Source of the DNA: Chromatiaceae bacterium
GTDB lineage: Bacteria; Pseudomonadota; Gammaproteobacteria; Chromatiales; Chromatiaceae
Direction of reading: 5' to 3'
Assembly: GCA_013426805.1 (NCBI GenBank)
Contig: JACDZG010000016.1
Span: 1 to 64,000, forward strand
DNA: 64,000 nucleotides
The notes beneath the pieces were generated by a model. The model did not search any database. It was not told where the DNA came from and was given only the letters and a program-made list of their open reading frames with translations. Each line of letters starts with the position of its first letter. Positions within the stretch are counted from its first letter, which is position 1. Of the stretch, positions 1-64,000 are shown in pieces. A program made the position numbers and the translations under genes.

Positions 1-1158
1 ACGGTGATCGGCCGCCAGCGCGAGACCGCGCACCGCGTCCCGACCCAGGCGGGCCCGTAACCGGTCGAGCAGCGCGGGATCCGGGCGACAGCCGGGCCGC
101 GCCAACTCCGGAAACAATTCGCCGCTGCGCGGACTCAAGGGCAGGACAGCCGTCGCGGCCAGTGCGATCTCGCGCACCGGTGCCGGGAGTTCCATCCGCT
201 CCAACTGGCCGCGCAGCAGTTCCAGCCAGCGCTCCGGGTCGGCCAATGGCTAGGCCGCGCCCAGGCTGAAGCAGGTAGCAGCCCGGCCGGCGTGGCCAAA
301 ACGCCAGTCGAGCCGCGGCACCCCGGCTTGACGCCCGCGCAGGAAGCCGGCGAGTTCGCCGAGCAGGCGCCGACAGGGAAAGACCAACGACTCGGCCAGG
401 TCGACCTCCGCGGGCAGTTCGATCCGCGCACTGAAGCGGGGCGGCGGCACGAACATCGGGCGCGGATCCGGGGTCTCGCCGAGCAGACGCTCCAGCCAGT
501 CCACCCGCGTGGGACCCAGCCGCTCGCGCAGCCCCGGACGGGGCAGCCGCAGCACATCGGCGACACGGCGCAGTCCCAGCGCGGTCAGGTCGTCACACTC
601 GCGCGCGTTGAGGCCCAACGCGGCCAGGGGCAAACCCTCGAGTGCGGCCTGCAGTGCGGCCAGATCGGGGATCATGGGCCAGCCCGCGGTCTCGGCCGAG
701 GCCCCAAGCTGCCGCGCCCAGACCAGGGCGCCCAATGGTGTCGGCGCCATGGCGAGCCGCCCCTGATAGCCGCTTGCGCCGATCCCCGCACTTACCTGCG
801 CGAGCAAGGCGTCGGCCCCGCCGAACAGGCGCAGGCTGGCCGCCACATCGAGCAGCAGCGCGCGGGGCGGCGCCAGACTGACCTGAGGCGTAAAGCGGAT
901 CGCCCAGGCGGCCAGGTGCTCCAATGCCTCCTGTTCCGCGGCAGGCTGTCGAGGCATGACGGTCAGCTCGGCACAGCGGGCGCGGGCGGCACCGACCCCT
1001 TGGCCGGGACGAATACCCGCAAGCAGCGCGGCGGTGTTGCAGCGCAGGATGCGCTCGCCCCGGCGGTGGACGCTGACCGCGAGCGGAGCCACGGCGGTGC
1101 GCGCCCCCGCGACGACCTCCAGGGGCAGATCGGGGAGATGGATGGCAAGCCAGCGCAT
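1..1158 (-). pseudogene. imuB: Y-family polymerase-like ImuB with in-frame stop, 3' end outside window
   Basis: ImuB is the catalytically inactive Y-family subunit of the ImuA-ImuB-DnaE2 mutagenic translesion mutasome. The reading frame opens with MRWLAIHLPDLPLE at 1158 and runs 302 codons through the polymerase-like domain (DVAASLRLFGG, EGLPLAALGL) to a TAG at 250-252. The same frame then stays open for 83 more codons to the window edge and still reads as family sequence (DPERWLELLRGQLERMELP), so the amber codon is a point nonsense mutation within the gene. No imuA lies upstream; the divergent neighbour is a ychJ fragment. A damaged partial copy of this gene sits at 4490-4586. Readthrough or a sequencing error are the alternatives. 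Confidence 0.85.
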
Positions 1159-1253
1159 GAAGGCACCCCGCGGGTCGGTGATCCTGGGAGAATAGCCGCC
1201 TTACGCCAACGCGGTCCAGTAGCCCGCGGGGAATGGAGGAATCGTCAAAGAGC

Positions 1254-1361
1254 ATGAAAACCAAAACGACTGCCGCACCTGCCGCCTGCCCCTGCGGATC
1301 CGGGGCAGCTTACCTGGACTGCTGCGGCCGATTCATCGCCGGGGCCGCGCTACCGGAATTC
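1254..1361 (+). pseudogene. Truncated 5' copy of ychJ
   Basis: The first 36 codons (MKTKTTAAPAACPCGSG, then DCCGRFIAGAALP) match the N-terminal SEC-C zinc motif of the intact ychJ at 4681. Homology stops abruptly near 1361, where the sequence turns into AATTCGGGGGACAG, after which the frame drifts to a stop at 1448. The roughly 90 bp upstream are also shared with the later copy. This is the left half of a duplicated imuB/ychJ junction and cannot encode a functional protein. Confidence 0.85.
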
Positions 1362-1747
1362 GGGGGACAGATTACTCAATTCGGGTCCCCTGCGCCGACC
1401 AGATCGCCCGTGCAGCGATCCTGCTCGCGGGTCTTGGGGCTTAGTTGATCTGGTCACGAAACTTCAGTCTCGTGACTCCGGCCTTGGAAGCTCTGCTTCC
1501 CGAAACGCTTGATGCCCCCGCCGACCCCATCCGGCGAAACACGGGCCTGGTCGCGCTCGGCGATGGTGCTCCTCACGCCGGGGCCCGCCCATGCCCCGCG
1601 CGCCTCGTGAAGCTGGGCTTCACGGGCTGGGGTCGCGAAACGGGAGCTTGGCGACCAGGGGCGAATGCGCTTTCAGTTGGAGTACCGCGACGAAGTGGCC
1701 GATCCAGGGCGGTCAGCGGATGCACGGTGAAGCTTGCGCCGCGGGTA
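1362..1747. other. Non-coding stretch rich in short palindromes
   Basis: No convincing gene. The stretch starts with a short inverted motif (GGGGGAC ... GTCCCC, about 1361-1390) of a kind often seen at ends of IS200/REP-associated transposase elements, which is a weak resemblance only. Several small hairpins follow, for example ACGAAACTTCAGTCTCGT, GGAAGCTCTGCTTCC and CGTGAAGCTGGGCTTCACG. It marks the breakpoint of the duplicated imuB/ychJ segment. Confidence 0.4.
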
Positions 1748-2827
1748 TCAGTGCTGGGGGCGCTTGAGCCAGGCCTCGACGACTGCGGGGTCGAGGCCGC
1801 AGAGTCGTTCTTCTGCATCCAGGCCGCGCAACCGCTCCTCCGCGGCCAGGCCGCGCAACCGCTCCTCCGCGGCCAGGCCGCGCAGCCGCTCCTCCGCGGC
1901 CAGGCCGCGCAGCCGCTCCTCCGCAGCCAGGCCCCGCAGGCGTTCTTCCGGGTTCAGGCCGCGCAGCCGTTCCTCGGGGTCCAGCCCACGCAGACGCGCG
2001 TCCAGCGGGAGCTGCTCCACGATGGCCTGAATCTCGTCCGGATCGAATTCATGCAGGTGCTCGATGAACAGGCGGCGGGTGTCGTGCTCGAATTCCTCCA
2101 TCGTGTAGGCCATGTCGGGTACCTCGATACGGTAATGGAAATACAGTTGCCCCAGCAGACCGCAGCTGCGCGGATTACGCGGGTGGTAGTTGCGCAACCC
2201 GTGCCGCACCCGCTCCAGCCGAGCGCTGAAGACCTCCCAGGGGGCGTTGCGTGGATGTGCGGCGATCTCCCCGAGCAGGATCAACCGAATGGTACGCCCG
2301 CCCCAGCGCAGATCAAACACGCCCGGCCAGGGGGTGGCGGTCAGGGTGCCGGTGGGCAGTTGGGCCAACAGCCGCTCCGGGGTGCGCGTGGCCACCGCGT
2401 AGAGGCCGAAGTCGTCCTCCGGGAGCAGACGATAGGTCTCCGCGGGCGGTTCGACAACCTCGGGCGCCGGCGCGGTCCCCGGCGCGGGCGCGTTCGGGGT
2501 GTGCGTCCGCTCGATGGAGACCAGCTTGCGGTAGGTCACGAAGTGTCCGATCAATTCATCCAGCGCCCAGGCGTCGAGTGCCTGGTGCTGCGACTTGTAG
2601 GTCAGGACATTGTGAGTCGCGAGCCGCTCCAGCCCATCGGGCAGACCGGCGAGCGCCGCGGGACCGGCATCCGCCACCGCACCGGGCCGACGTTCGATAA
2701 TCAGGATGTCGAGCCGCTGACTCTTGAGCGCCAACTCCTTCTCGACATCCACCCGCCAGGGACGGCCGGTGAAGAGGTCGGTCAGGGCGATGCCGAAGAG
2801 TCGGTGCCAGGGCGTAAGGGTGTCCAT
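1748..2827 (-). CDS. Nuclease-like protein with C-terminal 9-residue repeats
   Basis: 359 aa from the ATG at 2827; a further in-frame ATG at 2863 would add 12 residues but overlaps the IS91 remnant. I do not recognise the family by name. The N-terminal 46 residues (E31, then RLDILIIER with D40 and E45) look like the core of a PD-(D/E)XK nuclease of the Rpn/transposase-associated kind. A central part of about 230 residues follows (WEVFSARLERVRHGLRNY, MEEFEHDTRRLFIEHL). The C-terminus is eight units of EERLRGLAA, probably an amphipathic helix or coiled coil. It lies between the two copies of the imuB/ychJ junction, so it is probably acquired. Function is inferred only. Confidence 0.6.
   Translation of the reverse strand: MDTLTPWHRLFGIALTDLFTGRPWRVDVEKELALKSQRLDILIIERRPGAVADAGPAALAGLPDGLERLATHNVLTYKSQHQALDAWALDELIGHFVTYRKLVSIERTHTPNAPAPGTAPAPEVVEPPAETYRLLPEDDFGLYAVATRTPERLLAQLPTGTLTATPWPGVFDLRWGGRTIRLILLGEIAAHPRNAPWEVFSARLERVRHGLRNYHPRNPRSCGLLGQLYFHYRIEVPDMAYTMEEFEHDTRRLFIEHLHEFDPDEIQAIVEQLPLDARLRGLDPEERLRGLNPEERLRGLAAEERLRGLAAEERLRGLAAEERLRGLAAEERLRGLDAEERLCGLDPAVVEAWLKRPQH
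1787..2002 (-). repeat. 27-bp tandem repeat, 8 units, coding
   Basis: Eight consecutive 27-bp units encode DARLRGLDP, EERLRGLNP, four EERLRGLAA, EERLRGLDA and EERLCGLDP. The four central units are nearly identical at DNA level while the outer ones have diverged. This is the pattern of recent slipped-strand or recombinational expansion that keeps the frame. Confidence 0.9.
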
Positions 2828-2866
2828 GGGCGCAAGTGTAGCAGCGCGACGGGGACCATCCACTCA

Positions 2867-3411
2867 GTTCCGCATATCATCCCAGGCGGGCGGTCCGCGG
2901 GCCGGGGCGATCCGTGGGGGCTGGGCGGGCTCGCCCGGATGCGTCAGGATAGGTGCCACCGGCTCGGGCGCGGTGACGCAGGCGAGCCGCAGTTCTGCGC
3001 CGCACTGTGGGCGCCGCAGCGGGAAGGCCGTGAACAGCCGTGCGCGCAGGATCGCCCAGTGGTCGCGGGCGCTGCGCGCCCCCGGTGCGGACTTCGTGAC
3101 CTGCGCGGTCGCGTCGCTCGCGGTCACGTCGCGCCCGTCGGCGGTGACCGCGGCGCGCAGCGGCGCATGGCGTGCCGGCACCCCGTGGTAGCGATGGCGA
3201 TGGCGATGGCGATGACGGCGCGGCGGCGGGATCCACGGGGCGAGCCGCTCAAGCAGATCCAAGGGGGTGAGGAGCAGCGCGGTGTGACCGTCGGACTGGG
3301 GTTTCGGCAGCCGATCGACCACCCGCTTGAGGTCGACCCAGCCCACCGGGAAGGCCGGGCGGGCACAGTAGAGTAACAGTCGTTCCAGGCCAGCGCGGTC
3401 GTCCCCGAATC
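2867..3411 (-). pseudogene. IS91-family transposase, C-terminal remnant
   Basis: Reading from 3411 the frame gives GLERLLLYCARPAF, LPKPQSDGHTALLLTPLDLL, then RYHGVPARHAPLRAAVTA and FPLRRPQCGAELRL. This is the conserved C-terminal part of IS91/IS801 Y2 rolling-circle transposases, including the zinc-binding-like PxCG motif, and it ends in ILTHPGEPAQPP. The catalytic N-terminal two thirds are absent and the 5' edge is fused to a truncated ATPase gene. An HRHRHRHRY run reflects a small GATGGC microsatellite at about 3191-3214. Confidence 0.8.
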
Positions 3412-3716
3412 GAAAGCGTTTCGGAGTCCAGGCTTCTGCTAATGGCTCCGTTCGACGGGCTGAGAGAAAGTGTGACCTTGGGAACTCCAAGCTTCTTTAC
3501 ATGCTGAATCGCATCATCGTGGTCGATGCCCCCCGTTCCAGCTCCAACAAAGCGACCTACCTGCCCAGAAAACAGAAACTCGATGCCGTCGACGACCGCA
3601 CTCTTTCCTTTTCCGTTCGACCCAAGCAGGACGAGACTCTTCCCTTTGAGATTAAAGTCGCTGTCAGGGAGACCGCGGAAATGCTCAAACCGAATTGCGC
3701 GAATCATCTCACTCAT
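3412..3716 (-). pseudogene. AAA/SMC-like ATPase, N-terminal fragment
   Basis: Starts MSEMIRAIRFEHFRGL with a clear Walker A (GSNGKGKSAVVDGIEFLFSG). About 100 residues are kept before the frame runs into the IS91 remnant near 3412; Walker B and signature motifs are lost. It overlaps the upstream small gene by 8 bp, so both were in one operon with hsdS. ATPases of this RecF/SMC type often ride with type I restriction loci. Its original partner activity cannot be told from what is left. Confidence 0.75.
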
Positions 3717-3969
3717 TGGGCGCCTCCGGTTGAGTTGGGTCTTCTAAGCGGAGTGCCGCAATGACGTCAGCCGAGATTGGACCGCTGGCACCAAGCAACG
3801 CCACCAAGGAGCCGCATGCCACTTTTGGCAGTGTGCCCGCCGCCGTAAGGTTGGCGGCAAACTCTGATTTCAAGTCAGCCTTTAGTTCTGCCCGCAAGTC
3901 CTTTGGTGCCGGACTCGTCTCGACCTGTAGTGCGGGTGTGTGTGAGATTTCGTCTGGCATGTTGGTCAA
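3709..3969 (-). CDS. Small hypothetical protein between hsdS and ATPase remnants
   Basis: 86 aa from a TTG at 3969 that overlaps the hsdS stop codon; an ATG at 3960 would give 83 aa. The sequence is acidic, with DLRAELKADLKSEFAANL (helical) followed by a hydrophobic stretch (VALLGASGPISADVIAALRL). The tight coupling on both sides suggests a dedicated middle component between a specificity subunit and an ATPase. I do not recognise the family. Both neighbours are broken, so it is probably non-functional today. Confidence 0.5.
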   Translation of the reverse strand: MTNMPDEISHTPALQVETSPAPKDLRAELKADLKSEFAANLTAAGTLPKVACGSLVALLGASGPISADVIAALRLEDPTQPEAPNE

Positions 3970-4112
3970 TGCGTTTCGGTTACGTTCAACTCCCCGCTCT
4001 GCAGCTTCGGCAGCAGCGTGTCGCGCAGGGTGGCGAGGGTGCGGGATTGGTGGAGGCTGGCGTGGACTTGCTGAAACAGCGGCGTCACTTGCTTATCAAA
4101 GGCAAGCAGGAC
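3966..4112 (-). pseudogene. hsdS: Type I restriction specificity subunit HsdS, C-terminal tail
   Basis: 48 codons in frame, ending LRDTLLPKLQSGELNVTETH. The TLRDTLLPKLxSGEL ending is the hallmark of the distal conserved helix of type I S subunits. A TAA precedes the fragment and no target-recognition domain remains. It is the upstream end of an operon remnant hsdS, small gene, ATPase. Confidence 0.8.
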
Positions 4113-4126
4113 TTACGGATAGAAAA

Positions 4127-4248
4127 TTCGGCTCATGGGGCGAATCGTGTGGTGCCCGCATCTGCCGAATGAGCCTTCCCCCAGGCTGAATCAACGACCG
4201 GTGCCGGCCAACCGTAGGCCAATCACACAGTTGGCCCCATGAGCCGAA
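4127..4248. repeat. 122-bp segment bounded by 15-bp perfect inverted repeats
   Basis: The left arm TTCGGCTCATGGGGC at 4127-4141 and its exact reverse complement at 4234-4248 enclose about 92 bp with no ORF. An internal GCCGAATGAGCC partly echoes the arms. It lies just behind the hsdS tail, at a breakpoint. It could be a MITE-like element or a long stem-loop; no target duplication is obvious. Confidence 0.55.
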
Positions 4249-4489
4249 AATCCAACCACCTAAGCCCGACTGTGGCTCCGATTTTAGCCGCGCTCAGGAC
4301 ACCGGGCAAGCGGCCTTTTCGCTGAGTTGAGCGGTCTGGGGGTGGGATGGGAGGCGCAGCGCGACCGGCGGCGGGGTGGCGTGTGACGAGCGGCGGTGGG
4401 GCGCACTGGATTGGCGCGACCGGGGTCGTGCGCACCGTGCCGGCGATGTCGGTCCCATGGCGGTGCTGACCAGGAAATGCGCTGATCGA

Positions 4490-4586
4490 AAATGACTCGG
4501 CCAAGTCAACCTCCGCGGACAGTTCGATCCGCGCACTGAAGCGAGGCGGCGGCACGAACATGGGGCGCGGGTCCGGGATCTCGCCG
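4490..4586 (-). pseudogene. Second, gutted copy of imuB
   Basis: About 97 bp match imuB positions 386-484 (MFVPPPRFSARIEL) and then jump directly to sequence equivalent to imuB position about 1163, just upstream of its start codon. Some 680 bp of imuB are missing between those points. Together with the intact ychJ that follows, it is the right half of the duplicated junction. Confidence 0.8.
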
Positions 4587-4680
4587 AATGCACCCCGCGG
4601 GCCGGTGATCCTGGGAGAATAGCGGCCTTACGCCAACACGGTCCAGTAGACCGCGGGGAATGGGGGAATCGTCAAAGAGA

Positions 4681-5097
4681 ATGAAAACCAAAACGTCTGC
4701 CGTACCCGCCGCCTGCCCCTGCGGATCCGGGGGTTCTTACATGGACTGCTGCGGCCAATTCATCACTGGGGCCGCGCTGCCGGACACGGCAGAGCAGCTC
4801 ATGCGCTCCCGCTACAGCGCATACACGCTAGGCGACACGGGCCATGTGCACGCGACCTGGCACCCGAGCACCCGACCCCCGGACCTGCAAGCCGACCCCA
4901 AGGTGCAGTGGCTCGGACTCAAGATCATCACGACCGAAGCCGGCGGGCCTGCGGACGTTCGCGGTCTGGTGGAGTTCGTTGCCCGCTACAAGCTGGGCGG
5001 GCGGGCGCACCGGCTGCATGAGCGCAGCCGCTTCGCGCGCCATCAAGGACGTTGGTACTATGTCGACGGCGACCTGTCGCCGGAGCGCGATCGCTGA
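4681..5097 (+). CDS. ychJ: YchJ family SEC-C motif protein
   Basis: 138 aa. The N-terminus carries the SEC-C zinc-binding pattern CPCGSGGSYMDCC, followed by the YchJ core (LMRSRYSAY, TWHPSTRP, VEFVARYK, RSRFARHQGRWYYVDGD). The second SEC-C motif found at the C-terminus of E. coli YchJ is absent. The ATG at 4681 was chosen because the family starts just before the CPCG; an ATG at 4660 would add seven residues. It is convergent with clpX, leaving only 16 bp. The biochemical role of YchJ is not established. This is the intact member of the duplicated pair. Confidence 0.85.
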   Translation: MKTKTSAVPAACPCGSGGSYMDCCGQFITGAALPDTAEQLMRSRYSAYTLGDTGHVHATWHPSTRPPDLQADPKVQWLGLKIITTEAGGPADVRGLVEFVARYKLGGRAHRLHERSRFARHQGRWYYVDGDLSPERDR

Positions 5098-5113
5098 CCG
5101 CGGCCTCTCGGCC

Positions 5114-6415
5114 TCACCCGACATCGGCCCGCGCAAGACTGCCGTCCGGATCCGCCTGGTCCGCATCCTGCGTCCCTTGCCAGCGGATGACGCCCTCGCC
5201 GCTGACGGCGGCTTCATCCACCAGACAACCGGTGACGCCGCTCATGGACGGCAGCTCGAACATGGGCCGCTGTAACAGCCCCTCGAGCACGCTGCGCAGG
5301 CCGCGCGCCCCGGTCCCGCGCGCGATCGCCTTGCGGGCGATGGCGGTCAGGGCCGCGGGCTCAAACTCCAGGGCCACGCCTTCGAACAGGAACAACTGCT
5401 GGAACTGACGCACCAGTGCATTTCGGGGTTCGGTGAGGATGCGCACCAGCGCGGCCTCGTCCAGATCGTGCAGAGCGACAACCACCGGGAACCGGCCGAT
5501 GAATTCCGGAATCAGGCCAAAGTGGCGCAGATCGTCCGGTTGCGTCTCGGCGTAGATGCCCCCGGCGCCCTGCGCATCGGACTTCGCTTTCGGCTCGGTA
5601 TGGAAGCCGATGCTCGATGGGCCCGGCTCCAGCCGGCGCCGCAGCACCCGCTCCAAACCGGCGAAGGCCCCGCCGACCATGAACAGGATGTTGCGGGTGT
5701 CGATGACCGGTATCTCGCTGCCCTCCTTGCGGCCCTTGGGGCTGATCTTGACCTGAGTCCCCTCCACCAGCTTGAGCAACGCCTGCTGCACCCCCTCGCC
5801 CGACACATCGCGGGTGCCGTGGCTGCTCTCCCCGACGCGGGCCAGTTTGTCGATCTCGTCGATATAGACGATGCCCCATTCGGCCAGCTCACGTTTACCG
5901 CCGGCCGCATCCAGGAGCCGCGCGAGGATGCTTTCCACGTCCTCACCGACATAGCCGGCCTGTGTCAGGGTGGTGGCATCGGCGATCACGAAGGGAACGC
6001 CGACGATCCGCGCCAGAGTGCTGGCGAGCAGCGTCTTACCGGTTCCGGAGGGGCCAAGCATCAGGATATTGGACTTGTCGATCTCCACCCGATCCGGATC
6101 GTCCAGGACGCGGCGGGGGTGATTCGCTTCCGCCGCCAGGCGCTTGTAATGGTTATACAGAGCGACCGCCAGGCATTCCTTGGCGGTTTCCTGACCGATC
6201 ACATAACGGTCCAAATGGTCTTTGATCTCTTTCGGCTTGGGCGGCGCTTTCAGCGGTCCGGTCAAGGCGCGGGTGCGCCCCCAACTGGTGACCACCTGGT
6301 GCGCCAAGGCCACGCAAGCCTCGCAGATATGGCCATCGATCCCGGCGATCAGGGGGGTATCGGCGCCCTGAACGGCACCACAGAAGGAACAGGCGTGAGG
6401 AGCCGGCGTATTCAT
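5114..6415 (-). CDS. clpX: ClpX-type AAA+ unfoldase of the nif cluster
   Basis: 433 aa. The N-terminal zinc finger reads CSFCG ... CEAC, followed by Walker A GPSGTGKT, the pore loop GYVGEDVES, Walker B IVYIDEID, the IGF tripeptide used for ClpP docking (SSIGFH) and sensor 2 GARGLRS. The start at 6415 overlaps the nifM stop (ATGA), so the two are translationally coupled. A second clpX at the end of nifVWZM is also found in Azotobacter vinelandii (clpX2), where it is linked to turnover of nitrogenase maturation proteins. A housekeeping clpX with clpP is expected elsewhere in the genome. Role by context: quality control of Nif assembly factors. Confidence 0.92.
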   Translation of the reverse strand: MNTPAPHACSFCGAVQGADTPLIAGIDGHICEACVALAHQVVTSWGRTRALTGPLKAPPKPKEIKDHLDRYVIGQETAKECLAVALYNHYKRLAAEANHPRRVLDDPDRVEIDKSNILMLGPSGTGKTLLASTLARIVGVPFVIADATTLTQAGYVGEDVESILARLLDAAGGKRELAEWGIVYIDEIDKLARVGESSHGTRDVSGEGVQQALLKLVEGTQVKISPKGRKEGSEIPVIDTRNILFMVGGAFAGLERVLRRRLEPGPSSIGFHTEPKAKSDAQGAGGIYAETQPDDLRHFGLIPEFIGRFPVVVALHDLDEAALVRILTEPRNALVRQFQQLFLFEGVALEFEPAALTAIARKAIARGTGARGLRSVLEGLLQRPMFELPSMSGVTGCLVDEAAVSGEGVIRWQGTQDADQADPDGSLARADVG

Positions 6416-7344
6416 GCGGCCTGCCCCGAGCGCCAGGCCTGAGCGGCAGGCGCGGTCGGCCCGGCCGCATCCCCGCCCGCTCCGCGGCGCAGTTCCGCAA
6501 TCCAGGCCGTCTGGCTGCGGCGCCGTTGCCGCTCCTCCAGAATCCGGCGGATCTGCGGCTGCGCCTCGGTAAACTGGAGCGCGTGCGCCGGCAGAATGCG
6601 CTCGCACAGGAGCAGGTGAAAGCCGAGTTCGGACTCCACCGGGCCACTGATCCCACCCGCTGCCAGGGTGAACAGGACCGCGTCGAGCGCCGGATACAAC
6701 TGGCCCCGACGGACCTCACCCAAACGTCCGTCCTGCAGGGCCGTCGGACATTCCGATTGCTCGCGCGCCAGGACCGCAAACCGCTCCTGGCGACCCGCAC
6801 TGGAATGCTCCAGATCCGCCACCAGCCGGTCCATACGTGCCCGCACCGCGTCCCGGCCGTTCTCCGCGTAGGCGTCGTTCACCGTAATCAGGATATGTCG
6901 GGCGCCGCGCCGCTCCGGAACGGTGAACCGTTCATGGTGAAGCTCAAAAAAAAGCTGTTCATCCACGGCGTCGACGCTCAGCCGGTGATCGCCCACCCGC
7001 CGCATCACCGCGTCAAAGGTCAGCTCCCGCCGCAGCGCGCTGCGCAAGGTGTCCAGATCCAGCGCGTTGCGTTCGAGGTCCGAGACAAAGTCGTCCGCAT
7101 CCGGATAGCGCGAGCGCAACTCACCCACCGCGGCTTCAACCTGGTCGCTTGGGATCACCACGGCCCGCGCTTGCGGTGAGCCGAGGACCAAATCCTCCAG
7201 TTCAAAGGTCCGCTGCGCCAGCCGGGTCGCCTCCGCCCGCTGAGCAGCGTCCAGAGCCCAGGTGCCAAGCTGGAAACGCTCACCGGCGGCCCGCAGCAGA
7301 TGGTAGCGAAACTCGACCGGGAGACTCGGGGCTTCAGCGGACAT
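6412..7344 (-). CDS. nifM: Nitrogenase maturation peptidyl-prolyl isomerase NifM
   Basis: 310 aa. The N-terminal half is helical (NifM-specific). The C-terminal half is a parvulin/PpiC domain (ARHILITVNDAYAENGRD, FAVLAREQSECPTALQDGRLG, GISGPVESELGFHLLLCERI). NifM is needed for activation of the Fe protein NifH. There is no signal peptide, unlike exported parvulins, which fits a cytoplasmic Nif role. The gene lies 74 bp behind nifZ and overlaps clpX by 4 bp. Confidence 0.93.
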   Translation of the reverse strand: MSAEAPSLPVEFRYHLLRAAGERFQLGTWALDAAQRAEATRLAQRTFELEDLVLGSPQARAVVIPSDQVEAAVGELRSRYPDADDFVSDLERNALDLDTLRSALRRELTFDAVMRRVGDHRLSVDAVDEQLFFELHHERFTVPERRGARHILITVNDAYAENGRDAVRARMDRLVADLEHSSAGRQERFAVLAREQSECPTALQDGRLGEVRRGQLYPALDAVLFTLAAGGISGPVESELGFHLLLCERILPAHALQFTEAQPQIRRILEERQRRRSQTAWIAELRRGAGGDAAGPTAPAAQAWRSGQAA

Positions 7345-7418
7345 GGATGTGCTCGTTATCGCCTTCGGTGTTCATAGACTTTGCTTCGATTACTGAATGC
7401 CGACCGCCCGCGCCAAGG

Positions 7419-7874
7419 TCATGCGGCGGCATCCCCGTCCGGACCGTCCAGTGCCGACTCCGGCACCTGGAGCGTACCGGCGCCGCTGAAATGCACATGG
7501 TAGGCGACTCCGCCGGGAGCATCGCGGACCACCTTCATTACCTCACCCTCGATCCCCCGCTCCACCAGCACACGCCCTTGAATCCCCAATGGGATACGCG
7601 GCCGGACCCGGTCGCGGAACTCGAAGCGACTGGGAATCCAGGGGTCGGTCGCCAGTTGCAACTCCTCCTCCCGACAACCGACCATTCGGTCCGCATCGAG
7701 GAAATGGACCGTGTAAATGATCTGGTCCTGCAGGAAGGTTCCCACGTCGCGCACCACGCCGGTGCTGCCGCGCCTGACCAGCAGGCTGCCGGTAGCCTGT
7801 CCGGGGAAGGTGCCGTCGTTGCGCACGTTACGCACGACCCGCACCGCGGTCCCGAAGTCAAACGCCGGCCGCAT
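7419..7874 (-). CDS. nifZ: NifZ, P-cluster maturation factor
   Basis: 151 aa with two tandem NifZ-type beta modules. The first (VRVVRNVRNDGTFPG ... YTVHFLDADRMVGCREEEL) carries the NDGT and VGCRExEL signatures. The second (FRDRVRPRIPLGIQGRV ... VAYHVHFSG) is more diverged. NifZ acts in stepwise formation of the P-clusters of the MoFe protein. The start overlaps the end of nifW by 17 bp. Confidence 0.93.
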   Translation of the reverse strand: MRPAFDFGTAVRVVRNVRNDGTFPGQATGSLLVRRGSTGVVRDVGTFLQDQIIYTVHFLDADRMVGCREEELQLATDPWIPSRFEFRDRVRPRIPLGIQGRVLVERGIEGEVMKVVRDAPGGVAYHVHFSGAGTLQVPESALDGPDGDAAA

Positions 7875-8202
7875 GGGGGATCTGACCCAAGAGGTCGCTC
7901 AGGGGAACACTGGCGATCTTCGGCTCGTGCATATGAAACACCCGAAACACCTTCTCGGTCTGGGCGTCGGAGGTCACGAAGTCCAGGTAGGCGGCACCCA
8001 GCAGGTCGGCGTGCAAGGCCCAGCGTGCGTCCGCCCCGTCCGGCTGTTCATCGACATCGGCCAGATAATCATGGAAGCGCTGCAAAATATGCAAACGGTT
8101 GACCTGCACGACCTTGGGGTCGTACTCGATCTTGAAATACTCCAGGAAATCCTCCGCGCTGGAGAGTTCTTCCAGATCGGATTCAAAGTCATCGTCGGTC
8201 AT
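7858..8202 (-). CDS. nifW: Nitrogenase-stabilising protein NifW
   Basis: 114 aa. NifW signatures are LSSAEDFLEYFKIEYDP and VVQVNRLHILQRFHDYL, with a short acidic start (MTDDDFESDLEEL). A GGAG six bases upstream of the ATG supports the start at 8202. NifW binds the MoFe protein and protects or helps mature it. It is 31 bp downstream of the TPR gene. Confidence 0.95.
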   Translation of the reverse strand: MTDDDFESDLEELSSAEDFLEYFKIEYDPKVVQVNRLHILQRFHDYLADVDEQPDGADARWALHADLLGAAYLDFVTSDAQTEKVFRVFHMHEPKIASVPLSDLLGQIPHAAGV

Positions 8203-8233
8203 GGCGATCTCCGGTTGGGGAAGTGGTTAAAGA

Positions 8234-8776
8234 CTAGCGTCCGATGAAGCTCACATTGCCGCCGATGCGCTCCACCGCGGCCGCGGTGATCGACGATTGC
8301 GCCATGGCGCGCAGGTCCTTGACCCCGAGCCGGTCGCTGGTGTCGATCTCGGCGATCTTGTCGAAACGCTGCAGGGCCGCCGCCGGGTCACCCAAGCGCA
8401 TCAGCAGGTAGGCGGATCCTTTGAGCGCCAGCAACAGAAACCGCGTCATGCTCATCGAGACCAGCACCGACCCGCCCAGATGGGCCGGGGTGAGTTGCTC
8501 CCAGCGACTCGGCAGCTCCAGCCGCCGGGCCGCCACGGCAATCGCCCGGTCGGCCGTGGTCAGGGCCTCGCGGAACCGGTGGCGATAAAAAAAATACCGA
8601 TACAACGCGACCAGTACGGTCAGGTGCTCCGGTTCGAGGAAATACGCGCGCAGCAGGCTGTGCTCGGCCGCATCGTCCCCATACTGCTGCGCCGCGGCCA
8701 ACAGCAGAGCCTCGACCTCCGGGGTCACCGGCTCATCGAAGTACATTTCCTCGCCGCTGAAATCGAGTAGGTCCAC
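8234..8776 (-). CDS. TPR-like protein of the nif cluster
   Basis: 180 aa from a GTG at 8776, chosen because an AAGGAG lies eight bases upstream; no ATG fits better. The sequence is all-helical and TPR-like: residues about 15-75 (ALLLAAAQQYGDDAAEHSLL, VLVALYRYFFYRHRFREAL) and again near 120-160 (ALKGSAYLLMRLGDPAAALQ). No signal peptide or catalytic motif is visible. It starts 22 bp after nifV, so it is co-transcribed. I know of no assigned function; by position and fold it may be a scaffold for Nif assembly proteins. Confidence 0.75.
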   Translation of the reverse strand: MDLLDFSGEEMYFDEPVTPEVEALLLAAAQQYGDDAAEHSLLRAYFLEPEHLTVLVALYRYFFYRHRFREALTTADRAIAVAARRLELPSRWEQLTPAHLGGSVLVSMSMTRFLLLALKGSAYLLMRLGDPAAALQRFDKIAEIDTSDRLGVKDLRAMAQSSITAAAVERIGGNVSFIGR

Positions 8777-8798
8777 CGGTTCGGCTCCTTGATTCAAT

Positions 8799-9950
8799 TC
8801 ACTGAAGAACGGCGCCGGGGTGGCCGATCTCCACCAGAAAGCGGCGCAAATCCGCCGTGCATGGCGAGCGTTTGGTTTGGGTGACGAAACGGCGCACCAG
8901 CGGCAGCACCTGATCCGCCTCCTCGGGTCCCAGGTCCAAACGCAGTTGGTCGGCATAGACCTGACAGACGGCATGCCGTCCCGAATGTTTGCCGAGAACC
9001 AAACAGTGGGTGCGACCCATCTCAGCGGGATCGACACCCTGATAGTTCAGCGGGTCTTTGAGCAGTCCGTCGACATGAATGCCGGCCTCGTGGGTAAAGG
9101 CGCCCTGACCAACCAGGCTCTTATGCCAGGCCACCGGTTTTCCGGACGCCCGGGCCACCAGCCGGGAGAGCGTCCCGAACGCCGACAGGTCCACGCCGGT
9201 GCTGACGCTCTGGGTATGCTTGAGTGCCATCACCACTTCCTCCAGTGCGGCATTGCCCGCCCGCTCGCCCAACCCGTGGACGGTGGTGTTGACATGGGTC
9301 GCCCCGGCACGCACGGCAGCCAAGGTGTTGGCGGTGGCCAAGCCCAGATCATCATGGGCGTGCATCTCGATCTCAAGATCGATGATGGCGCGCAGATCGC
9401 GAATGCGCTCAAAAGTGCCGAAAGGCTCCAGCAGACCCAGCGTATCGGCATAGCGAATGCGGCTGGCGCCAGCCTCTTGGGCCGCCTCGGCCACCTGCCA
9501 CAGAAATTCCGGATCGGCGCGCGAAGCGTCCTCGGCACCCACACAAATCTCCAGCCCGAGATCGCGGGCCGCCGTCACCTGCGCCTGGACCTGACCCAAC
9601 ACCCAGTCCCGATCACGTCCCAGTTTGCCCGCGATCTGCTGATCGGACACCGGGATCGAGAGATCCACCAACTGCACCCCCAAACCACGGCACTGGGCGA
9701 TATCGCCGGGCAACATGCGCGCCCAGACCATGAGGCGCGACGGCAGCCCCAACTCCGCCAGGATACGGATCGAATGGCGCTCCTCCTCGCCCATGGCCGG
9801 GATGCCGACTTCCAGCTCCGGCACTCCCAGGTCCGCGAGTCCGCGGGCGATGGCCAGCTTTTCCTCCAGGGAGAAGGCCACCCCGGCGGACTGCTCCCCG
9901 TCGCGCAGGGTGGTGTCGTTGATGGTCACGGTCATTGGCTTGGTTGACAT
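8799..9950 (-). CDS. nifV: Homocitrate synthase NifV
   Basis: 383 aa of the HMGL-like TIM-barrel family. Visible motifs are INDTTLRDGEQSAGV (metal and acetyl-CoA binding start of the barrel), MHAHDDLGLATANTLAA, HVNTTVHGLGERAGNA and GKHSGRHAV. It condenses acetyl-CoA and 2-oxoglutarate to R-homocitrate, the organic ligand of the FeMo-cofactor. NifV is separated from isopropylmalate synthases by its context. It is first gene of the unit nifV-TPR-nifW-nifZ-nifM-clpX and sits about 25 bases behind a sigma-54 promoter. In related genomes it directly follows nifS; here an island intervenes. Confidence 0.95.
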   Translation of the reverse strand: MSTKPMTVTINDTTLRDGEQSAGVAFSLEEKLAIARGLADLGVPELEVGIPAMGEEERHSIRILAELGLPSRLMVWARMLPGDIAQCRGLGVQLVDLSIPVSDQQIAGKLGRDRDWVLGQVQAQVTAARDLGLEICVGAEDASRADPEFLWQVAEAAQEAGASRIRYADTLGLLEPFGTFERIRDLRAIIDLEIEMHAHDDLGLATANTLAAVRAGATHVNTTVHGLGERAGNAALEEVVMALKHTQSVSTGVDLSAFGTLSRLVARASGKPVAWHKSLVGQGAFTHEAGIHVDGLLKDPLNYQGVDPAEMGRTHCLVLGKHSGRHAVCQVYADQLRLDLGPEEADQVLPLVRRFVTQTKRSPCTADLRRFLVEIGHPGAVLQ

Positions 9951-9984
9951 TAGGCGTGCTTCCGGTTCGTCTTATCCGGAGGAA

Positions 9985-10000
9985 AGCAGTTTGCGTGCCA
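9985..10000 (-). promoter_or_regulatory. Sigma-54 (-24/-12) promoter of nifV
   Basis: On the minus strand TGGCACGCAAACTGCT matches the consensus TGGCACG-N4-TTGCW at all but the first T of the -12 box. GG and GC are exactly 12 bases apart. The predicted start near 9974 leaves a leader of about 24 bases with GGAAG before the nifV ATG. Confidence 0.8.
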
Positions 10001-10087
10001 CCAACCGACTTTGACACTACGGTAGGGATTTAGCCGACGGCCCTGACCTGCTTTGACGGATTTGCGACAAACGCGTGACCCGGCGCT

Positions 10088-10103
10088 TGTCGCAGAGTCC
10101 ACG
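10088..10103 (-). promoter_or_regulatory. Degenerate NifA upstream activator site of nifV
   Basis: On the minus strand CGT-N10-ACA, one base from the NifA consensus TGT-N10-ACA, centred about 120 bp upstream of the predicted start. Its core CTCTGCG is also found in the perfect NifA site before iscA-nif (34310-34325), which supports it being a real, slightly decayed site. Confidence 0.5.
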
Positions 10104-10202
10104 GGCGCAGGCAACACCGGTAGTTCGAGAAAATCCTGGACGCTTCAGTACCGAGATACGCGGTGTTCCCCTGAGCGTCGGTGACCGGGATGTTCGCGAA
10201 AA

Positions 10203-10290
10203 GATTTCCGACAATTTGGATACCGGTCAGTGTAGGTGCGACTTCAGTCGCACCTGCGTCCAACTCGGTGCGACTGAAGTCGCACCTACA
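10203..10290. repeat. Dispersed palindromic repeat, copy 1 (double palindrome)
   Basis: A conserved flank (TTTCCGACAATTTGGATACC) leads into GTAGGTGCGACTTCAGTCGCACC and, a few bases on, a second near-identical palindrome in the other phase. The same flank plus one palindrome is found inverted at 34690-34746. REP-like dispersed element. The rest of the gap between nifV and copA (10004-10379) shows no gene I can support. Confidence 0.8.
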
Positions 10291-10379
10291 TCCGAGCCAA
10301 AGACATCGGTGTTCACTGTGAACATCTGCGGATCGGCTTTCCGCCCCAGGGTCTCGGCGGACGCTGACCCTCGGATGGT

Positions 10380-12821
10380 CTACGGCGACCTGAAGCGCCG
10401 CAGCCGCAGGCTGTTGGCGACCACGAACAGGCTCGAGACGCTCATGGCCGCCGCGGCGATCATCGGGTTGAGCAGCCATCCGGTCAGCGGGTAGAAGACG
10501 CCGGCCGCCAGCGGGATCAGGGCGACGTTATAGCCATAGGCCCAGAAAAAATTGCCGCGGATGGTGCCCAGGGTGCGCCGCGCCAGTGCGATGGCGTCGG
10601 CAATGGCCGCCGGGTCGGCCGTCATCAGGACGACTTCGCCGGCCTCGACGGCGATCGCGGTGCCCGACCCCATGGCGATGCCGACGTCGGCCTGAACAAG
10701 CGCCGGGGCATCGTTGATGCCGTCGCCGACAAAGGCCACGCGGTGGCCGGCGGCCTGCAGCCGTTTGATCTCCGCAATTTTATCCGCCGGCAGCGCCTCG
10801 GCCACGACCTGTTCGATGTTCAACTGACGCGCCACCGCCGCCGCGGTGCGGCTGCCGTCGCCGGTCAGCAGGGTGACCGAGAGCCCCAGGTCGTGCAGGC
10901 GGGCGACGGCCGCCCGGCTGCCCGCCTTGACCGGATCGGCCACCGCCAGCACGGCCGCCAGTTGGCCGTCGGCCGCCAGATACAGGGGCGACTTCCCCGC
11001 GTCGGCCAGACGCGCCGCCGACGCGGCACCCGCCGCGAGCGCGACGCCCAGACGGTCCATGTAGCGGGCAGCGCCCACGGCGACCAGGATGCCGTCCACT
11101 CGGGCACGGATACCATAGCCGGGGACGGCCTCGACCTCGGTCGCCGCGGTAAGCACCAGCCCCCGCTCCCGCGCGGCCTGCACCAGAGCGGCGCCGATCG
11201 GGTGCTCACTGTGCTGCTCGACGGCGGCGGCGAGCGCCAGGGCCGCCGCTTCGGTCATCCCGAAGGCCGCGAGATCGGTGAGTGCCGGCCGCCCCGCGGT
11301 CAGGGTTCCGGTCTTGTCGAGCACCACTTGATCCACCCGCGCCAGAGTCTCCAGCGCGTCGCCGCGGCGAAAGAGGATCCCCAGGGCGGCCCCGCGGCCG
11401 GTACCGACCATGATCGCGGTGGGCGTGGCGAGCCCCATGGCGCAGGGGCAGGCAATCAGCAGTACGCTGACCGCGGCCACGAAGGCATGCGCCAGCGCGG
11501 GCGCCGGGCCGACCCATAGCCAGGTAACGAAGGTCAGGAGCGACACGGCCATAACGGTCGGCACAAAGACCGCGGCAAGCCGGTCGGCCGTCCGCTGGAT
11601 CGGCAGCTTGCCGGCTTGCGCATCCTCGACCAGCCGCACGATCTGCGCCAGCACCATGTCGGCTCCCACCCGGGTGGCGCGATAACGGAAGGCGCCGGTA
11701 CCGTTGACGGTGGCGCCGACCACCGGGTCGCCCGGACCCTTACGGACCGGCAGCGACTCGCCGGTGATCATCGATTCGTCGACATGGCTGCCGCCCTCGG
11801 TCAGGGTCCCGTCAACCGGGATACGCTCACCGGGCCGCACCGCGATCAGGTCGCCCGGCACCACGGCGGCGGCCGGGATCTCGGCCTCTCCCTCCGGGCG
11901 CACCACCCGGGCGCTGTGCGGCTGGAGATGAACCAGGCGGCGGATCGCCTCGGAGGTCCGGCCCTTGGCCAGGGCTTCCAGATAGCGCCCGAGCAGAATG
12001 AAGGTCACGATGACCGCCGACGCCTCGAAATAGAGGTTGGCGGTGCCGGAGGGGAAGCGGCCGGGCAGGGTCAGCGCGGCGACCGAATAGAGGTAGGCGG
12101 CGCCGCTGCCGAGCATCACCAGGCTGTTCATCCCGGGGCTCAGGTGACGCAGTTCCCGCCAACCGGAACTCAGAAAGCGGCGGCCGGCCCACAGCAGCAC
12201 CGGCGTGGCCAGGATCAGTTCCAGCCAGCCCCAAAGCGGCACCGGTGCCGGTATTGCACCGTGCGGCGGGTCGGCATGGCCGAACCAGAGCATCCGCCCC
12301 ATGCTCACAAACACCAGGGGCAGGGTCAAGACCACGGCCGCCAGCAGGTCCCGACGCAGTCCAGCCAGGGCGTCGGCCTGCCGGACCCCGGCCTCATCCG
12401 GTGCTTGCTCCGCCGCCAGCGGCTCATAGCCGGCCTCGCGGATCACCTGGCTGATCCGCTCACGGCTGACGGTCGCGGCCAGGAACTCGACCGTCGCGGT
12501 TTCGGTGCTCAGATTGACCGACGCTGAGAGCACCCCCGGCAGGGCCTTGATGGCCCGCTCCACCCGCGCCACGCAGGACGCGCAGGTCATGCCGCCAATC
12601 CCGATGGTCGCGGACGCCACCACCGGCTCATAGCCGGCAGCGCGGACGGCCTCCAGGAGCAGCGGAACCGCGGTCCCGGCGAACCGCACGACCGCGGTCT
12701 CCGCCGCCAGGTTGACCAGTGCCGACTCGACCCCCGGCTGCCGCGCGATGGCCCGCTCCACGCGCGCCACGCAGGAGGCACAGGTCATACCGGTCACGCC
12801 GATGCGGAGTTCTTCTGTCAT
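10380..12821 (-). CDS. copA: Copper-exporting P1B-type ATPase CopA
   Basis: 813 aa from the ATG at 12821. Two N-terminal heavy-metal domains each carry GMTCASC (residues about 12 and 76). The transmembrane CPC motif is ACPCAMG. Cytoplasmic motifs are TGES (actuator), DKTGTLT (phosphorylation), SEHPIG (the P1B HP locus) and GDGINDAPA. Eight membrane helices are expected, as in CopA. It exports Cu(I) across the inner membrane. It is first gene of the accessory island behind nifV and is divergent from the DUF4143 ATPase. No copper regulator or chaperone lies beside it. Confidence 0.93.
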
Positions 12822-12917
12822 GCAGGTTGCTCGCTCGAATTCCGATTGGTTGATGGCTGCAGCAGCCGATATCAAGCCGATGAATCCAGAAGGATTATGA
12901 AACTAATCCGACAGATT

Positions 12918-12952
12918 CTTACAGATTGCAGTTACAACCTGCAATCTGTAAG
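12918..12952. promoter_or_regulatory. Perfect 14-bp palindrome before the DUF4143 ATPase
   Basis: CTTACAGATTGCAG, a 7-base loop, then its exact reverse complement, ending 8 bp before the ATG at 12961. It covers the place where a ribosome binding site would be and no Shine-Dalgarno is visible apart from its arm. It may be an operator bound by the product itself or an RNA hairpin that closes the start. Confidence 0.7.
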
Positions 12953-12960
12953 ATCGACGG

Positions 12961-14133
12961 ATGATCCCACGCCATGCCAAAGAGACCGCGTTGCGCCTGG
13001 CACGCGGATTCCCGATCCTCGCCATCACCGGGCCGCGCCAATCCGGGAAGACCACCCTGGCCCGGATGCTCTTTGCCGACCGCCCCTATGTTACGTTGGA
13101 AGATCCTGACCAGCGCGAACTCGCCCTCGCCGACCCGCGGGGCTTCCTCGCCCGCTTCCCGGACGGCGCGGTCATCGACGAGGCGCAGCACGGCCCGGAG
13201 CTGATGTCCTATTTGCAGGGGCTGGTCGACCACCGGGGACGCATGGGCGATTTCGTGCTGACCGGCTCACAGCAGTTCGGGCTGATGTCGCGCATCAGCC
13301 AATCACTGGCGGGTCGCGTGGGGCGGATCGAACTGTTGCCGTTTTCAATCGCTGAGCTGGTCGGCGCCGATCTGCTCCCGTCGAACCTGGACACCCTGCT
13401 GTGGCGCGGCGGCTTTCCGCCGTTGTACGACCGTCCGCTGCTGCCCGACGACTGGTTTCCGAATTACATCGCAACCTACCTGGAGCGCGACGTCCGCCAA
13501 CTGTTGGCGGTGCGGGACCTGGCGCTGTTCCAGCGGTTCGTGCGGTTGTGCGCGGCGCGCACCGGTCAGCTACTCAACCTGTCGGCACTGGCCAACGACT
13601 GCGGCGTCTCGCACACCACCGCGCGCGAATGGCTCAGCGTGCTGGAGGCGAGTTACCTCATCCTGCTCTTGCCGCCCTATCACCGCAACTTCGGCAAGCG
13701 ACTGGTGAAGACACCAAAGCTCTACTTTCTGGATACCGGCCTCGCCGCGGCGCTCCTCGGCATCAAGGACAGCGCAGCGCTGAACATCCACCCGCAGCGC
13801 GGGGCGCTGTTCGAGACTTTGGCGGTCGGCGAGTTCGTCAAGCACCGATTCAACAACGGCCGGCCCGCCGGGTTGTATTTCTGGCGCGACAATACCGGTC
13901 ATGAGATCGACCTGCTCTTCGAGACGGGCGGGCGCTTACAGGGCATCGAGATCAAGTCGGGCGCGACCTTGGTGCGCGATTGGCTCAAAGGTCTCGCCAA
14001 ATGGCAGACCCTGGCCGGCGAGCAGGCGCTGCCGGGTTGGCTGATCTACGGCGGGGACGACGCCTACAGCCGCGAAGGCATCGAGGTGTTCGACTGGCCG
14101 TCGCTCGGCGAAGCCGCGCGACGCAACGGATGA
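12961..14133 (+). CDS. ATP-binding protein, AAA plus DUF4143
   Basis: 390 aa. N-terminal P-loop domain: Walker A TGPRQSGKTT (residues about 22-31) and Walker B-like GAVIDEAQHGPEL, followed by the LTGSQQFGLM sensor region. The C-terminal half is DUF4143 (LERDVRQLLAVRDLALFQRFVRL split over several helices, then KLYFLDTGLAAALLG, GALFETLAVGEF and a PD-(D/E)XK-like FWRDNTGHEIDLLFE with IEIKSG). Such genes are common, mobile and of unknown function, often next to toxin-antitoxin and defence genes. It stands alone here behind a long palindrome. Confidence 0.88.
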   Translation: MIPRHAKETALRLARGFPILAITGPRQSGKTTLARMLFADRPYVTLEDPDQRELALADPRGFLARFPDGAVIDEAQHGPELMSYLQGLVDHRGRMGDFVLTGSQQFGLMSRISQSLAGRVGRIELLPFSIAELVGADLLPSNLDTLLWRGGFPPLYDRPLLPDDWFPNYIATYLERDVRQLLAVRDLALFQRFVRLCAARTGQLLNLSALANDCGVSHTTAREWLSVLEASYLILLLPPYHRNFGKRLVKTPKLYFLDTGLAAALLGIKDSAALNIHPQRGALFETLAVGEFVKHRFNNGRPAGLYFWRDNTGHEIDLLFETGGRLQGIEIKSGATLVRDWLKGLAKWQTLAGEQALPGWLIYGGDDAYSREGIEVFDWPSLGEAARRNG

Positions 14134-14148
14134 TCCCAGTCGTGGGAG

Positions 14149-14267
14149 CGGCCTCCGCAGGGCCACTTCGTCCAGCAAACCACCAACGACACTCGGTCCG
14201 GGGTACTGGGCGAGTTGGCGAAGATCAAGCCGACCCTGAACAAGAACCAGGGGGACCCGATTAGTAT
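14149..14267 (+). pseudogene. VirB10-like C-terminal remnant
   Basis: In frame the segment reads QQTTNDTRSGVLGELAKI then KPTLNKNQGDPISI, similar to the end of VirB10/TrbI T4SS proteins (proline-threonine-leucine followed by GxxI.I). Start and most of the gene are missing. It directly precedes the virB11 fragment, as in VirB operons. Confidence 0.5.
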
Positions 14268-14269
14268 CA

Positions 14270-14828
14270 TCTGTCAGCGAACGGGCGCCGATCCTGAGCG
14301 GCCACCTGCCCACCGGCGAACGGGTCCAGATCGTCCTGCCACCGGCGGCCGAGGAGCCCTCGATCACCATCCGCCGGCCGTCGCGTGTGACCTTCAGCCT
14401 CGACGAGTTGGCGGACAAGGTCACCTTCGCGCCCCTGTCCAACGGGGATACCAGCGCGGCGCGCCACCGGGCGGCCGTGCGGTCCCGACTCGCCGGCTGG
14501 CCCATTGGGAATCAGGGCGACGACCAGACCAGCGTCCCCGCCATCCTGCGCGAGATCGTCGCCCACCGGCTCAACGTCATCGTCTCGGGGGCCACGGGCT
14601 CGGGCAAGACCACCTTGTCAAAGGCGATGATCGCCGAGATCCCACTCGACGAACGCCTGATCGCCATCGAAGACGCCAAGGAGTTGGCCTTCCCTACACG
14701 CCAACACCGCCCGGCTCTTCTTCAGCCGTGACGGGGCCGGGGTCTCGCCGGTGACGGTCAAGGACCTGCTGGTGTCCTGTCTGCGCATGAAGCCGGACCG
14801 CATCATGCTCGCGGAGTTGCGCGACGAC
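14270..14828 (+). pseudogene. virB11: VirB11 secretion ATPase, frameshifted and truncated
   Basis: The frame ILSGHLPTGERVQIVLPP, SITIRRPS, then VIVSGATGSGKTTLSKAM (Walker A) and LIAIEDAKEL (Asp box/Walker B) is VirB11/TrbB. After about 14700 the frame shifts and continues at 14751 as DLLVSCLRMKPDRIMLAELR, the His-box region. It then stops being VirB11 near 14828, where a VirD4 frame takes over. VirB11 powers type IV pilus and substrate transport; this copy is dead. Confidence 0.85.
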
Positions 14829-15935
14829 GAAGCCTACTGCTGGCCGATCTCGCGGGCGGGGGCGCGGCCATCGGATTGCCGGGGCTCGTCGCCTGGACCT
14901 TGCTGCCGTCTAAGCCGCTGCATGGCGCGGCGCGCCTGGCCCGTCCCGGTGAGATCGCCAAGGCCAGACTCTACCAGGCCGGGGCGCACTCGATCCTGCT
15001 CGGGCGCCACCGCGGCCGGTTGCTGGCCTTCAACGGCGATCTGCACCCCTTCCTGACCGCGGCTACGGGCACCGGCAAGGAGGTAGGGCTCGTGGTCCCG
15101 AACCTGCTGCACTGGCAAGGGTCCGTCATCGCCCTGGACATCAAGAACGAGAACTACGCCCTGACCTCGGGCTACCGGGGCCGGACCCGAGGCCGGCAGG
15201 TCTGCCGCTTCGCCCCCCTCCATGAGGCAGGCCAAACCCACGCCTTCAACGTCCTGCCCTATGTGCGCGAGGGCGATCTGCGCTTCACCGATGTGCAGAC
15301 CATCGCCGCGATCCTGGTCCCCAACGAAAGCCACGACCCCTATTGGGACAACGTGGCGCGGGACCTCCTGATCGGCTTGACCCTGCTGGTGCGGTCCTGC
15401 TGCTGCTCGATGAGTTCCTGAGCCTGGGTAGGGTCGAGAAGCTGGTCCATGCCCTCGCCTACGTGCGCGGCTGGGGCATCCGGATTGCCACCGTGATCCA
15501 GTCGGAGGCCCAGCTTCAGGCGGTCTATGGCCGAGAGCTGGCCGAGTTCTTCATCGACAACCACCGAGCCCGGATCTACTCCCGCCCTCCGGTGCACCGC
15601 CGGGATTTGGCCGAACAAATCTCCCGCATCGTCGGGCTGAAGACCGTCACCCAGACCAGCTACAGCTATGGCGACGGCCGCCGCTCGCGCCAAGTCTCGC
15701 AGACCGGGCAAGCCATCTTGGACATCGACGACATCGCTCACCTGCGCGAGGACGAAACCATCGTCCTGATCGAGGGCGTGCGCCCGATGATCGGCCAGAA
15801 GCTCCGGTACTACCGGGACAAGACCTTCAAAGCGCGCCGCTCCAAGGCCCTGACGCTGCCGGCACCGCTCACGGACCCCCTGCCAGACACCCCGAAGATC
15901 ACCGTGAGGACCAAGGATCAGGCCGACGAGGACAG
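14829..15935 (+). pseudogene. virD4: VirD4 coupling protein, internally deleted
   Basis: It begins inside a membrane helix (AAIGLPGLVAWTLLPSKPL) directly after the virB11 fragment, so the first segment is missing. Walker A region is TAATGTGKEVGLVVPNLL, followed by HAFNVLPYVREGD. At about 15395 the frame changes and jumps to VLLLLDEFLSLGRVEKLVHA (Walker B), skipping roughly 150 codons. The rest (VIQSEAQLQAVYGRE, PVHRRDLAEQISRIVGLKTV, YRDKTFKARRSKA) is normal VirD4. The 3' end abuts truncated brxL. Confidence 0.85.
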
Positions 15936-15937
15936 AA

Positions 15938-16696
15938 CAGGTTGGCCACCGTGGTCTGGCCGCCGGAGATGAGGATGCTGTTGGGGCTGATCTCCTTATA
16001 GAGGTGGCTCTTGCCGGTCCCCCGCGGCCCCAGCTCGCAGCAGTTGTAGTTGTTCTCGACAAAGGGAATCATCCGCGCCAGCAGGTGCCACTTGACCCGC
16101 TCGGTCAGGTTCGCCGGCTCCATCCCGGTGGAGCGGCACAGGACATCGATCCACTGGGCCTCGGAGAACGCCTGGCGCCCCTCGAACAGCCCCTCCAAGT
16201 CCATGTTGGGCATCTGGATCGGCTTGAGGTCACCGATGGTAAAGGGCGAACCCTTCGGCCCCTCTTCAAAGAAATATTGGACCGTGACGATGCACCAGAT
16301 CCCGCCCACCAGCAGTTTCTCGAACTGCTTCACATAGCTCCCCGGAATGGCGGCATCCTTGACCCCCAGGTTCGACAACAGGGCCTCGTAGAGGTCCCGG
16401 CGTTCGTTGAGCCGCACCGTTACCTTGTCGATGACCTTGTAGCTGCCCCGCTCCTTGATCTTGGACTTGACCTTCTCCGCCTCGTCCGGCCGCACATAGT
16501 TCTCGGCCAGGATCGTCTTCACCGTCTCCAGGCCGTCGCGGATGATCGCCTCGTCGTCCGACGCGCAGTACATGCCGAGCAGGTACTCGAGCACATAGAC
16601 CGGGACGTTCGCCCCTTCCTTGATCAGCTTGGTCAGATCCTTGCGGACGACTTTGCCGGCGAAGTAGCGGTTCAGCAAACTATCGAGATCAGTCAT
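15938..16696 (-). pseudogene. brxL: BREX protein BrxL, C-terminally truncated
   Basis: Starts MTDLDSLLNRYFAGKVVRKD and follows the Lon-like BrxL of type 1 BREX: VLEYLLGMYCASDDEAIIRD, SYKVIDKVTVRLNERRDLYE, FEKLLVGGIWCIV, then ELGPRGTGKSHLYKEISP (Walker A) and ILISGGQTTVANLF. At about 15938 it stops and virD4 sequence begins on the other strand. Walker B, the rest of the AAA module and the Lon-like protease domain are gone. Full BrxL is around 680 aa; about 250 remain. Last gene of the BREX block. ATG at 16696 was chosen over 16723 by family start. Confidence 0.88.
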
Positions 16697-16739
16697 ATCC
16701 ACAGAGGTTCCGAACTCGGCCAAAGAAAGATGAAGAACT

Positions 16740-16836
16740 TATCCACAGATGACACAGATGGACACAGATGAAGAAAATTCATTCGGTATTCATCTGTGTC
16801 ATCTGTGTCATCTGTGTCATCTGTGTCATCTGTGGA
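16740..16836. repeat. Hairpin element E1
   Basis: The left arm TATCCACAGATGACACAGAT starts at 16740. The right arm, its reverse complement extended by extra TGTGTCATC units (four in a row), ends at 16836. About 20 bp of unrelated loop. It lies between brxL and the GxxExxY gene. Confidence 0.85.
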
Positions 16837-16861
16837 CGACTCTTTTCTTGTCATCTGCGGA

Positions 16862-17233
16862 TCAGAATACCAAGCGCTCGTATTGAAGTCGGGTCGCGCC
16901 GAAGTTCAGGATGAGGCCGCGTTTGAGCCTTGACGCTTTCAGATAGTTAATCAGTTGGGCTTTCTCCCCGCCCCCGATGGCGGGCAGCGCTTTGATCTCA
17001 ACGAGCACTGCTTCATAGCATACGAAGTCGGCACGATAGACTACCGACAGCATCTCGCCTTTATAATAAATCGGAATCGCGCATTCCGACTGAAACGAAA
17101 TCGCTCTCCGCCTGAGTTCCAGGATCATGGCCTCATGATATACACGCTCCAGGAACCCATGCCCCAACTCCGAGTGAACAGCCATCGCCGCACCAATAAT
17201 CGCAAAGGTCTGCGGGTCCGTTTCCTTATCCAC
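16862..17233 (-). CDS. GxxExxY protein, PD-(D/E)XK nuclease-like
   Basis: 123 aa from a GTG at 17233 with GGAGAG six bases upstream; an ATG at 17350 would add residues translated from a hairpin repeat. The diagnostic motif is LGHGFLERVY (GxxExxY, residues about 23-29). The rest has nuclease-fold features: SECAIPIYYKGEM, YRADFVCYEAVLVEIKAL (D..ExK) and LINYLKASRLKRGLILNFG. The role of the family is not established. The gene is embedded in hairpin elements on both sides, and its GTG lies within a copy of their CTGTGGAT terminus. That makes it the best candidate for a protein that acts on those repeats, which is inference. Confidence 0.85.
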   Translation of the reverse strand: MDKETDPQTFAIIGAAMAVHSELGHGFLERVYHEAMILELRRRAISFQSECAIPIYYKGEMLSVVYRADFVCYEAVLVEIKALPAIGGGEKAQLINYLKASRLKRGLILNFGATRLQYERLVF

Positions 17234-17336
17234 AGATGTCTCTCCAAAAAGATGAATTAAGATTTCTATCCACAGACGGCCTTGGTCATCGTCCCGACCG
17301 GCCGGCTTCCGCCATAGCCCAGCGGCGAATGTTTCG

Positions 17337-17404
17337 TCCACAGATGACACAGATGAACACAGCTGTTCTTTCTTAATCTGTGTTCATCTGTGTCATCTGT
17401 GGAC
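17337..17404. repeat. Hairpin element E2
   Basis: TCCACAGATGACACAGATGA plus ACACAG on the left, then a 12-bp loop, then the reverse complement ending in CTGTGGAC. The most symmetrical copy, with arms of about 27 bp. Confidence 0.85.
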
Positions 17405-17779
17405 AACTCTTCTCTTTCCTTCCGATCCGAGAATCAGCCGTCGCTGATCAATATCCACAGAGGGCACTGCTTTACCCAAAAAAAGACAAAGAATTTATCC
17501 ACAGATGACACAGATGAGCACAGATAAGAGAAATAAGAAGCCGCGAATTCATCTCTTTTCTTCATCTGTGTTCATCTGTGTCATCTGTGGACAACTCTTC
17601 TCTTTCCTGACGATCCGTGGATTAGCCGTCGCTGATGAGTATTCACAGATGGCTCTGTTTCACCCGAACAACGACAAAGAATTTATCCACAGATGACACA
17701 GATGAGCACAGATAAAAGAAATAAGAAGCCTAGAATTCATCTCTTTTTTTCATCTGTGTCATCTGTGTCATCTGTGGAC
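17405..17779. repeat. Two tandem 188-bp units, each containing a hairpin element (E3, E4)
   Basis: Units 17405-17592 and 17593-17779 both start AACTCTTCTCTTTCCT, pass GCCGTCGCTGAT and GACAAAGAATTTATCCACAG and end in a hairpin element (E3 17497-17592, E4 17685-17779). A third partial unit starts at 17780 and runs into the end of pglZ. The units differ at scattered positions, so the duplication is not very recent. Confidence 0.85.
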
Positions 17780-17808
17780 AACTCTTCTCTTTCCTTACAA
17801 TCCGTGGA

Positions 17809-20445
17809 TCAGAAGTCGTTCACAAAAGCCAAATCGATCGTCACGTCGAAGCGCGCCTCTTCCACCCCGGTCTCGGTGTCGCGCAGAATCAACTGAAAGA
17901 CCTTCTTGCTGTCGAAGCGCCGCCCCTCCAGGGTCAGGCTCACCGTCTTCTTCCACTGATTCATGTCGGTCGAGGTGCTGTCGAAGGTCAGGGTTTCGAC
18001 ATTAGTGACCGGCTCCGCACCGTCGTAGATCGCCACCTTCAGCGTCACGGGCTTGACTCGCTCGCCGACCGGCTCGGTCTGGATCAACTCGAAGCGACAG
18101 CGGTTGGTCGTGACTTTGAAGTTGCTGCCGAGCACGCTCACGCCGACGGTGCGGGTCCGGGTCTTGGCGGCGCTGCCGGTCTCCTTGACGTGGTGCACGC
18201 GGATGACCGGCACCACGATCTCCTGCGGCATGGCCCCGCCATGCACGAACCGCGAGCCGCCGACGAAGTGAAAGCGGTTGGCGCCCTTCGGCACCCGGAA
18301 CTCCATCCCGCCGCCGGCCCCGGCCGTCACCGCGGTGGAGCCGTGCCAGGCTTGGTCGCTGGTGGGGAGATTGCGGCCCAAAAGATAGCGCTTCTTCGCC
18401 AACAGGGTCCCGGCGGGCTTGCTGGCCAAGGCGTTCTTGTCGCTCTCTCCAGGCGGTGTCTCCTGGAACAGGAAGCCATGGTCGGCGGTGATGACCAGAT
18501 GATTGCCGTTGAGACTGTTAATGATCTTGCTCACCAGGTCGCACAGATCATCGATCGCCTTGCGCACCGCGCCGAACGTTTGTCCCTCGGTCGCGGCCTT
18601 GTCGCCGACCGCGTCCACCTGGTCGTGATAGACATAGACCACCCGGTACGGCTTGACGAAGGCGCGCCCCTCGTCCTTCTTCATGGCCATGAAGTCGTCT
18701 GCCTTGACCGCGACGCCCTGCACGGCTTCCAGCACCTTGTCCCGCTGTTCCAGTGAGCCGCACGGGAGGCCGTCGACCCGAATGGTCCCGCCCTCGTCGT
18801 AGTCGAGAGCCTGATGGGGCAATAAGGCGGCCATGCCGAGCCCGGTATAGGACGGCAGCACGCCAAGCTGGGCGGACAGCGCCGCGTCGAAGCGGTACTT
18901 GCCGTTGAGCAGGCCGCAAAGCTCCTGCGCAATCTCGAAGCGCAAGGCGTCGCTGATGATCACGAAGACCCGGCGGTCGGCCCCTTTAGCCAGCACACGC
19001 CCGACGTCCCGCTCAAAGAAGGTCTGCTGATTGGGCAGCCCGTCGATGCTCCAGGACCCGAGCAGGCCGGCCTCCAGATGCTTGTTCCACTCCAGCGCCA
19101 GCTCGGCCACGAAGCCCGTGCCATAGACCTGCTCGACCTCCTGGCGCAAGGACTTCAGGATATCCCAGTCGTGGGACTCCGCGTCATCCGCCGCCTCGCA
19201 GAACTGGCGGTAAAGCTGGTCGAAGCGGTACAAGCCGTCTGTGTAGGCACCCAGCAGTGCTTGTGCGTCCGGCTGCGCCAAGCCGCCGAGGTGCGCGTTG
19301 CGCAGGGCGAACAGGTCCGCGGCGATTTGCAGAGCCTCGTAGACCGCGTACAGGGACCGGCGCGGGGCACGGGGGGTATCCGGCAGCGCCCGTGCCGCCC
19401 AGTAACCATCCTGCCGGTGCGCGGCAATGGCACGCACGGACTCGGGCTTGATGGTCTGCGCGGTCTCCAGCACGCGGTCGCGCAAGCGGCTGGCGACGAC
19501 CTGTTCGACCAGCAGGAAGGTCTTGACCTCGGCCAGCGCCTCGATCTCCAAGGCGCCGAGGTGAAGACCCAGCTTCACCGCATCCGCCACACCGGCCGAC
19601 AGCGACTCATAAGAGGGGCCGCGGGTACTGCTGTCGCGCCACTGGGCGAGACAGACCACCGCATTGGCTGCTCCCTGGCGCGGTAGCGTGAGCGGCTTGA
19701 GGCCCTCAGGAAGCGGCGCCCGGCAGGCGTGACTGAAATCCGACACCAGTAGCCGGATCAGCAGGTTCTTGAGCGTCGGCGTTCCTTCCTGATAACCGAA
19801 CTGGCCGCCGGCCAGTTCCCAAAACGACGCCTGGACGCCGAATTTTTCCATCTCCTCCCACGCGGGCGGGAGCGCGTCGAGATGGCCTTCCGGAATGCTA
19901 TCGAATAACGCGATCAGGACATTGAAGAACTCCGGCTGATCAGCCTTGGCGAGCACCGCAATGATCTTGCGATCGATGTCCAGCGCACTGTCATTGGGGC
20001 TGACCAGCCGCTTCAGCCGCTCCAGCCGGTCCCGGCTGGCGAAGAACCGCGCCCGCTCCGCCAGGTGCAGGCGCAACGACTGCTGGGTCAACCCCAGATT
20101 GCTGAGCAGCATCGACGCCCGATCCGCCCGGAAATTCGCGCTGTACAGGCGCACATCAAGCAGCCAATCCTGTTCAACTTCCGGCGGCTCAGACGGCGCA
20201 TAGAGCAGGTAGCGGCCTTGGGTATCCGTCAGCTCCAGGCGCACCTTGACCTCCAATCCGGAGATTTCGTCGAGGCGCAACAAGGTCACATCACCCAGGT
20301 CGAGATCCGGCAGCGTCTCCTCGAACTCCCGATCAGGATCGATCCAGAAAACGATGCGATGGCCCTGCGCGATGAACTGATCTTTCAGCGCACTTTCAAT
20401 ACGTTGTGTTTCCATCGGCGCGTCGGCTGATTGATTCAGATCCAT
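17809..20445 (-). CDS. pglZ: BREX type 1 phosphatase-like protein PglZ
   Basis: 878 aa, the usual length. Signature segments are FWIDPDREFEETLPDL near the N-terminus, RVFVIISDALRFEIAQELC (metal-binding Asp of the alkaline-phosphatase-like core), SYTGLGMAALLPH, VITADHGFLFQE (second metal site) and FVHGGAMPQEIVVPVIRV. PglZ is essential for BREX phage restriction and for methylation by PglX. The start overlaps hepT by 10 bp, which puts it in the same transcript. It is one of only two BREX core genes here with no visible lesion (the other is brxB). Confidence 0.95.
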   Translation of the reverse strand: MDLNQSADAPMETQRIESALKDQFIAQGHRIVFWIDPDREFEETLPDLDLGDVTLLRLDEISGLEVKVRLELTDTQGRYLLYAPSEPPEVEQDWLLDVRLYSANFRADRASMLLSNLGLTQQSLRLHLAERARFFASRDRLERLKRLVSPNDSALDIDRKIIAVLAKADQPEFFNVLIALFDSIPEGHLDALPPAWEEMEKFGVQASFWELAGGQFGYQEGTPTLKNLLIRLLVSDFSHACRAPLPEGLKPLTLPRQGAANAVVCLAQWRDSSTRGPSYESLSAGVADAVKLGLHLGALEIEALAEVKTFLLVEQVVASRLRDRVLETAQTIKPESVRAIAAHRQDGYWAARALPDTPRAPRRSLYAVYEALQIAADLFALRNAHLGGLAQPDAQALLGAYTDGLYRFDQLYRQFCEAADDAESHDWDILKSLRQEVEQVYGTGFVAELALEWNKHLEAGLLGSWSIDGLPNQQTFFERDVGRVLAKGADRRVFVIISDALRFEIAQELCGLLNGKYRFDAALSAQLGVLPSYTGLGMAALLPHQALDYDEGGTIRVDGLPCGSLEQRDKVLEAVQGVAVKADDFMAMKKDEGRAFVKPYRVVYVYHDQVDAVGDKAATEGQTFGAVRKAIDDLCDLVSKIINSLNGNHLVITADHGFLFQETPPGESDKNALASKPAGTLLAKKRYLLGRNLPTSDQAWHGSTAVTAGAGGGMEFRVPKGANRFHFVGGSRFVHGGAMPQEIVVPVIRVHHVKETGSAAKTRTRTVGVSVLGSNFKVTTNRCRFELIQTEPVGERVKPVTLKVAIYDGAEPVTNVETLTFDSTSTDMNQWKKTVSLTLEGRRFDSKKVFQLILRDTETGVEEARFDVTIDLAFVNDF

Positions 20446-20915
20446 CCCCGGCGCGCGATCTCACCGCGCATCCTCTCCGCCACATCCGTCAGCACCGGAA
20501 CATAGCCGTGCGCGGTCTCCAATGCGTCGGCAAGGACGAGCGGGTCCTCCACATAGTCATGGACCATCTGGTTACGCAGCTTGCGCACCTCCATCCATTG
20601 CTCCGCCGCGGGGATGAGCCCGAGGCGCTCGGCGCGGTCGAGGTTGTCGATGACTGCCGCGGTCTTCTCTCCAAGCGCACTCAGGAGGACGGGCAAGAGC
20701 TTGTCCCCGAGGGTATCCTGCAAGCGACCGAAGCGGCTAACGAACGCATCGACCCGCTCGGCCAAGTCCGGCTCATGCTCCAGGTCGGCTACCCGCTGCG
20801 GCGTGAATGGGACCGTGAAGAGTCGCTCGGTAGTCGTGACGAGGTGCCGGGCTTCCTTTGCGGCGACGCGCGCAAGAAACCGCAAGCGCAGGGCGGTGGC
20901 GGGCGGCAAGGTCAT
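20436..20915 (-). CDS. hepT: HepT-like HEPN ribonuclease toxin
   Basis: 159 aa. The HEPN active-site motif RX4HXY is present as RNQMVHDY (residues about 118-125), embedded in an all-helical protein (LIPAAEQWMEVRKLR). In MntA-HepT (type VII) systems HepT is an RNA-cleaving toxin neutralised when MntA transfers AMP groups to the HXY tyrosine. The start at 20915 overlaps the mntA stop (ATGA). It lies between the BREX genes pglX and pglZ. Confidence 0.85.
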   Translation of the reverse strand: MTLPPATALRLRFLARVAAKEARHLVTTTERLFTVPFTPQRVADLEHEPDLAERVDAFVSRFGRLQDTLGDKLLPVLLSALGEKTAAVIDNLDRAERLGLIPAAEQWMEVRKLRNQMVHDYVEDPLVLADALETAHGYVPVLTDVAERMRGEIARRGWI

Positions 20916-21211
20916 ATCGGCTGTCCCTCTTGCAGCGCAATCTCGTGAATGGGTAATCGGCGCAGGTTCGGAGCCAGCAGCAGCACATCGACCTTGCGGC
21001 CATACAGCGAGCGAGAAATGCGCGTCGACAACCTGGCCGATAGCGCGGCCGGATGCTCGACCGCGGCGGGGAATTCGACCAAGAGATCGAGATCCCCTCC
21101 AGCCGCGTCGTCGCGCAGACGCGATCCGAAGACCCGCATCCGTGCCGCCGGCCCGGCGGTGTCGCCGACGATGCGGCGAATCGATCCGATCTGTTTTTCG
21201 GTCAGGCGCAT
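20912..21211 (-). CDS. mntA: MntA-like minimal nucleotidyltransferase antitoxin
   Basis: 99 aa. The nucleotidyltransferase motif reads GSRLRDDAAGGDLDLLVEF, a GS-X9-DXD (the usual spacing is 9-10), with the third acid in YGRKVDVLLL. It is the AMP-transferring antitoxin for the downstream HEPN gene, with which it overlaps. A hairpin-type repeat (E5) lies just upstream, so its transcript may start in or pass through it. Confidence 0.85.
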   Translation of the reverse strand: MRLTEKQIGSIRRIVGDTAGPAARMRVFGSRLRDDAAGGDLDLLVEFPAAVEHPAALSARLSTRISRSLYGRKVDVLLLAPNLRRLPIHEIALQEGQPI

Positions 21212-21237
21212 GTTTCAATGTCCCAGAGTGAGCAAGA

Positions 21238-21280
21238 AATTATCCACAGATGACACAGATGACACAGATGACACAGATGA
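21238..21280. repeat. Half hairpin element E5
   Basis: ATTATCCACAGATGACACAG continues with two more ACACAGATG units. No matching right arm follows, only CGCATCTCGC. It fills the gap between the AAA ATPase and mntA. Confidence 0.8.
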
Positions 21281-21312
21281 AGAGAAAACGCATCTCGCAG
21301 ATAAATACAGTA

Positions 21313-22497
21313 TCAACGAGAATCAACATCGCCCTGGCTACGCTGTGTTGCCGGCATCGTCTGAATTTCTTCGTACAGTCGGGTCAGATTGGTATCGACG
21401 AATGCCTCGCCCGGCCCCATGACCTCCAACTTTTCCGAGACTGACGGTATCGAGAAGAAGGGAACTGAACGTGTGTAACCTTCCGGCGTTCGATAGAGAT
21501 AGTGGACACCGGCGCGTGCCACCGCATCATCCAGAGAATTCAGAATGATCGGACTGTGAGTCGTTACCAGGACCTGCTGCCGTGAACCCACAAGGGTGCC
21601 GACCAAAAATTCGACTAATTCCGGGTTGATGCCATTCTCGATCTCGTCGAAGAGCACAAACTCGTGCTCCGTCAAAATCTCAGCAAGCATCGCCATGAGC
21701 CGCAACATGCCGTCGTTGGCATGTTTGGCCTCGGTGACAAGCCGAGTCGCTCCAAATTGCTCACGGATGTTGAGTTCTTTCCAACCGGCCGGCAGTGAAC
21801 GGGTGAAGACGCTGGTCAGTTGCGGATAGTACGCCTGGAGTCGTTCCAACAACTCTGTTCGTTGCGCCGCTGATAGTTCGTGCAGAAGCGCGGACAGGCG
21901 CTCGCCAGCCGACCCCCGATCCCCATGGCTCAAGGACGCTCTTTTTCTAAGGAATTGCGGCGCCAACACGTCGAGCGCTACAGTGTTATGCAAGAAGTCC
22001 TTGAGAGCGAGGATTTCGGGAGTCAGCATTTCGTCCTTGAGTTGGGACAGCACGGACCCCTCGTACTCGAACGCGATCTTCGTACGAGCCATATACCCAT
22101 GCTCGTCCGCACTCGCATAGCTGCCGTCATCAACGACGACGAGAAAGCGCTTGTCGATCCTGGCCGCTTCTTGAGTACACTTAAGCGTCGCACGATTGAA
22201 TCTCGCGTTCCATAGCAGCGCTTCGCCCTCTTGCCGCAATACGAGACCGACAGTGATACTGCTCTTTCGTATCAGCTTGGAATTCAGGTCGGCGGGGCTC
22301 CATTGACGCAGCTCCAGCCACCGGGACATCTGCCCTTTGAGCAAACAGGCGACGAAGTCCACGGCCTGAATGACCGTCGATTTCCCGGAACCATTTGAAC
22401 CGATCAGACAGGTAAAATCCGCTAGAGGCAGCTTGAAATCGACGAGCGACTTGAAGTTGTCAACGCTGAGTGCGGCTAAACGCATGGGGATACCCAC
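21313..22497 (-). CDS. AAA family ATPase (AAA_15/21-like) inside the BREX locus
   Basis: 394 aa from a GTG at 22497 with GGAG five bases upstream; ATGs at 22548 and 22485 are alternatives. ABC-type motifs: Walker A LIGSNGSGKSTVIQ, Walker B EFVLFDEIENGINPEL, H-loop VLVTTHSPIILNSL. The protein lacks a TOPRIM domain, so it is not a full OLD nuclease. It follows pglX by 78 bp and is an accessory gene of the locus. ATPases of this kind often work with an adjacent effector; here the nearest candidate would be the MntA-HepT pair or BREX itself. Confidence 0.85.
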   Translation of the reverse strand: MGIPMRLAALSVDNFKSLVDFKLPLADFTCLIGSNGSGKSTVIQAVDFVACLLKGQMSRWLELRQWSPADLNSKLIRKSSITVGLVLRQEGEALLWNARFNRATLKCTQEAARIDKRFLVVVDDGSYASADEHGYMARTKIAFEYEGSVLSQLKDEMLTPEILALKDFLHNTVALDVLAPQFLRKRASLSHGDRGSAGERLSALLHELSAAQRTELLERLQAYYPQLTSVFTRSLPAGWKELNIREQFGATRLVTEAKHANDGMLRLMAMLAEILTEHEFVLFDEIENGINPELVEFLVGTLVGSRQQVLVTTHSPIILNSLDDAVARAGVHYLYRTPEGYTRSVPFFSIPSVSEKLEVMGPGEAFVDTNLTRLYEEIQTMPATQRSQGDVDSR

Positions 22498-22575
22498 GGA
22501 TTCTCCGTTATCGGGGCGCGATCGAGTCCCACTGTCAGTGGATTTCATTGAATGTCTTCGTCAATCGGTATTGGA

Positions 22576-25497
22576 TCATTCCGCACTCGTACCGGTCACG
22601 GCTTTGACCTCCGCGAGCAGGTCGCCGAACTTGGCGTAGTTGACCTTGACGCCGTCGTCCAGGTCCAAGGTAATGCGCTGGTCGGCGTAGTGGCGCAGTT
22701 GCTCGTCGTAGCGGCGCAGTTCGTCGAGTTGGCGGGTCAGCTTGTCCCGCTCCTTTTGCAGCCGCTTGGCTTGGGCCGTGGTGGACGCGGACGCGATGTC
22801 GTCGACGAGCCGGTCGATGCGGGCGGCCATCTTGCCTTGCAGCGGGACCACGTATTCCATGCGCATACGCGCGAGTGTGCCCTCGTGGTAGCGGTGCAGA
22901 TAGACCAAGGCCTCGAAAGCCTTCTGCTTGCCGCTGGAGAAGCACCAGTAGATGGGCCGCCGTTTATAGGTTTGCAGGTGGTCTTTAAAGAAGCTGGCCG
23001 AGAGATAGCGGCGGATGGTCTCGTCCGGGGTCTCGCCGGACTTCGACCCCAGGCTCTCCGCCAGCCAGGCCATGTTCTCGTTCAGCGTCTCCGTGCCCCA
23101 GACGGCCAGCAGGAATTCACGGATGCGGTTGGGGGCGTCGCCGTCGAACCAGTTCGATTCAGTGATCGGAATGATACCGTCGGCGTCGGCGGGGAAAGGT
23201 TTTTTGTCCACAGATGACACAGATGAACACAGATGTTCATTTCTTGATCTGTGCTCATCTGTGTCATCTGTGGACTCTTCTCTTGCGGCATCGTAGACTG
23301 CCTCGAAGTCCCGGTTTCCGCTATACGCATAAATGAGTCCCGGCCGATCCAGACGATACCGGCCCATCATGCAGCCGATGGCGTAAGACAACAGTGCCGT
23401 CATCGTGTCGCGCCGGAATCGGGTCCAACGCTCATTTTCAGTTAGGTCGCCTCCATAACGGTAGACGGGGTTAACCGTAAGAGTGATAAACTCAGCAGAT
23501 ATGTCGGGGGTGAACTCATTAGCCAGCCCGTAGACATCAATGAAAATACGGCTATTTTCTTTTTCGAGGCGCTGCATTTCGGCGATTCTTTCGCGGTTAC
23601 GGGCAACTAATGCGGCGTAACTGGAATCAAGGCATAGAGGTAATCTTAGCGACGCCGCAAGAATGGGTGGCGACTGGAAATGCCATGACAATTCAAAAGC
23701 ATTCCAATCCTCTTCAGCAATCATTTTGCATCTGCGCGAACGGATCTCTATTTCATGCTGAATACTTGAAGATTCGTCTAGGCAGGGCAGTGGAATAGCA
23801 GCGATATCTCCAGGATTTGCATGCAGCGTTGGATTGATGACACCCAGCCAAACATTCGCCATCTTTGAGCATAGCAATGCATTCAGAAATAGAAGGGTTC
23901 TTGAATCAGCATAAACGCCACCGCCAACTGTGCTGCTAATAAATCCAGTTCCGCAGTAGCGCGCACAAAATTTATTCGGTGCAGCTATATCTGACCAAGT
24001 AATGCATTCATTAAAATAATAGTCTTCACTCCGAATTTCCTTGCTGTAGTGCGCGCCGCCGTACCAATCAGAAATGTACTTTTTAAGCGCCTCTCCATCA
24101 TTCTTCCAATCCACCACATGAAAACAATTACCAAACCATTTCCGAAATGAACCGCCTTTGAGAAGTGGAAACCGCTTTTTCATTGATGCCTGTGCTTGCC
24201 CCTTATTTGCACAATTCAGATCCACGACACGCCTATCAACCTCAAACCAGTACCTCACCCAACGAGCGTCGTCGCATGTGGCTAAACCTTTACGAACGTC
24301 TGCGTATTCTGACAATCGTTCCGATTCTCCAAGGATATGAAGCATCGCTGGAGACGCCCAATATGCAATCGGGCTACCCGGAATCTCGGCAAATCGCTCG
24401 GCTTGAACATGAAATCTGGTAGCAGAGTCACGATCAAGAAATACCTGTCCCTTGTCAGCAGCGTGTGGCGCATCATTTAGATTGACAAAAACGCCCTCAT
24501 AACCAACGACTATGCTCCCTGCGAAAGAAAACATTGTCGCCTGCACAACCTTTGAATTTAGTGACGGAAAACTGTTGTAGCCAATTTGAGACATCGTCGT
24601 GATGCTTATTTCCCGCAACATCCGCGCTCGCAGCTTTTCAAAAGAAGAGAGGAACATCCAGCTTTGCATGGTGACCATCGCGCTTTGGCCAGAGACTTTC
24701 GCCAGAGCGTAAACACGCTCGATAAAACACGCGAAAAGATCGGACTTGGCGTTAGGAAAGTGATCTTTTGCATATTTCTTCACCGCGGAATTCATGCCGT
24801 TACTGCCCATATAGGGCGGATTCGCCACCACTGCATCGAAGCGCATAGCAAGCGTCCGTGCCTGCGTTACCAGCGGCATCAACTCTTCTGCCGCCGCCCG
24901 GACAAACACGTCATCGCTTTCCAGTGCCCGCAATAGACCAGCTTCCATCTCGGGCAGCGCCGTTGCCAGCGTGGGCGGAATCTGAATCAAAGACCCAAAG
25001 GTCTTGGCCTCGGCAAATGTGTCGAACAAGGCACCGATTCTAGGTCGGGTTAGCGCAGCGTAACCAGACGCTTCAACCCCCACCGATTCGCCGAGGCTCA
25101 TCTGCGGAAGGGTGCCGGGAAAAAGGTCATCGGCTCCGAATCCGAGCGGGGGCTGTCGGGTGACGCCCTGCGGGCTAACCCGACCAACGGTGCCGAGGGG
25201 TTGCAGGGCACGGGCAAGCTCATCGGCATCCAACCCCTTGCTCTCCTGCAAGGCCAGGACATTGAGCCTGGGCGGATCATCAAACAACCGCCGGTCATCG
25301 GCGCGGGCCTTCATCAACAAGGCAAAACCGGCTAACTGGGCAGCCCGGTCGTCGATATCCAACCCGTAAAGGTTCTTCTCCAGGATCAGCCGCGGAATGT
25401 CCCGCGGACGGTAGCCGCGCTCCAGGTAGATGGCCTTGAGTACATCGTAGGCCACGACCAGGATGTGCCCAGAACCGCAGGCGGGATCGAGTACAGT
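22576..25497 (-). pseudogene. pglX: BREX adenine methyltransferase PglX, N-terminally truncated
   Basis: The frame reads from KPSITVLDPACGSGHILV (SAM-binding motif I) near 25497 through DAVVANPPYMGS (motif IV, NPPY) to the C-terminal RLQKERDKLTRQLDELRRY. Roughly 970 of the usual 1150-1200 residues remain. The N-terminal domain is missing and a TGA precedes the junction, where the frame abuts a broken vapC. Translation could restart only at a GTG (25455) inside motif I, which would drop the DPACGSG loop. A hairpin element is inserted in frame at 23206-23276. PglX methylates the non-palindromic BREX site; this copy is very likely inactive. Confidence 0.88.
23206..23276. repeat. Hairpin element E6, in frame inside pglX
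   Basis: GTCCACAGATGACACAGATG with ACACAGAT on one side and the reverse complement on the other. On the coding strand it is translated as STDDTDEHRSRNEHLCSSVS plus SVD without breaking the pglX frame, adding roughly 24 residues that PglX does not need. Confidence 0.88.
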
Positions 25498-25706
25498 GAT
25501 ACTCGGCTTTGCTCAGTCAAGGCGACAATCTGGAGAGCCAGCGCGTCGTCCATCTCTCGTCTAACCCATTTGTAAAGCTCGTACTGCACGGCCGTGGGCA
25601 CAAGCAAGACAGCGGAGCGTTGCAGATAGGGACGGAACTGCTCGGCGAGTGCGTCATCGGTGAGCCATTCGATCCAGCCACAGGTATCCACCAGTACCGT
25701 CATCAA
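25490..25706 (-). pseudogene. vapC: VapC PIN-domain toxin, C-terminally truncated
   Basis: About 72 codons of a PIN domain: VLVDTCGWIEWL (first acidic residue), PTAVQYELYKWVRRE and ALQIVALTEQSRV. It then runs into pglX sequence in another frame. The distal acidic residues of the active site are lost, so the ribonuclease is dead. It overlaps vapB by a few bases. Confidence 0.85.
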
Positions 25707-25912
25707 TAACGGTCCGAGCGGTCGCGATACTCGGTCGGGTCTGCACCCTTGAGCAGGCCGCGGGCCTCCTCCATGGAAATCAGCGGGACGAGCTCGATAA
25801 CCTTGCCTTTGGGGATAACGGCGAATTTCTGCCCGGCATGAAGGCCGAGTTCGTCTCGTACACGTTTTGGAATGGAAAGTTGGAACTTAGGTGAAAGGGT
25901 GGCAGAGTTCAT
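25703..25912 (-). CDS. vapB: VapB-type AbrB/SpoVT antitoxin
   Basis: 69 aa. The swapped-hairpin AbrB fold is evident in TLSPKFQLSIPKRVRDELGL, HAGQKFAVIPKGKVIELVPL, followed by a short toxin-binding tail with EEARGLLKG. With its toxin truncated it is an orphan. It probably still binds its own promoter. Confidence 0.88.
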   Translation of the reverse strand: MNSATLSPKFQLSIPKRVRDELGLHAGQKFAVIPKGKVIELVPLISMEEARGLLKGADPTEYRDRSDRY

Positions 25913-25937
25913 GGCACTTTAGTTCTCGTCAGATCGC

Positions 25938-26153
25938 TCAGTTGCCGCCGAGCAGGACTAGGGTTTCCAGGTCTTCCGCCAGATCGTAGTCGGCAATCGG
26001 GACCCCCAGCTCGGCAAGGAGCCGCATGGTCTCCTGCTTTGACTTCGCAAACACCTGAGCCACCTGACCCAGGCTGAGCTGGCCGGCCTGGAAGGCGCGC
26101 ACGGCGATCAACTCCGGGTCGGTTTGCGGTGCCTTGGTGTCGACGGCTTGCAT
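25938..26153 (-). CDS. UPF0175 family small protein
   Basis: 71 aa. The UPF0175 pattern is clear: AVRAFQAGQLSLGQVAQVF, SKQETMRLLAELGVPIADYD and DLAEDLETL. These proteins are DNA-binding antitoxin-like factors often encoded with PIN toxins, but direct evidence is thin. It lies between brxC and vapB, on the same strand. Confidence 0.8.
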   Translation of the reverse strand: MQAVDTKAPQTDPELIAVRAFQAGQLSLGQVAQVFAKSKQETMRLLAELGVPIADYDLAEDLETLVLLGGN

Positions 26154-26260
26154 GGAAAACCGCCAGTTCGGGCATGCATCAAGCATATCATCCGTGGGCG
26201 ACGACTGGGCCGTGACCAGCGCTCCAGCCACTGTGCCGGAGCGAGGCAGGGGAAAACTGA

Positions 26261-29200
26261 TTACCGGATCTCGATGCGTTCCCCCGCGCTGATGGCGTGC
26301 TCCAGTGCCTTGCGCAGGCGATCCAGGTAGCCGTCGACGTCGCTCTGGGTTTCCAGATACCCCGGCGGTGCCAGGGCCGCGACCTTCACGACACGCCGCG
26401 GCTTGACGTAGACCCTTTCGTCCTTGTCGCCGACGGTGCCGGTGCCGGTGCTTTTCTGCTGACTGGCCGCGGCCTCGATCTTGCCGAACGCCTCGTCCGC
26501 GGCCTCGACGGCCGCCTGCCCGGCCTGATCGATGTGGGCGATACTGGCCTGGGTCTCGACCTGGCGCTTGAGGGTTTGCAACGGATGAAGGCACGCGTTG
26601 CGCAAGTCGGTCGATGCCTTGGCCTCGTCGAGTTCCACCTGGACCTTACCGAGTTGGGCCTGGATGCTCTGCAAGACTTGGGCTCGGCGCTCCGCGACCA
26701 GCGCGGTGTCGACGCCTTCGACGGTCTGGATCAGCGACTCGGCGTCCTTGATCAGCCCAGCCCATAGGGTGCGGCGGCGGCCAGGATAGCCTGGATGCGC
26801 GCAAGGGCCGGGGCGGCCGTCCGGTCTCTGTCCAGCCAGGTGCGGTTGGGCTGGAAGCGGGCGGCGGCCTTGCGCAGCCGCTCCCAGGTGGGGCGCTGGG
26901 TCTCGTAGAAGTTCGTCAGCTCATGGACGTTGTCCGACAGGTCGAGCAGGTCGGCCTTGCGCTCCAGGAAGCTGCTGATCAGGCCAAAGCTCTCGGTTTC
27001 CGCCAGGAGCTTGGCGATGATCCCCGCGGCCTCGGCGATCTCCTGACGGCCCGGGTAGGCGTCGGTGTCGGCCAGTGTCTTGTAGCGGGTGAGCTGGGTG
27101 CGCCAACCGCCCAGGTGTTCGCGCAGGCAGGCGGCGAGCGCGTCCTCCCCATCGAGGGCGATCTGACCGAAGACCTCTTTGGCCAGGTGGCGGGCGGCCT
27201 GGAGTTGGCCCTGATCGACCGTCTGGCGCTTGATGACGGTGATGCGGCGCCATTTGCTGGGGGTGACGACCGCCTCGAAGATCTTGTCGGTGGACAGGGT
27301 CGCGCCGTCCATCACCAGGCTGATGGCGCCCTTGCGGACCAGGCGGGCCACCAGCAGGATGACCTCCCACTCCGGCCAGCCGTACGGGCGCCGGCCGAAT
27401 CGCTCGTCCACCAGGTCGTGCAGGATCACCTGATGGCTGGCACCGGCCATGAGGTTGACGTAACCCTGGACCTCGGCGAGCGCCTGCTGGTTGCCCTGAC
27501 CGGCCTCCAGTGAGAAACCCAGATCGTCCACGTCGGTGCTGCTGAGCACCGCCTTGATCTCGGCCTGGGGGTTGGCGGACAGGTGCGCGAGGTAGCCGAG
27601 CTTGTTGAAGCTGTTGCGGATGAGATAGTTCAGGGCATCACTTAAGGAGGCGGCGGCGGTGCCGCCCTTGGGCCGGACCGGCTGGCCGGCGGCATAGTAA
27701 GCGGCCTCCTTGCAGAGGCGCTCCAGTTGCAGGACCAGGCGTGCGCGGCGCTCCCGGTTCTCCGCCTCGCGCTCACGCAGGATCTTGACCGTGGTGGTGG
27801 CGGCGGTGCCGTCATTCTTGCGGCCGATGTAGCGGTCGGTCTGCAACCAGGTGCGCAGCTCACGGCCCAGGGTCTTGTCATCGTCGAGCCGGACGATGAG
27901 TTGGCCACCCTCGGCGGCGCTTTGCAGGATGCAGCGGCTCTCCTCATAGAGCGCGTAGTCGTCGGCCAGGGGGGTGACCAAGGACAGGACCAGGTCACCG
28001 TCGGCGCGGGCGCCGTGCGGGTGCAGGTCGCACAAACGGTTGATGCCGAAGTCTTTGTTGTTGTCGGGGAAGCGCTGCTTGCGCAGCCCTTTGAGCAGGT
28101 CCTCGAAGATCAGCTCGCCCAGGAACTTGGCTTCTTCCGCAGAGCTCAGGTCCACGTCCTTGATCTCGCGGCTGATGTCGCGCTCTTCATTGGTGAGGAA
28201 GAAGAAGTCCTCGCCATTGCGTCCGATCAGGGTCTCGCGCTCCAGGCGCTGGAGGCTGGCCTCGATCTGCCGGCGCAGGGCCAGGCGGTCGGCGTCGATA
28301 CGGTCGACGAACAGGGTCACCAGGTTGTCGACGTTGCCGCGGATCTCCTCGACATAACGGATCAGGAACAGGGTACGCAGGAGCAGCGTGTCGAAGTGTT
28401 CGAGCTTTTCGTTGCCGGCGGCGTGGTCGAGGGTCGACTTGACGACGCCTTCGAGGAAACTCTCGATCGCCGGGTAAAACCGGTGCAGCGCCACCAGCAC
28501 CCCGACCGGTTCAGTGGCGAGTTGGACGGCGGCGGACTGGAAGGCGTCCAGCATGGACCGCTCACCGCGGGCCAGGTGCAGGCCGGTGACCCCGTGGCGG
28601 CGGATGGCCTCGAAGACCTTCTGCACCAGTTGGAACTGGTAGGGGGCAAAGGGGTAGACACTGACGAAGTCCAGCGCGTCGGCATAGGGCGTGAAGGTCA
28701 TGCCGACGTTGCTGAAGCTGAGCTGGTTCTTGAGGATGTCGGCCTGGTCGCGGTAGACGGCCGCGAGCGTCTCACGGGCGGCGTCGGTCTTGTCCAGCAG
28801 GCGCTTCTGAATGACCTCGTCCACGTTGGCGCTGGAGAGCGACAGGCGGGTCTTGAAGCGGCCCTGGATCTTGGAGAAATCATTGGCCCGGGCGGCGCGG
28901 ACCTCGCCCAGGACGGCGTCGATGTCCTCTTGGGAGGTGACCACGACCCAGGCCCGGCCGCCGCAGACAGTGCCGAGGTTCTCGGCAATGGTCTGGAGGT
29001 TGAGCATCGGGTGTCCTGGCCGATGAACTGGCCGATCTCGTCCACCAGGAAGCAGATGCGGTGCGCGGGACCGCGGCTGTCCAGGTAATCCTTGATCCAG
29101 CCAGCGAAGTTCTCGACGGTCAGGAGCGATTTGAAATCCTCCTCGCAGCGTTCGAGCCAGGCCCGCGCCCCCTCGGGGGTCTTGCCCAGGGCCTCCGACA

Positions 29201-29855
29201 GGGCCTGGACCAGCTCGTCGGCATAGAAGCTATAGCCGTCGCGTTCCGACTCCCAATCGCAATTGGCAATGGTGCGGAACGCGGTCTTGAAGGCGTCGAG
29301 CTTGCCCTGAGCCGCGAGGTGCCGCTCCAGGTCGGCGATGTGCGGATGGTCCCCGCAGAAGCCGAGCTTCTCGTTGAACACCTTGAGGAAGACCCGCAGG
29401 ATGGTGTCGCGCCCGCTGGCGGTGTCGGCCTTGCTGTCGATGTTGAACAGGCAGACATCGACGGCGGTGCCGACGGCGCGCTTGATGTCGGCGGCCAGCA
29501 TGGCGTCCTGGATCTTGCCGTCGAAGAAATCGATGGCGCGCCGGGTCTGTCCGGCGTGGCTGATAACGAGGTTCTCCAGCAGGTAGGAGAGGATCTTGAG
29601 GAAGTGCGACTTGCCGGAGCCGAAGAACCCCGAGATCCAGACCCCGACCATGCCGACGATCTGGGGGTCCCCGGCGTGGTCGATCGCATCCAGGTAGGCG
29701 CCGAAGAAGCGGCGGCAGTGGATGTCGAGTTCCTTGGTAACGACGTACTCGTCGAGCTCCTGCCAGACCGACGCACTGTCGGCTTGATCGGCCTTGATGA
29801 CGCCGTTGATGGGACGGTCGATCGGCTTGGTGAAAAGGTCCTTAATCAACATCAT
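26261..29855 (-). pseudogene. brxC: BREX P-loop protein BrxC with two frameshifts
   Basis: Total span 1198 codons, the family length. Part 1 (29855 to about 29008) starts MMLIKDLFTKPIDRPINGVI, has Walker A ISGFFGSGKSHFLK and reaches Walker B ICFLVDEIGQFIGQDT. There about 4 bp appear to be lost and the frame resumes at 29007 with MLNLQTIAENLGTV. Part 2 runs to 26752, where GGGCT is duplicated in tandem (GGGCTGGGCT). Part 3 resumes as LIKDAESLIQTVEGVDTALV and ends at 26261. BrxC is an AAA+ ATPase required for restriction. Both lesions are small indels, so sequencing error should be excluded before calling the gene dead. Confidence 0.9.
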
Positions 29856-29878
29856 TTAAACTCCTGGCGCGGAAGACT

Positions 29879-29974
29879 TATCCACAGATGGCACAGACAA
29901 GAAATTAATGATCGGTTATTGACTACCGAAACCGCGCTGTTCTCTTCATCTGTGTCATCTGTGTCATCTGTGGA
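29879..29974. repeat. Hairpin element E7
   Basis: A shortened left arm (TATCCACAGATGGCACAGAC), about 40 bp of interior, then TCATCTGTGTCATCTGTGTC and ATCTGTGGA. The interior resembles that of E8, so E7 and E8 form a direct duplication of about 125 bp between brxC and brxB. Confidence 0.82.
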
Positions 29975-30004
29975 CCATTCTTTATTCGGCGGACCGGAAG
30001 AGTT

Positions 30005-30125
30005 GTCCACAGATGACACAGATGAACACAGATAAGAAGAATGACCGTGGCCGGTCGATGGCTCGTTATCAATTGCCGAAACCCCGCTGCGCTCTTCATC
30101 TGTGTCAATCTGTGTCATCTGTGGA
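30005..30125. repeat. Hairpin element E8
   Basis: Left arm GTCCACAGATGACACAGATG with ACACAGATAAG, interior shared with E7 (GTTATCAATTGCCGAAACCC), right arm with TCATCTGTGTCAATCTGTGT and CATCTGTGGAC. It lies directly behind brxB. Confidence 0.85.
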
Positions 30126-30152
30126 CCATTCTTCATCCGGTGAATCTGTGGA

Positions 30153-30728
30153 TCAGCTCACCAGTCGGAAGGCGCGGTAATAGGGTTTGTCTTGCAAGGT
30201 GCCGAACAGCCGCAGGGATTGCCCGTCGTAGACTCCGGGGTAGAACAGCACGAGCGGCGTGCTGCCCATGCGGTGGTGCAGGTTGTTCAGCAGGTTGTGG
30301 GTGCGCAACAGGGGATAGGCGCTGCCGACCCCTGAGACGAGCACCAGGTCTTGCTCCGCGGGCTTGACCTCAGTGGCAAACACGGCCGCCAGCTTGCCCG
30401 CGTCCAGCGGCGCCGCGAGCGCTTTGCGCAGGGCCGCGTCGCCCTGCTTCCTATAGATGTCCAGGGCCTTGGCGTAGAACCCGCGGTCGTGCAGGTGGCG
30501 GATGATCAGGTCGAACAGGTTGATGTGCGTGAAGCGCAGCCCCGGCCGACGCTTGGGGATCTGGGCGAGGAGGAAGGCGACGTGCCCGCGCACCTCCAGT
30601 TCCCGTTCGGCGGGATAGTCGAAGGCGTAGAACGGGATCTCGTTGCCCAGGCCCTTGCCCTGAAGGAAGTCGTCGGCGGTGACGCGATCAAGGATTTGGT
30701 CCAGCCGTTGGTTGAAGTCACTGTTCAT
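30153..30728 (-). CDS. brxB: BREX protein BrxB (DUF1788)
   Basis: 191 aa from the ATG at 30728. DUF1788 signatures: FLQGKGLGNEIPFYAFDYP, HINLFDLIIRHLHDRG, LVLVSGVGSAYPLLRTH, then LLNNLHHRMGSTPLVLFYPG and a terminal KPYYRAFRL. BrxB is a small cytoplasmic BREX subunit with no known catalysis. It overlaps no gene but starts 17 bp inside the spacer after brxA. It appears intact. Confidence 0.92.
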   Translation of the reverse strand: MNSDFNQRLDQILDRVTADDFLQGKGLGNEIPFYAFDYPAERELEVRGHVAFLLAQIPKRRPGLRFTHINLFDLIIRHLHDRGFYAKALDIYRKQGDAALRKALAAPLDAGKLAAVFATEVKPAEQDLVLVSGVGSAYPLLRTHNLLNNLHHRMGSTPLVLFYPGVYDGQSLRLFGTLQDKPYYRAFRLVS

Positions 30729-30744
30729 GCTTTCCACCCGACCC

Positions 30745-31040
30745 TCATCTGGCGCCCGCCTGCATGCAGCGCAGCGCATAGTCCTCGCCGTGGGCGCTGA
30801 GGTAGCCCAAGACCGTCGGCGAGATCGTCAGGGGCCTCAGTGCCCGGGTGCGCGCGTCGGACAGGTAGCCGACCTCGGTCAGCATGCCGAAGATGCGTGT
30901 CCGCAGGCTGGTCAGGGTGCCGACGGACCAGTCCGGCGTGCGGGGGTCGCGGGTGTAGCAGTCCTCAACATAGCGGTCCCAGTGCTGGGGCTTGAGCGTC
31001 GCCTCGAACCGCCGGTAGAGGTCGCATCCTGCTGGGCGGC
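30745..31040 (-). pseudogene. brxA: BREX protein BrxA (DUF1819), C-terminal part
   Basis: About 98 codons are kept: YRRFEATLKPQHWDRYVEDC, TRDPRTPDWSVGTLTSLRTR, MLTEVGYLSDARTRALRP and a terminal LGYLSAHGEDYALRCMQAG. This corresponds to the distal half of BrxA, normally about 200 aa, a DNA-binding protein. The N-terminal half is missing; upstream of about 31040 there is no matching frame. First gene of the BREX block. Confidence 0.78.
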
Positions 31041-31150
31041 GTCGTGAGCGGGGTGAGGGCTGCAATCGTCGTGGATCACATACGCGCAGGCTACCGAGGC
31101 TGACAGCGAAGCGCGCGATCCGCGACCTGGTAGCAGTTTATCGACCGCGG

Positions 31151-31600
31151 TCATTCGTGTCTTTGCCCTGGTTGGCGATCGGAGCGGTTCAGCATCGGGC
31201 CGGCATCCGGCTTCTCCGTAGGAGGTGCGCTTGCGTGGAAAGACGCGGCCAGGTCCGGCCCGGCCAGGATCTCCAAGTATGGACGCATGATATTGGCGAC
31301 CCGGCAAAGTTGGGCGAAGTGCCACAGGTCGTCCATGGTCGCCCGTCGCCCGTCGCCCCTGGCCGTTCGTGCCCAGGGCCTCCAGGGCCACGTCCAGCCC
31401 GATCTTGTTGCGGTACTTGAAGCAGTCCGCCACGGTCCGCGCGATGCCCGTGATGCGCACCGGCACGCCGTCGATCAGGTGCTCATCGACGCCCTCGGTC
31501 AGGGCGATCTCGGGGAACCGCACGATCCGTAGCGGCCCAGTGAGATGCAGGCTGTCCAGGCTTGGGGCACGCGCCTTGTTCGGGATGGTCCTCTTGGCCG
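31151..31600 (-). pseudogene. AbiEi-type antitoxin remnant, frameshifted
   Basis: First part: SLDSLHLTGPLRIVRFPEIA, LTEGVDEHLIDGVPVRI, ARTVADCFKYRNKIGLDVAL. The frame then shifts at a heptamer repeat (GGGCGAC three times) and continues at 31336 as MDDLWHFAQLCRVANIMRPY. These are the C-terminal segments of type IV AbiEi antitoxins. The N-terminal winged helix is absent and no abiEii toxin is visible. It occupies the gap between brxA and nifS, so it marks the right edge of the island. Confidence 0.78.
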
Positions 31601-31676
31601 CAGGCGGCCCTGGTCCGGCTCACGCTGGGAACCGTGCGCGGCCCCGTGACCGGCCGGAACGCGGACCAAGGCCCGA

Positions 31677-32888
31677 TCAGGCGTAAGCCGGGGCAAACGC
31701 CCGCTCGGGGTCGGTGACCGGGCCGTTCTCGCCCCAATAGGGGGAGAGCTTGCGCAACTGCGCGACAATCGGGGGCACGGCGCGGATCACCTGATCCACT
31801 TCATCCATGGTGTTGTAACGGGAAAGAGAGAAACGCACGGTGCCGTGGGCGGCGGTGAACGGGATGCCCATGGCGCGCATGACGTGCGAGGGTTCCAGTG
31901 AGCCGGAGGTGCAGGCCGACCCGGAGGACGCCGCGATGCCCTGCTTGTTGAGGAGCAGCAGGATGGCCTCGCCCTCGATGTACTCGAAGGCGATATTGCA
32001 GGTGTTGGGCAGGCGGTTGTTCGGGTCGCCGGTGACGAAGCAGTGCGGCACGGCCGCCAGGATGCCCCGCTCCAGCCGGTCGCGCATCCGGCGCACCGCG
32101 GTCTTTTCATACTCCATGTGCTGCATGGCTTCCTCGCACGCCTTGCCCAAGGCGACGATGGAAGCGGTGTTCTCGGTCCCGGCACGCCGGCCGCGCTCCT
32201 GATGGCCGCCGCGCAGCAGTGGCCGGAAGCGGGTATTGCGGCGCAGGTACAGCACACCGACACCCTTGGGCGCGTGAAGTTTGTGCCCGGAGAGCGACAG
32301 CATATCGATGCAGGTGTCCTTGAGATTGATCGGCACCTTGCCCACCGCCTGGACCGCATCGGTATGGAACATGACCCCCGCGGAGCGTGCCAGGTCGGCC
32401 ATCTCCTCCACCGGAAACAGGGTGCCGGATTCATTGTTGGCCCACATCGCCGAGACGATCGCCACCCGATCCGACAGCAGGTCCATGTATTCGTGAATGT
32501 CCAGCCGCCCGCGGCTGTCGACCTTGAGGCGATGGATCTTGTAGCCCTCCTTTTCCAACTGTTCGCAGAGTGCCAGCACTGCCGCGTGCTCCACCACGGT
32601 GGTGATGATCTCCTTACGCTCGGGCTGCGCCCGGAGCGCCGAGAGGATGGCGGTGGAGTCGGACTCGGTGCCGCAGGAGGTAAAGACGATCTCGGAGTCG
32701 TGTTCGGCGCCGAGCAGAGTCTGCACCTGCGCACGGGCCTGCTTGAGGGCCAGGCCCACCCGATTGCCGAACTGATGCATCGAGGACGGATTGCCGAACT
32801 GCTCGGTGAAGAAGGGCAGCATGACCGCCACCACGGCCGGCGAGACCATGGTGGTGGCGTTGTTGTCCAGATAGATACCTTGGGTCAT
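31677..32888 (-). CDS. nifS: Cysteine desulfurase NifS
   Basis: 403 aa. PLP enzyme of the NifS class: the Lys Schiff base is in LSLSGHKLHAPKG, the catalytic Cys in ASSGSACTSGS, substrate Arg in ALGKACEEA onward and AHGTVRFSLSRY. It mobilises sulfur from cysteine for the Fe-S clusters built on NifU. GAGGTGA precedes the ATG at 32888 by five bases. The gene is 46 bp behind nifU, and in relatives nifV follows it; here the accessory island begins right after its stop. Confidence 0.96.
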   Translation of the reverse strand: MTQGIYLDNNATTMVSPAVVAVMLPFFTEQFGNPSSMHQFGNRVGLALKQARAQVQTLLGAEHDSEIVFTSCGTESDSTAILSALRAQPERKEIITTVVEHAAVLALCEQLEKEGYKIHRLKVDSRGRLDIHEYMDLLSDRVAIVSAMWANNESGTLFPVEEMADLARSAGVMFHTDAVQAVGKVPINLKDTCIDMLSLSGHKLHAPKGVGVLYLRRNTRFRPLLRGGHQERGRRAGTENTASIVALGKACEEAMQHMEYEKTAVRRMRDRLERGILAAVPHCFVTGDPNNRLPNTCNIAFEYIEGEAILLLLNKQGIAASSGSACTSGSLEPSHVMRAMGIPFTAAHGTVRFSLSRYNTMDEVDQVIRAVPPIVAQLRKLSPYWGENGPVTDPERAFAPAYA

Positions 32889-32934
32889 GGGCTCACCTCG
32901 GTTGACTCGTCGCTCGACAAAGGGGTCAGTCGTC

Positions 32935-33810
32935 TTAGGCCCGGTGCTGCATGGCGCTGGCCGGCAGGACACGCACGAACTCGCCCAAGTCCTCGACGAT
33001 GCGCTGCTGTATGCCGTCGAGCGTGGTGGAGGCCATCTGGCAGCCGACACAGGCCCCGGTCATGTTCACATAGACATTCTTGCCGTCGACCTCGACCAGT
33101 TCGACATCGCCCCGGTCCCGTTGCAGGTTCGGCCGGATCGCCTCGATCGCTCCTTCGATCCGGCGGATGCGCTGAAGATTACTGAGTTTCTTCCCCTTGG
33201 CGAGCACCGGCGCGGCACCCGTGGGGTCGAAGACGCGGCCCTGTTCCTTGAGAACCCGGGTCAGAATCTCCTCGACCCCCTCGTGACAGGCCGAGCAGCC
33301 GCCGCCGGCCTTGGTGTAGTTGGTCACGTCTTCCACGGTGGAGAGTGCATTGGCGCGGATGGTCTCCTCGATCATCACCGCGTCCACCGCGAAGCACTTG
33401 CATATCAGCGCGCCCTCTTCGTGGTCGTCCTTCCACACCTCGCCGCGGTAGTTGGCCACGGCCGCCTGCAGGGCTTCGCGCCCCATCACCGAGCAGTGCA
33501 TCTTCTCGGGTGGAAGACCATCGAGAAAATCGGCGATATCCTGATTGGATACCGTGAGCGCCTGATCGAGCGTCATGCCTTTGACGATCTCGGTCAGGGC
33601 GGAACTGGAGGCGATGGCCGACCCACAGCCGAAGGTCTGAAACCCGGCGTCTTTGATGATCTGCGTTTCGGGATCGACTCGCAGCGTGAGCCGCAACGCG
33701 TCACCGCACGACAGCGACCCCACCTCACCAACGGCGTTGGCACCGGTCACCGCACCGGCATTGCGGGGGCTGAAGAAGTGCTCTTTGACCTTATCCGAGT
33801 AATCCCACAT
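32935..33810 (-). CDS. nifU: Fe-S cluster scaffold NifU
   Basis: 291 aa with all three NifU modules. The N-terminal IscU-like domain carries [20 protein letters not shown] and KMHCSVMG (three Cys). The central permanent [2Fe-2S] domain has ICKCFAVD and [10 protein letters not shown]. The C-terminal Nfu domain carries ACVGCQMAS. It assembles clusters for NifH and NifB with sulfur from NifS. A GGAG lies seven bases before the ATG. Second gene of the iscA-nifU-nifS operon. Confidence 0.97.
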
Positions 33811-33855
33811 GACAGTTCTCCGGGGTTCGTGAATCGTGATGACCCGCCAGTCGCC

Positions 33856-34179
33856 TCAAGCGCTGAACGACTTGCCGCAACCGCAACTCGACGCGGCGTT
33901 CGGGTTCTCGAACTTGAAACCGCTGCCGCTCATGCTGTCCTGGAAGTCCACGGTCACCCCGGCAAGCATGGGCGCACTGGCGGGATCGATCAGGATCGTC
34001 AGCCCCTCGCAATCGACGACCAGGTCGTCCGTCCGAGCCTGCCCTTCCAGGGTGACGCCGTACTGCAGTCCCGAGCAGCCGCCGCCGGTGACCGCGATGC
34101 GCACTCCGGCCACCGGGTCCGCGTTGCCCTTGATGAAACGGCTAACCGCTTTCCGGGCGCTGGGGGTGAGAGTCAACAT
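33856..34179 (-). CDS. iscA: HesB/IscA-type A-type carrier of the nif operon
   Basis: 107 aa from the ATG at 34179. The three conserved cysteines are in GGGCSGLQY and the C-terminal SSCGCGKSF. It is an A-type Fe-S carrier, called IscA-nif when placed before nifU. It is the first gene behind a sigma-54 promoter whose predicted leader is about 41 bases. Confidence 0.93.
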   Translation of the reverse strand: MLTLTPSARKAVSRFIKGNADPVAGVRIAVTGGGCSGLQYGVTLEGQARTDDLVVDCEGLTILIDPASAPMLAGVTVDFQDSMSGSGFKFENPNAASSCGCGKSFSA

Positions 34180-34231
34180 GGGTCCGGTGCTCCGTTTGGC
34201 TTGAGTCTTGCTAAATCGATGAGAGAATTTC

Positions 34232-34247
34232 AGCAATCTCCATGCCA
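34232..34247 (-). promoter_or_regulatory. Sigma-54 (-24/-12) promoter of iscA-nifU-nifS
   Basis: On the minus strand TGGCATGGAGATTGCT against consensus TGGCACG-N4-TTGCW: one mismatch, with the GG-GC spacing of 12 kept. Predicted start near 34221. Confidence 0.85.
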
Positions 34248-34309
34248 CCGGGAAATCATTTGATGGAACATTGACTTAAAAAGGACAACCACAGCGTTGC
34301 CGGCCCGCT

Positions 34310-34325
34310 TGTCGGCTCTGCGACA
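34310..34325. promoter_or_regulatory. NifA upstream activator site
   Basis: A perfect TGT-N10-ACA (TGTCGGCTCTGCGACA) lies about 95 bp upstream of the predicted iscA start. It is placed between the two divergent nif genes and could serve both. A second near match lies at about 34344-34359. Confidence 0.75.
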
Positions 34326-34409
34326 GTCTGACGCACCAATTGGGTGGGATATCCGACAGCACCGGGCAGACACCCGGAAACCGATCGTTTTTTCTCAGGA
34401 GCCAGCACC

Positions 34410-34685
34410 ATGACACTCGACCAACTGAGCCCCGGCGACCTGGTCTACGCCGCAACGCAGATCAGCAATGACGGGGGCATCCCGGACCTGGCGGAGGACG
34501 CGGTGATCGCCGCCGCCGGCACGCGCGGCGTGATCCTCAACATCGGCCACCTGGAGGAAGATCCGGAGCGCCCGCTCTATCTGGTCCGCTTCGAGGGACC
34601 GGATCTGGTGCTGGGACCGCCGACCGGATGCTGGGGAGAGGAACTCACGACGGAAGGACCTGGGGCAATTGCAGGGCGCATGTAG
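34410..34685 (+). CDS. NifZ-domain protein, single module
   Basis: 91 aa, with AGGAG eight bases before the ATG. It follows the NifZ pattern: SPGDLVYAATQISNDGGIPD, AGTRGVILNIGHLEEDPERP, LYLVRFEG and GPPTGCWGEELT, where NDG and GCxxEEL are the conserved points. It is thus a short paralogue of nifZ (7419-7874). It is divergent from iscA-nifU-nifS and shares its NifA site. No good sigma-54 box faces it, so its own promoter is unclear. Confidence 0.8.
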   Translation: MTLDQLSPGDLVYAATQISNDGGIPDLAEDAVIAAAGTRGVILNIGHLEEDPERPLYLVRFEGPDLVLGPPTGCWGEELTTEGPGAIAGRM

Positions 34686-34689
34686 GGCA

Positions 34690-34746
34690 AATGTAGGTGC
34701 GACTGAAGTCGCACCTACACTGACCGGTATCCAAATTGTCGGAAAT
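34690..34746. repeat. Dispersed palindromic repeat, copy 2
   Basis: ATGTAGGTGCGACTGAAGTC runs into GCACCTACA, a near-perfect palindrome, followed by TGACCGGTATCCAAATTGTC and GGAAAT. It is the inverted counterpart of 10203-10290. It sits behind the NifZ-like gene and may work as a transcript end. Confidence 0.85.
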
Positions 34747-34911
34747 CGCCTTAGTCGCCCCTACAGCCGCTATGAATCTTGCAGTCATGCGCAGTCGGGA
34801 TGCGCACCCCTGGGGATCGCCATAGGTGCAGTCCGGATAACGATGTACCCGCACCGCCAACCGGAGGTCGAGGCTTCAGCCGGACCCGATCCGCTTGCCC
34901 GGTCTCGCGGT

Positions 34912-35571
34912 TCAGCCCCCGAATCCGTGCTCGGCCAAAAACTCGCGGGTCAGACCGCTCCCGCCGGATTCGGCCGCCCGCTCGCGCAGGAGCAGGCGCT
35001 CCAGATAGCGGGCGATCAGATCGACTTCGAGATTGACCCGCGTGCCGATCCGGTAACCGGCGATGATGGTTTCATCCAGGGTGTGCGGGACGATGTTGAG
35101 TTCGAACGCGGCACCCTCGACGCCATTGACCGTGAGACTCACTCCATCGACACAAATCGAACCCTTGTGCGCGATGTAGCGGGCCAACTCGGCCGGGGCC
35201 TGGATGCGCAGGCGCCAGGAACGGGCGTCCTGCGCACGCTCCAGGATGTGGCCGACCCCGTCGACATGACCGCTCACCAAGTGCCCGCCGAGCGGGGTGG
35301 ATAGGGTGAGCGCTTTCTCCAGGTTGACCGGACTGCCGGGAGTCAGCCCCCCGAGGGTGGTCAAGGATAAGGTCTCACGCGAGACGTCGGCCGCGAAGCC
35401 GTCAGCGGTGAGGACCACGGCCGTGAGACAGACGCCGTTGACGGCAATGCTGTCGCCCAAGGCGGCGTCAGCCAGGGGGAGTTTGCCGGTTTCGATGCTG
35501 AGCCGCACGTCCCCGCCGCGGGGCTCGAGGCGACGAATCCGGCCGACGGATTGAATGATTCCGGTGAACAT
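34912..35571 (-). CDS. ribE: Riboflavin synthase alpha chain
   Basis: 219 aa of two lumazine-binding barrels: MFTGIIQSVGRI with SIAVNGVCLTAV, and the second GGHLVSGHVDGVG with GSICVDGVSLTVN. It dismutates two 6,7-dimethyl-8-ribityllumazine to riboflavin. Last gene of glyA-nrdR-ribD-ribE, 88 bp behind ribD. No FMN riboswitch was seen upstream. Confidence 0.95.
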   Translation of the reverse strand: MFTGIIQSVGRIRRLEPRGGDVRLSIETGKLPLADAALGDSIAVNGVCLTAVVLTADGFAADVSRETLSLTTLGGLTPGSPVNLEKALTLSTPLGGHLVSGHVDGVGHILERAQDARSWRLRIQAPAELARYIAHKGSICVDGVSLTVNGVEGAAFELNIVPHTLDETIIAGYRIGTRVNLEVDLIARYLERLLLRERAAESGGSGLTREFLAEHGFGG

Positions 35572-35659
35572 AGTGACGCGTCAGAAATTAAGTGAAATAA
35601 CGACAACGACAACCGAGACGCCAAAGGTAGCCGCCGCAGACCCGCCGGCCCGAGGCCAC

Positions 35660-36808
35660 TCACCGGGCGCCGGCGGTTCCCGGCCGCAGCAACAGCCGCA
35701 GGTCGGGGCCGATCCGCCGCACGTCATCGATGATCAGCGGGATACGGTGCTCCATGTGCTCCAGGCCGGGGAGTTGGAACAATCCGCGCGCACCGTCGCC
35801 CATGAGGTGCGGGGCCAGATAAAGAATCAACTCATCGATCAAGCCGCCGGTCAGGGCCGCCCCGGCCAGGATCGGGCCGGTCTCCAACAGCACCTCATTG
35901 ATCTCTTCCTCGGCGAGCCAGCTCATCAGGGCCCGCAGGTCGACCAGTCCGTGATGGTCCGGAAATTGTTTCACTCGGGCCCCGGCCAGCTCCAATTGAC
36001 TCACCCGCCGCTGATCGGCCGGGGCTGAGCAGGCGATCACGGTGATCCCGGGCAAGCCGAGCAGGCGGGCACCCGCCGGGGTACGCAGACGGGTGTCCAC
36101 CACCACGCGCCAGGGCTGGCGCACGGGTTCGCCGGGCTCCATACCCGGCAGATCAGCGGCGCTCAGACGCACGTTGAGCGACGGATTGTCGCCGAGCAGG
36201 GTCCCGACCCCGGTGACGATGGCCGAGTGTCGAGCGCGCAGATGCTGCACGTCGAGGCGCGAAAACTCGGAGCTGATCCAGCGACTCTCGCCGCTGGCCA
36301 TGGCCGTGCGCCCGTCGAGGCTGGCGGCAAGCTTGCAGCGACAGTACGGCAGGCCGTTAGACATCCGTTTGATAAAGCCGGGATTGAGTCGACGCGCCTC
36401 GGCTTCCAACAGACCGGTCCGGACCTGCACACCGGCGGCACCCAAGGCGGCCAACCCCTGACCGGACACCAGCGGATTGGGATCGACCATGGCACAGTGC
36501 ACTGTCGCCACCCCGGCTTCGATCAGCGCCTGGGTGCAGGGCGGAGTGCGGCCCTGGTGACAGCAGGGCTCCAGCGTCACGTAGGCCGTGGCCCCGCGCG
36601 CCCGTGGACCGGCCGCGGCAAGCGCGATGCGCTCGGCATGCGCCTCACCGGCGCGCCGGTGCCAGCCCTCACCCACGACGGCACCGGCCTGCACCAGAAC
36701 ACAACCGACCCGCGGATTCGGGTCGGTGGTAAAGAGCCCACGAGCGGCAAGGCGGATGGCCCGCGCCATCAGTTCCTGGTCGGCCGCGGTCGGATCAGCA
36801 GCGGTCAT
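35660..36808 (-). CDS. ribD: Bifunctional riboflavin deaminase/reductase RibD
   Basis: 382 aa. N-terminal deaminase: GEAHAERIAL (HAE zinc site) and TLEPCCHQGRTPPCTQ (PCCxxGRTPPC). C-terminal reductase: RCKLAASLDGRTAM, SSEFSRLDVQHLRARHSAIV, GVGTLLGDNPSLNVR and NEVLLETGPILAGA. It performs the second and third steps of riboflavin synthesis from GTP. 24 bp behind nrdR. Confidence 0.96.
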   Translation of the reverse strand: MTAADPTAADQELMARAIRLAARGLFTTDPNPRVGCVLVQAGAVVGEGWHRRAGEAHAERIALAAAGPRARGATAYVTLEPCCHQGRTPPCTQALIEAGVATVHCAMVDPNPLVSGQGLAALGAAGVQVRTGLLEAEARRLNPGFIKRMSNGLPYCRCKLAASLDGRTAMASGESRWISSEFSRLDVQHLRARHSAIVTGVGTLLGDNPSLNVRLSAADLPGMEPGEPVRQPWRVVVDTRLRTPAGARLLGLPGITVIACSAPADQRRVSQLELAGARVKQFPDHHGLVDLRALMSWLAEEEINEVLLETGPILAGAALTGGLIDELILYLAPHLMGDGARGLFQLPGLEHMEHRIPLIIDDVRRIGPDLRLLLRPGTAGAR

Positions 36809-36832
36809 ACGCTTGTGGCCTCCTGCGTGCGG

Positions 36833-37348
36833 TCATTTGGGTTTGGGTTCCAGACCATCGAGCAGATCGAGTTGTTGCCGTCGGACCTCAGGGGTCGGTT
36901 GCCGCTCCAGCCGATCGATCTCCTCGCGAAAGGCGGCCACATCCTCGAACTTACGATAGACCGAGGCGAAGCGGACATAGGCGACCTGATCGAGCCCGCG
37001 CAGTTCATCCATCACCAACTCCCCGATCCGCCGCGACGGCACCTCGGACTCACCGCTCGACATCAGCCGCCGCTGGATCCGCGCCTGGGCGGCATCGATC
37101 TGCTCGGTGCCTACCGGGCGCTTCTCCAGGGCACGCATGATGCCGGAGCGCAGTTTACGCCCATCGAAGGGGACGCGGCTGCCGTCGCGCTTCACCACGC
37201 GCGGCAGATTGAGTTCCGCCGCCTCATAGGTGGTGAACCGCTCCTTGCACACCTCGCACTTGCGGCGGCGACGGACCTGATCACCCTCGCCGGCCAGGCG
37301 CGAGTCGACGACCTTGGTATCCTCGGCGCCGCAAAACGGACAGCGCAT
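36833..37348 (-). CDS. nrdR: Transcriptional repressor NrdR
   Basis: 171 aa from the ATG at 37348; an in-frame ATG at 37378 would add ten residues that are not family-like. Zinc ribbon MRCPFCG ... CEVCKERF, then an ATP-cone ([20 protein letters not shown]). It represses ribonucleotide reductase genes via NrdR boxes according to (d)ATP level. Placement between glyA and ribD is common in gammaproteobacteria. Confidence 0.95.
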
Positions 37349-37405
37349 CCCGTCACCCCCCCGGTCGGCCGTCGCCAACCGCCATCGGGAAACGGATCCT
37401 GACCA

Positions 37406-38662
37406 TCACCGCTGGTAGACCGGCAGCCGCCGACACAGGTCCAGTACCCGCGCCTTGGCAGCCGCGATCACGGCCGGTTCGCCGCGCCCGTCGATGACGT
37501 CGCACATCCAGCCCGCCAGGTCGCGGGCCTCCGCCAGGCCGCAGCCGCGGGTGGTCATGGCCGGAGTCCCGACCCGGATGCCGCTGGTGACGAAGGGTGA
37601 CTGCGGGTCGTTCGGCACCGCGTTCTTGTTGACCGTGATATTGGCGGCGCCGAGCCAGGCGTCCACGTCCTTACCTGTCAGCCCCTGATGGATGAAGCTG
37701 ACCAGAAAGAGGTGATCGTCGGTGCCGCCGGAAACCACGTCATAGCCGCGGGCCAGAAAGACCTCCGCCATGGTCTGCGCATTCATCACTACCTGGCGTT
37801 GGTAGTCCTTGAAGCCCGGCTCCAGGGCCTCCTTGAAAGCCACCGCCTTGGCGGCGATCACATGCATCAGCGGGCCGCCCTGGGTGCCGGGGAAAACCAG
37901 CGAAGACAGCTTCTTCTCGATCTCCGGATTGGACTTCGCCAGGATCAGGCCGCCGCGCGGACCGCGCAGGGTCTTATGCGTGGTGGTCGTGGTCACGTCC
38001 GCGATTTGCACCGGACTCGGGTAGACCCCGGCGGCCACCAGACCGGCCACATGCGCCATATCGACGAACAGGTAAGCGCCGACCGCATCGGCAATGGCAC
38101 GGAAGCGCGCCCAGTCGACCACCCGCGAATAGGCGGAAAAGCCGGCGATCACCATGCGCGGCTGGTGCTCCTGGGCCAGACGCTCGACCTCGGCGTAGTC
38201 GATCTCGCCGGTCGCGGGGTCCAGACCGTACTGCACCGCGTGGTAGAGCTTGCCGGAAAAGTTGGGCTTGGCGCCGTGAGTCAGGTGGCCGCCATGCGCC
38301 AGGCTCATGCCCAGAACCGTGTCACCCGCCTGGCACAGGGCCATGAACACGGCGGCATTGGCCTGGGAGCCGGAATGGGGCTGGACGTTGGCATAGGCGG
38401 CACCGAACAGCTGCTTGGCCCGGTCGATGGCCAACTGCTCGGCGATATCCACGAACTCGCAGCCGCCGTAATAGCGCTTGCCCGGATAGCCCTCGGCATA
38501 CTTGTTGGTCATGACGCCGCCCTGCGCCTCCAGAACCCGCGGGCTCACATAGTTCTCGGAGGCAATCAGCTCGATATGCTCCTCCTGACGGCGTTCCTCG
38601 CCCTCGATCGCCGCCCAGAGCTCCGGGTCGTAGTCGCGAATCGTCATGGATTGGTTAAACAT
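37406..38662 (-). CDS. glyA: Serine hydroxymethyltransferase
   Basis: 418 aa. PLP Lys in [15 protein letters not shown], substrate motifs [12 protein letters not shown] and [12 protein letters not shown], and [14 protein letters not shown] near the C-terminus. It interconverts serine and glycine with tetrahydrofolate. GGGAG lies seven bases before the ATG. First gene of the glyA-nrdR-ribDE unit. Confidence 0.97.
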
Positions 38663-38996
38663 GGGAGGTCTCCCGGCAGGAAAAGCCGTCTAGTTTAGTC
38701 TGTTCCAGGCGGGTGCGCTTGAGTTCCGCGCGACTGGATCCGCCGCATCGCAGCTCATCCCCGCCTGGCGCCGGATTGTTCGATTGGTCCCGCCTCGGGG
38801 AACCTCGAGTCGGCGCTGCCGCCCATCAGGAGACATGGTAGCAATCCCGACGAACCGAAGGCGTTGACTAACGTCAGGCGGCTGACCCTTGACACGACAG
38901 CCGCCGCCGGAATATGGAGTATTGCTCAATTCTGGTCAGCCTTGTCATATAAAATGACCGGCTTGATTCTCCCAGCCAACCAGGTTCCTCCAGCCC
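38663..38996. other. Divergent glyA/ubiG intergenic region
   Basis: 334 bp with no gene. A TTGACA at about 38889 and an AT-rich TCATATAAAATG at about 38945 could belong to the ubiG promoter; neither pair is well spaced, so this is weak. No riboswitch fold was recognised. Confidence 0.35.
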
Positions 38997-39734
38997 ATGA
39001 CCGAGACGATTCATCACAGCGACCACCACGCGAACGTCGACCCCGGCGAGATCGGCAAGTTCGAGGCACTGGCCTCCCGCTGGTGGGACCCGCAGAGCGA
39101 GTTCAAGACCCTGCACGACATCAACCCGCTGCGGCTGGAGTACCTCGAGCGGACCGGCACCCTGGCGCAGCGCGCGGTGGTGGACGTTGGCTGCGGCGGC
39201 GGACTGCTCTCCGAGGGCATGGCCGCGCGCGGCGCGCAGGTGCTGGGGATCGACATGGGCGCCATGCCCTTGCGGGTGGCTGAATTGCATACCCTGGAGA
39301 CCGGCGTGGCGGTCGACTACCGGCGCATCCCGGTGGAAGCACTGGCGGCGGAACGTCCCGCAAGCTTCGACCTCGTCACCTGCATGGAATTGTTGGAACA
39401 CGTCCCCAACCCGGCCTCCGTGGTCAGCGCCTGCGCGCGCCTGGTGCGTCCCGGCGGTCACGTCGTGTTTTCAACGCTGAACCGCAATCCCAAGTCCTAC
39501 CTGTTCGCCATCCTCGGGGCCGAATACCTCCTCGGCATGTTGCCCAAGGGCACCCATGACTTCGCCCGCTTCGTCCGGCCGGCCGAACTGACCCGATGGA
39601 TACGCGCCGCGGGCTTGCGTGCCACCGATATCACCGGAATGACCTACAACCCATTGACCCGCACCTATCGGCTCACGCCCGATGATGTGGACGTGAATTA
39701 TCTGGTGACCTGTAGGCGTGACGCCGATGACTGA
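38997..39734 (+). CDS. ubiG: Ubiquinone O-methyltransferase UbiG
   Basis: 245 aa class I methyltransferase. Motif I is [16 protein letters not shown], and the UbiG-specific start [20 protein letters not shown] and NPLRLEYL are present, with [19 protein letters not shown] later. It makes both O-methylations in ubiquinone synthesis. 45 bp before the next gene, same strand. Confidence 0.95.
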
Positions 39735-39779
39735 GACCAACCCCGGACGGCGCGGCGCGACGCGCGGAACGCCCCCCTG

Positions 39780-40661
39780 ATGCCGGGCGACTGGGGCTTC
39801 CCCAACCCCGCCACGCCGCCGGGCTCGTCCACCTATTACAGCCTGCGCCTGGCCCCGACCGGACAGCGCGACGGGCTCGCCGCTTTATACGGGTGGCGCC
39901 ATCAGTTGCAGGCGGTGCTGGATCAGGTCACGGATGCCGCGGTCGCCGCGGCGAAACTGCGCTGGTGGCAGGAGGAGTTGGCGCGCAGCATTGCCGGGGC
40001 GGGGAGCCACCCCTTAAGCCGGCAACTGGGCCAGGTCATCGACCAGCGCGGACTGCCGACCGAGCCCTTCCTGGCGATGACCCGCGGGGCCGCGGCCATC
40101 ATCGACCGCCGCCGGCCGCGCGATCCGGACGCCCTGACCGCCGCGGCTGCGCAGGATTTGGGAGCACTTTTCGAACTCCTGACCCGTGCCGCGGGCGACC
40201 CGGGACCGGCGCAGATCGATCGCGCACGCCGACTCGGCGCCTACACCACCCTGGTCTATCAGATCCGCGACTGCGGCCGGCTGCTGCGCCGCGGACGCTA
40301 CGAATTCGTCTCGACGCAGCAACTCGACGCATTTGGACTCAACCCCGCCGACCTGGCGCGGCCGACGCAGCGGCATCACCTGCCGCCGATCCTGTCCGCA
40401 CTGGCGGACCATGCACGCCGGCTGCGCGGCGCGCGTCGGGAGTCCGATGGACTGTCGACGCCGATCCGCATCCGGGTGCGCCTTGCGGACCTGCTGCTGG
40501 ACGAACTCGCGGCCGGCGCGTTCGACCTCGCCGACCAACGGATCGCACTCACCCCGCTACGCAAGCTCTGGCATGCCTGGCGCGAAAGCCGGCAACCGCG
40601 ACACCGCTCACTGAACGCCATTGAGAATCCGCACCCATGGAACAAGCACCCATGCCCCTGA
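39780..40661 (+). CDS. Squalene/phytoene synthase family protein, degenerate active site
   Basis: 293 aa. Fold features of the trans-prenyl head-to-head synthases are visible: YYSLRLAPTGQRDGLAALY, KLRWWQEELARS, and LGAYTTLVYQIRDCGRLLRR. The two DxxxD magnesium motifs of active enzymes are not intact: the second reads DCGRLLRRGRYEF, and the first region lacks paired Asp. This resembles the NDUFAF6-like or non-catalytic branch rather than CrtB. It sits between ubiG and an SDR and overlaps the latter by 25 bp. Confidence 0.7.
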   Translation: MPGDWGFPNPATPPGSSTYYSLRLAPTGQRDGLAALYGWRHQLQAVLDQVTDAAVAAAKLRWWQEELARSIAGAGSHPLSRQLGQVIDQRGLPTEPFLAMTRGAAAIIDRRRPRDPDALTAAAAQDLGALFELLTRAAGDPGPAQIDRARRLGAYTTLVYQIRDCGRLLRRGRYEFVSTQQLDAFGLNPADLARPTQRHHLPPILSALADHARRLRGARRESDGLSTPIRIRVRLADLLLDELAAGAFDLADQRIALTPLRKLWHAWRESRQPRHRSLNAIENPHPWNKHPCP

Positions 40662-41359
40662 TGCAACCCCTGCACGACCGGATGATCCTGGTGACCGGCG
40701 CGGCCGAGGGCGTCGGACGCGCCGTCGCCCTGGCCGCCGCGGCCCAGGGTGCGACCCTGGTCCTGTGCGACCACCCCGATGCCGACCTCGCCGCCGTCTA
40801 TGACCAGATCGAGGCCGCCGGCGGGGCCGCGCCCGCCATCCTGCCGCTGAACCTGGATACGACCACCGAGAAGGGCTGCCGCACCGCGGCCGATTTGGTG
40901 GGCGACTGCTGTGGGCGGCTCGACGCACTGATCCACTGCGCGGCCTTCGCACCCTACCTCGCCCGCATCGACGACTACGACAGCGGCGAGTGGGAGCGCG
41001 TGCTGCGCGTCAACCTCACCGCACCCTTCCTGCTCACCCAGGCCTGCCTGCCATTGTTACGCGCGTCGGCGGACGCGGTGGTGATCTTCACCTCCGACCG
41101 GGTGGGACGCACGGGCCTGGCCTATTGGGGCGCCTTCGCGGCGGCCAAGTTCGGCATCGAGGGCTTAGCGCAGGTGCTGGCGGACGAGACCCGCGACAGC
41201 AGTCCCATCCGCGTCGCCTGCCTCGATCCGGGGATCGTCCGCACGGGCCTGCGCGCCCGCCTTTACCCCGGCGAGGACCCGTTCACCCTTCCCGCACCCG
41301 AGAGCGTTGCCCCGCGCTACCTGGAGCTGCTGACCAGCAGCGTGCTCAGCCGCTCTTGA
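40637..41359 (+). CDS. Short-chain dehydrogenase/reductase (YciK-like)
   Basis: 240 aa. The Rossmann TGxxxGxG is VTGAAEGVGRAV, NNAG is replaced by HCAAFAPY, and the catalytic area reads VIFTSDRVGRTGLAYWGAFAAAKFG split around the Ser, Tyr and Lys (Y is shifted). RVACLDPGIVRTGLR follows. Start could also be the second ATG at 40652. YciK homologues usually lie behind ubiG or gph. Substrate unknown. It is convergent with the CDGSH gene, overlapping 14 bp. Confidence 0.8.
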   Translation: MEQAPMPLMQPLHDRMILVTGAAEGVGRAVALAAAAQGATLVLCDHPDADLAAVYDQIEAAGGAAPAILPLNLDTTTEKGCRTAADLVGDCCGRLDALIHCAAFAPYLARIDDYDSGEWERVLRVNLTAPFLLTQACLPLLRASADAVVIFTSDRVGRTGLAYWGAFAAAKFGIEGLAQVLADETRDSSPIRVACLDPGIVRTGLRARLYPGEDPFTLPAPESVAPRYLELLTSSVLSRS

Positions 41360-42026
41360 AGCCGACCGTTTGATGGCTGCCGTCACAAAAGGGCTTGTTT
41401 TTCGAAGCCCCGCACCGACACAGGGCAGCCTCCGTCCCCTCCCAGGCGGCGCGTCCGCTGGCGGCACGGATGCTCAGGTTGCCTTTGACCAGCAGCGGCC
41501 CGTCCACCAGCGGCTTGATCGTCAGCGGGCCGCCCAAGGCCGTGAGCGGTGTCCCCCGCTCCCCGACTGACCCGAAGTCCTCGAACCCAGCCTTGAGGTG
41601 GCTGTTGTCGCAGAAGGGCTTGTTGGTGGATAGACCGCAACGGCAGAGGGCGGCGCGGAACCGGACTCCCGGCATATCCGCGGGCGCCCCCGCAATCTCC
41701 AGCTCGCCGCGGGCGTACAACGGACCGTTGTAGGCGACCGTCACCGTGTTCTCCCCCGGGGCGACCTCGGGCCGGTCGTCGTGGTCGTGGTAGGACAGGG
41801 CCCCACTGGGACAACGCTCGATGATCTCGCGCACCTCCGCCTTACTGCACTGGTCCGGAACGCACCAGGGCTCACGGCCGCCGACAAACAAGGTACCGGC
41901 CGCGTTGCCGCACTCCCCGATATGGATGCACAGACGTTCGTCCCAGTGAACATCGATCGCGGCACCTGGATACTCAACTAAAGTGCTCCGGTTCTCGTCT
42001 TGCTGATTCTCGTCTTGCTCGCTCAT
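41346..42026 (-). CDS. CDGSH iron-sulfur protein with Fer4_19 domain
   Basis: 226 aa with three metal domains. The N-terminal divergent monocluster ferredoxin (IHIGECGNAAGTLF, VPDQCSKAEVREIIERCPSG) precedes two CDGSH-type motifs: LCRCGLSTNKPFCDNSH (residues about 132-148) and LCRCGASKNKPFCDGSH (about 203-219). Each CDGSH binds a [2Fe-2S] with three Cys and one His. Likely a redox or cluster-transfer protein of the cytoplasm; partner unknown. Confidence 0.9.
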   Translation of the reverse strand: MSEQDENQQDENRSTLVEYPGAAIDVHWDERLCIHIGECGNAAGTLFVGGREPWCVPDQCSKAEVREIIERCPSGALSYHDHDDRPEVAPGENTVTVAYNGPLYARGELEIAGAPADMPGVRFRAALCRCGLSTNKPFCDNSHLKAGFEDFGSVGERGTPLTALGGPLTIKPLVDGPLLVKGNLSIRAASGRAAWEGTEAALCRCGASKNKPFCDGSHQTVGFKSG

Positions 42027-42149
42027 CTGGCTGACCTCTGTGCTGACTTTGACTCACGTACCGGCAGAACGGTAGACTCCGCGCGCATCAGTTTCAAGCG
42101 CCAGGAGCATTCTTGAGGGTCGGCAGTGCCAAACCTCGCCTAAGACGCC

Positions 42150-43211
42150 ATGCAAGCAACCGCAAACCTCAACATCGCGGCCTTCGACACGATGCCCGCA
42201 CCGGAGGAGATCCTGCGCCGCGTTCCCATCACGGATCGGGCCACGACCACCGTGCTGTCTGGTCGGACCACACTGGAGGCCATTCTGGATCGACGCGATC
42301 CGCGGCGGTTCGTGGTGATCGGCCCCTGCTCGATGCATGACCCGGTCGCCGGCCTGGACTATGCGCACCGATTACGTGGGCTCGCCGATGAAGTCGCCGA
42401 CGTGCTGGTGCTGGTCATGCGTGTCTATTTCGAGAAACCCCGCACCACCACCGGCTGGAAGGGCTTCATCAATGATCCGTTCCTGAATGATACCTTTCAC
42501 ATCGCGGACGGCATGCAGATGGCGCGGGATTTTTTACTGGCCGTCAATGAACTGGGACTGCCCGCCGCAACCGAGGCGCTCGACCCGATCGCACCGCAGT
42601 ATCTGGGTGATCTCATCGCCTGGACGGCGATCGGTGCACGGACTGCTGAATCGCAGACGCATCGCGAAATGTCCTCGGGACTATCGACGCCGGTCGGTTT
42701 CAAGAACGGCACCGACGGCAGCATCGACACGGCCATCAATGCCATTCTCTCGGCGGCGCAGCCCCACAGCTTTCTGGGTATCAACGCCCTGGGTCAATCC
42801 TGTGTCGTGCGAACCCGCGGTAACCGTTACGGCCATCTGGTCCTGCGGGGTGGCGACAGTCGTCCGAACTACGACACCGTCAGCGTTGCCATGGCGGAGC
42901 AGGCGTTGCTCAAAGCCCAACTGCCCGCCAACCTCGTGATCGATTGTTCTCACGCGAACAGCCATAAGCGGCCTGAACTGCAGCCGCTGGTCATGCAGGA
43001 TGTCATCAATCAGATTCGCGCCGGCAATCACTCGATCCTGGGCATGATGGTCGAAAGCTTCATCGAAGCCGGCAGTCAGCCGATCCCCGCCGATCCGGCC
43101 CGGCTGAAGTATGGCTGCTCGGTCACCGATGCCTGTATCTCCTGGCCAACCACCGAGCACATGATCCGCGAAGGCGCCGCCGCATTGCGCACCCATGACC
43201 GCGCGCGATGA
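42150..43211 (+). CDS. aroG: 3-deoxy-7-phosphoheptulonate synthase
   Basis: 353 aa class I-alpha DAHP synthase. Motifs: RRFVVIGPCSMHDPVAGLDY, VLVMRVYFEKPRTTTGWKG, GARTAESQTHREMSSGLSTP, VGFKNGTDGSIDTAINA and VIDCSHANSHKRPELQP. It joins phosphoenolpyruvate and erythrose 4-phosphate as entry to the shikimate pathway. Which aromatic amino acid inhibits it cannot be read safely. Stand-alone gene. Confidence 0.95.
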   Translation: MQATANLNIAAFDTMPAPEEILRRVPITDRATTTVLSGRTTLEAILDRRDPRRFVVIGPCSMHDPVAGLDYAHRLRGLADEVADVLVLVMRVYFEKPRTTTGWKGFINDPFLNDTFHIADGMQMARDFLLAVNELGLPAATEALDPIAPQYLGDLIAWTAIGARTAESQTHREMSSGLSTPVGFKNGTDGSIDTAINAILSAAQPHSFLGINALGQSCVVRTRGNRYGHLVLRGGDSRPNYDTVSVAMAEQALLKAQLPANLVIDCSHANSHKRPELQPLVMQDVINQIRAGNHSILGMMVESFIEAGSQPIPADPARLKYGCSVTDACISWPTTEHMIREGAAALRTHDRAR

Positions 43212-43259
43212 CAACAGGCCGTCGCCGCCGGTCGTCGTGCAGGTGACGGCCAAACCCCG

Positions 43260-44504
43260 GTGACTCAAGCCACGGCTCCCTGCTGCGACGCCAACCCTGA
43301 TCCGCCGACGTTCCGGGGGTGCTGCATCGGCTTGAGCGTCGCGACCTGTCTGCTGTTCTCCGGCGCGACGACGGCAGCCGACAGCTTCTGGAGCACCATT
43401 CAACTGCATGGGTTCGCCGCCCAGAGCGTCATCAAGACGAGTGACAACCGGTTTTTTGGCGACAGCCCCGACACCTCATTCGCCTCGACCGAGATCGGCG
43501 TCAACGCATCGGTTCGACTCGATCCGAAAGTTCTGGTCGCCGGGCAAGTGCTGGCCCGACGTGCCGGCGACATGTACGACGGCACCCCATCGCTCGACTA
43601 TGCACTGACCGACATCGCACTGATCGCCTCCCCCGAGCGCATCCTCGGGATTCGCCTTGGACGCGTCAAGAACCCGCTCGGCCTCTACAACGAGACGCGC
43701 GATGTCCCATTCACACGCCCCGGCATCTTTCTCCCCCAGGTGATCTATTACGACAAGGTGCGCAATATCGTGCTCTCCTCGGACGGCGCCGCCGTCTATG
43801 GATCTCTGTATAACGATCTGGGTGAGTTTTCGGTGACGCTCGTCGGCGGCTGGCCAGTGCTCGATGACAACGTCCAGTGGACTTATCTCGGGGGGGACTT
43901 TCCCGGCACACTCAGACCAAATGGCTCGGTATGGACCGGCAGCCTCTGGTACGCGACGGTCACCGAGCAGTTGCGGTTCGGATTGAGCGGCGCACTCGCG
44001 TCCCTGCGCTACGCCCCCCACCAGAATGACATCCTCGGCCCGGGACAGACCGACATTGTTTACGGAATCGCTTCCTTGCAATACAGCGCGCGGCGTTTCA
44101 CGCTTTCCACTGAATACGGGCTGGAGCCGGTGAGATGGCGGCGCTATGGGCCATTGCTGCCGCGACGGAAAGTGACCTCCGAGGGCTATTACTTACAAGG
44201 CACCTATCGAATCCGTTCGAATCTTGAATTCATGGCGTGCTACGAAGAAGGTGTCGCCGACCGCGACGATCGTGACGGCAGTGACTTCGCCGGAGTGACT
44301 GGCGGACTGGTTCCTGCACACGCCATGTTTTCAAAGATCGTTACCGTCGGCCTGCGGTGGGATCCCACCCCCAACCTCATGCTGCGCGCCCAATACCAAT
44401 GGAACCAGGGCACCCTTGTGCTTTCCCAGCTGGAGAATCCGGATTTCCCGCGGCAGCGTGAATACTGGAATCTGCTGGCGCTGCAAGTCGCGTTTCGCTT
44501 CTGA
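43260..44504 (+). CDS. Outer-membrane beta-barrel porin-like protein
   Basis: 414 aa from a GTG at 43260. A signal peptide is visible (IGLSVATCLLFSGATTAADS, cleavage after about residue 40), then many alternating aromatic strands (WSTIQLHGFAAQSV, ALTDIALIASPERILGIRLG, YYLQGTYRIRSNLEFMACYE) and a C-terminal LLALQVAFRF ending in Phe, the BamA signature. I cannot name the solute. Next to a small periplasmic phosphate-binding-like protein, as often seen for DcaP- or OprP-like barrels. Confidence 0.75.
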   Translation: MTQATAPCCDANPDPPTFRGCCIGLSVATCLLFSGATTAADSFWSTIQLHGFAAQSVIKTSDNRFFGDSPDTSFASTEIGVNASVRLDPKVLVAGQVLARRAGDMYDGTPSLDYALTDIALIASPERILGIRLGRVKNPLGLYNETRDVPFTRPGIFLPQVIYYDKVRNIVLSSDGAAVYGSLYNDLGEFSVTLVGGWPVLDDNVQWTYLGGDFPGTLRPNGSVWTGSLWYATVTEQLRFGLSGALASLRYAPHQNDILGPGQTDIVYGIASLQYSARRFTLSTEYGLEPVRWRRYGPLLPRRKVTSEGYYLQGTYRIRSNLEFMACYEEGVADRDDRDGSDFAGVTGGLVPAHAMFSKIVTVGLRWDPTPNLMLRAQYQWNQGTLVLSQLENPDFPRQREYWNLLALQVAFRF

Positions 44505-44516
44505 GGTCGCACCGGG

Positions 44517-44975
44517 GTGACTCATCGAATCGCCAGCAACCCGATCCATTGGCCGCACTGGGTCGCCGCCCTTGCCATCATCGCCATGGTGATGGCGTTC
44601 AACCCCAACTGGGCGCCGGCACAGGAAATCATTGCGAATTCCGGTTTGCCCAAGACCGCGATCACCCGCAACGAGGCCCGACTGTTCTTCTCGATGAAAC
44701 TCGGCATTTGGCCGAACGGGGCGCCGGTTCAGGTCTTCGTCCTGCCTGACGATCACCCGCTGCATCGTGAGTTCTGCACCCAAGTGCTCGGTCTGTACCC
44801 TTACCAACTTCGTCGTGTCTGGGATCGCCAGGTCTTCTCCGGCACCGGTCAATCACCCGTCACGATTTCGAGCGAAGCGGAACTGATCGAACGCACCGCG
44901 GCTTCGCCGGGCGCGGTGAGCTACGCGGCGACGCCTCCGGACAACCCGCGTGTCCGCGTCCTGACCGTTAAGTAA
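44517..44975 (+). CDS. Small periplasmic PstS-like protein
   Basis: 152 aa from a GTG at 44517. A signal peptide or anchor (WVAALAIIAMVMAFNPNWAP) is followed by ITRNEARLFFSMKLGIWPNG, HREFCTQVLGLYPYQLRRVW and SPGAVSYAATPP, a pattern of short phosphate ABC transporter substrate-binding-like proteins. It is half the length of PstS, so it may be a one-lobe or sensor-type binding protein. It starts 12 bp after the porin. Confidence 0.7.
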   Translation: MTHRIASNPIHWPHWVAALAIIAMVMAFNPNWAPAQEIIANSGLPKTAITRNEARLFFSMKLGIWPNGAPVQVFVLPDDHPLHREFCTQVLGLYPYQLRRVWDRQVFSGTGQSPVTISSEAELIERTAASPGAVSYAATPPDNPRVRVLTVK

Positions 44976-44989
44976 CTACGGCGGTTGGA

Positions 44990-45679
44990 TCAAACCGGTT
45001 CCGGGAGTTTGCGCAAGACAACATTATACGCATTGCCGCAGACCTCTTCCGCGACCATCACAAGGCCGGACGTAATCAACTTATCGCGGATGTCGGCGTG
45101 ATGATAAGGCGTATAGAGGATGCCTTTGCGCATTCCCCACTGGTTGATTCGCCCGGCGATCCGGCGCAGTAACCACGGACCGCGCGGATACAGGAGGACA
45201 TTCGCCGCCAGAGTGCCACCGGGTTTGAGAACCCGAACGACCTCCGTCAGTGCGCCATCGAGGTCAGGAAAACAGTGCATGGCATTGGCGATGTTCGCAC
45301 TATCGAAACTGGCGTCCGCGAAGGCAAGCGACGACACATCCGCATGCAGCAGTGTCATGCCGCGTCGGTCGGCAAAGCGTTGCCGCGCGCCGACAAGCAT
45401 CGGCTTCGCGTAGTCAAAGCCAACGATCCGCACCTGCGGCAGTCCCTTCCAGCGCCTCCAGCGCAGGATGATATCGAGCAAGCTGCCGCTGCCGATGGCG
45501 ACCTCAAGATGATGTGCGCCGATATTGCGCCCGAACAGACGCACTTGCCGGCCGAGCGTGCTGCGATACGCAAAGGTCAGAATGAAGAGTCCGCGGATGT
45601 CGTACCACCAGGGCGGCGACGAATAGGCTCGCGCGATGTTATCGCGGGATGGATCTGACTTGGACGCTGACCGGACCAT
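44990..45679 (-). CDS. Class I SAM-dependent methyltransferase
   Basis: 229 aa from the ATG at 45679. Motif I is LEVAIGSGSLLDIILR, followed by VRIVGFDYAKPMLVGARQRF, ADVSSLAFADASFDSANIAN and VVRVLKPGGTLAANVLLY, the UbiE/methyltransf_11 pattern. It ends a three-gene run behind the ThiF-like and acyltransferase genes with a 19-bp gap. Substrate unknown; by position it may methylate a product of its neighbours. Confidence 0.85.
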   Translation of the reverse strand: MVRSASKSDPSRDNIARAYSSPPWWYDIRGLFILTFAYRSTLGRQVRLFGRNIGAHHLEVAIGSGSLLDIILRWRRWKGLPQVRIVGFDYAKPMLVGARQRFADRRGMTLLHADVSSLAFADASFDSANIANAMHCFPDLDGALTEVVRVLKPGGTLAANVLLYPRGPWLLRRIAGRINQWGMRKGILYTPYHHADIRDKLITSGLVMVAEEVCGNAYNVVLRKLPEPV

Positions 45680-45698
45680 CCTGTCGTATGACCTGTGA

Positions 45699-46559
45699 TT
45701 AACGCAGCAGACGCAGTGCTGACGCGAGGACGAGACGCTGCAACGGATTGGCATTGCCGCCAGGGCGCCAGGTCTTCGCATAGCGGTTGCGATAGGGGTC
45801 GAATTGTTGCCCCCAAGGCGCGGCCAGTACCTTGCCCCGGCACAGCAGAATCTTGAGCACCTGAGTCGCCGCCATGCCCGCGCAGATCTCACAGGCCATG
45901 GGCGTCGAGGGCCCCCGCTGACGCGCGAAATCGACCGCTTGCGGGTAGATCAGGTAACGCAGTTGCAACATCGCCGGCGAAAGGCCGACAAGAAATCGAA
46001 CCAATTGCTCGTGCTCAGTCCGGCCTTGCAGGCGAAAATACGCCTCAAAAGTCATCTTGCCAGGTAGAAAAACCAGCATCGCGGCGCCCATGCCGAGCGG
46101 CGCCGCGGTCACCGAGGGGATGGCGCGTTCTGCACATGCGGCGAAGACCGCTCGCCGCGCCGCGACGGCGAAATAGTCCAACCCGTCGAGATAGAGATCG
46201 GCATCATCCAGGAACGCGCTCACGTTACCCCCATCGATCTCGGTATCGAAGGTCCGCAGATCGAGCTGGGGATTGATGTCCCGCGCCATTCGGGCGAGCA
46301 CCTCGACCTTACGCTGACCGCAGGTGCTCACGTAGGCGCCGACCTGACGATTGAGATTGGCCGGTTCAAAGACATCGGGATCAGCGATCGTGAAGCGCCC
46401 GACACCAAGGCGTGTCAGGGTCAATAGATGACTGCCGCCAACGCCGCCCAGTCCGGCAAGCGCGACCCGTTTTGTTCCCAGCACCCGCTGCTCAGCGGGC
46501 GTCAACCAGCCGATGGTGCGCGAGAACGCCTCGGTCGAGTGGTCAGTGGTCATCGACAT
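45699..46559 (-). CDS. ThiF/MoeB/HesA-type adenylyltransferase
   Basis: 286 aa E1-like fold. Nucleotide loop VALAGLGGVGGSHLLTLTRL (residues about 31-50), acidic and Arg finger region ADPDVFEPANLNRQVGAY, and DDADLYLDGLDYFAVAARRA. A CEIC pair at about residue 224 may bind zinc. It lacks a partner sulfur-carrier gene next to it, so it probably adenylates a small acid rather than ThiS or MoaD. Between the acyltransferase and a methyltransferase, all on one strand. Confidence 0.85.
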   Translation of the reverse strand: MSMTTDHSTEAFSRTIGWLTPAEQRVLGTKRVALAGLGGVGGSHLLTLTRLGVGRFTIADPDVFEPANLNRQVGAYVSTCGQRKVEVLARMARDINPQLDLRTFDTEIDGGNVSAFLDDADLYLDGLDYFAVAARRAVFAACAERAIPSVTAAPLGMGAAMLVFLPGKMTFEAYFRLQGRTEHEQLVRFLVGLSPAMLQLRYLIYPQAVDFARQRGPSTPMACEICAGMAATQVLKILLCRGKVLAAPWGQQFDPYRNRYAKTWRPGGNANPLQRLVLASALRLLR

Positions 46560-46606
46560 GCGGGCAACGCTATACCAGTATCAGTTGAGGCGATTGCGGC
46601 TCGATC

Positions 46607-47419
46607 CTATACCGTGTCGCCGCCCGAGCGCCGCCCGAAACGGCTGTGCCGCAGAGGCAGATCCGCAATTGCTGAATACTGCAGTGAGTCTTCTATACTT
46701 TCAGCGATCCAATTGTAGAGTTGATGGAACTCCCGATCCATCGCCATCAAGAATTCGTCGGTGTCGATATAATAGACGGCCCGTATTCCATGATAGTCCA
46801 CATCGCGACCGACACGATTAAAACAGATGCCGAAGCGCCTCAGCAAGCGCGGCAAAAATGGTTCCATGAGTGCGAACACATAGGTTCGGCCGAGCTGCTT
46901 CGCCATCACCGCCGCCCCAAACGTCAGACCGACTGAGATCAGCGGAAAAGTACGCCGTTCCGAATCCGAAAGATCCCATGACCGAGCTTCGCCGAAACGG
47001 GTCAGCGTCTCGCCGGAGCGGCGACGGAAGACCCCGTCGACGGCAAAACGCGAAGCCTCACACATGCGTTCGCGGGGTGCGCTGAAAACACTGTGCTGAA
47101 CCTGATCGACGCTCCCGCCACAGAATTTTTCGTAAGGCATCGAATGGCAGGTGACACTGACGGACGCCGGACAGATCCGCACGCAGCCGGCAGCTAAACC
47201 TGATCCTTTATGGGTAACCAGACAGTGGGTCGCGACTTCATCAAACAGATCCACTTCCATTCCGGTCGGAAAGTACTCGCGAGGCTCATACCCGAACTCT
47301 TCACAATAGACACGATAGCGTATTCGAAAAGTCTCCTCAAGATCCGTCGTCGTCATTGCCAGGCCAATCGTGAAATAGCGCTGGAGGTCTTCAAGTGGAT
47401 ACGGGGATTCCTTGATCAT
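46607..47419 (-). CDS. PEP-CTERM/exosortase-associated acyltransferase
   Basis: 270 aa. N-terminal GNAT-like part similar to autoinducer synthases: TDLEETFRIRYRVYCEEFGY and DEVATHCLVTHKGSGLAAGC; the ASRFAVDGVFRRR segment is a family hallmark, followed by LISVGLTFGAAVMAKQLGRT and NRVGRDVDYHGIRAVYYID. Such enzymes take acyl groups from acyl-ACP and are typically found near exosortase loci, but no exosortase or PEP-CTERM protein lies in this window. First gene of the acyltransferase-ThiF-methyltransferase run. Confidence 0.85.
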   Translation of the reverse strand: MIKESPYPLEDLQRYFTIGLAMTTTDLEETFRIRYRVYCEEFGYEPREYFPTGMEVDLFDEVATHCLVTHKGSGLAAGCVRICPASVSVTCHSMPYEKFCGGSVDQVQHSVFSAPRERMCEASRFAVDGVFRRRSGETLTRFGEARSWDLSDSERRTFPLISVGLTFGAAVMAKQLGRTYVFALMEPFLPRLLRRFGICFNRVGRDVDYHGIRAVYYIDTDEFLMAMDREFHQLYNWIAESIEDSLQYSAIADLPLRHSRFGRRSGGDTV

Positions 47420-47463
47420 CTACCAGAACCCTGATGACGTGCCGATGCCTGCGGTGGGCCGAC

Positions 47464-47940
47464 TCAGGGTTGCCTGACCACGCCAAACAGCTTGCAGCCG
47501 AGCGAGGATAGATTCACCATTCCGCGGTTTGTGCTAGCCATATTATCCAGTTCCAACGCAAGCAGATATTTGAAAAACAGGTAGCCCTGATCCGGATGAT
47601 CATCCAGGTAGATCATTAACATGGCGCCATCGATCTCCAAAACTGCGCCGTCGGTCAAGGCGCGAACCGTCGCGATGCTCTCGTAGCCGCCAATCAGCGC
47701 CGCCTCGCCGAAGACATCCCCGACCGACAGTTCCGCAATCGTGATCTCCAGCGTCGACTGATCTGGAAGCTCCACCCGCCCCAGCACCGCCAGTCGACCG
47801 TGATCGACGATGAACAACGACTGCCCCAGACGCCCCTCGGTCGTCAGGCACTCGCCGACCGTGAACCGGCGCCGAACCCAGGCAGAACCTTCACAAAGCC
47901 GCGGACTCCGCAGCAGCGCTTGCACGAATTCAAGAAACAT
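47464..47940 (-). CDS. Cyclic-nucleotide-binding domain protein without HTH
   Basis: 158 aa from the ATG at 47940 (a GGAG lies 12 bases upstream; an ATG at 47973 is less likely). The CAP-ED core is clear: FTVGECLTTEGRLGQSLFIV, ELSVGDVFGEAALIGGYESI (phosphate-binding cassette) and ATVRALTDGAVLEID. No DNA-binding domain follows, only DNMASTNRGMVNLSS. It may be a stand-alone sensor subunit for the acyltransferase run 45 bp downstream. Confidence 0.85.
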   Translation of the reverse strand: MFLEFVQALLRSPRLCEGSAWVRRRFTVGECLTTEGRLGQSLFIVDHGRLAVLGRVELPDQSTLEITIAELSVGDVFGEAALIGGYESIATVRALTDGAVLEIDGAMLMIYLDDHPDQGYLFFKYLLALELDNMASTNRGMVNLSSLGCKLFGVVRQP

Positions 47941-48162
47941 GATTTCGCTCGACTCCAGACCTCCCGTTCCCATCGGCAGCGGTTGTCGCCCGCGGCGCGG
48001 ACACCGTTCGGCTGCCGACCGCCGGCGGGACCGCGCCCGGTGCCGTTCCGCGGCCCGGAGGCCGCGGAGGTAGACCGGCGAGCCCGCCCGCTCGTTCAGC
48101 TGAGCATAAACCGATCATGCCGCGCGAATCAATGGTCGCTGCGGCGACCATCGCCGCTATCC

Positions 48163-49167
48163 TCAGCGCAGGCTGCCGAACTCCGTGAGGCCGAGCACGT
48201 GCAGAATGCCGTTGGCGAAGTTCGCCCCGAGACGTTCCGCAAAGCTTTCGAACAGATCCTTCTTTTTCGTATAGTCGACCAAGGTCTCAGCACCGATCAG
48301 TTCGCGCGCGACGAAACTGGAATTCCCCAGGCCGTCCGCCAACCCCAATGTCAACGCCTGATCCCCGCTCCAGAACAGCCCGCTGAAGATCTCCTCCCCC
48401 CCTTTTAAGCGATCACCGCGTCCGGTCTTGACGGCGGCGATAAATTGCCGGTGCAGATCGTCCAACACCGCCTGGATGAACGCCCGCTGCGACTCGGGGA
48501 GTGGGGAGAAGGGATCGAGGATACCCTTGTTGGCCCCGGCAGTGAGCAGGCGCCGCTCGACCCCAAAATCCTTCATGGCATCGACGAAACCGAAACCGTC
48601 GATGCGAACGCCAATCGAACCGACCAGGCTCGCCTTGTCGACGTAGATCTGATCCGCCGCCGCGGCGATGTAATAGCCACCGGAGGCACACAGATCCACG
48701 GCCACGGCGTAGACCGGCATCTCCTTCTCGTTGTCTTTCTTGTACTTTTCCTTGAGTCGGTGAATTTCGTCGGCGATGTACCCGGACTGTACCGGACTGC
48801 CGCCGGGACTGTTGATGCGGATGATGACGCCCTTGACATGGTCCGCCTCGAAGGCTTCGCGTAACGCCGTGATCACGCGGTCGGCACTTGCCTCAGTCTC
48901 GGCGGAGATGACGCCCTTGACCTGGATCAGGGCCGTATGCTCTTCACCGGTCTTCAGACCCTCCCAGGCATTACGCGCCAAGGCGGCCGCTAGAATCCCA
49001 ATCAAATAGAGCAAGATCAGCAGCTTGAAGATATAGCCCCAACGTCTGCCGCGGCGCTGGTCGCGCAGGTGCTCCACGGCCATCCGATTGATCAAAGACC
49101 GCTCCCAGTCCGGATCACCGGGCGCCGGCATCGGCGCGTCGTCGCGTTTCCAGAATCGCCAATTCAT
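48163..49167 (-). CDS. sppA: Signal peptide peptidase SppA, S49 family
   Basis: 334 aa from the ATG at 49167 with GAGAGGA seven bases upstream. One membrane helix (YIFKLLILLYLIGILAAALA, residues about 47-66) anchors a periplasmic S49 domain: GVIIRINSPGGSPVQSGYIA, catalytic Ser in DLCASGGYYIAAAA, SLVGSIGVRI and the candidate Lys in GANKGILDPFSP. It degrades leftover signal peptides. The short single-domain form is like that of Bacillus rather than the long E. coli protein. Confidence 0.92.
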   Translation of the reverse strand: MNWRFWKRDDAPMPAPGDPDWERSLINRMAVEHLRDQRRGRRWGYIFKLLILLYLIGILAAALARNAWEGLKTGEEHTALIQVKGVISAETEASADRVITALREAFEADHVKGVIIRINSPGGSPVQSGYIADEIHRLKEKYKKDNEKEMPVYAVAVDLCASGGYYIAAAADQIYVDKASLVGSIGVRIDGFGFVDAMKDFGVERRLLTAGANKGILDPFSPLPESQRAFIQAVLDDLHRQFIAAVKTGRGDRLKGGEEIFSGLFWSGDQALTLGLADGLGNSSFVARELIGAETLVDYTKKKDLFESFAERLGANFANGILHVLGLTEFGSLR

Positions 49168-49280
49168 CGCTGGTCCTCTCATATGATGCGCGGGAAATGA
49201 TGCGAAAGGGTTACGGCGAACGCCGTGCCGACTTCCGGGTCGATGACGTTTGCCGGACGTAGAACATACAGGAACATACA

Positions 49281-49305
49281 AGGGGCGGGTTTGAAACCCG
49301 CCCCT
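49281..49305. repeat. 12-bp-arm palindrome (REP-like)
   Basis: AGGGGCGGGTTT, one base, then AAACCCGCCCCT, lying between the HAD phosphatase and sppA. A half copy (AGGGGCGGGTTT) lies directly behind mscK at 63219. No T-run follows, so it is more REP-like than a terminator. Confidence 0.75.
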
Positions 49306-49327
49306 ACACCAAGGCCATGTTTGGCTA

Positions 49328-50011
49328 TCAGATGCGAAGGCTTTGGTCCGTAGCGTGCGAACACGTCGCTAACCAGTCCGGAATGGCGGCGAGCGACTGC
49401 ATACACGCCAGCGGCCCGCACGCCAGCAAGCGCTCCGGCGTATGGACACCGTAGCAGACGGCCAAGGCACCAACCCGGGCATTGGCGGCCATGTGCAGGT
49501 CGTACTCGGTGTCGCCGATCATCAGGGTCTGCGCCGGCGCCACGTCCAACGCGTCCATCAGTTCCAGGAGCATGCGTGGATCCGGCTTGGAGGCGGTTTC
49601 ATCAGCACAGCGGGTGGCCTGGAAAAAGCCGGCAAGCCCGGTCTGCGCCAACGACAGGTCGAGTCCGCGCCGGCTTTTGCCGGTCGCGACGGCAAGCAAA
49701 TAGCCTTGCGCACGCAACCGTTCGAGGGTCTCGCGCGCACCCGCAAACAAGGCCGTGGGAGTCTGGTCGGAGAACAGGAAGCGCTGCCGGTAATGCCCGG
49801 CAACCAGCCGCCGCTGTGCGGCGTCGGCCGCCGGCCACAACCGCGCCATGGCCTCATCCAACCCCAGACCGATGATGTCCGCCGCCGCCGCACGGCTGGG
49901 CGGCGGCTGGCCCGCATCCACGAAGGCCGCTAACAGACAGTTGACGATCCGCGCCTGCGAGTCCATCAAGGTGCCGTCCCAATCAAAACAGAGTAATGCG
50001 AAACTCATCAA
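49328..50011 (-). CDS. HAD-superfamily phosphatase (Gph-like)
   Basis: 227 aa. HAD motifs: LLCFDWDGTLMDSQARIV (motif I), VATGKSRRGLD (motif II Thr), KPDPRMLLELMD (motif III Lys) and MIGDTEYDLHMAANA (motif IV). The cap is of the phosphoglycolate phosphatase type; the substrate could also be another small phosphate. It overlaps rluC by 4 bp, the usual arrangement in gammaproteobacteria. Confidence 0.88.
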   Translation of the reverse strand: MMSFALLCFDWDGTLMDSQARIVNCLLAAFVDAGQPPPSRAAAADIIGLGLDEAMARLWPAADAAQRRLVAGHYRQRFLFSDQTPTALFAGARETLERLRAQGYLLAVATGKSRRGLDLSLAQTGLAGFFQATRCADETASKPDPRMLLELMDALDVAPAQTLMIGDTEYDLHMAANARVGALAVCYGVHTPERLLACGPLACMQSLAAIPDWLATCSHATDQSLRI

Positions 50012-51054
50012 CCGGTCACCTCGACAGTCGCCGCGGCGGCTAGACGCACGAGCACTTGCTCCAACTCCGCCGGGAGGGGGGCGTCCACCCGGAGCTGCTG
50101 CTCCATGTAGGACGGGTGAAAACTCAAGGTCCCGGCATGCAGAAAGAGTCGATCGAGCCCCACGGCCTTGAGGCGCCGATTGGCCTCGAAGTCGCCGTAC
50201 TTCGGATCACCCGCCAGGGGCGTCCCCAGATGGGCCGCGTGGACACGGATCTGATGGGTACGCCCGGTGAGCAGGCGCGCCTCGACCAGGGTCACCACCC
50301 CGAGCCCCGTGCCTTCACTGAGCGGACCTTGGCAGACAAAGCGGCGTAACCGCTTGAATAAAGTTCGGGCCGGCTTGCCGACGACCCGGTCGACTTGCAC
50401 CACCCGCTCCCCGCCCGACTGCCCGTGCTTGGCCAAGGGCACATCGACGGTGAGCGTCTGGCTCGGCAGCTCCCCCAAGATCAGGGCAAGGTAGCGCTTG
50501 TCCACGTGACCGTCGCGCAACAACTGGTGCAGGTCACGTAAGGTGCTGCGGCGCTTGCTGACCAGCAGGCAGCCCGAGGTGTCGCGATCCAGCCGGTGGA
50601 CCAACTCCAACTCCGCGCCCGGACGCAGTTGGCGCAGGTTCTCGATCAGGCCGTAGCTCAAGCCGCTGCCGCCGTGCACGGCGAGCCCGGCCGGCTTATC
50701 GATGACCAGCAACCGCTCATCTTCGAACAGAACCGCCGCGGCCAGGCGGGCCAATGAGCGCTCCGGCGCCCGCGCCGGCTGTGTCGGCGCGGACATCCGC
50801 AGCGGCGGAAGACGCACGAGGTCACCGGCCTGCAACCGGTAGTCGGCCTTGACCCGGCCCTTGTTGACACGCACCTCACCACGCCGCAAGACCCGGTAGA
50901 GGTGACTGCGCGGGACACCCTTCAGGTGGCGGACCAGGAAGTTATCGATGCGCTGCCCGACCGACTCCGCGTCGACCCGGACCAAGGCGACGGCCGGGCC
51001 GCGATCATCCGCGGTCGCGAGGGATACGGCGGGGGTTGGATGGGTCGGAGTCAA
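50008..51054 (-). CDS. rluC: 23S rRNA pseudouridine synthase RluC
   Basis: 348 aa. N-terminal S4 domain (VGQRIDNFLVRHLKGVPRSH, VRVNKGRVKADYRLQAGDLV) and RluA-type catalytic domain with HRLDRDTSGCLLV (active Asp), RTHQIRVHAAHLGTPLAGD and RLFLHAGTLSF. It makes pseudouridines 955, 2504 and 2580 of 23S rRNA in E. coli. It is divergent from rne, as in many relatives. Confidence 0.94.
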   Translation of the reverse strand: MTPTHPTPAVSLATADDRGPAVALVRVDAESVGQRIDNFLVRHLKGVPRSHLYRVLRRGEVRVNKGRVKADYRLQAGDLVRLPPLRMSAPTQPARAPERSLARLAAAVLFEDERLLVIDKPAGLAVHGGSGLSYGLIENLRQLRPGAELELVHRLDRDTSGCLLVSKRRSTLRDLHQLLRDGHVDKRYLALILGELPSQTLTVDVPLAKHGQSGGERVVQVDRVVGKPARTLFKRLRRFVCQGPLSEGTGLGVVTLVEARLLTGRTHQIRVHAAHLGTPLAGDPKYGDFEANRRLKAVGLDRLFLHAGTLSFHPSYMEQQLRVDAPLPAELEQVLVRLAAAATVEVTG

Positions 51055-51698
51055 CGGGGTTGCTTCCGGCCTTGCGGCTCAATTGCTGCCATAGATATTC
51101 ACTGTTAGTATTCGGGCCTTGCGCGGGCGAGCGAAAGACTCAAGAACTTGCCGCAAGCGACGCGTGCATTCAGGAGGCTCGACGGCCTTGGGAGATGCCA
51201 CACGATGGTTGGTTCCGACTGGCAGCTAAAGTGACTTGGCTGCCGTCTGGACCGAGGCCGGGCCAGCCCGGCGAGACACTGAAATTGGTCGGCGAAGCGC
51301 TTGGGCGAGCTGCGGCACGTCCCAGGGGTTCGGTCAGGTCGGGGGGATTCTACACCCGGACCGCCGTGCCCGCCCGCGGCCCCTGACCGGTGACCCCAAA
51401 CCGGGGCGCCGAGCAGGCGGCCCAACCCTCGCCACTGAACGAATCCGGGACGCCGCCGCCACTGGCGCGTCCCAAGAGACGCGGGCGACTTCAACAACTT
51501 GCCCGTAACCCTAAGAAACGGATGTGCATGTCCGTCCCGGTCCGGCCCGCGCTCAGTGCGCCCGCCGGGACACCGAGCCGCGATGGCGGTGCCGCCCCAC
51601 CTGCGGCGGCACCCACGCGGTACGTCCGGCAGCGGGCCAAGTCCGCGCCGCGGACGGTGTTGACGACGGACCATGCGCCCTGTGCGAGAAGGAACAAC
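51055..51698 (+). promoter_or_regulatory. rluC-rne intergenic region and probable long rne leader
   Basis: 644 bp with no supported gene; a frame open from 51390 in phase with rne is GC-rich and not protein-like. A possible promoter is TTGCTG (51083), 17 bp, TAGTAT (51106), which would give an untranslated leader near 580 bases. In E. coli a long rne leader mediates autoregulation by RNase E. A GAAGGA lies before the ATG at 51699. Confidence 0.45.
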
Positions 51699-54600
51699 AT
51701 GAAAAGAATGCTGATCAACGCGACTCAGCCGGAAGAGTTGCGCGTAGCGACGGTCGACGGCCAGGTCCTCTACAACCTCGATATCGAATCGCCTGGCCGC
51801 GAGCAGAAAAAAGCGAATATTTACAAGGGCACCATCACCCGCGTCGAACCCAGCCTGGAGGCCGCCTTCGTCGACTACGGCGCGGAACGTCACGGCTTTC
51901 TGCCCCTGAAGGAAATCTCGCGGATCTACTTCGAGGCGGACACCGCCAAGCCCGGCAGCCGCATCAACATCAAAGAGGTCCTCAAAGAAGGGCGCGAGGT
52001 GGTGGTGCAGATCGACAAGGAAGAGCGCGGCAACAAGGGCGCCGCGCTCACCACCTTCGTCTCGCTCGCCGGCCGCTACCTGGTGCTCATGCCCAATAAC
52101 CCGCGGGCCGGCGGGGTCTCCCGCCGGATCGAGGGCCAGGACCGCAGTGAACTGCGCGATGTCATGAGTCAGCTCCAGATCCCCGATGACATGGGGCTGA
52201 TCGTACGCACCGCGGGGGTGGGCAAGAACACCGAGGAACTGCAGTGGGACCTGGATTACCTGCTCCAACTCTGGCGGGCGATCGAAACCTCCGCCGCGGG
52301 GCGCAAGGCGCCCTTCCTGATCTACCAGGAGAGCGACGTCATCATCCGCTCGATCCGCGACTACCTGCGGGTGGACATCGGCGAGATCGTGATCGACGAC
52401 CGGGCGGTCTACGAACGGGCCGAAGCCTTCATGCGCCAGGTGATGCCCGGCAACCTGAAGAAACTGCGGATTTACCAGGACGAGGTCCCGCTCTTCACCC
52501 GCTATCAGATCGAGAGCCAGATCGAAACCGCGTTCCAGCGCGAGGTGCGCCTGCCGTCCGGCGGTTCCATCGTCTTCGACCACGGCGAGGCCCTGACCTC
52601 CGTCGATATCAACTCCTCGCGCGCCACCAAGGGCGCTGACATCGAGGAGACGGCGCTCAATACCAACCTGGAGGCCGCGGACGAAATCGCCCGGCAATTG
52701 CGCCTGCGCGACCTGGGCGGACTCTTCGTCATCGATTTCATCGACATGACCCCGCCGAAGAACCAGCGTGCGGTGGAAGATCGGCTACGCGATGCCCTCA
52801 AGCACGACCGCGCCCGTGTCCAGGTAGCGCGCATTTCGCGTTTCGGGCTGCTGGAGATGTCACGTCAACGCCTGCGCCCATCGCTTGGAGACTCCACCAC
52901 CAGCGAGTGTCCGCGCTGCCATGGGCAGGGCAAGATCCGCGGGGTCGAGTCGCTCGCCCTCTCCATCCTGCGTATCATCGAAGAAGAGGCGATGAAGGAC
53001 AGCACCGAGCGCATCATCGCCCACCTGCCGGTCAGCGTCGCCACCTTCCTGCTCAACGAGAAGCGGCGGGCGATCCTGGAGCTGGAAGCGCGCCAAGAGG
53101 TCCAGGTCTTGCTCCTGCCCAACGCGCAGATCGAGACCCCGGACTACCAGATCGAGCGGGTCCGCACCCAGGATTTGGCCAAACAGCCGGATGATCGTCC
53201 CAGCTTCGAGTTGGTCGCGCCCGCCCAGACGGTCGCCAGCCCCTACGCGCGGCATAGCGAACCGGTGCGCGGCGAGGAGCCGGCGGTCAAGCAGGTCACC
53301 CCCGCCTGCCCCATGCCCACGCGCGAGCCCCCGCCGGACGTGGACGAGCGGCCCTATTCGCCCCGCGGCCCCGAGCGCGTCGCCGAGCGGCCGGCCGAAC
53401 GGCACCCGGATTTCCTGACCGGCCCGGAGTCGGAACGCCCGCCCCAAGAAAACCTGCTCAAACGCATCTGGACCGGGCTGTTCGCACCGCGCGGCGTGGA
53501 ACCCGCCGAACCCCCCTATGAACGGGACCCGTCAGCGGATCAGCAAGGCCCGCGAGCCGACCGGCCACATCAGGCCGGCCAGCGGCGGCCGGACGCGGGA
53601 CCGCGCCCACGCGGGGAAGACCCGCGACGCGACCCCCGCGACAACCGGCGTGCGCCGGGGGCGGTGACCCCAGGTCGCGGCGAGGCGGAGCGCCAACGCA
53701 CCAGCGGTCGCAACCCCGACCGCGCGAGCGATCGACCGGGTGATCGCCCCACTGACCGACCGTCGGAGCGGCCGAGCGAGCGGAGTACGGCTCCGAATGG
53801 CAACCGGGATACCCAACGGACCCAGCCGCGTCCGGACGGTCATCGCTCAGATACCGGACGTTCCGATACTGGGCGTACCGAGCCGATGCATGCGGAGATC
53901 GGGCGTGCGGACAACGCGCGCCCCGAGTCAGCAGACGTGCAGCCGAGAGAACGCCGTGACGGCGACCCGCGCAGCCGTCGCGGGGGTCGCGGTCGAGGTC
54001 GACGCGACGAACCGCGGTCCGCCGTCGATGGTGCCCAGGCGGGCGGCTCCCCGGGCGGCCAACGTGAGCCGCGCCGGGATCTTCCGGAACCGACTCAGGA
54101 AGACCAGGGACTACAGCCCCAGGCGCTCGCGCCGACCGAGCGGGCTGAGTATCGACCAACCCCGATCGATCGTCCGGAACCGCACCCCCTGCCGCGCGCC
54201 GTACCGCACGTAGCGTCCATCGCCGAGCAGACCAGGACGGCGGAACCACGCGACGGGCAGCCGCGTCCGGACGCTCCGGCGCCGATGATGCCCACTGCGA
54301 CGGCAGTCGAACCGATCCAACCGCCAATCGCGACGCACGAAACGCACCAGACGCCGGCATGGCAGCCCAATCAGGCGGTCAGTTCCGAGATCAGCCCGCC
54401 ACGCGATGTCATCGAGCGGCCGCCGGAATTGGAGTCCAGCCACCCGCGCTGGCCTGCGGCCGCGGCCGAAATCGTGCCCGAGCGCAGCGATTGGGATCAC
54501 TCTCCGGCGGCCCCGGCGGTCCCGGCAAGTGACACGACAACAGCCGAGACACCGCTGGCGGCGTTCGAGCGGTCCACCGACCGGGTGTCCGGATCATCGA

Positions 54601-55430
54601 CCTGGTGGCCGACGGATCGCGCACCGACCGCGGATCCGTTCGTTGCACCGACGGTTGACGTCGCGACCCAGGCTGAGCCTTCACGCGACCTTGACGTCGT
54701 AAACCCGGGCACCGCGCAACACGCACCGGTTGCATCAAGCTCGAGTCCGGCGCTGACGATCACGGGCGAGCCACGGGTCCCGCAGGAGCGCCAAACACGC
54801 GACTGGGATCGTCAGCGACCGGTGGACGCATCACCGGAGGCGGTCGGACAGCCGACGCCGAGAATGTCCGGCGGCGCGGCGCCGGGCGACGTCGAGCCGG
54901 AGGCGTGGGTTGGGTATGACGAGGATGACGAAGAAGAGACGGACGATGCCGGCGGCGCCGACTTGGTCCAGACCGAGCCGTCCCCGACAGAACCGCCGCG
55001 GACGTCCCGGCGGCGGCGCGGCGGCAGTCGCAATCGGCGGCGGCCCAGCGCCAACGGTGAACGCGCGGCGTCAACAGACGAATCCGCGCCTGACACCCAT
55101 GCGGAAACGCGCGTGGAATCCGGCTTGGAGTTCAGCAGGGAAGCTGGTGCGGTCGAAAGCGGCGGGGCTGATTGGCCCGCGCAACCGGAGCCGGGTGAGC
55201 CAGCGCCGATGCGGCCAGCCGGGCGGCCGCGCAGCGACAGTGACTGGGTCGCCCCAGCGGCACCGGTCGAGTCAGTCGCCGCTTGGGTGGCGCCCCCCGT
55301 TCCGGCACCGGAGCCACCGCCCTTCGCCCCAGTCGCGCCCCCGATGAACGTCGGCCGCGACCAAGACGCGGGCACCGAACCGCCGGCGGGGCCGCGGACG
55401 CACGAATTCAAGGACGACACACTCGCTTGA
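51699..55430 (+). CDS. rne: Ribonuclease E
   Basis: 1243 aa. Catalytic half: [18 protein letters not shown]1 domain [20 protein letters not shown], DNase-I-like site [17 protein letters not shown] (Mg Asp) with LFVIDFIDM, and the Zn-link [14 protein letters not shown] (residues about 402-415). The C-terminal 700 residues are disordered, rich in R, P, D, E and Q, with an [17 protein letters not shown] arginine tract near the end that could bind RNA. This is the degradosome scaffold half. Start chosen by family. dacB follows after 9 bp. Confidence 0.96.
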
Positions 55431-55439
55431 GGGACTGAC

Positions 55440-56975
55440 GTGGTCGCCCACCGTCGCCCGACCACCCGCCATTCCGGCGCCCTGAACTGGGGGCGCCGGT
55501 TCCTCGGTGTGCTCGCCGCGACCCTGGGACTGGCGCACGCCGAGCCCTTGCCGGTTGCCATCGACAAGGCGCTGCGGCTCCAGCAGATCGAGCAGGCCGA
55601 TCTGAGCCTCTACCTGCGCGAGGTCACCCAGACGCAACCGCGGATCGCGGTCAACGCGGACACCCCGCGACAACCGGCCTCGACCATCAAGCTCCTGACC
55701 AGCATCGCTGCCCTCGGGCTGCTGGGACCCAACTTCCGCTGGCAGACCCGCGCCTGGCTGGATGGTCCACTGGTGAACGGCCGGCTGGCCGGGAACCTGA
55801 TCATTCAAGGCGGCGGTGACCCCAGCTTGCGTCTGGCCGACCTGTGGCGGTTCCTCCGGGCCTTGCGTGCCCAGGGTCTGCAGACGATCGGCGGCGACCT
55901 CATCATCGACAACAGCGCCTTCGACCCACCCGCGACCACCCGCGCGGCCTTCGACGGCAAGGGACAGGCCGCCTACAACGCCCTGCCGGTCGCCTTCAGC
56001 ATCGACGAACAACTGACCCAGGTCGAATTGCGGCTGGACCCCAAATCCGCGGCGCTGAGCGCCTGGCTGGAGCCGCCGGTCGCCAACCTGGACTTGCAGA
56101 ACCAACTGAAAGTGGTCAAGGCCCCCTGCCAAGCCAAGCACCATCGGGTGCATGCCGCACTGACCGGCGAGCAGGCCCCGACCATCATGACACTGACCGG
56201 GACCTTCGCCTCCGAGTGCCAACGTGACAGCGTCGCCGGGCTCCTGCTGGACCCGGTGCAACAGGCGGGCCGGGCCGTCCTGGCGTTGTGGCAGGATCTG
56301 GGCGGGAAGCTCGAGGGCGTGCTGCGCGAGGGCGTCCGCCCCAAGGGTGCCACCCTACTGCACGCGATTGAGTCGCCGGAACTGCCGGTCGTCCTGCGCG
56401 ATGTCAACAAATGGAGCAACAACCTGATCGCCCGCACCCTGTTTCTGACCATCGGCATGGAGCGCTACGGCCGCCCGGCCACGCTGGACAAGGGTCGGAA
56501 CGCGATCAAGGAATGGTTGGCGCAACAGGGTCTGGACTTCCCCGAACTGGTGCTCGACAACGGCAGCGGTCTGTCGCGGGACGACCGCATCTCGGCACAG
56601 AGCATGGGGCGGCTGCTCGCCTGGGCCTACACCCACCCCGGCATGGCGGAACTGATGGCCTCCCTGCCCATCCTGGGCGTGGACGGCACCCTGCATCGTC
56701 GCTTCAAGCGCGAGCCCCTGCGCGCCCAGGGGCACCTCAAGACCGGCACCACCCAGGGCGTCACCGCCCTGGCCGGATTCCTCGACGACGCCGGCGGCCG
56801 GCGCTGGGTGCTGGTCTCGCTGATCAACAACCCACGGCTGGCCACCTGGCGCGGCAAGGCGGTGGAGGACGCCATCCTGCGCTGGGTCTACGACGAAACC
56901 GGCGGCGCACGGCGCGGCGTCGGGGATTTGGGTCCAGGCGGGAAGGCGGCCAAGCTGTCGGAGCGCGGTGATTGA
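55440..56975 (+). CDS. dacB: D-alanyl-D-alanine carboxypeptidase/endopeptidase PBP4
   Basis: 511 aa from a GTG at 55440. Signal peptide at residues about 18-38 (FLGVLAATLGLAHAEPL), SXXK motif in RQPASTIKLLTSIA, SXN in DVNKWSNNLIARTLF, KTG in GHLKTGTTQGVTALAG. Class C low-molecular-mass penicillin-binding protein, trims peptidoglycan in the periplasm. It starts 9 bp after rne and is probably co-transcribed with it. Confidence 0.94.
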   Translation: MVAHRRPTTRHSGALNWGRRFLGVLAATLGLAHAEPLPVAIDKALRLQQIEQADLSLYLREVTQTQPRIAVNADTPRQPASTIKLLTSIAALGLLGPNFRWQTRAWLDGPLVNGRLAGNLIIQGGGDPSLRLADLWRFLRALRAQGLQTIGGDLIIDNSAFDPPATTRAAFDGKGQAAYNALPVAFSIDEQLTQVELRLDPKSAALSAWLEPPVANLDLQNQLKVVKAPCQAKHHRVHAALTGEQAPTIMTLTGTFASECQRDSVAGLLLDPVQQAGRAVLALWQDLGGKLEGVLREGVRPKGATLLHAIESPELPVVLRDVNKWSNNLIARTLFLTIGMERYGRPATLDKGRNAIKEWLAQQGLDFPELVLDNGSGLSRDDRISAQSMGRLLAWAYTHPGMAELMASLPILGVDGTLHRRFKREPLRAQGHLKTGTTQGVTALAGFLDDAGGRRWVLVSLINNPRLATWRGKAVEDAILRWVYDETGGARRGVGDLGPGGKAAKLSERGD

Positions 56976-56987
56976 TCGCGGCGGCGA

Positions 56988-57155
56988 TCAAGGCGCTGGC
57001 CCGCGGCGTTCACTCTGCAAAGCGGACCAGACTGTCTGGCCGCGATCGTGGGGTCCACTATACGCGTCGAGCTTACGGCGCTCGTGTGGCGGGGCGGCCT
57101 CGTAGACTCGGGCGGCCCGATCGCTGACCTGAATCGAGAGAGCGCGTAGTGGCAT
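56988..57155 (-). CDS. Small antitoxin-like protein, orphan
   Basis: 55 aa from an internal ATG at 57155. The sequence MPLRALSIQVSDRAARVYEA followed by APPHERRKLDA looks like the short beta-helix of orphan antitoxins that precede PIN or RelE toxins. No toxin follows; dacB ends 12 bp away on the other strand. The 370 bp upstream (57156-57525) hold no gene I can support. Confidence 0.4.
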   Translation of the reverse strand: MPLRALSIQVSDRAARVYEAAPPHERRKLDAYSGPHDRGQTVWSALQSERRGPAP

Positions 57156-57525
57156 GGTCAATCCTGCTGTGAAAACCGGGGCCGGTGGAACGGCGATCCT
57201 GGGTATCTGCTGTCCCGCAATGCGGATACCCAAGCGCTCGCGGGCGCCGTCGCCGCCGGCGCGGGGAACAAGCGGACGGCGAGGAAAACCGCCACCGAGC
57301 CCGCCAGGCAGTTGCGCGCGACCGCATAAGAGGAATCGACGATGACAGGTTGCCGCGGCGCGGAGCCAGGGCTAGGATTCATGCGGACTGGCTCGCGGGG
57401 TAGCGGTTTTGGGGTGAGGCGACGTCCAGCGTACCACCCCTATCGGCCGTCGCCCGGCGATCCCATGGAAAATCGAGCGGTGGCCCGGCAACCGCAACCA
57501 ACTCCGTAACGACAGGAGACCGCCG

Positions 57526-58701
57526 ATGAACCCCAGGATCGCCAGCCTGTCGGTCGAACGCTTTCGCGCCTTGCGGGAGGTCCGGATCGCCGGGCTCGGA
57601 CGGGTCAACCTGATTACCGGACGCAACAACACCGGCAAGTCGTCCCTGCTGGAGGCATTGCGCATCCTGTTTTCCAGTGCATCACCAGCGGTCGTCCGGA
57701 GCATTCTAGACGAGCGAGAAGAAGACTTGGGCAGTGCCGGGGACTCCGATCGCTCCGACGCCATGGACGGGCTATTTCACTTGTCGACGTTGTTCTGCGG
57801 ATTTCCGCAACTGTTCGAGAATCCAGGCCCAATTGTGATCGAGACGACGGGCGATCCGCGTCCGATGCGATTGACGTTGGGCGTCGATCGGTTTCTCGTC
57901 CGCACCGCAGATGATGGTATGACGCCAATTGGCCTCGGCGAGCGGGTCGTTGGCGATGACTCGTCGGGCTGGCCTGGACTACCGGCCTTGGTGCTCGATA
58001 TCGACGGTCGCGAGCAAGTCCTTGCGTTGACCTATTACGGCACCTCGAAGGCAACCTCCATCCTAGACGCGATGCGCTATCACTTTCAATACGGTGACAC
58101 CTCGCCGCAGGCCGGGCTCGGCGAGCGGCTGTCCTTGCCGTGCGTCTACGTGGGTCCCTATGCGGGCAAACAGACATCCGGGCTGGGCGCCCTGTGGGAC
58201 ACGATCGCATTGTCGGACTGCGAGCCGGATGTGGTCGATGCACTGCGGATCGTCGACCCGCGGATTGTGGCGGTCTCCATGGTGGGGGGAGACGGCGCTC
58301 GCAAACAGCGCACGGCGATCGTCCGTGCCGCCAACCTGCCGCGACCCGTCCCGTTGCGCACCTATGGCGATGGACTCAATCGCCTGTTCGGCATCGTGCT
58401 GTCCCTGGTCAATGCCAAAGACGGACTGCTGCTGATCGACGAATTCGAGAACGGCATGCACCATTCTGTCCAGTTCGACGCTTGGCGGGCGATCTTCCGG
58501 CTGGCGGCGCGCCTGAACATCCAGGTCTTCGCGACCTCGCATAGCTGGGACGCGATCGAGGCGTTTCAGAAGGCCGCCGCCGCGACCTCGGAGCAAGGGG
58601 TGCTGGTGCGGCTGACCCGCAAGGGCGAGCAGATAATCCCGACGGTCTATTGCGAAGAGGATCTGCGGGTGGCCACGCGCGACCGAATCGAGGTCCGCTG
58701 A
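57526..58701 (+). CDS. AAA family ATPase, partner of a TOPRIM protein
   Basis: 391 aa, with AGGAG seven bases before the ATG. ABC-type ATPase of the AAA_15/21 kind: Walker A INTGRNNTGKSSLLEAL region (ITGRNNTGKSSL), Walker B DGLLLIDEFENGMHHSVQFD, and an H-loop IQVFATSHSWDAIEAF. No nuclease domain is present. The next gene starts one base after its stop. ATPase plus separate TOPRIM is the layout of split OLD-type and PARIS-type (AriA-AriB) defence systems. Confidence 0.88.
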   Translation: MNPRIASLSVERFRALREVRIAGLGRVNLITGRNNTGKSSLLEALRILFSSASPAVVRSILDEREEDLGSAGDSDRSDAMDGLFHLSTLFCGFPQLFENPGPIVIETTGDPRPMRLTLGVDRFLVRTADDGMTPIGLGERVVGDDSSGWPGLPALVLDIDGREQVLALTYYGTSKATSILDAMRYHFQYGDTSPQAGLGERLSLPCVYVGPYAGKQTSGLGALWDTIALSDCEPDVVDALRIVDPRIVAVSMVGGDGARKQRTAIVRAANLPRPVPLRTYGDGLNRLFGIVLSLVNAKDGLLLIDEFENGMHHSVQFDAWRAIFRLAARLNIQVFATSHSWDAIEAFQKAAAATSEQGVLVRLTRKGEQIIPTVYCEEDLRVATRDRIEVR

Positions 58702-58702
58702 C

Positions 58703-59338
58703 ATGGCCGGTCGAAAAATACTCTTGGTTGAAGGTCCCGATGACGCGCATGTGATCAAGCATCTCTGCGGCAAACGTGGCGGGCCGGTCGTGGAGGTGCA
58801 GCAACATGGAGGGATTGTCCGGCTTCTGGAGAACTTACACCTTCGTCTGCGCGAGGCCAGCGGCGACGGGGATGCCGTCGGCATCGTCGTCGATGCGGAC
58901 ACGGATTTGTCGGCGCGCTGGCAGTCGCTACGGGGTCGGCTCATCCACGCAGGTTACCAAGATGTCCCTCAGGCCCCGGGCGCAAGCGGTACCATCTTGG
59001 AGCCTCCCACCGACCCGCAAAGCCTGCTGCCGCGGGTGGGAATCTGGGTCATGCCGGATAATCGAACAACCGGGATCTTGGAAGATTTCTTGCGTTTACT
59101 GATTCCGCAGAACAGCAGGCTATTCGCACATGTCGAGGCGAGCGTGAGATCGATTCCGGCCGGCGAGCGTCGTTTCAGCGCCGTCGCCGAGCCTAAGGCC
59201 CTTGTTCATACTTGGCTCGCTTGGCAGCAGGAGCCAGGTAAACCCCTCGGTACAGCGATTACTGCCGGGTTCCTTGGTGCCGATACTCCCGAGGTCACGC
59301 AGTTGCTTGCCTGGCTAAATCGGCTCTTTCAGTCGTAA
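58703..59338 (+). CDS. TOPRIM-like protein (DUF3226 type)
   Basis: 211 aa. TOPRIM signature: GRKILLVEGPDDAHVIKHL (catalytic Glu) and AVGIVVDADTDLSARWQSLR (DxD), then VGIWVMPDNRTTGILEDFL. These residues usually bind Mg in OLD/primase nucleases. It is translated with the ATPase (1-base gap) and would be its nuclease or effector. Which phage or plasmid trigger it senses is unknown. Confidence 0.88.
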   Translation: MAGRKILLVEGPDDAHVIKHLCGKRGGPVVEVQQHGGIVRLLENLHLRLREASGDGDAVGIVVDADTDLSARWQSLRGRLIHAGYQDVPQAPGASGTILEPPTDPQSLLPRVGIWVMPDNRTTGILEDFLRLLIPQNSRLFAHVEASVRSIPAGERRFSAVAEPKALVHTWLAWQQEPGKPLGTAITAGFLGADTPEVTQLLAWLNRLFQS

Positions 59339-59512
59339 GTCACCCCCAGGGGTCGCCGGCACCGGCTCGATCGCGTCAAGCACTGTGGCTTATCCGGGCA
59401 TGCGATGCGATCATAGCAAGCCTGTTTGCCGCCACCCCGCGTTCCTTCTTCGCGGTGACGGACTTAAGCGTGGTTCTGCCGCCGATCGCTCTGTTCTGCA
59501 AAGAGGAGTCTG

Positions 59513-62500
59513 ATGCGCGCGCGGAACGCGGCTGGACCAATTGCCCCAACGCTCATGCACATCCGCTCGCTTTCTCGTCGCCCTTCCGGTGCTCTGTCCG
59601 CGGCCCGCGCGCGCCGCGATGCGCCCAAGCGGCCCAGCTTGCTCGCCCTGGCGGGCCTGCTGCTACTCGCCTTATTCGTCGGCGGCTGGCCGGCCCCCGG
59701 ATTGTCCGCACCGGCGGACAAGACCGCCAACGGCGCACCCGCCGCGACCGCGCCAGGGGTCCCGCTGCCGGCCGAGATCGACGCCCGGATCAAGGAGACT
59801 GAAGCGTCGAAGACCCTGGATGAGGCCGCGAAGACGGCGCTGCTCGAGGCCTATCGGCGCACCTCCACCTATCTGGAATCCGCACGCGACTTCGCGACTC
59901 AGGCCGCCGAGTACCTGCAAGCGGTGGCGGATGGACCCGACCAGACGGCCGCGATCCGCAAGCAACTGCAAACCGATCCGGGTGACGACGATCAGCCCAG
60001 CCCGCGCGTGCTCGCCGCGCTGAGCAATGATGATCTCAGTCAACGCCTGACCAAGACGCAGGCCGAAGCGACGGCACTCGAGGCCCGCATCACTGAGATC
60101 GACAAGGCCCTGGAGGACACTAACAGCCGCCCGGGCGCGGTGCGCGCCCGGCTCGCCGAGGTCCGCCAGGCCCTCAATGACCTGGAGGCGGAAGCCGCGC
60201 GTCCCACGGCTCCCGATCAGTCCGCCGAGCAGATTCAGGCCGGCACCTGGACCTTGGCTGCCCGGCGGGCGGCGCTGACGGCCGAGACCCAGGCGCTCGA
60301 ACAGGAACTGACCAGCCAGGGCGCACGCGATGCACTCCGCCGCGCCCAGCGCGAGCAGGCCGGCGTCACCCTGACTCAGGTCAAAGAACGCCTGCGGCGT
60401 ATGGAGGAGGTGCAGGATCAACGCCGCAAGGCCGAGGCCGAGCAGGCACGCCGCGAAACCGAGGCCGCGCAGCGCGACGCGGTGGACAAGCATCCGCTGG
60501 TGCAGGAGACGGCCAAGGCAAATGCCGAACTGACCGCGTCGCTGGGGGTGCTGGCCGCGCAACTCGATCAGTTCAGTGATTTGATTTCACAGATCAAAGG
60601 CGAGCACGACCGCATCGAGGCCGACTTTCGCGGGGCCCGCGAGCGCATTAATGTGGCGGGTGTCAACCAGATCCTCGGCGAGGTCCTCATCGATCGACGC
60701 AACGAACTGCCGGACCTGCGCAAGTACCGCAAAGAGATGGCCGAACGCAGCGAACAGGTCGCGGAGGCAACGCTGCAACAGATCCGGAACCGGGAGGAAC
60801 AACGCGCCCTGCGCGACCTGGACACGGCCATCACCGCGCTCTCCGCCACTGCCCCCGACGCGCAAACCGAGCAAGTGCGCACCGAGCTCAAGGATCTGCT
60901 GGCCATGCGGCGCGGCTTGATCGACAAAGCACTGTCCGGAGGGGAGGCATTCATCCGCAAGCAGAGTGAACTCAATGATGCAGCCGAGCAGCTGATTCAG
61001 ACCGCGACGGCCTATGACAACTTCCTGGCACGACACCTGTTGTGGGTCCGCAGCGCCCGGCCGATCTCACTCGACAGCCTGGCCAGCCTGCCGTCGGCGG
61101 TCACTTGGATGCTGTCGCGCACCAATTGGACTGAGGTCGTGCAGGTGCTGGCGTTCGAACTGCGACACTCACCACTGGCATGGCTGGGATTACTCACGAT
61201 CCTGGTGCTGTTCTGGCAACAAGCCGCCATCAAACGCGCGATCCTGGCGAGTGCGGAGCCCCTGCGACGGGTGCGCACCGACCGCTTCGTCCATACGCTG
61301 GAGGCCATCGGCCTGACCGCGCTGGCGGCGCTGCCGTTACCACTCGCCTGCTTGCTCCTGGGCCGGGAGCTCGCGGCCTCCATCGAGGCCACCGGCTTTA
61401 CCCGCGCGGTCGGCGGCGCACTGACCCAGGTCGCCTTGGGCTTTTATTTCCTGCGCGGCTTCCGCCTGACCTGTATCCCCGGGGGGGTCGCCGACCGCCA
61501 TTTCCGCTGGGAGAGCGATGTCCTGGTCCAGATCCGGTGGAACCTGCGCTGGTTCACGCCCTACATCCTCGTCGCCAGCCTGATCGCCTACACCGTCTAT
61601 CTGAGCCACGATACGACGCGCGGCGAGAGTCTGGGCCGCCTGGCCTTGATCGCGGGCATGATCGGCACGGCCGTATTCCTGGGCCGACTCCTGCATCCGC
61701 GCACCGGAGTCTTCGCGCGCACCCTGACCGCCAACCCCGGGGCCTGGGCCAACCGCCTGCGTAATCTCTGGTATCCCGTCATCGTCGGCGCCCCCCTGGC
61801 GCTGGGCGCACTGGCCGTCCTGGGCTACCTTTATACTGCGGGCACTTTGTTTCAATCACTGGTGCAAACCGCCTGGCTGGCGCTTGGCCTGGTGCTGGTG
61901 CAGCAGGTGATCGTGCGCTGGTTGGTTTACACCCGCCGCCGCCTGGCCTTTCAGGCGGCCATGGAACGTCAGACCGCCCGCCGTGTTCAGGCTGAGGCCG
62001 CCAGCGCCAAGGCGGGCGCACTCGAACGCGAGCCCGGTGTCGGCACGCCCGTGCGCGAGCCCGGCGCCGGGCCGGCGGTGGCGGAAGAACCGGAAGTGGA
62101 TCTGGCGAGCCTCGATGAACAGACCCGCAAGCTGCTCAACGCGACCGTCTTCATGCTGGCCGTCCTGGGGCTGTGGCTGATCTGGTCAGCGATGCTGCCG
62201 GCCCTCGCCGTCTTCGAACAGATGGCCCTGTGGAACTATTCAAGCGTGGTGGACGGCGCGGCGCGGCTCATCCCGGTCACCGCCGCCGACCTCGGGCTGG
62301 TGGTGGTCATTCTGTTCGTCGCCCTGGTCGCGGCCAAAAACCTGCCGGCCCTCATCGAGATCCTGCTGCTGCAGAACAGCCAGGTCAATGCGGGAACACG
62401 TTACGCCGTGCGCACCCTGGTGAGTTATGCCATCACGGCGATCGCGGTGGTGATGGCCTTCGGCACCCTGGGCCTGAGCTGGTCCAAGATCCAATGGCTG

Positions 62501-63220
62501 GTGGCGGCGCTGAGTGTGGGCATCGGCTTCGGTCTGCAGGAAATCGTCGCCAACTTCATCAGCGGTTTGATCATCCTGTTCGAACGTCCGGTCCGGGTCG
62601 GCGACACGGTCACGATCGCCAACACCACCGGCACCGTGACCAAAATCGAGATCCGCGCCACCACCATCCGCAACTGGGATCGCCAGGAGTTGATCGTCCC
62701 CAACAAGGAGTTCATCACCGGACGCCTGCTCAACTGGACCTTGAGCGACCAGATCAATCGCATCGTCATCACCGTCGGCATCGAGTACGGCAGCGACGCC
62801 CGCCTCGCCCTGACCCTGCTGACCGAAACCGCCGCCGCCAACCCGCAAGTCCTCAAGGAACCGCCCCCGCTCGCCTCGCTGGACACCTTTGGCGATAACG
62901 CCCTGACCCTGACGCTACGCTGTTATCTGGACGCCATGGACCTGCGCGTCGGGGTGACGACCGATCTGCATCTGGCGATCGAACGCAGCTTCCGCGAGCA
63001 TGGAATCTTGATTGCCTTTCCGCAGCGTGATATCAACGTGCGCGCCGGGAACCCGATCACGGTCCGGCTGTATCAGGGCGAACAACGCGCCACCGACGAG
63101 ACCTTGACCGTCGACCGGTCGCAAGTTAAAGGCTCAGTCGTCATCGCTGAACAGCCGGCCACGGTTGGCCATCAGGCGCCGGATCGCGTTACCGGCATCG
63201 AACGCGATGACCGGACTTAG
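59513..63220 (+). CDS. mscK: Large mechanosensitive channel, MscK/KefA type
   Basis: 1235 aa, with GAGGAG six bases before the ATG. A signal-anchor at residues 40-60 (LLALAGLLLLALFVGGWPAP) precedes a periplasmic coiled-coil region of about 480 residues rich in A, E, Q and R. Several membrane helices follow from about residue 540, and a C-terminal MscS channel domain (LVAALSVGIGFGLQEIVANF, ISGLIILFERPVRVGDTVTI, NKEFITGRLLNWTLSDQINR). It releases solutes under osmotic down-shock. Confidence 0.93.
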   Translation: MRARNAAGPIAPTLMHIRSLSRRPSGALSAARARRDAPKRPSLLALAGLLLLALFVGGWPAPGLSAPADKTANGAPAATAPGVPLPAEIDARIKETEASKTLDEAAKTALLEAYRRTSTYLESARDFATQAAEYLQAVADGPDQTAAIRKQLQTDPGDDDQPSPRVLAALSNDDLSQRLTKTQAEATALEARITEIDKALEDTNSRPGAVRARLAEVRQALNDLEAEAARPTAPDQSAEQIQAGTWTLAARRAALTAETQALEQELTSQGARDALRRAQREQAGVTLTQVKERLRRMEEVQDQRRKAEAEQARRETEAAQRDAVDKHPLVQETAKANAELTASLGVLAAQLDQFSDLISQIKGEHDRIEADFRGARERINVAGVNQILGEVLIDRRNELPDLRKYRKEMAERSEQVAEATLQQIRNREEQRALRDLDTAITALSATAPDAQTEQVRTELKDLLAMRRGLIDKALSGGEAFIRKQSELNDAAEQLIQTATAYDNFLARHLLWVRSARPISLDSLASLPSAVTWMLSRTNWTEVVQVLAFELRHSPLAWLGLLTILVLFWQQAAIKRAILASAEPLRRVRTDRFVHTLEAIGLTALAALPLPLACLLLGRELAASIEATGFTRAVGGALTQVALGFYFLRGFRLTCIPGGVADRHFRWESDVLVQIRWNLRWFTPYILVASLIAYTVYLSHDTTRGESLGRLALIAGMIGTAVFLGRLLHPRTGVFARTLTANPGAWANRLRNLWYPVIVGAPLALGALAVLGYLYTAGTLFQSLVQTAWLALGLVLVQQVIVRWLVYTRRRLAFQAAMERQTARRVQAEAASAKAGALEREPGVGTPVREPGAGPAVAEEPEVDLASLDEQTRKLLNATVFMLAVLGLWLIWSAMLPALAVFEQMALWNYSSVVDGAARLIPVTAADLGLVVVILFVALVAAKNLPALIEILLLQNSQVNAGTRYAVRTLVSYAITAIAVVMAFGTLGLSWSKIQWLVAALSVGIGFGLQEIVANFISGLIILFERPVRVGDTVTIANTTGTVTKIEIRATTIRNWDRQELIVPNKEFITGRLLNWTLSDQINRIVITVGIEYGSDARLALTLLTETAAANPQVLKEPPPLASLDTFGDNALTLTLRCYLDAMDLRVGVTTDLHLAIERSFREHGILIAFPQRDINVRAGNPITVRLYQGEQRATDETLTVDRSQVKGSVVIAEQPATVGHQAPDRVTGIERDDRT

Positions 63221-63234
63221 GGGCGGGTTTCAAA

Positions 63235-63417
63235 CTAGTTCAGGTCGTCGAAATCGGGGTCATCCAACAATTCACGCAGCCGTTTCAGCTCGCGCATGCG
63301 CTCAAGCCGTCGCCGTATCGCCAGATTGGGGGCGGACCCACGCGCATCGTCGGCGGCATTCATGGGTGGTACCGCCTCAGCCGTTTCCTCGCCAAAGCCA
63401 CCGTCAGTCTCCAACAT
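63235..63417 (-). CDS. PA3496-like small protein
   Basis: 60 aa. Acidic N-terminus, then IRRRLERMRELKRLRELLDD and PDFDDLN, reminiscent of the short PA3496 family found across gammaproteobacteria. Convergent with mscK. No function assigned. Confidence 0.5.
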   Translation of the reverse strand: MLETDGGFGEETAEAVPPMNAADDARGSAPNLAIRRRLERMRELKRLRELLDDPDFDDLN

Positions 63418-63652
63418 CTCCGTTACCTCATCACCTTCTACACAATTGCGGGTATCTACATCAATGACATGATACTAGCAACTATATATTATAAATATTA
63501 ACTATTTATTCATAGAATTTCATTTCGATGGTACGGACGTCAGCCACAGTCGCAGCACGGCGATCAACGTGCGGTCAGCGGCGTCCCCCCTCGTCACCAG
63601 GCGGCACGCGCGCGTCTGTTACCATAGCGATCCCTCAAGGCAGGTTTATGTC
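63418..63652. other. AT-rich divergent promoter region
   Basis: An AT island (CTATATATTATAAATATTAA, 63482-63501) stands out from the GC-rich context and lies between the divergent small gene and ppx. It likely holds their promoters; no clear operator was recognised. Confidence 0.45.
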
Positions 63653-64000
63653 ATGCCCGAAGCGCCCATCCCGACCGCAAGCGGATCGCTGCACGAGACC
63701 GTGGCAGCGGTCGACCTCGGCTCCAACAGCTTTCATATGATCGTTGCCCGCATCGGTGACGGCCACATGCAGATCATCGATCGGCTGAAAGAACCGGTGC
63801 GCCTGGGCGAGGGCCTGAACAACGAGAAGCGCTTGCGTCCCGAGGTGGAAGAACGCGCCCTGGCCTGCCTGGAGCGGTTCGGCCAGCGGCTGCGCGGTTT
63901 CCCCCTGGGCGCCGTGCGCGCGGTCGGCACCAACACCTTGCGCCAGTTACATCCGGACAGCCAGTTCATCGAGCGCGCCGAGGCGGCACTGGGTCACCCC
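63653..64000 (+). CDS. ppx: Exopolyphosphatase/GppA family, partial
   Basis: 116 codons before the window ends. The N-terminal ASKHA phosphate loop is VAAVDLGSNSFHMIVARIGD, then DRLKEPVRLGEGL and VRAVGTNTLRQ. Ppx removes phosphate from polyphosphate; GppA acts on pppGpp, and the two cannot be separated from this end alone. Start fixed by family. Confidence 0.88.
   Translation, partial: MPEAPIPTASGSLHETVAAVDLGSNSFHMIVARIGDGHMQIIDRLKEPVRLGEGLNNEKRLRPEVEERALACLERFGQRLRGFPLGAVRAVGTNTLRQLHPDSQFIERAEAALGHP

Follow-up and report, generated by a model that had tools for sequence, protein, structure and literature searches.

A four-gene run in a Chromatiaceae genome that may encode a methylating variant of the acyl-oxazolone pathway with no desaturase

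The window analysed here, a stretch of 64,000 nucleotides from a purple sulfur bacterium of the Chromatiaceae, contains a run of genes in which a stand-alone cNMP-binding-fold protein is followed by an acyltransferase, a ThiF-type adenylating enzyme and a methyltransferase (MT), and this raises the question of what such a set of enzymes would make. We favour, with modest confidence, the reading that the four genes form an operon whose product is a modified N-acyl amino acid, made by a variant of the acyl-oxazolone pathway that includes a methylation step and has no desaturase.

The run described by the first-pass annotation, in one direction with small gaps and with the cNMP-binding protein at its head, is real. 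All four genes are intact open reading frames on the minus strand, separated by 44, 47 and 19 nt, with the 47 nt lying between the acyltransferase and ThiF genes. The reading frame at the head of the run (47464..47973, 169 aa) has an in-frame ATG at 47940 as a possible start, which matches the end point of that annotation. At the other end, the MT gene (44990..45679, 229 aa) has its ATG at 45679; an alternative longer frame of 300 aa, extending to 45892, overlaps the ThiF gene, and the shorter start is favoured by the homologues at two other loci (L009 and L159), where the frame from the first start codon encodes just 224 and 222 aa. One promoter-like and two terminator-like sites were found around the run, not above the level in shuffled sequence, and searches for tRNA and Rfam families gave no match within the window. 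The grouping is considered to be beyond chance because the same genes are found together again in other genomes.

The acyltransferase (46607..47419, 270 aa) had been described as of the PEP-CTERM type, and the profile search bears this out, with 213.5 bits against TIGR03694 for a curated cut-off of 111.95. Its AlphaFold model (pLDDT 85.8) has a LuxI/FeeM-like GNAT fold and superimposes on RpaI (Z 18.3, 193 residues, 3.0 Å) and FeeM (Z 16.1, 177 residues, 3.1 Å), a comparison by which FeeM-type and LuxI-type synthases are inseparable. A match to PF00765 (Autoind_synth) also lies above its cut-off (35.2 bits, cut-off 24); an assignment as acyl-homoserine lactone synthase was set aside, as the TIGR03694 score is far higher and the LuxI-type NCBIfam models fall below cut-off. 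From family and fold the protein is thus a predicted N-acyl amino acid synthase (NAS), which would N-acylate an amino acid, probably an aromatic one, with the fatty acyl group of an acyl-CoA or acyl-ACP donor. It belongs to the same family as the NAS of PEP-CTERM/exosortase systems, reportedly treated by Craig in 2011, and the present genome does have an exosortase A; it differs in lying away from the exosortase locus and in having ThiF and MT as its operon partners.

The ThiF-type enzyme (45699..46559, 286 aa) matches NF006077 with 410.8 bits (cut-off 266) and PF00899, together with the ThiF part of PRK14851 at 283.4 bits, under the cut-off of that fusion model. Residues Arg-71, Lys-84 and Asp-128 are invariant across 13 relatives and align at a constant offset with Arg-73, Lys-86 and Asp-130 of MoeB, which we take to be the adenylation residues of that protein and hence of this one. 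By profile and neighbourhood the closest group is the cyclase group. The ThiF of Mycobacterium simulans (L031) also matches NF006077, and it is on this sequence, rather than on those of TyzB, OxzB or TrzS, that the link to the ThiFs of known loci rests. The family assignment and the conserved residues point to a predicted OxzB/TyzB-type cyclase, which would activate the carboxylate with ATP so that the amide oxygen closes the ring to give a saturated acyl-oxazolone. ThiF-type enzymes adenylate varied carboxylates, the solved relatives include MccB, PaaA and TcdA, and the MT gene adjoins that of this predicted carboxylate-activating enzyme. Nothing in the run looks like a gene for a carrier or for a second nucleophile, and a crude scan of positions 36000–56000 for short reading frames ending in GG gave one unlikely candidate (37353–37670), in line with the earlier description of the enzyme as being without a carrier protein.

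In the acyl-oxazolone pathway (oxz/tyz/trz), an amino acid is acylated by NAS, the product is cyclised by ThiF with ATP, and a nitroreductase-type oxidase (FDO) then desaturates the ring; the steps given for TyzA/TyzB/TyzC and TrzA/TrzS are N-acylation, ATP-dependent cyclisation and O2-dependent desaturation, and the saturated cyclic intermediate arises under O2 limitation or on mutation of the FDO part (PMC10404671, PMC12856293). The present run resembles tyzABC/trzAS of mycobacteria and rhodococci and oxzAB of Pseudoalteromonas rubra in combining NAS with a ThiF-type cyclase of the same family, whereas it differs in having no FDO, either in the run or at full length in the genome, in the added MT and cNMP-fold protein, and in its PEP-CTERM/exosortase setting. 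The same combination recurs across the family. In a census of 69 of the 71 ThiF matches (E up to 2.1e-45; the window's own locus and a fragment, G132:C7, excluded), NAS was found within 8.2 kb of ThiF at 44 of the fetched loci and FDO at 27, with relatives of this ThiF thus occurring next to FDO or fused with it, and next to NAS. The matches of NAS and ThiF above curated cut-offs, the NAS fold, the invariant adenylation residues and these neighbourhoods all support the oxazolone-variant reading.

The MT matches PF08241 with 61.7 bits and TIGR01934 (UbiE/MenG) with 54.1 bits, below the cut-off of 158, so that the methyltransferase of the first-pass annotation can be described as a UbiE-like, class I SAM-dependent enzyme. 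It is rare. Among the matches listed it lies no more than 1.3 kb from ThiF in five of the six genomes matched by the MT query, and it adjoins ThiF at L009 too; one of the genome surveys scored at most 13 first-look candidates per genome, and the MT counts may thus be low. The orthologues adjoining ThiF are 58–88% identical, and a relative in G845 (∼40% identical) has no ThiF in its stretch, G845 and G851 having been examined over ∼20 kb each. In three of the four lineages (L009, L159 and L168) the gene points toward ThiF rather than running in the same direction. This orientation and the ThiF-less relative in G845 count against the oxazolone-variant reading. Together with the recurrence of NAS near ThiF, the pairing of MT with ThiF provides the co-occurrence in other genomes on which the proposal of a functional trio had been made to depend. 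An AlphaFold model built from five sequences reached a mean pLDDT of 42.5 and was set aside. Position and repeated association suggest as the MT substrate either the N-acyl amino acid itself or the ring derived from it, with the methyl group perhaps going to an oxygen of the carboxylate or ring, to C4 or to a phenol.

The last of these options leads to a rival reading, which we regard as unlikely, that MT places its methyl group on the aromatic side chain, at a ring carbon or the phenol, as has been suggested for the stieleriacines, and that ThiF does not release an oxazolone, the product being a saturated methylated N-acyl tyrosine. PMC12479983 describes stieleriacine loci (Stieleria neptunia and S. 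maiorica) in which NAS, ThiF and a methyltransferase cluster as in the present run, with a UbiE-like MT adjoining the NAS, ThiF and FDO genes in S. neptunia, a likeness of MTs by description rather than by sequence. The compounds are methylated acyl (dehydro)tyrosines and not oxazolones, and the producers of stieleriacine, kyonggic acid and thalassotalic acid have ThiF genes with no acyl-oxazolone observed, so that a pathway with ThiF may have another end point than an oxazolone (PMC12479983). However, the same text judges the UbiE-like enzyme of S. neptunia the less likely methyltransferase for the O-methylated products, and the stieleriacine loci keep the nitroreductase, i.e. FDO, that the present run lacks (PMC12479983). 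The dedicated pairing of MT with ThiF also argues against the side-chain reading, as it suggests that the MT substrate is the ThiF product.

No FDO (nitroreductase superfamily) lies beside ThiF or fused with it in the run, and no full-length FDO was found in the five MT genomes searched whole (G000, which is the window's own, G145, G148, G264 and that of L009), with all candidates scored in the first four. It is highly improbable that the pathway is the ordinary desaturated one, with the double bond coming from some other oxidase, unrelated or only distantly related, whose gene lies elsewhere: partial nitroreductase matches do exist in G145 (37.8 bits over 82 positions) and on contig C291 of the own genome (25 bits over 47 positions), but the latter lies among unrelated reading frames and neither is a full-length FDO. 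That the genes are accidental neighbours and ThiF acts on a protein or cofactor is the least probable of the rival readings, for although small carrier proteins are the usual substrate of ThiF superfamily members, the gene pairs recur in many genomes and the crude scan of positions 36000–56000 gave no likely carrier candidate.

It is suggestive that MT is found where FDO is missing, although the exclusion is not statistically strong. FDO was found in at least 28 of 210 family genomes, all 28 with ThiF, a lower bound as at most nine first-look candidates per genome were scored; it was not reported in 39 of the 67 ThiF-bearing genomes, an upper figure for the same reason. Its absence beside MT is therefore unremarkable, amounting for four lineages to ∼0.58^4, near 0.1. 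Three loci of other Chromatiaceae (L080, L081 and L121) have cNMP, NAS and ThiF genes in identical order with FDO where the present run has MT, and two relatives of the window's own genus (G150 and G146) have cNMP, NAS, ThiF and FDO without the MT. The ThiFs of the latter two fall on other branches than that of the window in a tree of 75 loci (101 at the start, less six duplicates or fragments and 20 near-copies from two genera; L168 absent), and the difference thus need not be a simple in-place swap of MT and FDO. Methylobacter likewise has MT and no full FDO. As it is an aerobe, this counts against lack of O2 as the shared reason for the missing FDO. The MT-ThiF pairing, the FDO-less MT genomes and the S. 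neptunia locus are counted for the oxazolone-variant reading, as is an association of ThiF with exosortase.

ThiF tracks the PEP-CTERM/exosortase system, with exosortase in 63 of the 67 ThiF-bearing family genomes as against 73 of the remaining 143. The first-pass annotation was right that no exosortase is near: at E ≤ 0.001 the search of its own genome reported a single match, on contig C163, and the window belongs to C90. This is an XrtA locus, with a TIGR03109 exosortase A (336 bits) and neighbours matching TIGR03015, TIGR03006, TIGR03019 and TIGR03087. The exosortase system elsewhere in the genome had not been foreseen, nor had the predicted identity of ThiF with the cyclase type of a described pathway, or the desaturase that usually or often accompanies it. 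No paper linking the acyl-oxazolone pathway with PEP-CTERM/exosortase was found in a search that lay mostly outside the subscription literature, the mentions in PMC8776678 being unrelated to each other.

The cNMP-fold protein matches PF00027 with 46.7 bits, no other domain being found, and its gene is directly upstream of NAS at eight loci in four genera, the window included. In the column of the phosphate-binding-cassette Arg, all five sequences of the window's genus have Ser and all six others Arg; the three Chromatiaceae loci with FDO retain the Arg outside genus g1, unlike the window's genus. The label of a cyclic nucleotide "sensor" is thus unsupported, and in what is the weakest step of the proposed pathway the protein may adjust its activity by contacting other proteins, or through a ligand bound in a mode other than the canonical cAMP one. 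As to the wider proposal of an N-acyl amino acid signal, acyl transfer, carboxylate adenylation and methylation fit the families found, and NAS with ThiF corresponds to the known pathway as set out in PMC10404671 and PMC12856293, whereas a role as a signal finds no support.

A bolder extension, distinctly doubtful in our estimate, is an oxygen-independent branch in which the saturated acyl-oxazolone would interconvert with its aromatic enol and be trapped by MT as an acyl 5-methoxyoxazole or an alpha-methyl amino acid lipid, tuned by the cNMP-fold protein and acting on the PEP-CTERM/exopolysaccharide matrix. Nothing was found on 5-methoxyoxazole biosynthesis by a methyltransferase in a literature search mostly outside subscription journals. 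If true, this branch would bring a new lipid class and unite the oxazolone and exosortase fields.

On the oxazolone-variant reading, the run would be a natural version of the pathway without desaturase and with methyltransferase, which may stop at the saturated intermediate or at its methylated form, and which would serve cells that have a PEP-CTERM/exosortase exopolysaccharide system. The role of acyl-oxazolones and the companionship of NAS with exosortase are two questions that these data tie together at the level of the genome. In the methanotroph Methylomonas LW13, normal polysaccharide bands failed to form once a NAS gene associated with PEP-CTERM had been disrupted (PMC11072679), and a role in the matrix for products of this kind may thus be put to the test.

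The run of cNMP-binding, acyltransferase, ThiF and methyltransferase genes proposed by the first-pass annotation is present in one direction with small gaps, its four minus-strand ORFs all being intact and separated by 44, 47 and 19 nt. They encode a cNMP-fold protein (47464-47973), an acyltransferase of the N-acyl amino acid synthase type (NAS; 46607-47419; TIGR03694, 213.5 bits against a cut-off of 111.95), a ThiF-type enzyme (45699-46559; NF006077, 410.8 bits against a cut-off of 266) and a UbiE-like methyltransferase (MT; 44990-45679), the first and last with Pfam matches above cut-off. The acyltransferase model (pLDDT 85.8) has the LuxI/FeeM fold (Z of 18.3 to RpaI and 16.1 to FeeM), and the ThiF retains the residues that align with MoeB R73, K86 and D130, all three unchanged across 13 relatives. 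Neither NF006077 nor the fusion models PRK14851 and PRK14852 are named in NCBIfam. In relatives of the window ThiF, a nitroreductase-superfamily protein adjoins the enzyme or is fused to it, with matches to Rv1355c (TrzS) and the PRK14851 model that are both below cut-off.

NAS, ThiF and a nitroreductase-type desaturase/oxidase (FDO) make up the acyl-oxazolone pathway, for which PMC10404671 and PMC12856293 describe N-acylation, ATP-dependent cyclisation and O2-dependent desaturation as demonstrated with TyzA/B/C and TrzA/S; with TrzS, O2 limitation or mutation of the FDO part leads to the saturated ring (PMC12856293). The window run has no FDO gene, MT standing directly after ThiF in its stead, and as FDO is one of the defining features of an oxazolone cluster, we do not class the run as a member. 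The run most likely works like the first two steps of the oxazolone pathway: judging from families and conserved residues, the acyltransferase would form an N-acyl amino acid that ThiF would activate and cyclise. An alignment of 11 FDOs, searched against the own genome and the other MT genomes, gave a sole match of 25 bits over 47 positions in the former, 37.8 bits over 82 positions in G145, 25 bits over 26 positions in the genome of Methylobacter marinus (locus L009) and zero matches in G148 and G264.

The first-pass annotation made its proposal depend on co-occurrence in other genomes, which the neighbourhood survey bears out. Window-type ThiF occurs in 67 of 210 family genomes (best match per genome E up to 1.3e-55; following matches begin at 1e-23), and within 8.2 kb of it, in 69 fetched loci excluding the window itself, we found NAS 44 times, FDO 27, cNMP 10, a second MT type 4 and window-type MT 2. 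FDO (E <= 1e-30) was reported in at least 28 of the 210 genomes, all 28 of which also bear ThiF. NAS-ThiF loci that lack FDO are common, most of all in genus g48, and since 39 of the 67 ThiF genomes have no reported FDO, its absence beside MT is alone unremarkable (four lineages by chance, about 0.1). Many g48 genomes (L092-L113) have NAS-ThiF only, with no FDO or MT within 8 kb, possibly a two-enzyme form whose end product is the saturated ring or the acyl amino acid.

MT itself is rare (2/369 class, at least 3/210 family and 3/398 phylum-sample genomes, each count including the own genome), and yet it lies within 1.3 kb of ThiF in five of the six distinct genomes found with the MT query: the own genome, G145, G148, G264 (L159) and G851 (L168). 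In the sixth, G845, a 40% identical relative (L169 9584-10192) has no ThiF within about 20 kb; it adjoins ExbB/TonB-like genes, judged by eye. The M. marinus locus, located via ThiF, also carries MT. The two genes are convergent in L009, L159 and L168, so that a shared direction is found only in Lamprocystis-type loci. The repeated pairing suggests that MT would methylate the NAS/ThiF product. UbiE-type enzymes transfer methyl groups to nucleophilic carbons, and in a saturated oxazolone the C4-H is acidic and the enol form aromatic; on these grounds MT might trap the enol or C4, giving an acyl 5-methoxyoxazole or an alpha-methyl amino acid lipid, an outcome that we consider rather unlikely. 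A second MT type, ~30% identical to MT, lies near ThiF in FDO-bearing loci (L024 4521-5399, L027 9177-10106, L072, L073, L074, L137).

An attractive explanation for the loss of FDO, that an anaerobic phototroph lacks the O2 needed by the desaturase, is not general, since Methylobacter is aerobic and the purple sulfur relatives at L027 and L121 keep FDO. A 75-row ThiF tree puts the MT loci at three points within an FDO-rich clade (three changes by parsimony, two of them forced by well-supported branches). L009 stands next to L019, an FDO-bearing Methylobacter locus (support 94/63), and the window ThiF groups with that of G019, whose locus contains FDO and cNMP genes (94/74). The FDO-bearing members of the window's genus, G150 and G146, have ThiFs from other branches, and thus an in-place exchange of FDO for MT within the genus finds no support in the tree. 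The G146 locus (L138) reads cNMP-NAS-FDO with ThiF 1.3 kb further; the same 16-kb stretch also contains additional partial matches to ThiF and NAS.

The cNMP gene is directly upstream of NAS in eight loci from four genera, window included, and is thus part of the locus, where we infer a regulatory role. At the position of the phosphate-binding cassette Arg (alignment column 100) the window protein has Ser; among 11 relatives, Ser stands there in 5/5 sequences of its genus, against Arg in 6/6 from other genera. This replacement makes canonical cAMP binding in the window's genus doubtful.

An exosortase match was found in 63/67 ThiF genomes versus 73/143 other family genomes (Fisher p 1.3e-10, uncorrected for kinship), the exceptions among the ThiF genomes being G024, G031, G045 (70% complete) and G129. 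PEP-CTERM or PrsT-like TPR proteins adjoin ThiF in many loci, mostly judged by eye; two PEP-CTERM proteins scored by profile gave 26.6 bits (above cut-off) and 19.7 (just below). Contig C163 of the own genome carries exosortase A with XrtA-type ATPase, deacetylase, FemAB and glycosyltransferase genes. A tie of NAS genes to PEP-CTERM systems is reportedly already known from Craig in 2011, and the name of the TIGR03694 family itself makes it; in mainly open-access text, we found none for the ThiF/oxazolone pathway and PEP-CTERM/exosortase.

RND/MMPL-type exporter genes recur near ThiF, in L159 (8383-10665; TIGR00921 154.7 bits, below cut-off) and, judged by eye, in L082, L086, L089, L122, L123 and L014, reminiscent of mmpL9, which adjoins tyz in PMC10404671. 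In Mycobacterium simulans, a gene resembling those of cytochromes P450 (L031 4564-5916; 217 bits to its best NCBIfam model, below cut-off) is directly upstream of ThiF-FDO, and Thorarchaeota (L033-L036, L038, L039) have ThiF relatives of 27-32% identity. On contig C211 of the own genome (L139 9649-13365), repeated GLSPRARGN / PIPASAGEP-type ORF translations adjoin an OlsB-like acyltransferase and resemble a repeat array read as protein, possibly a CRISPR.

The window gene set is real and recurrent, and represents a known pathway in a new form, not a new kind.
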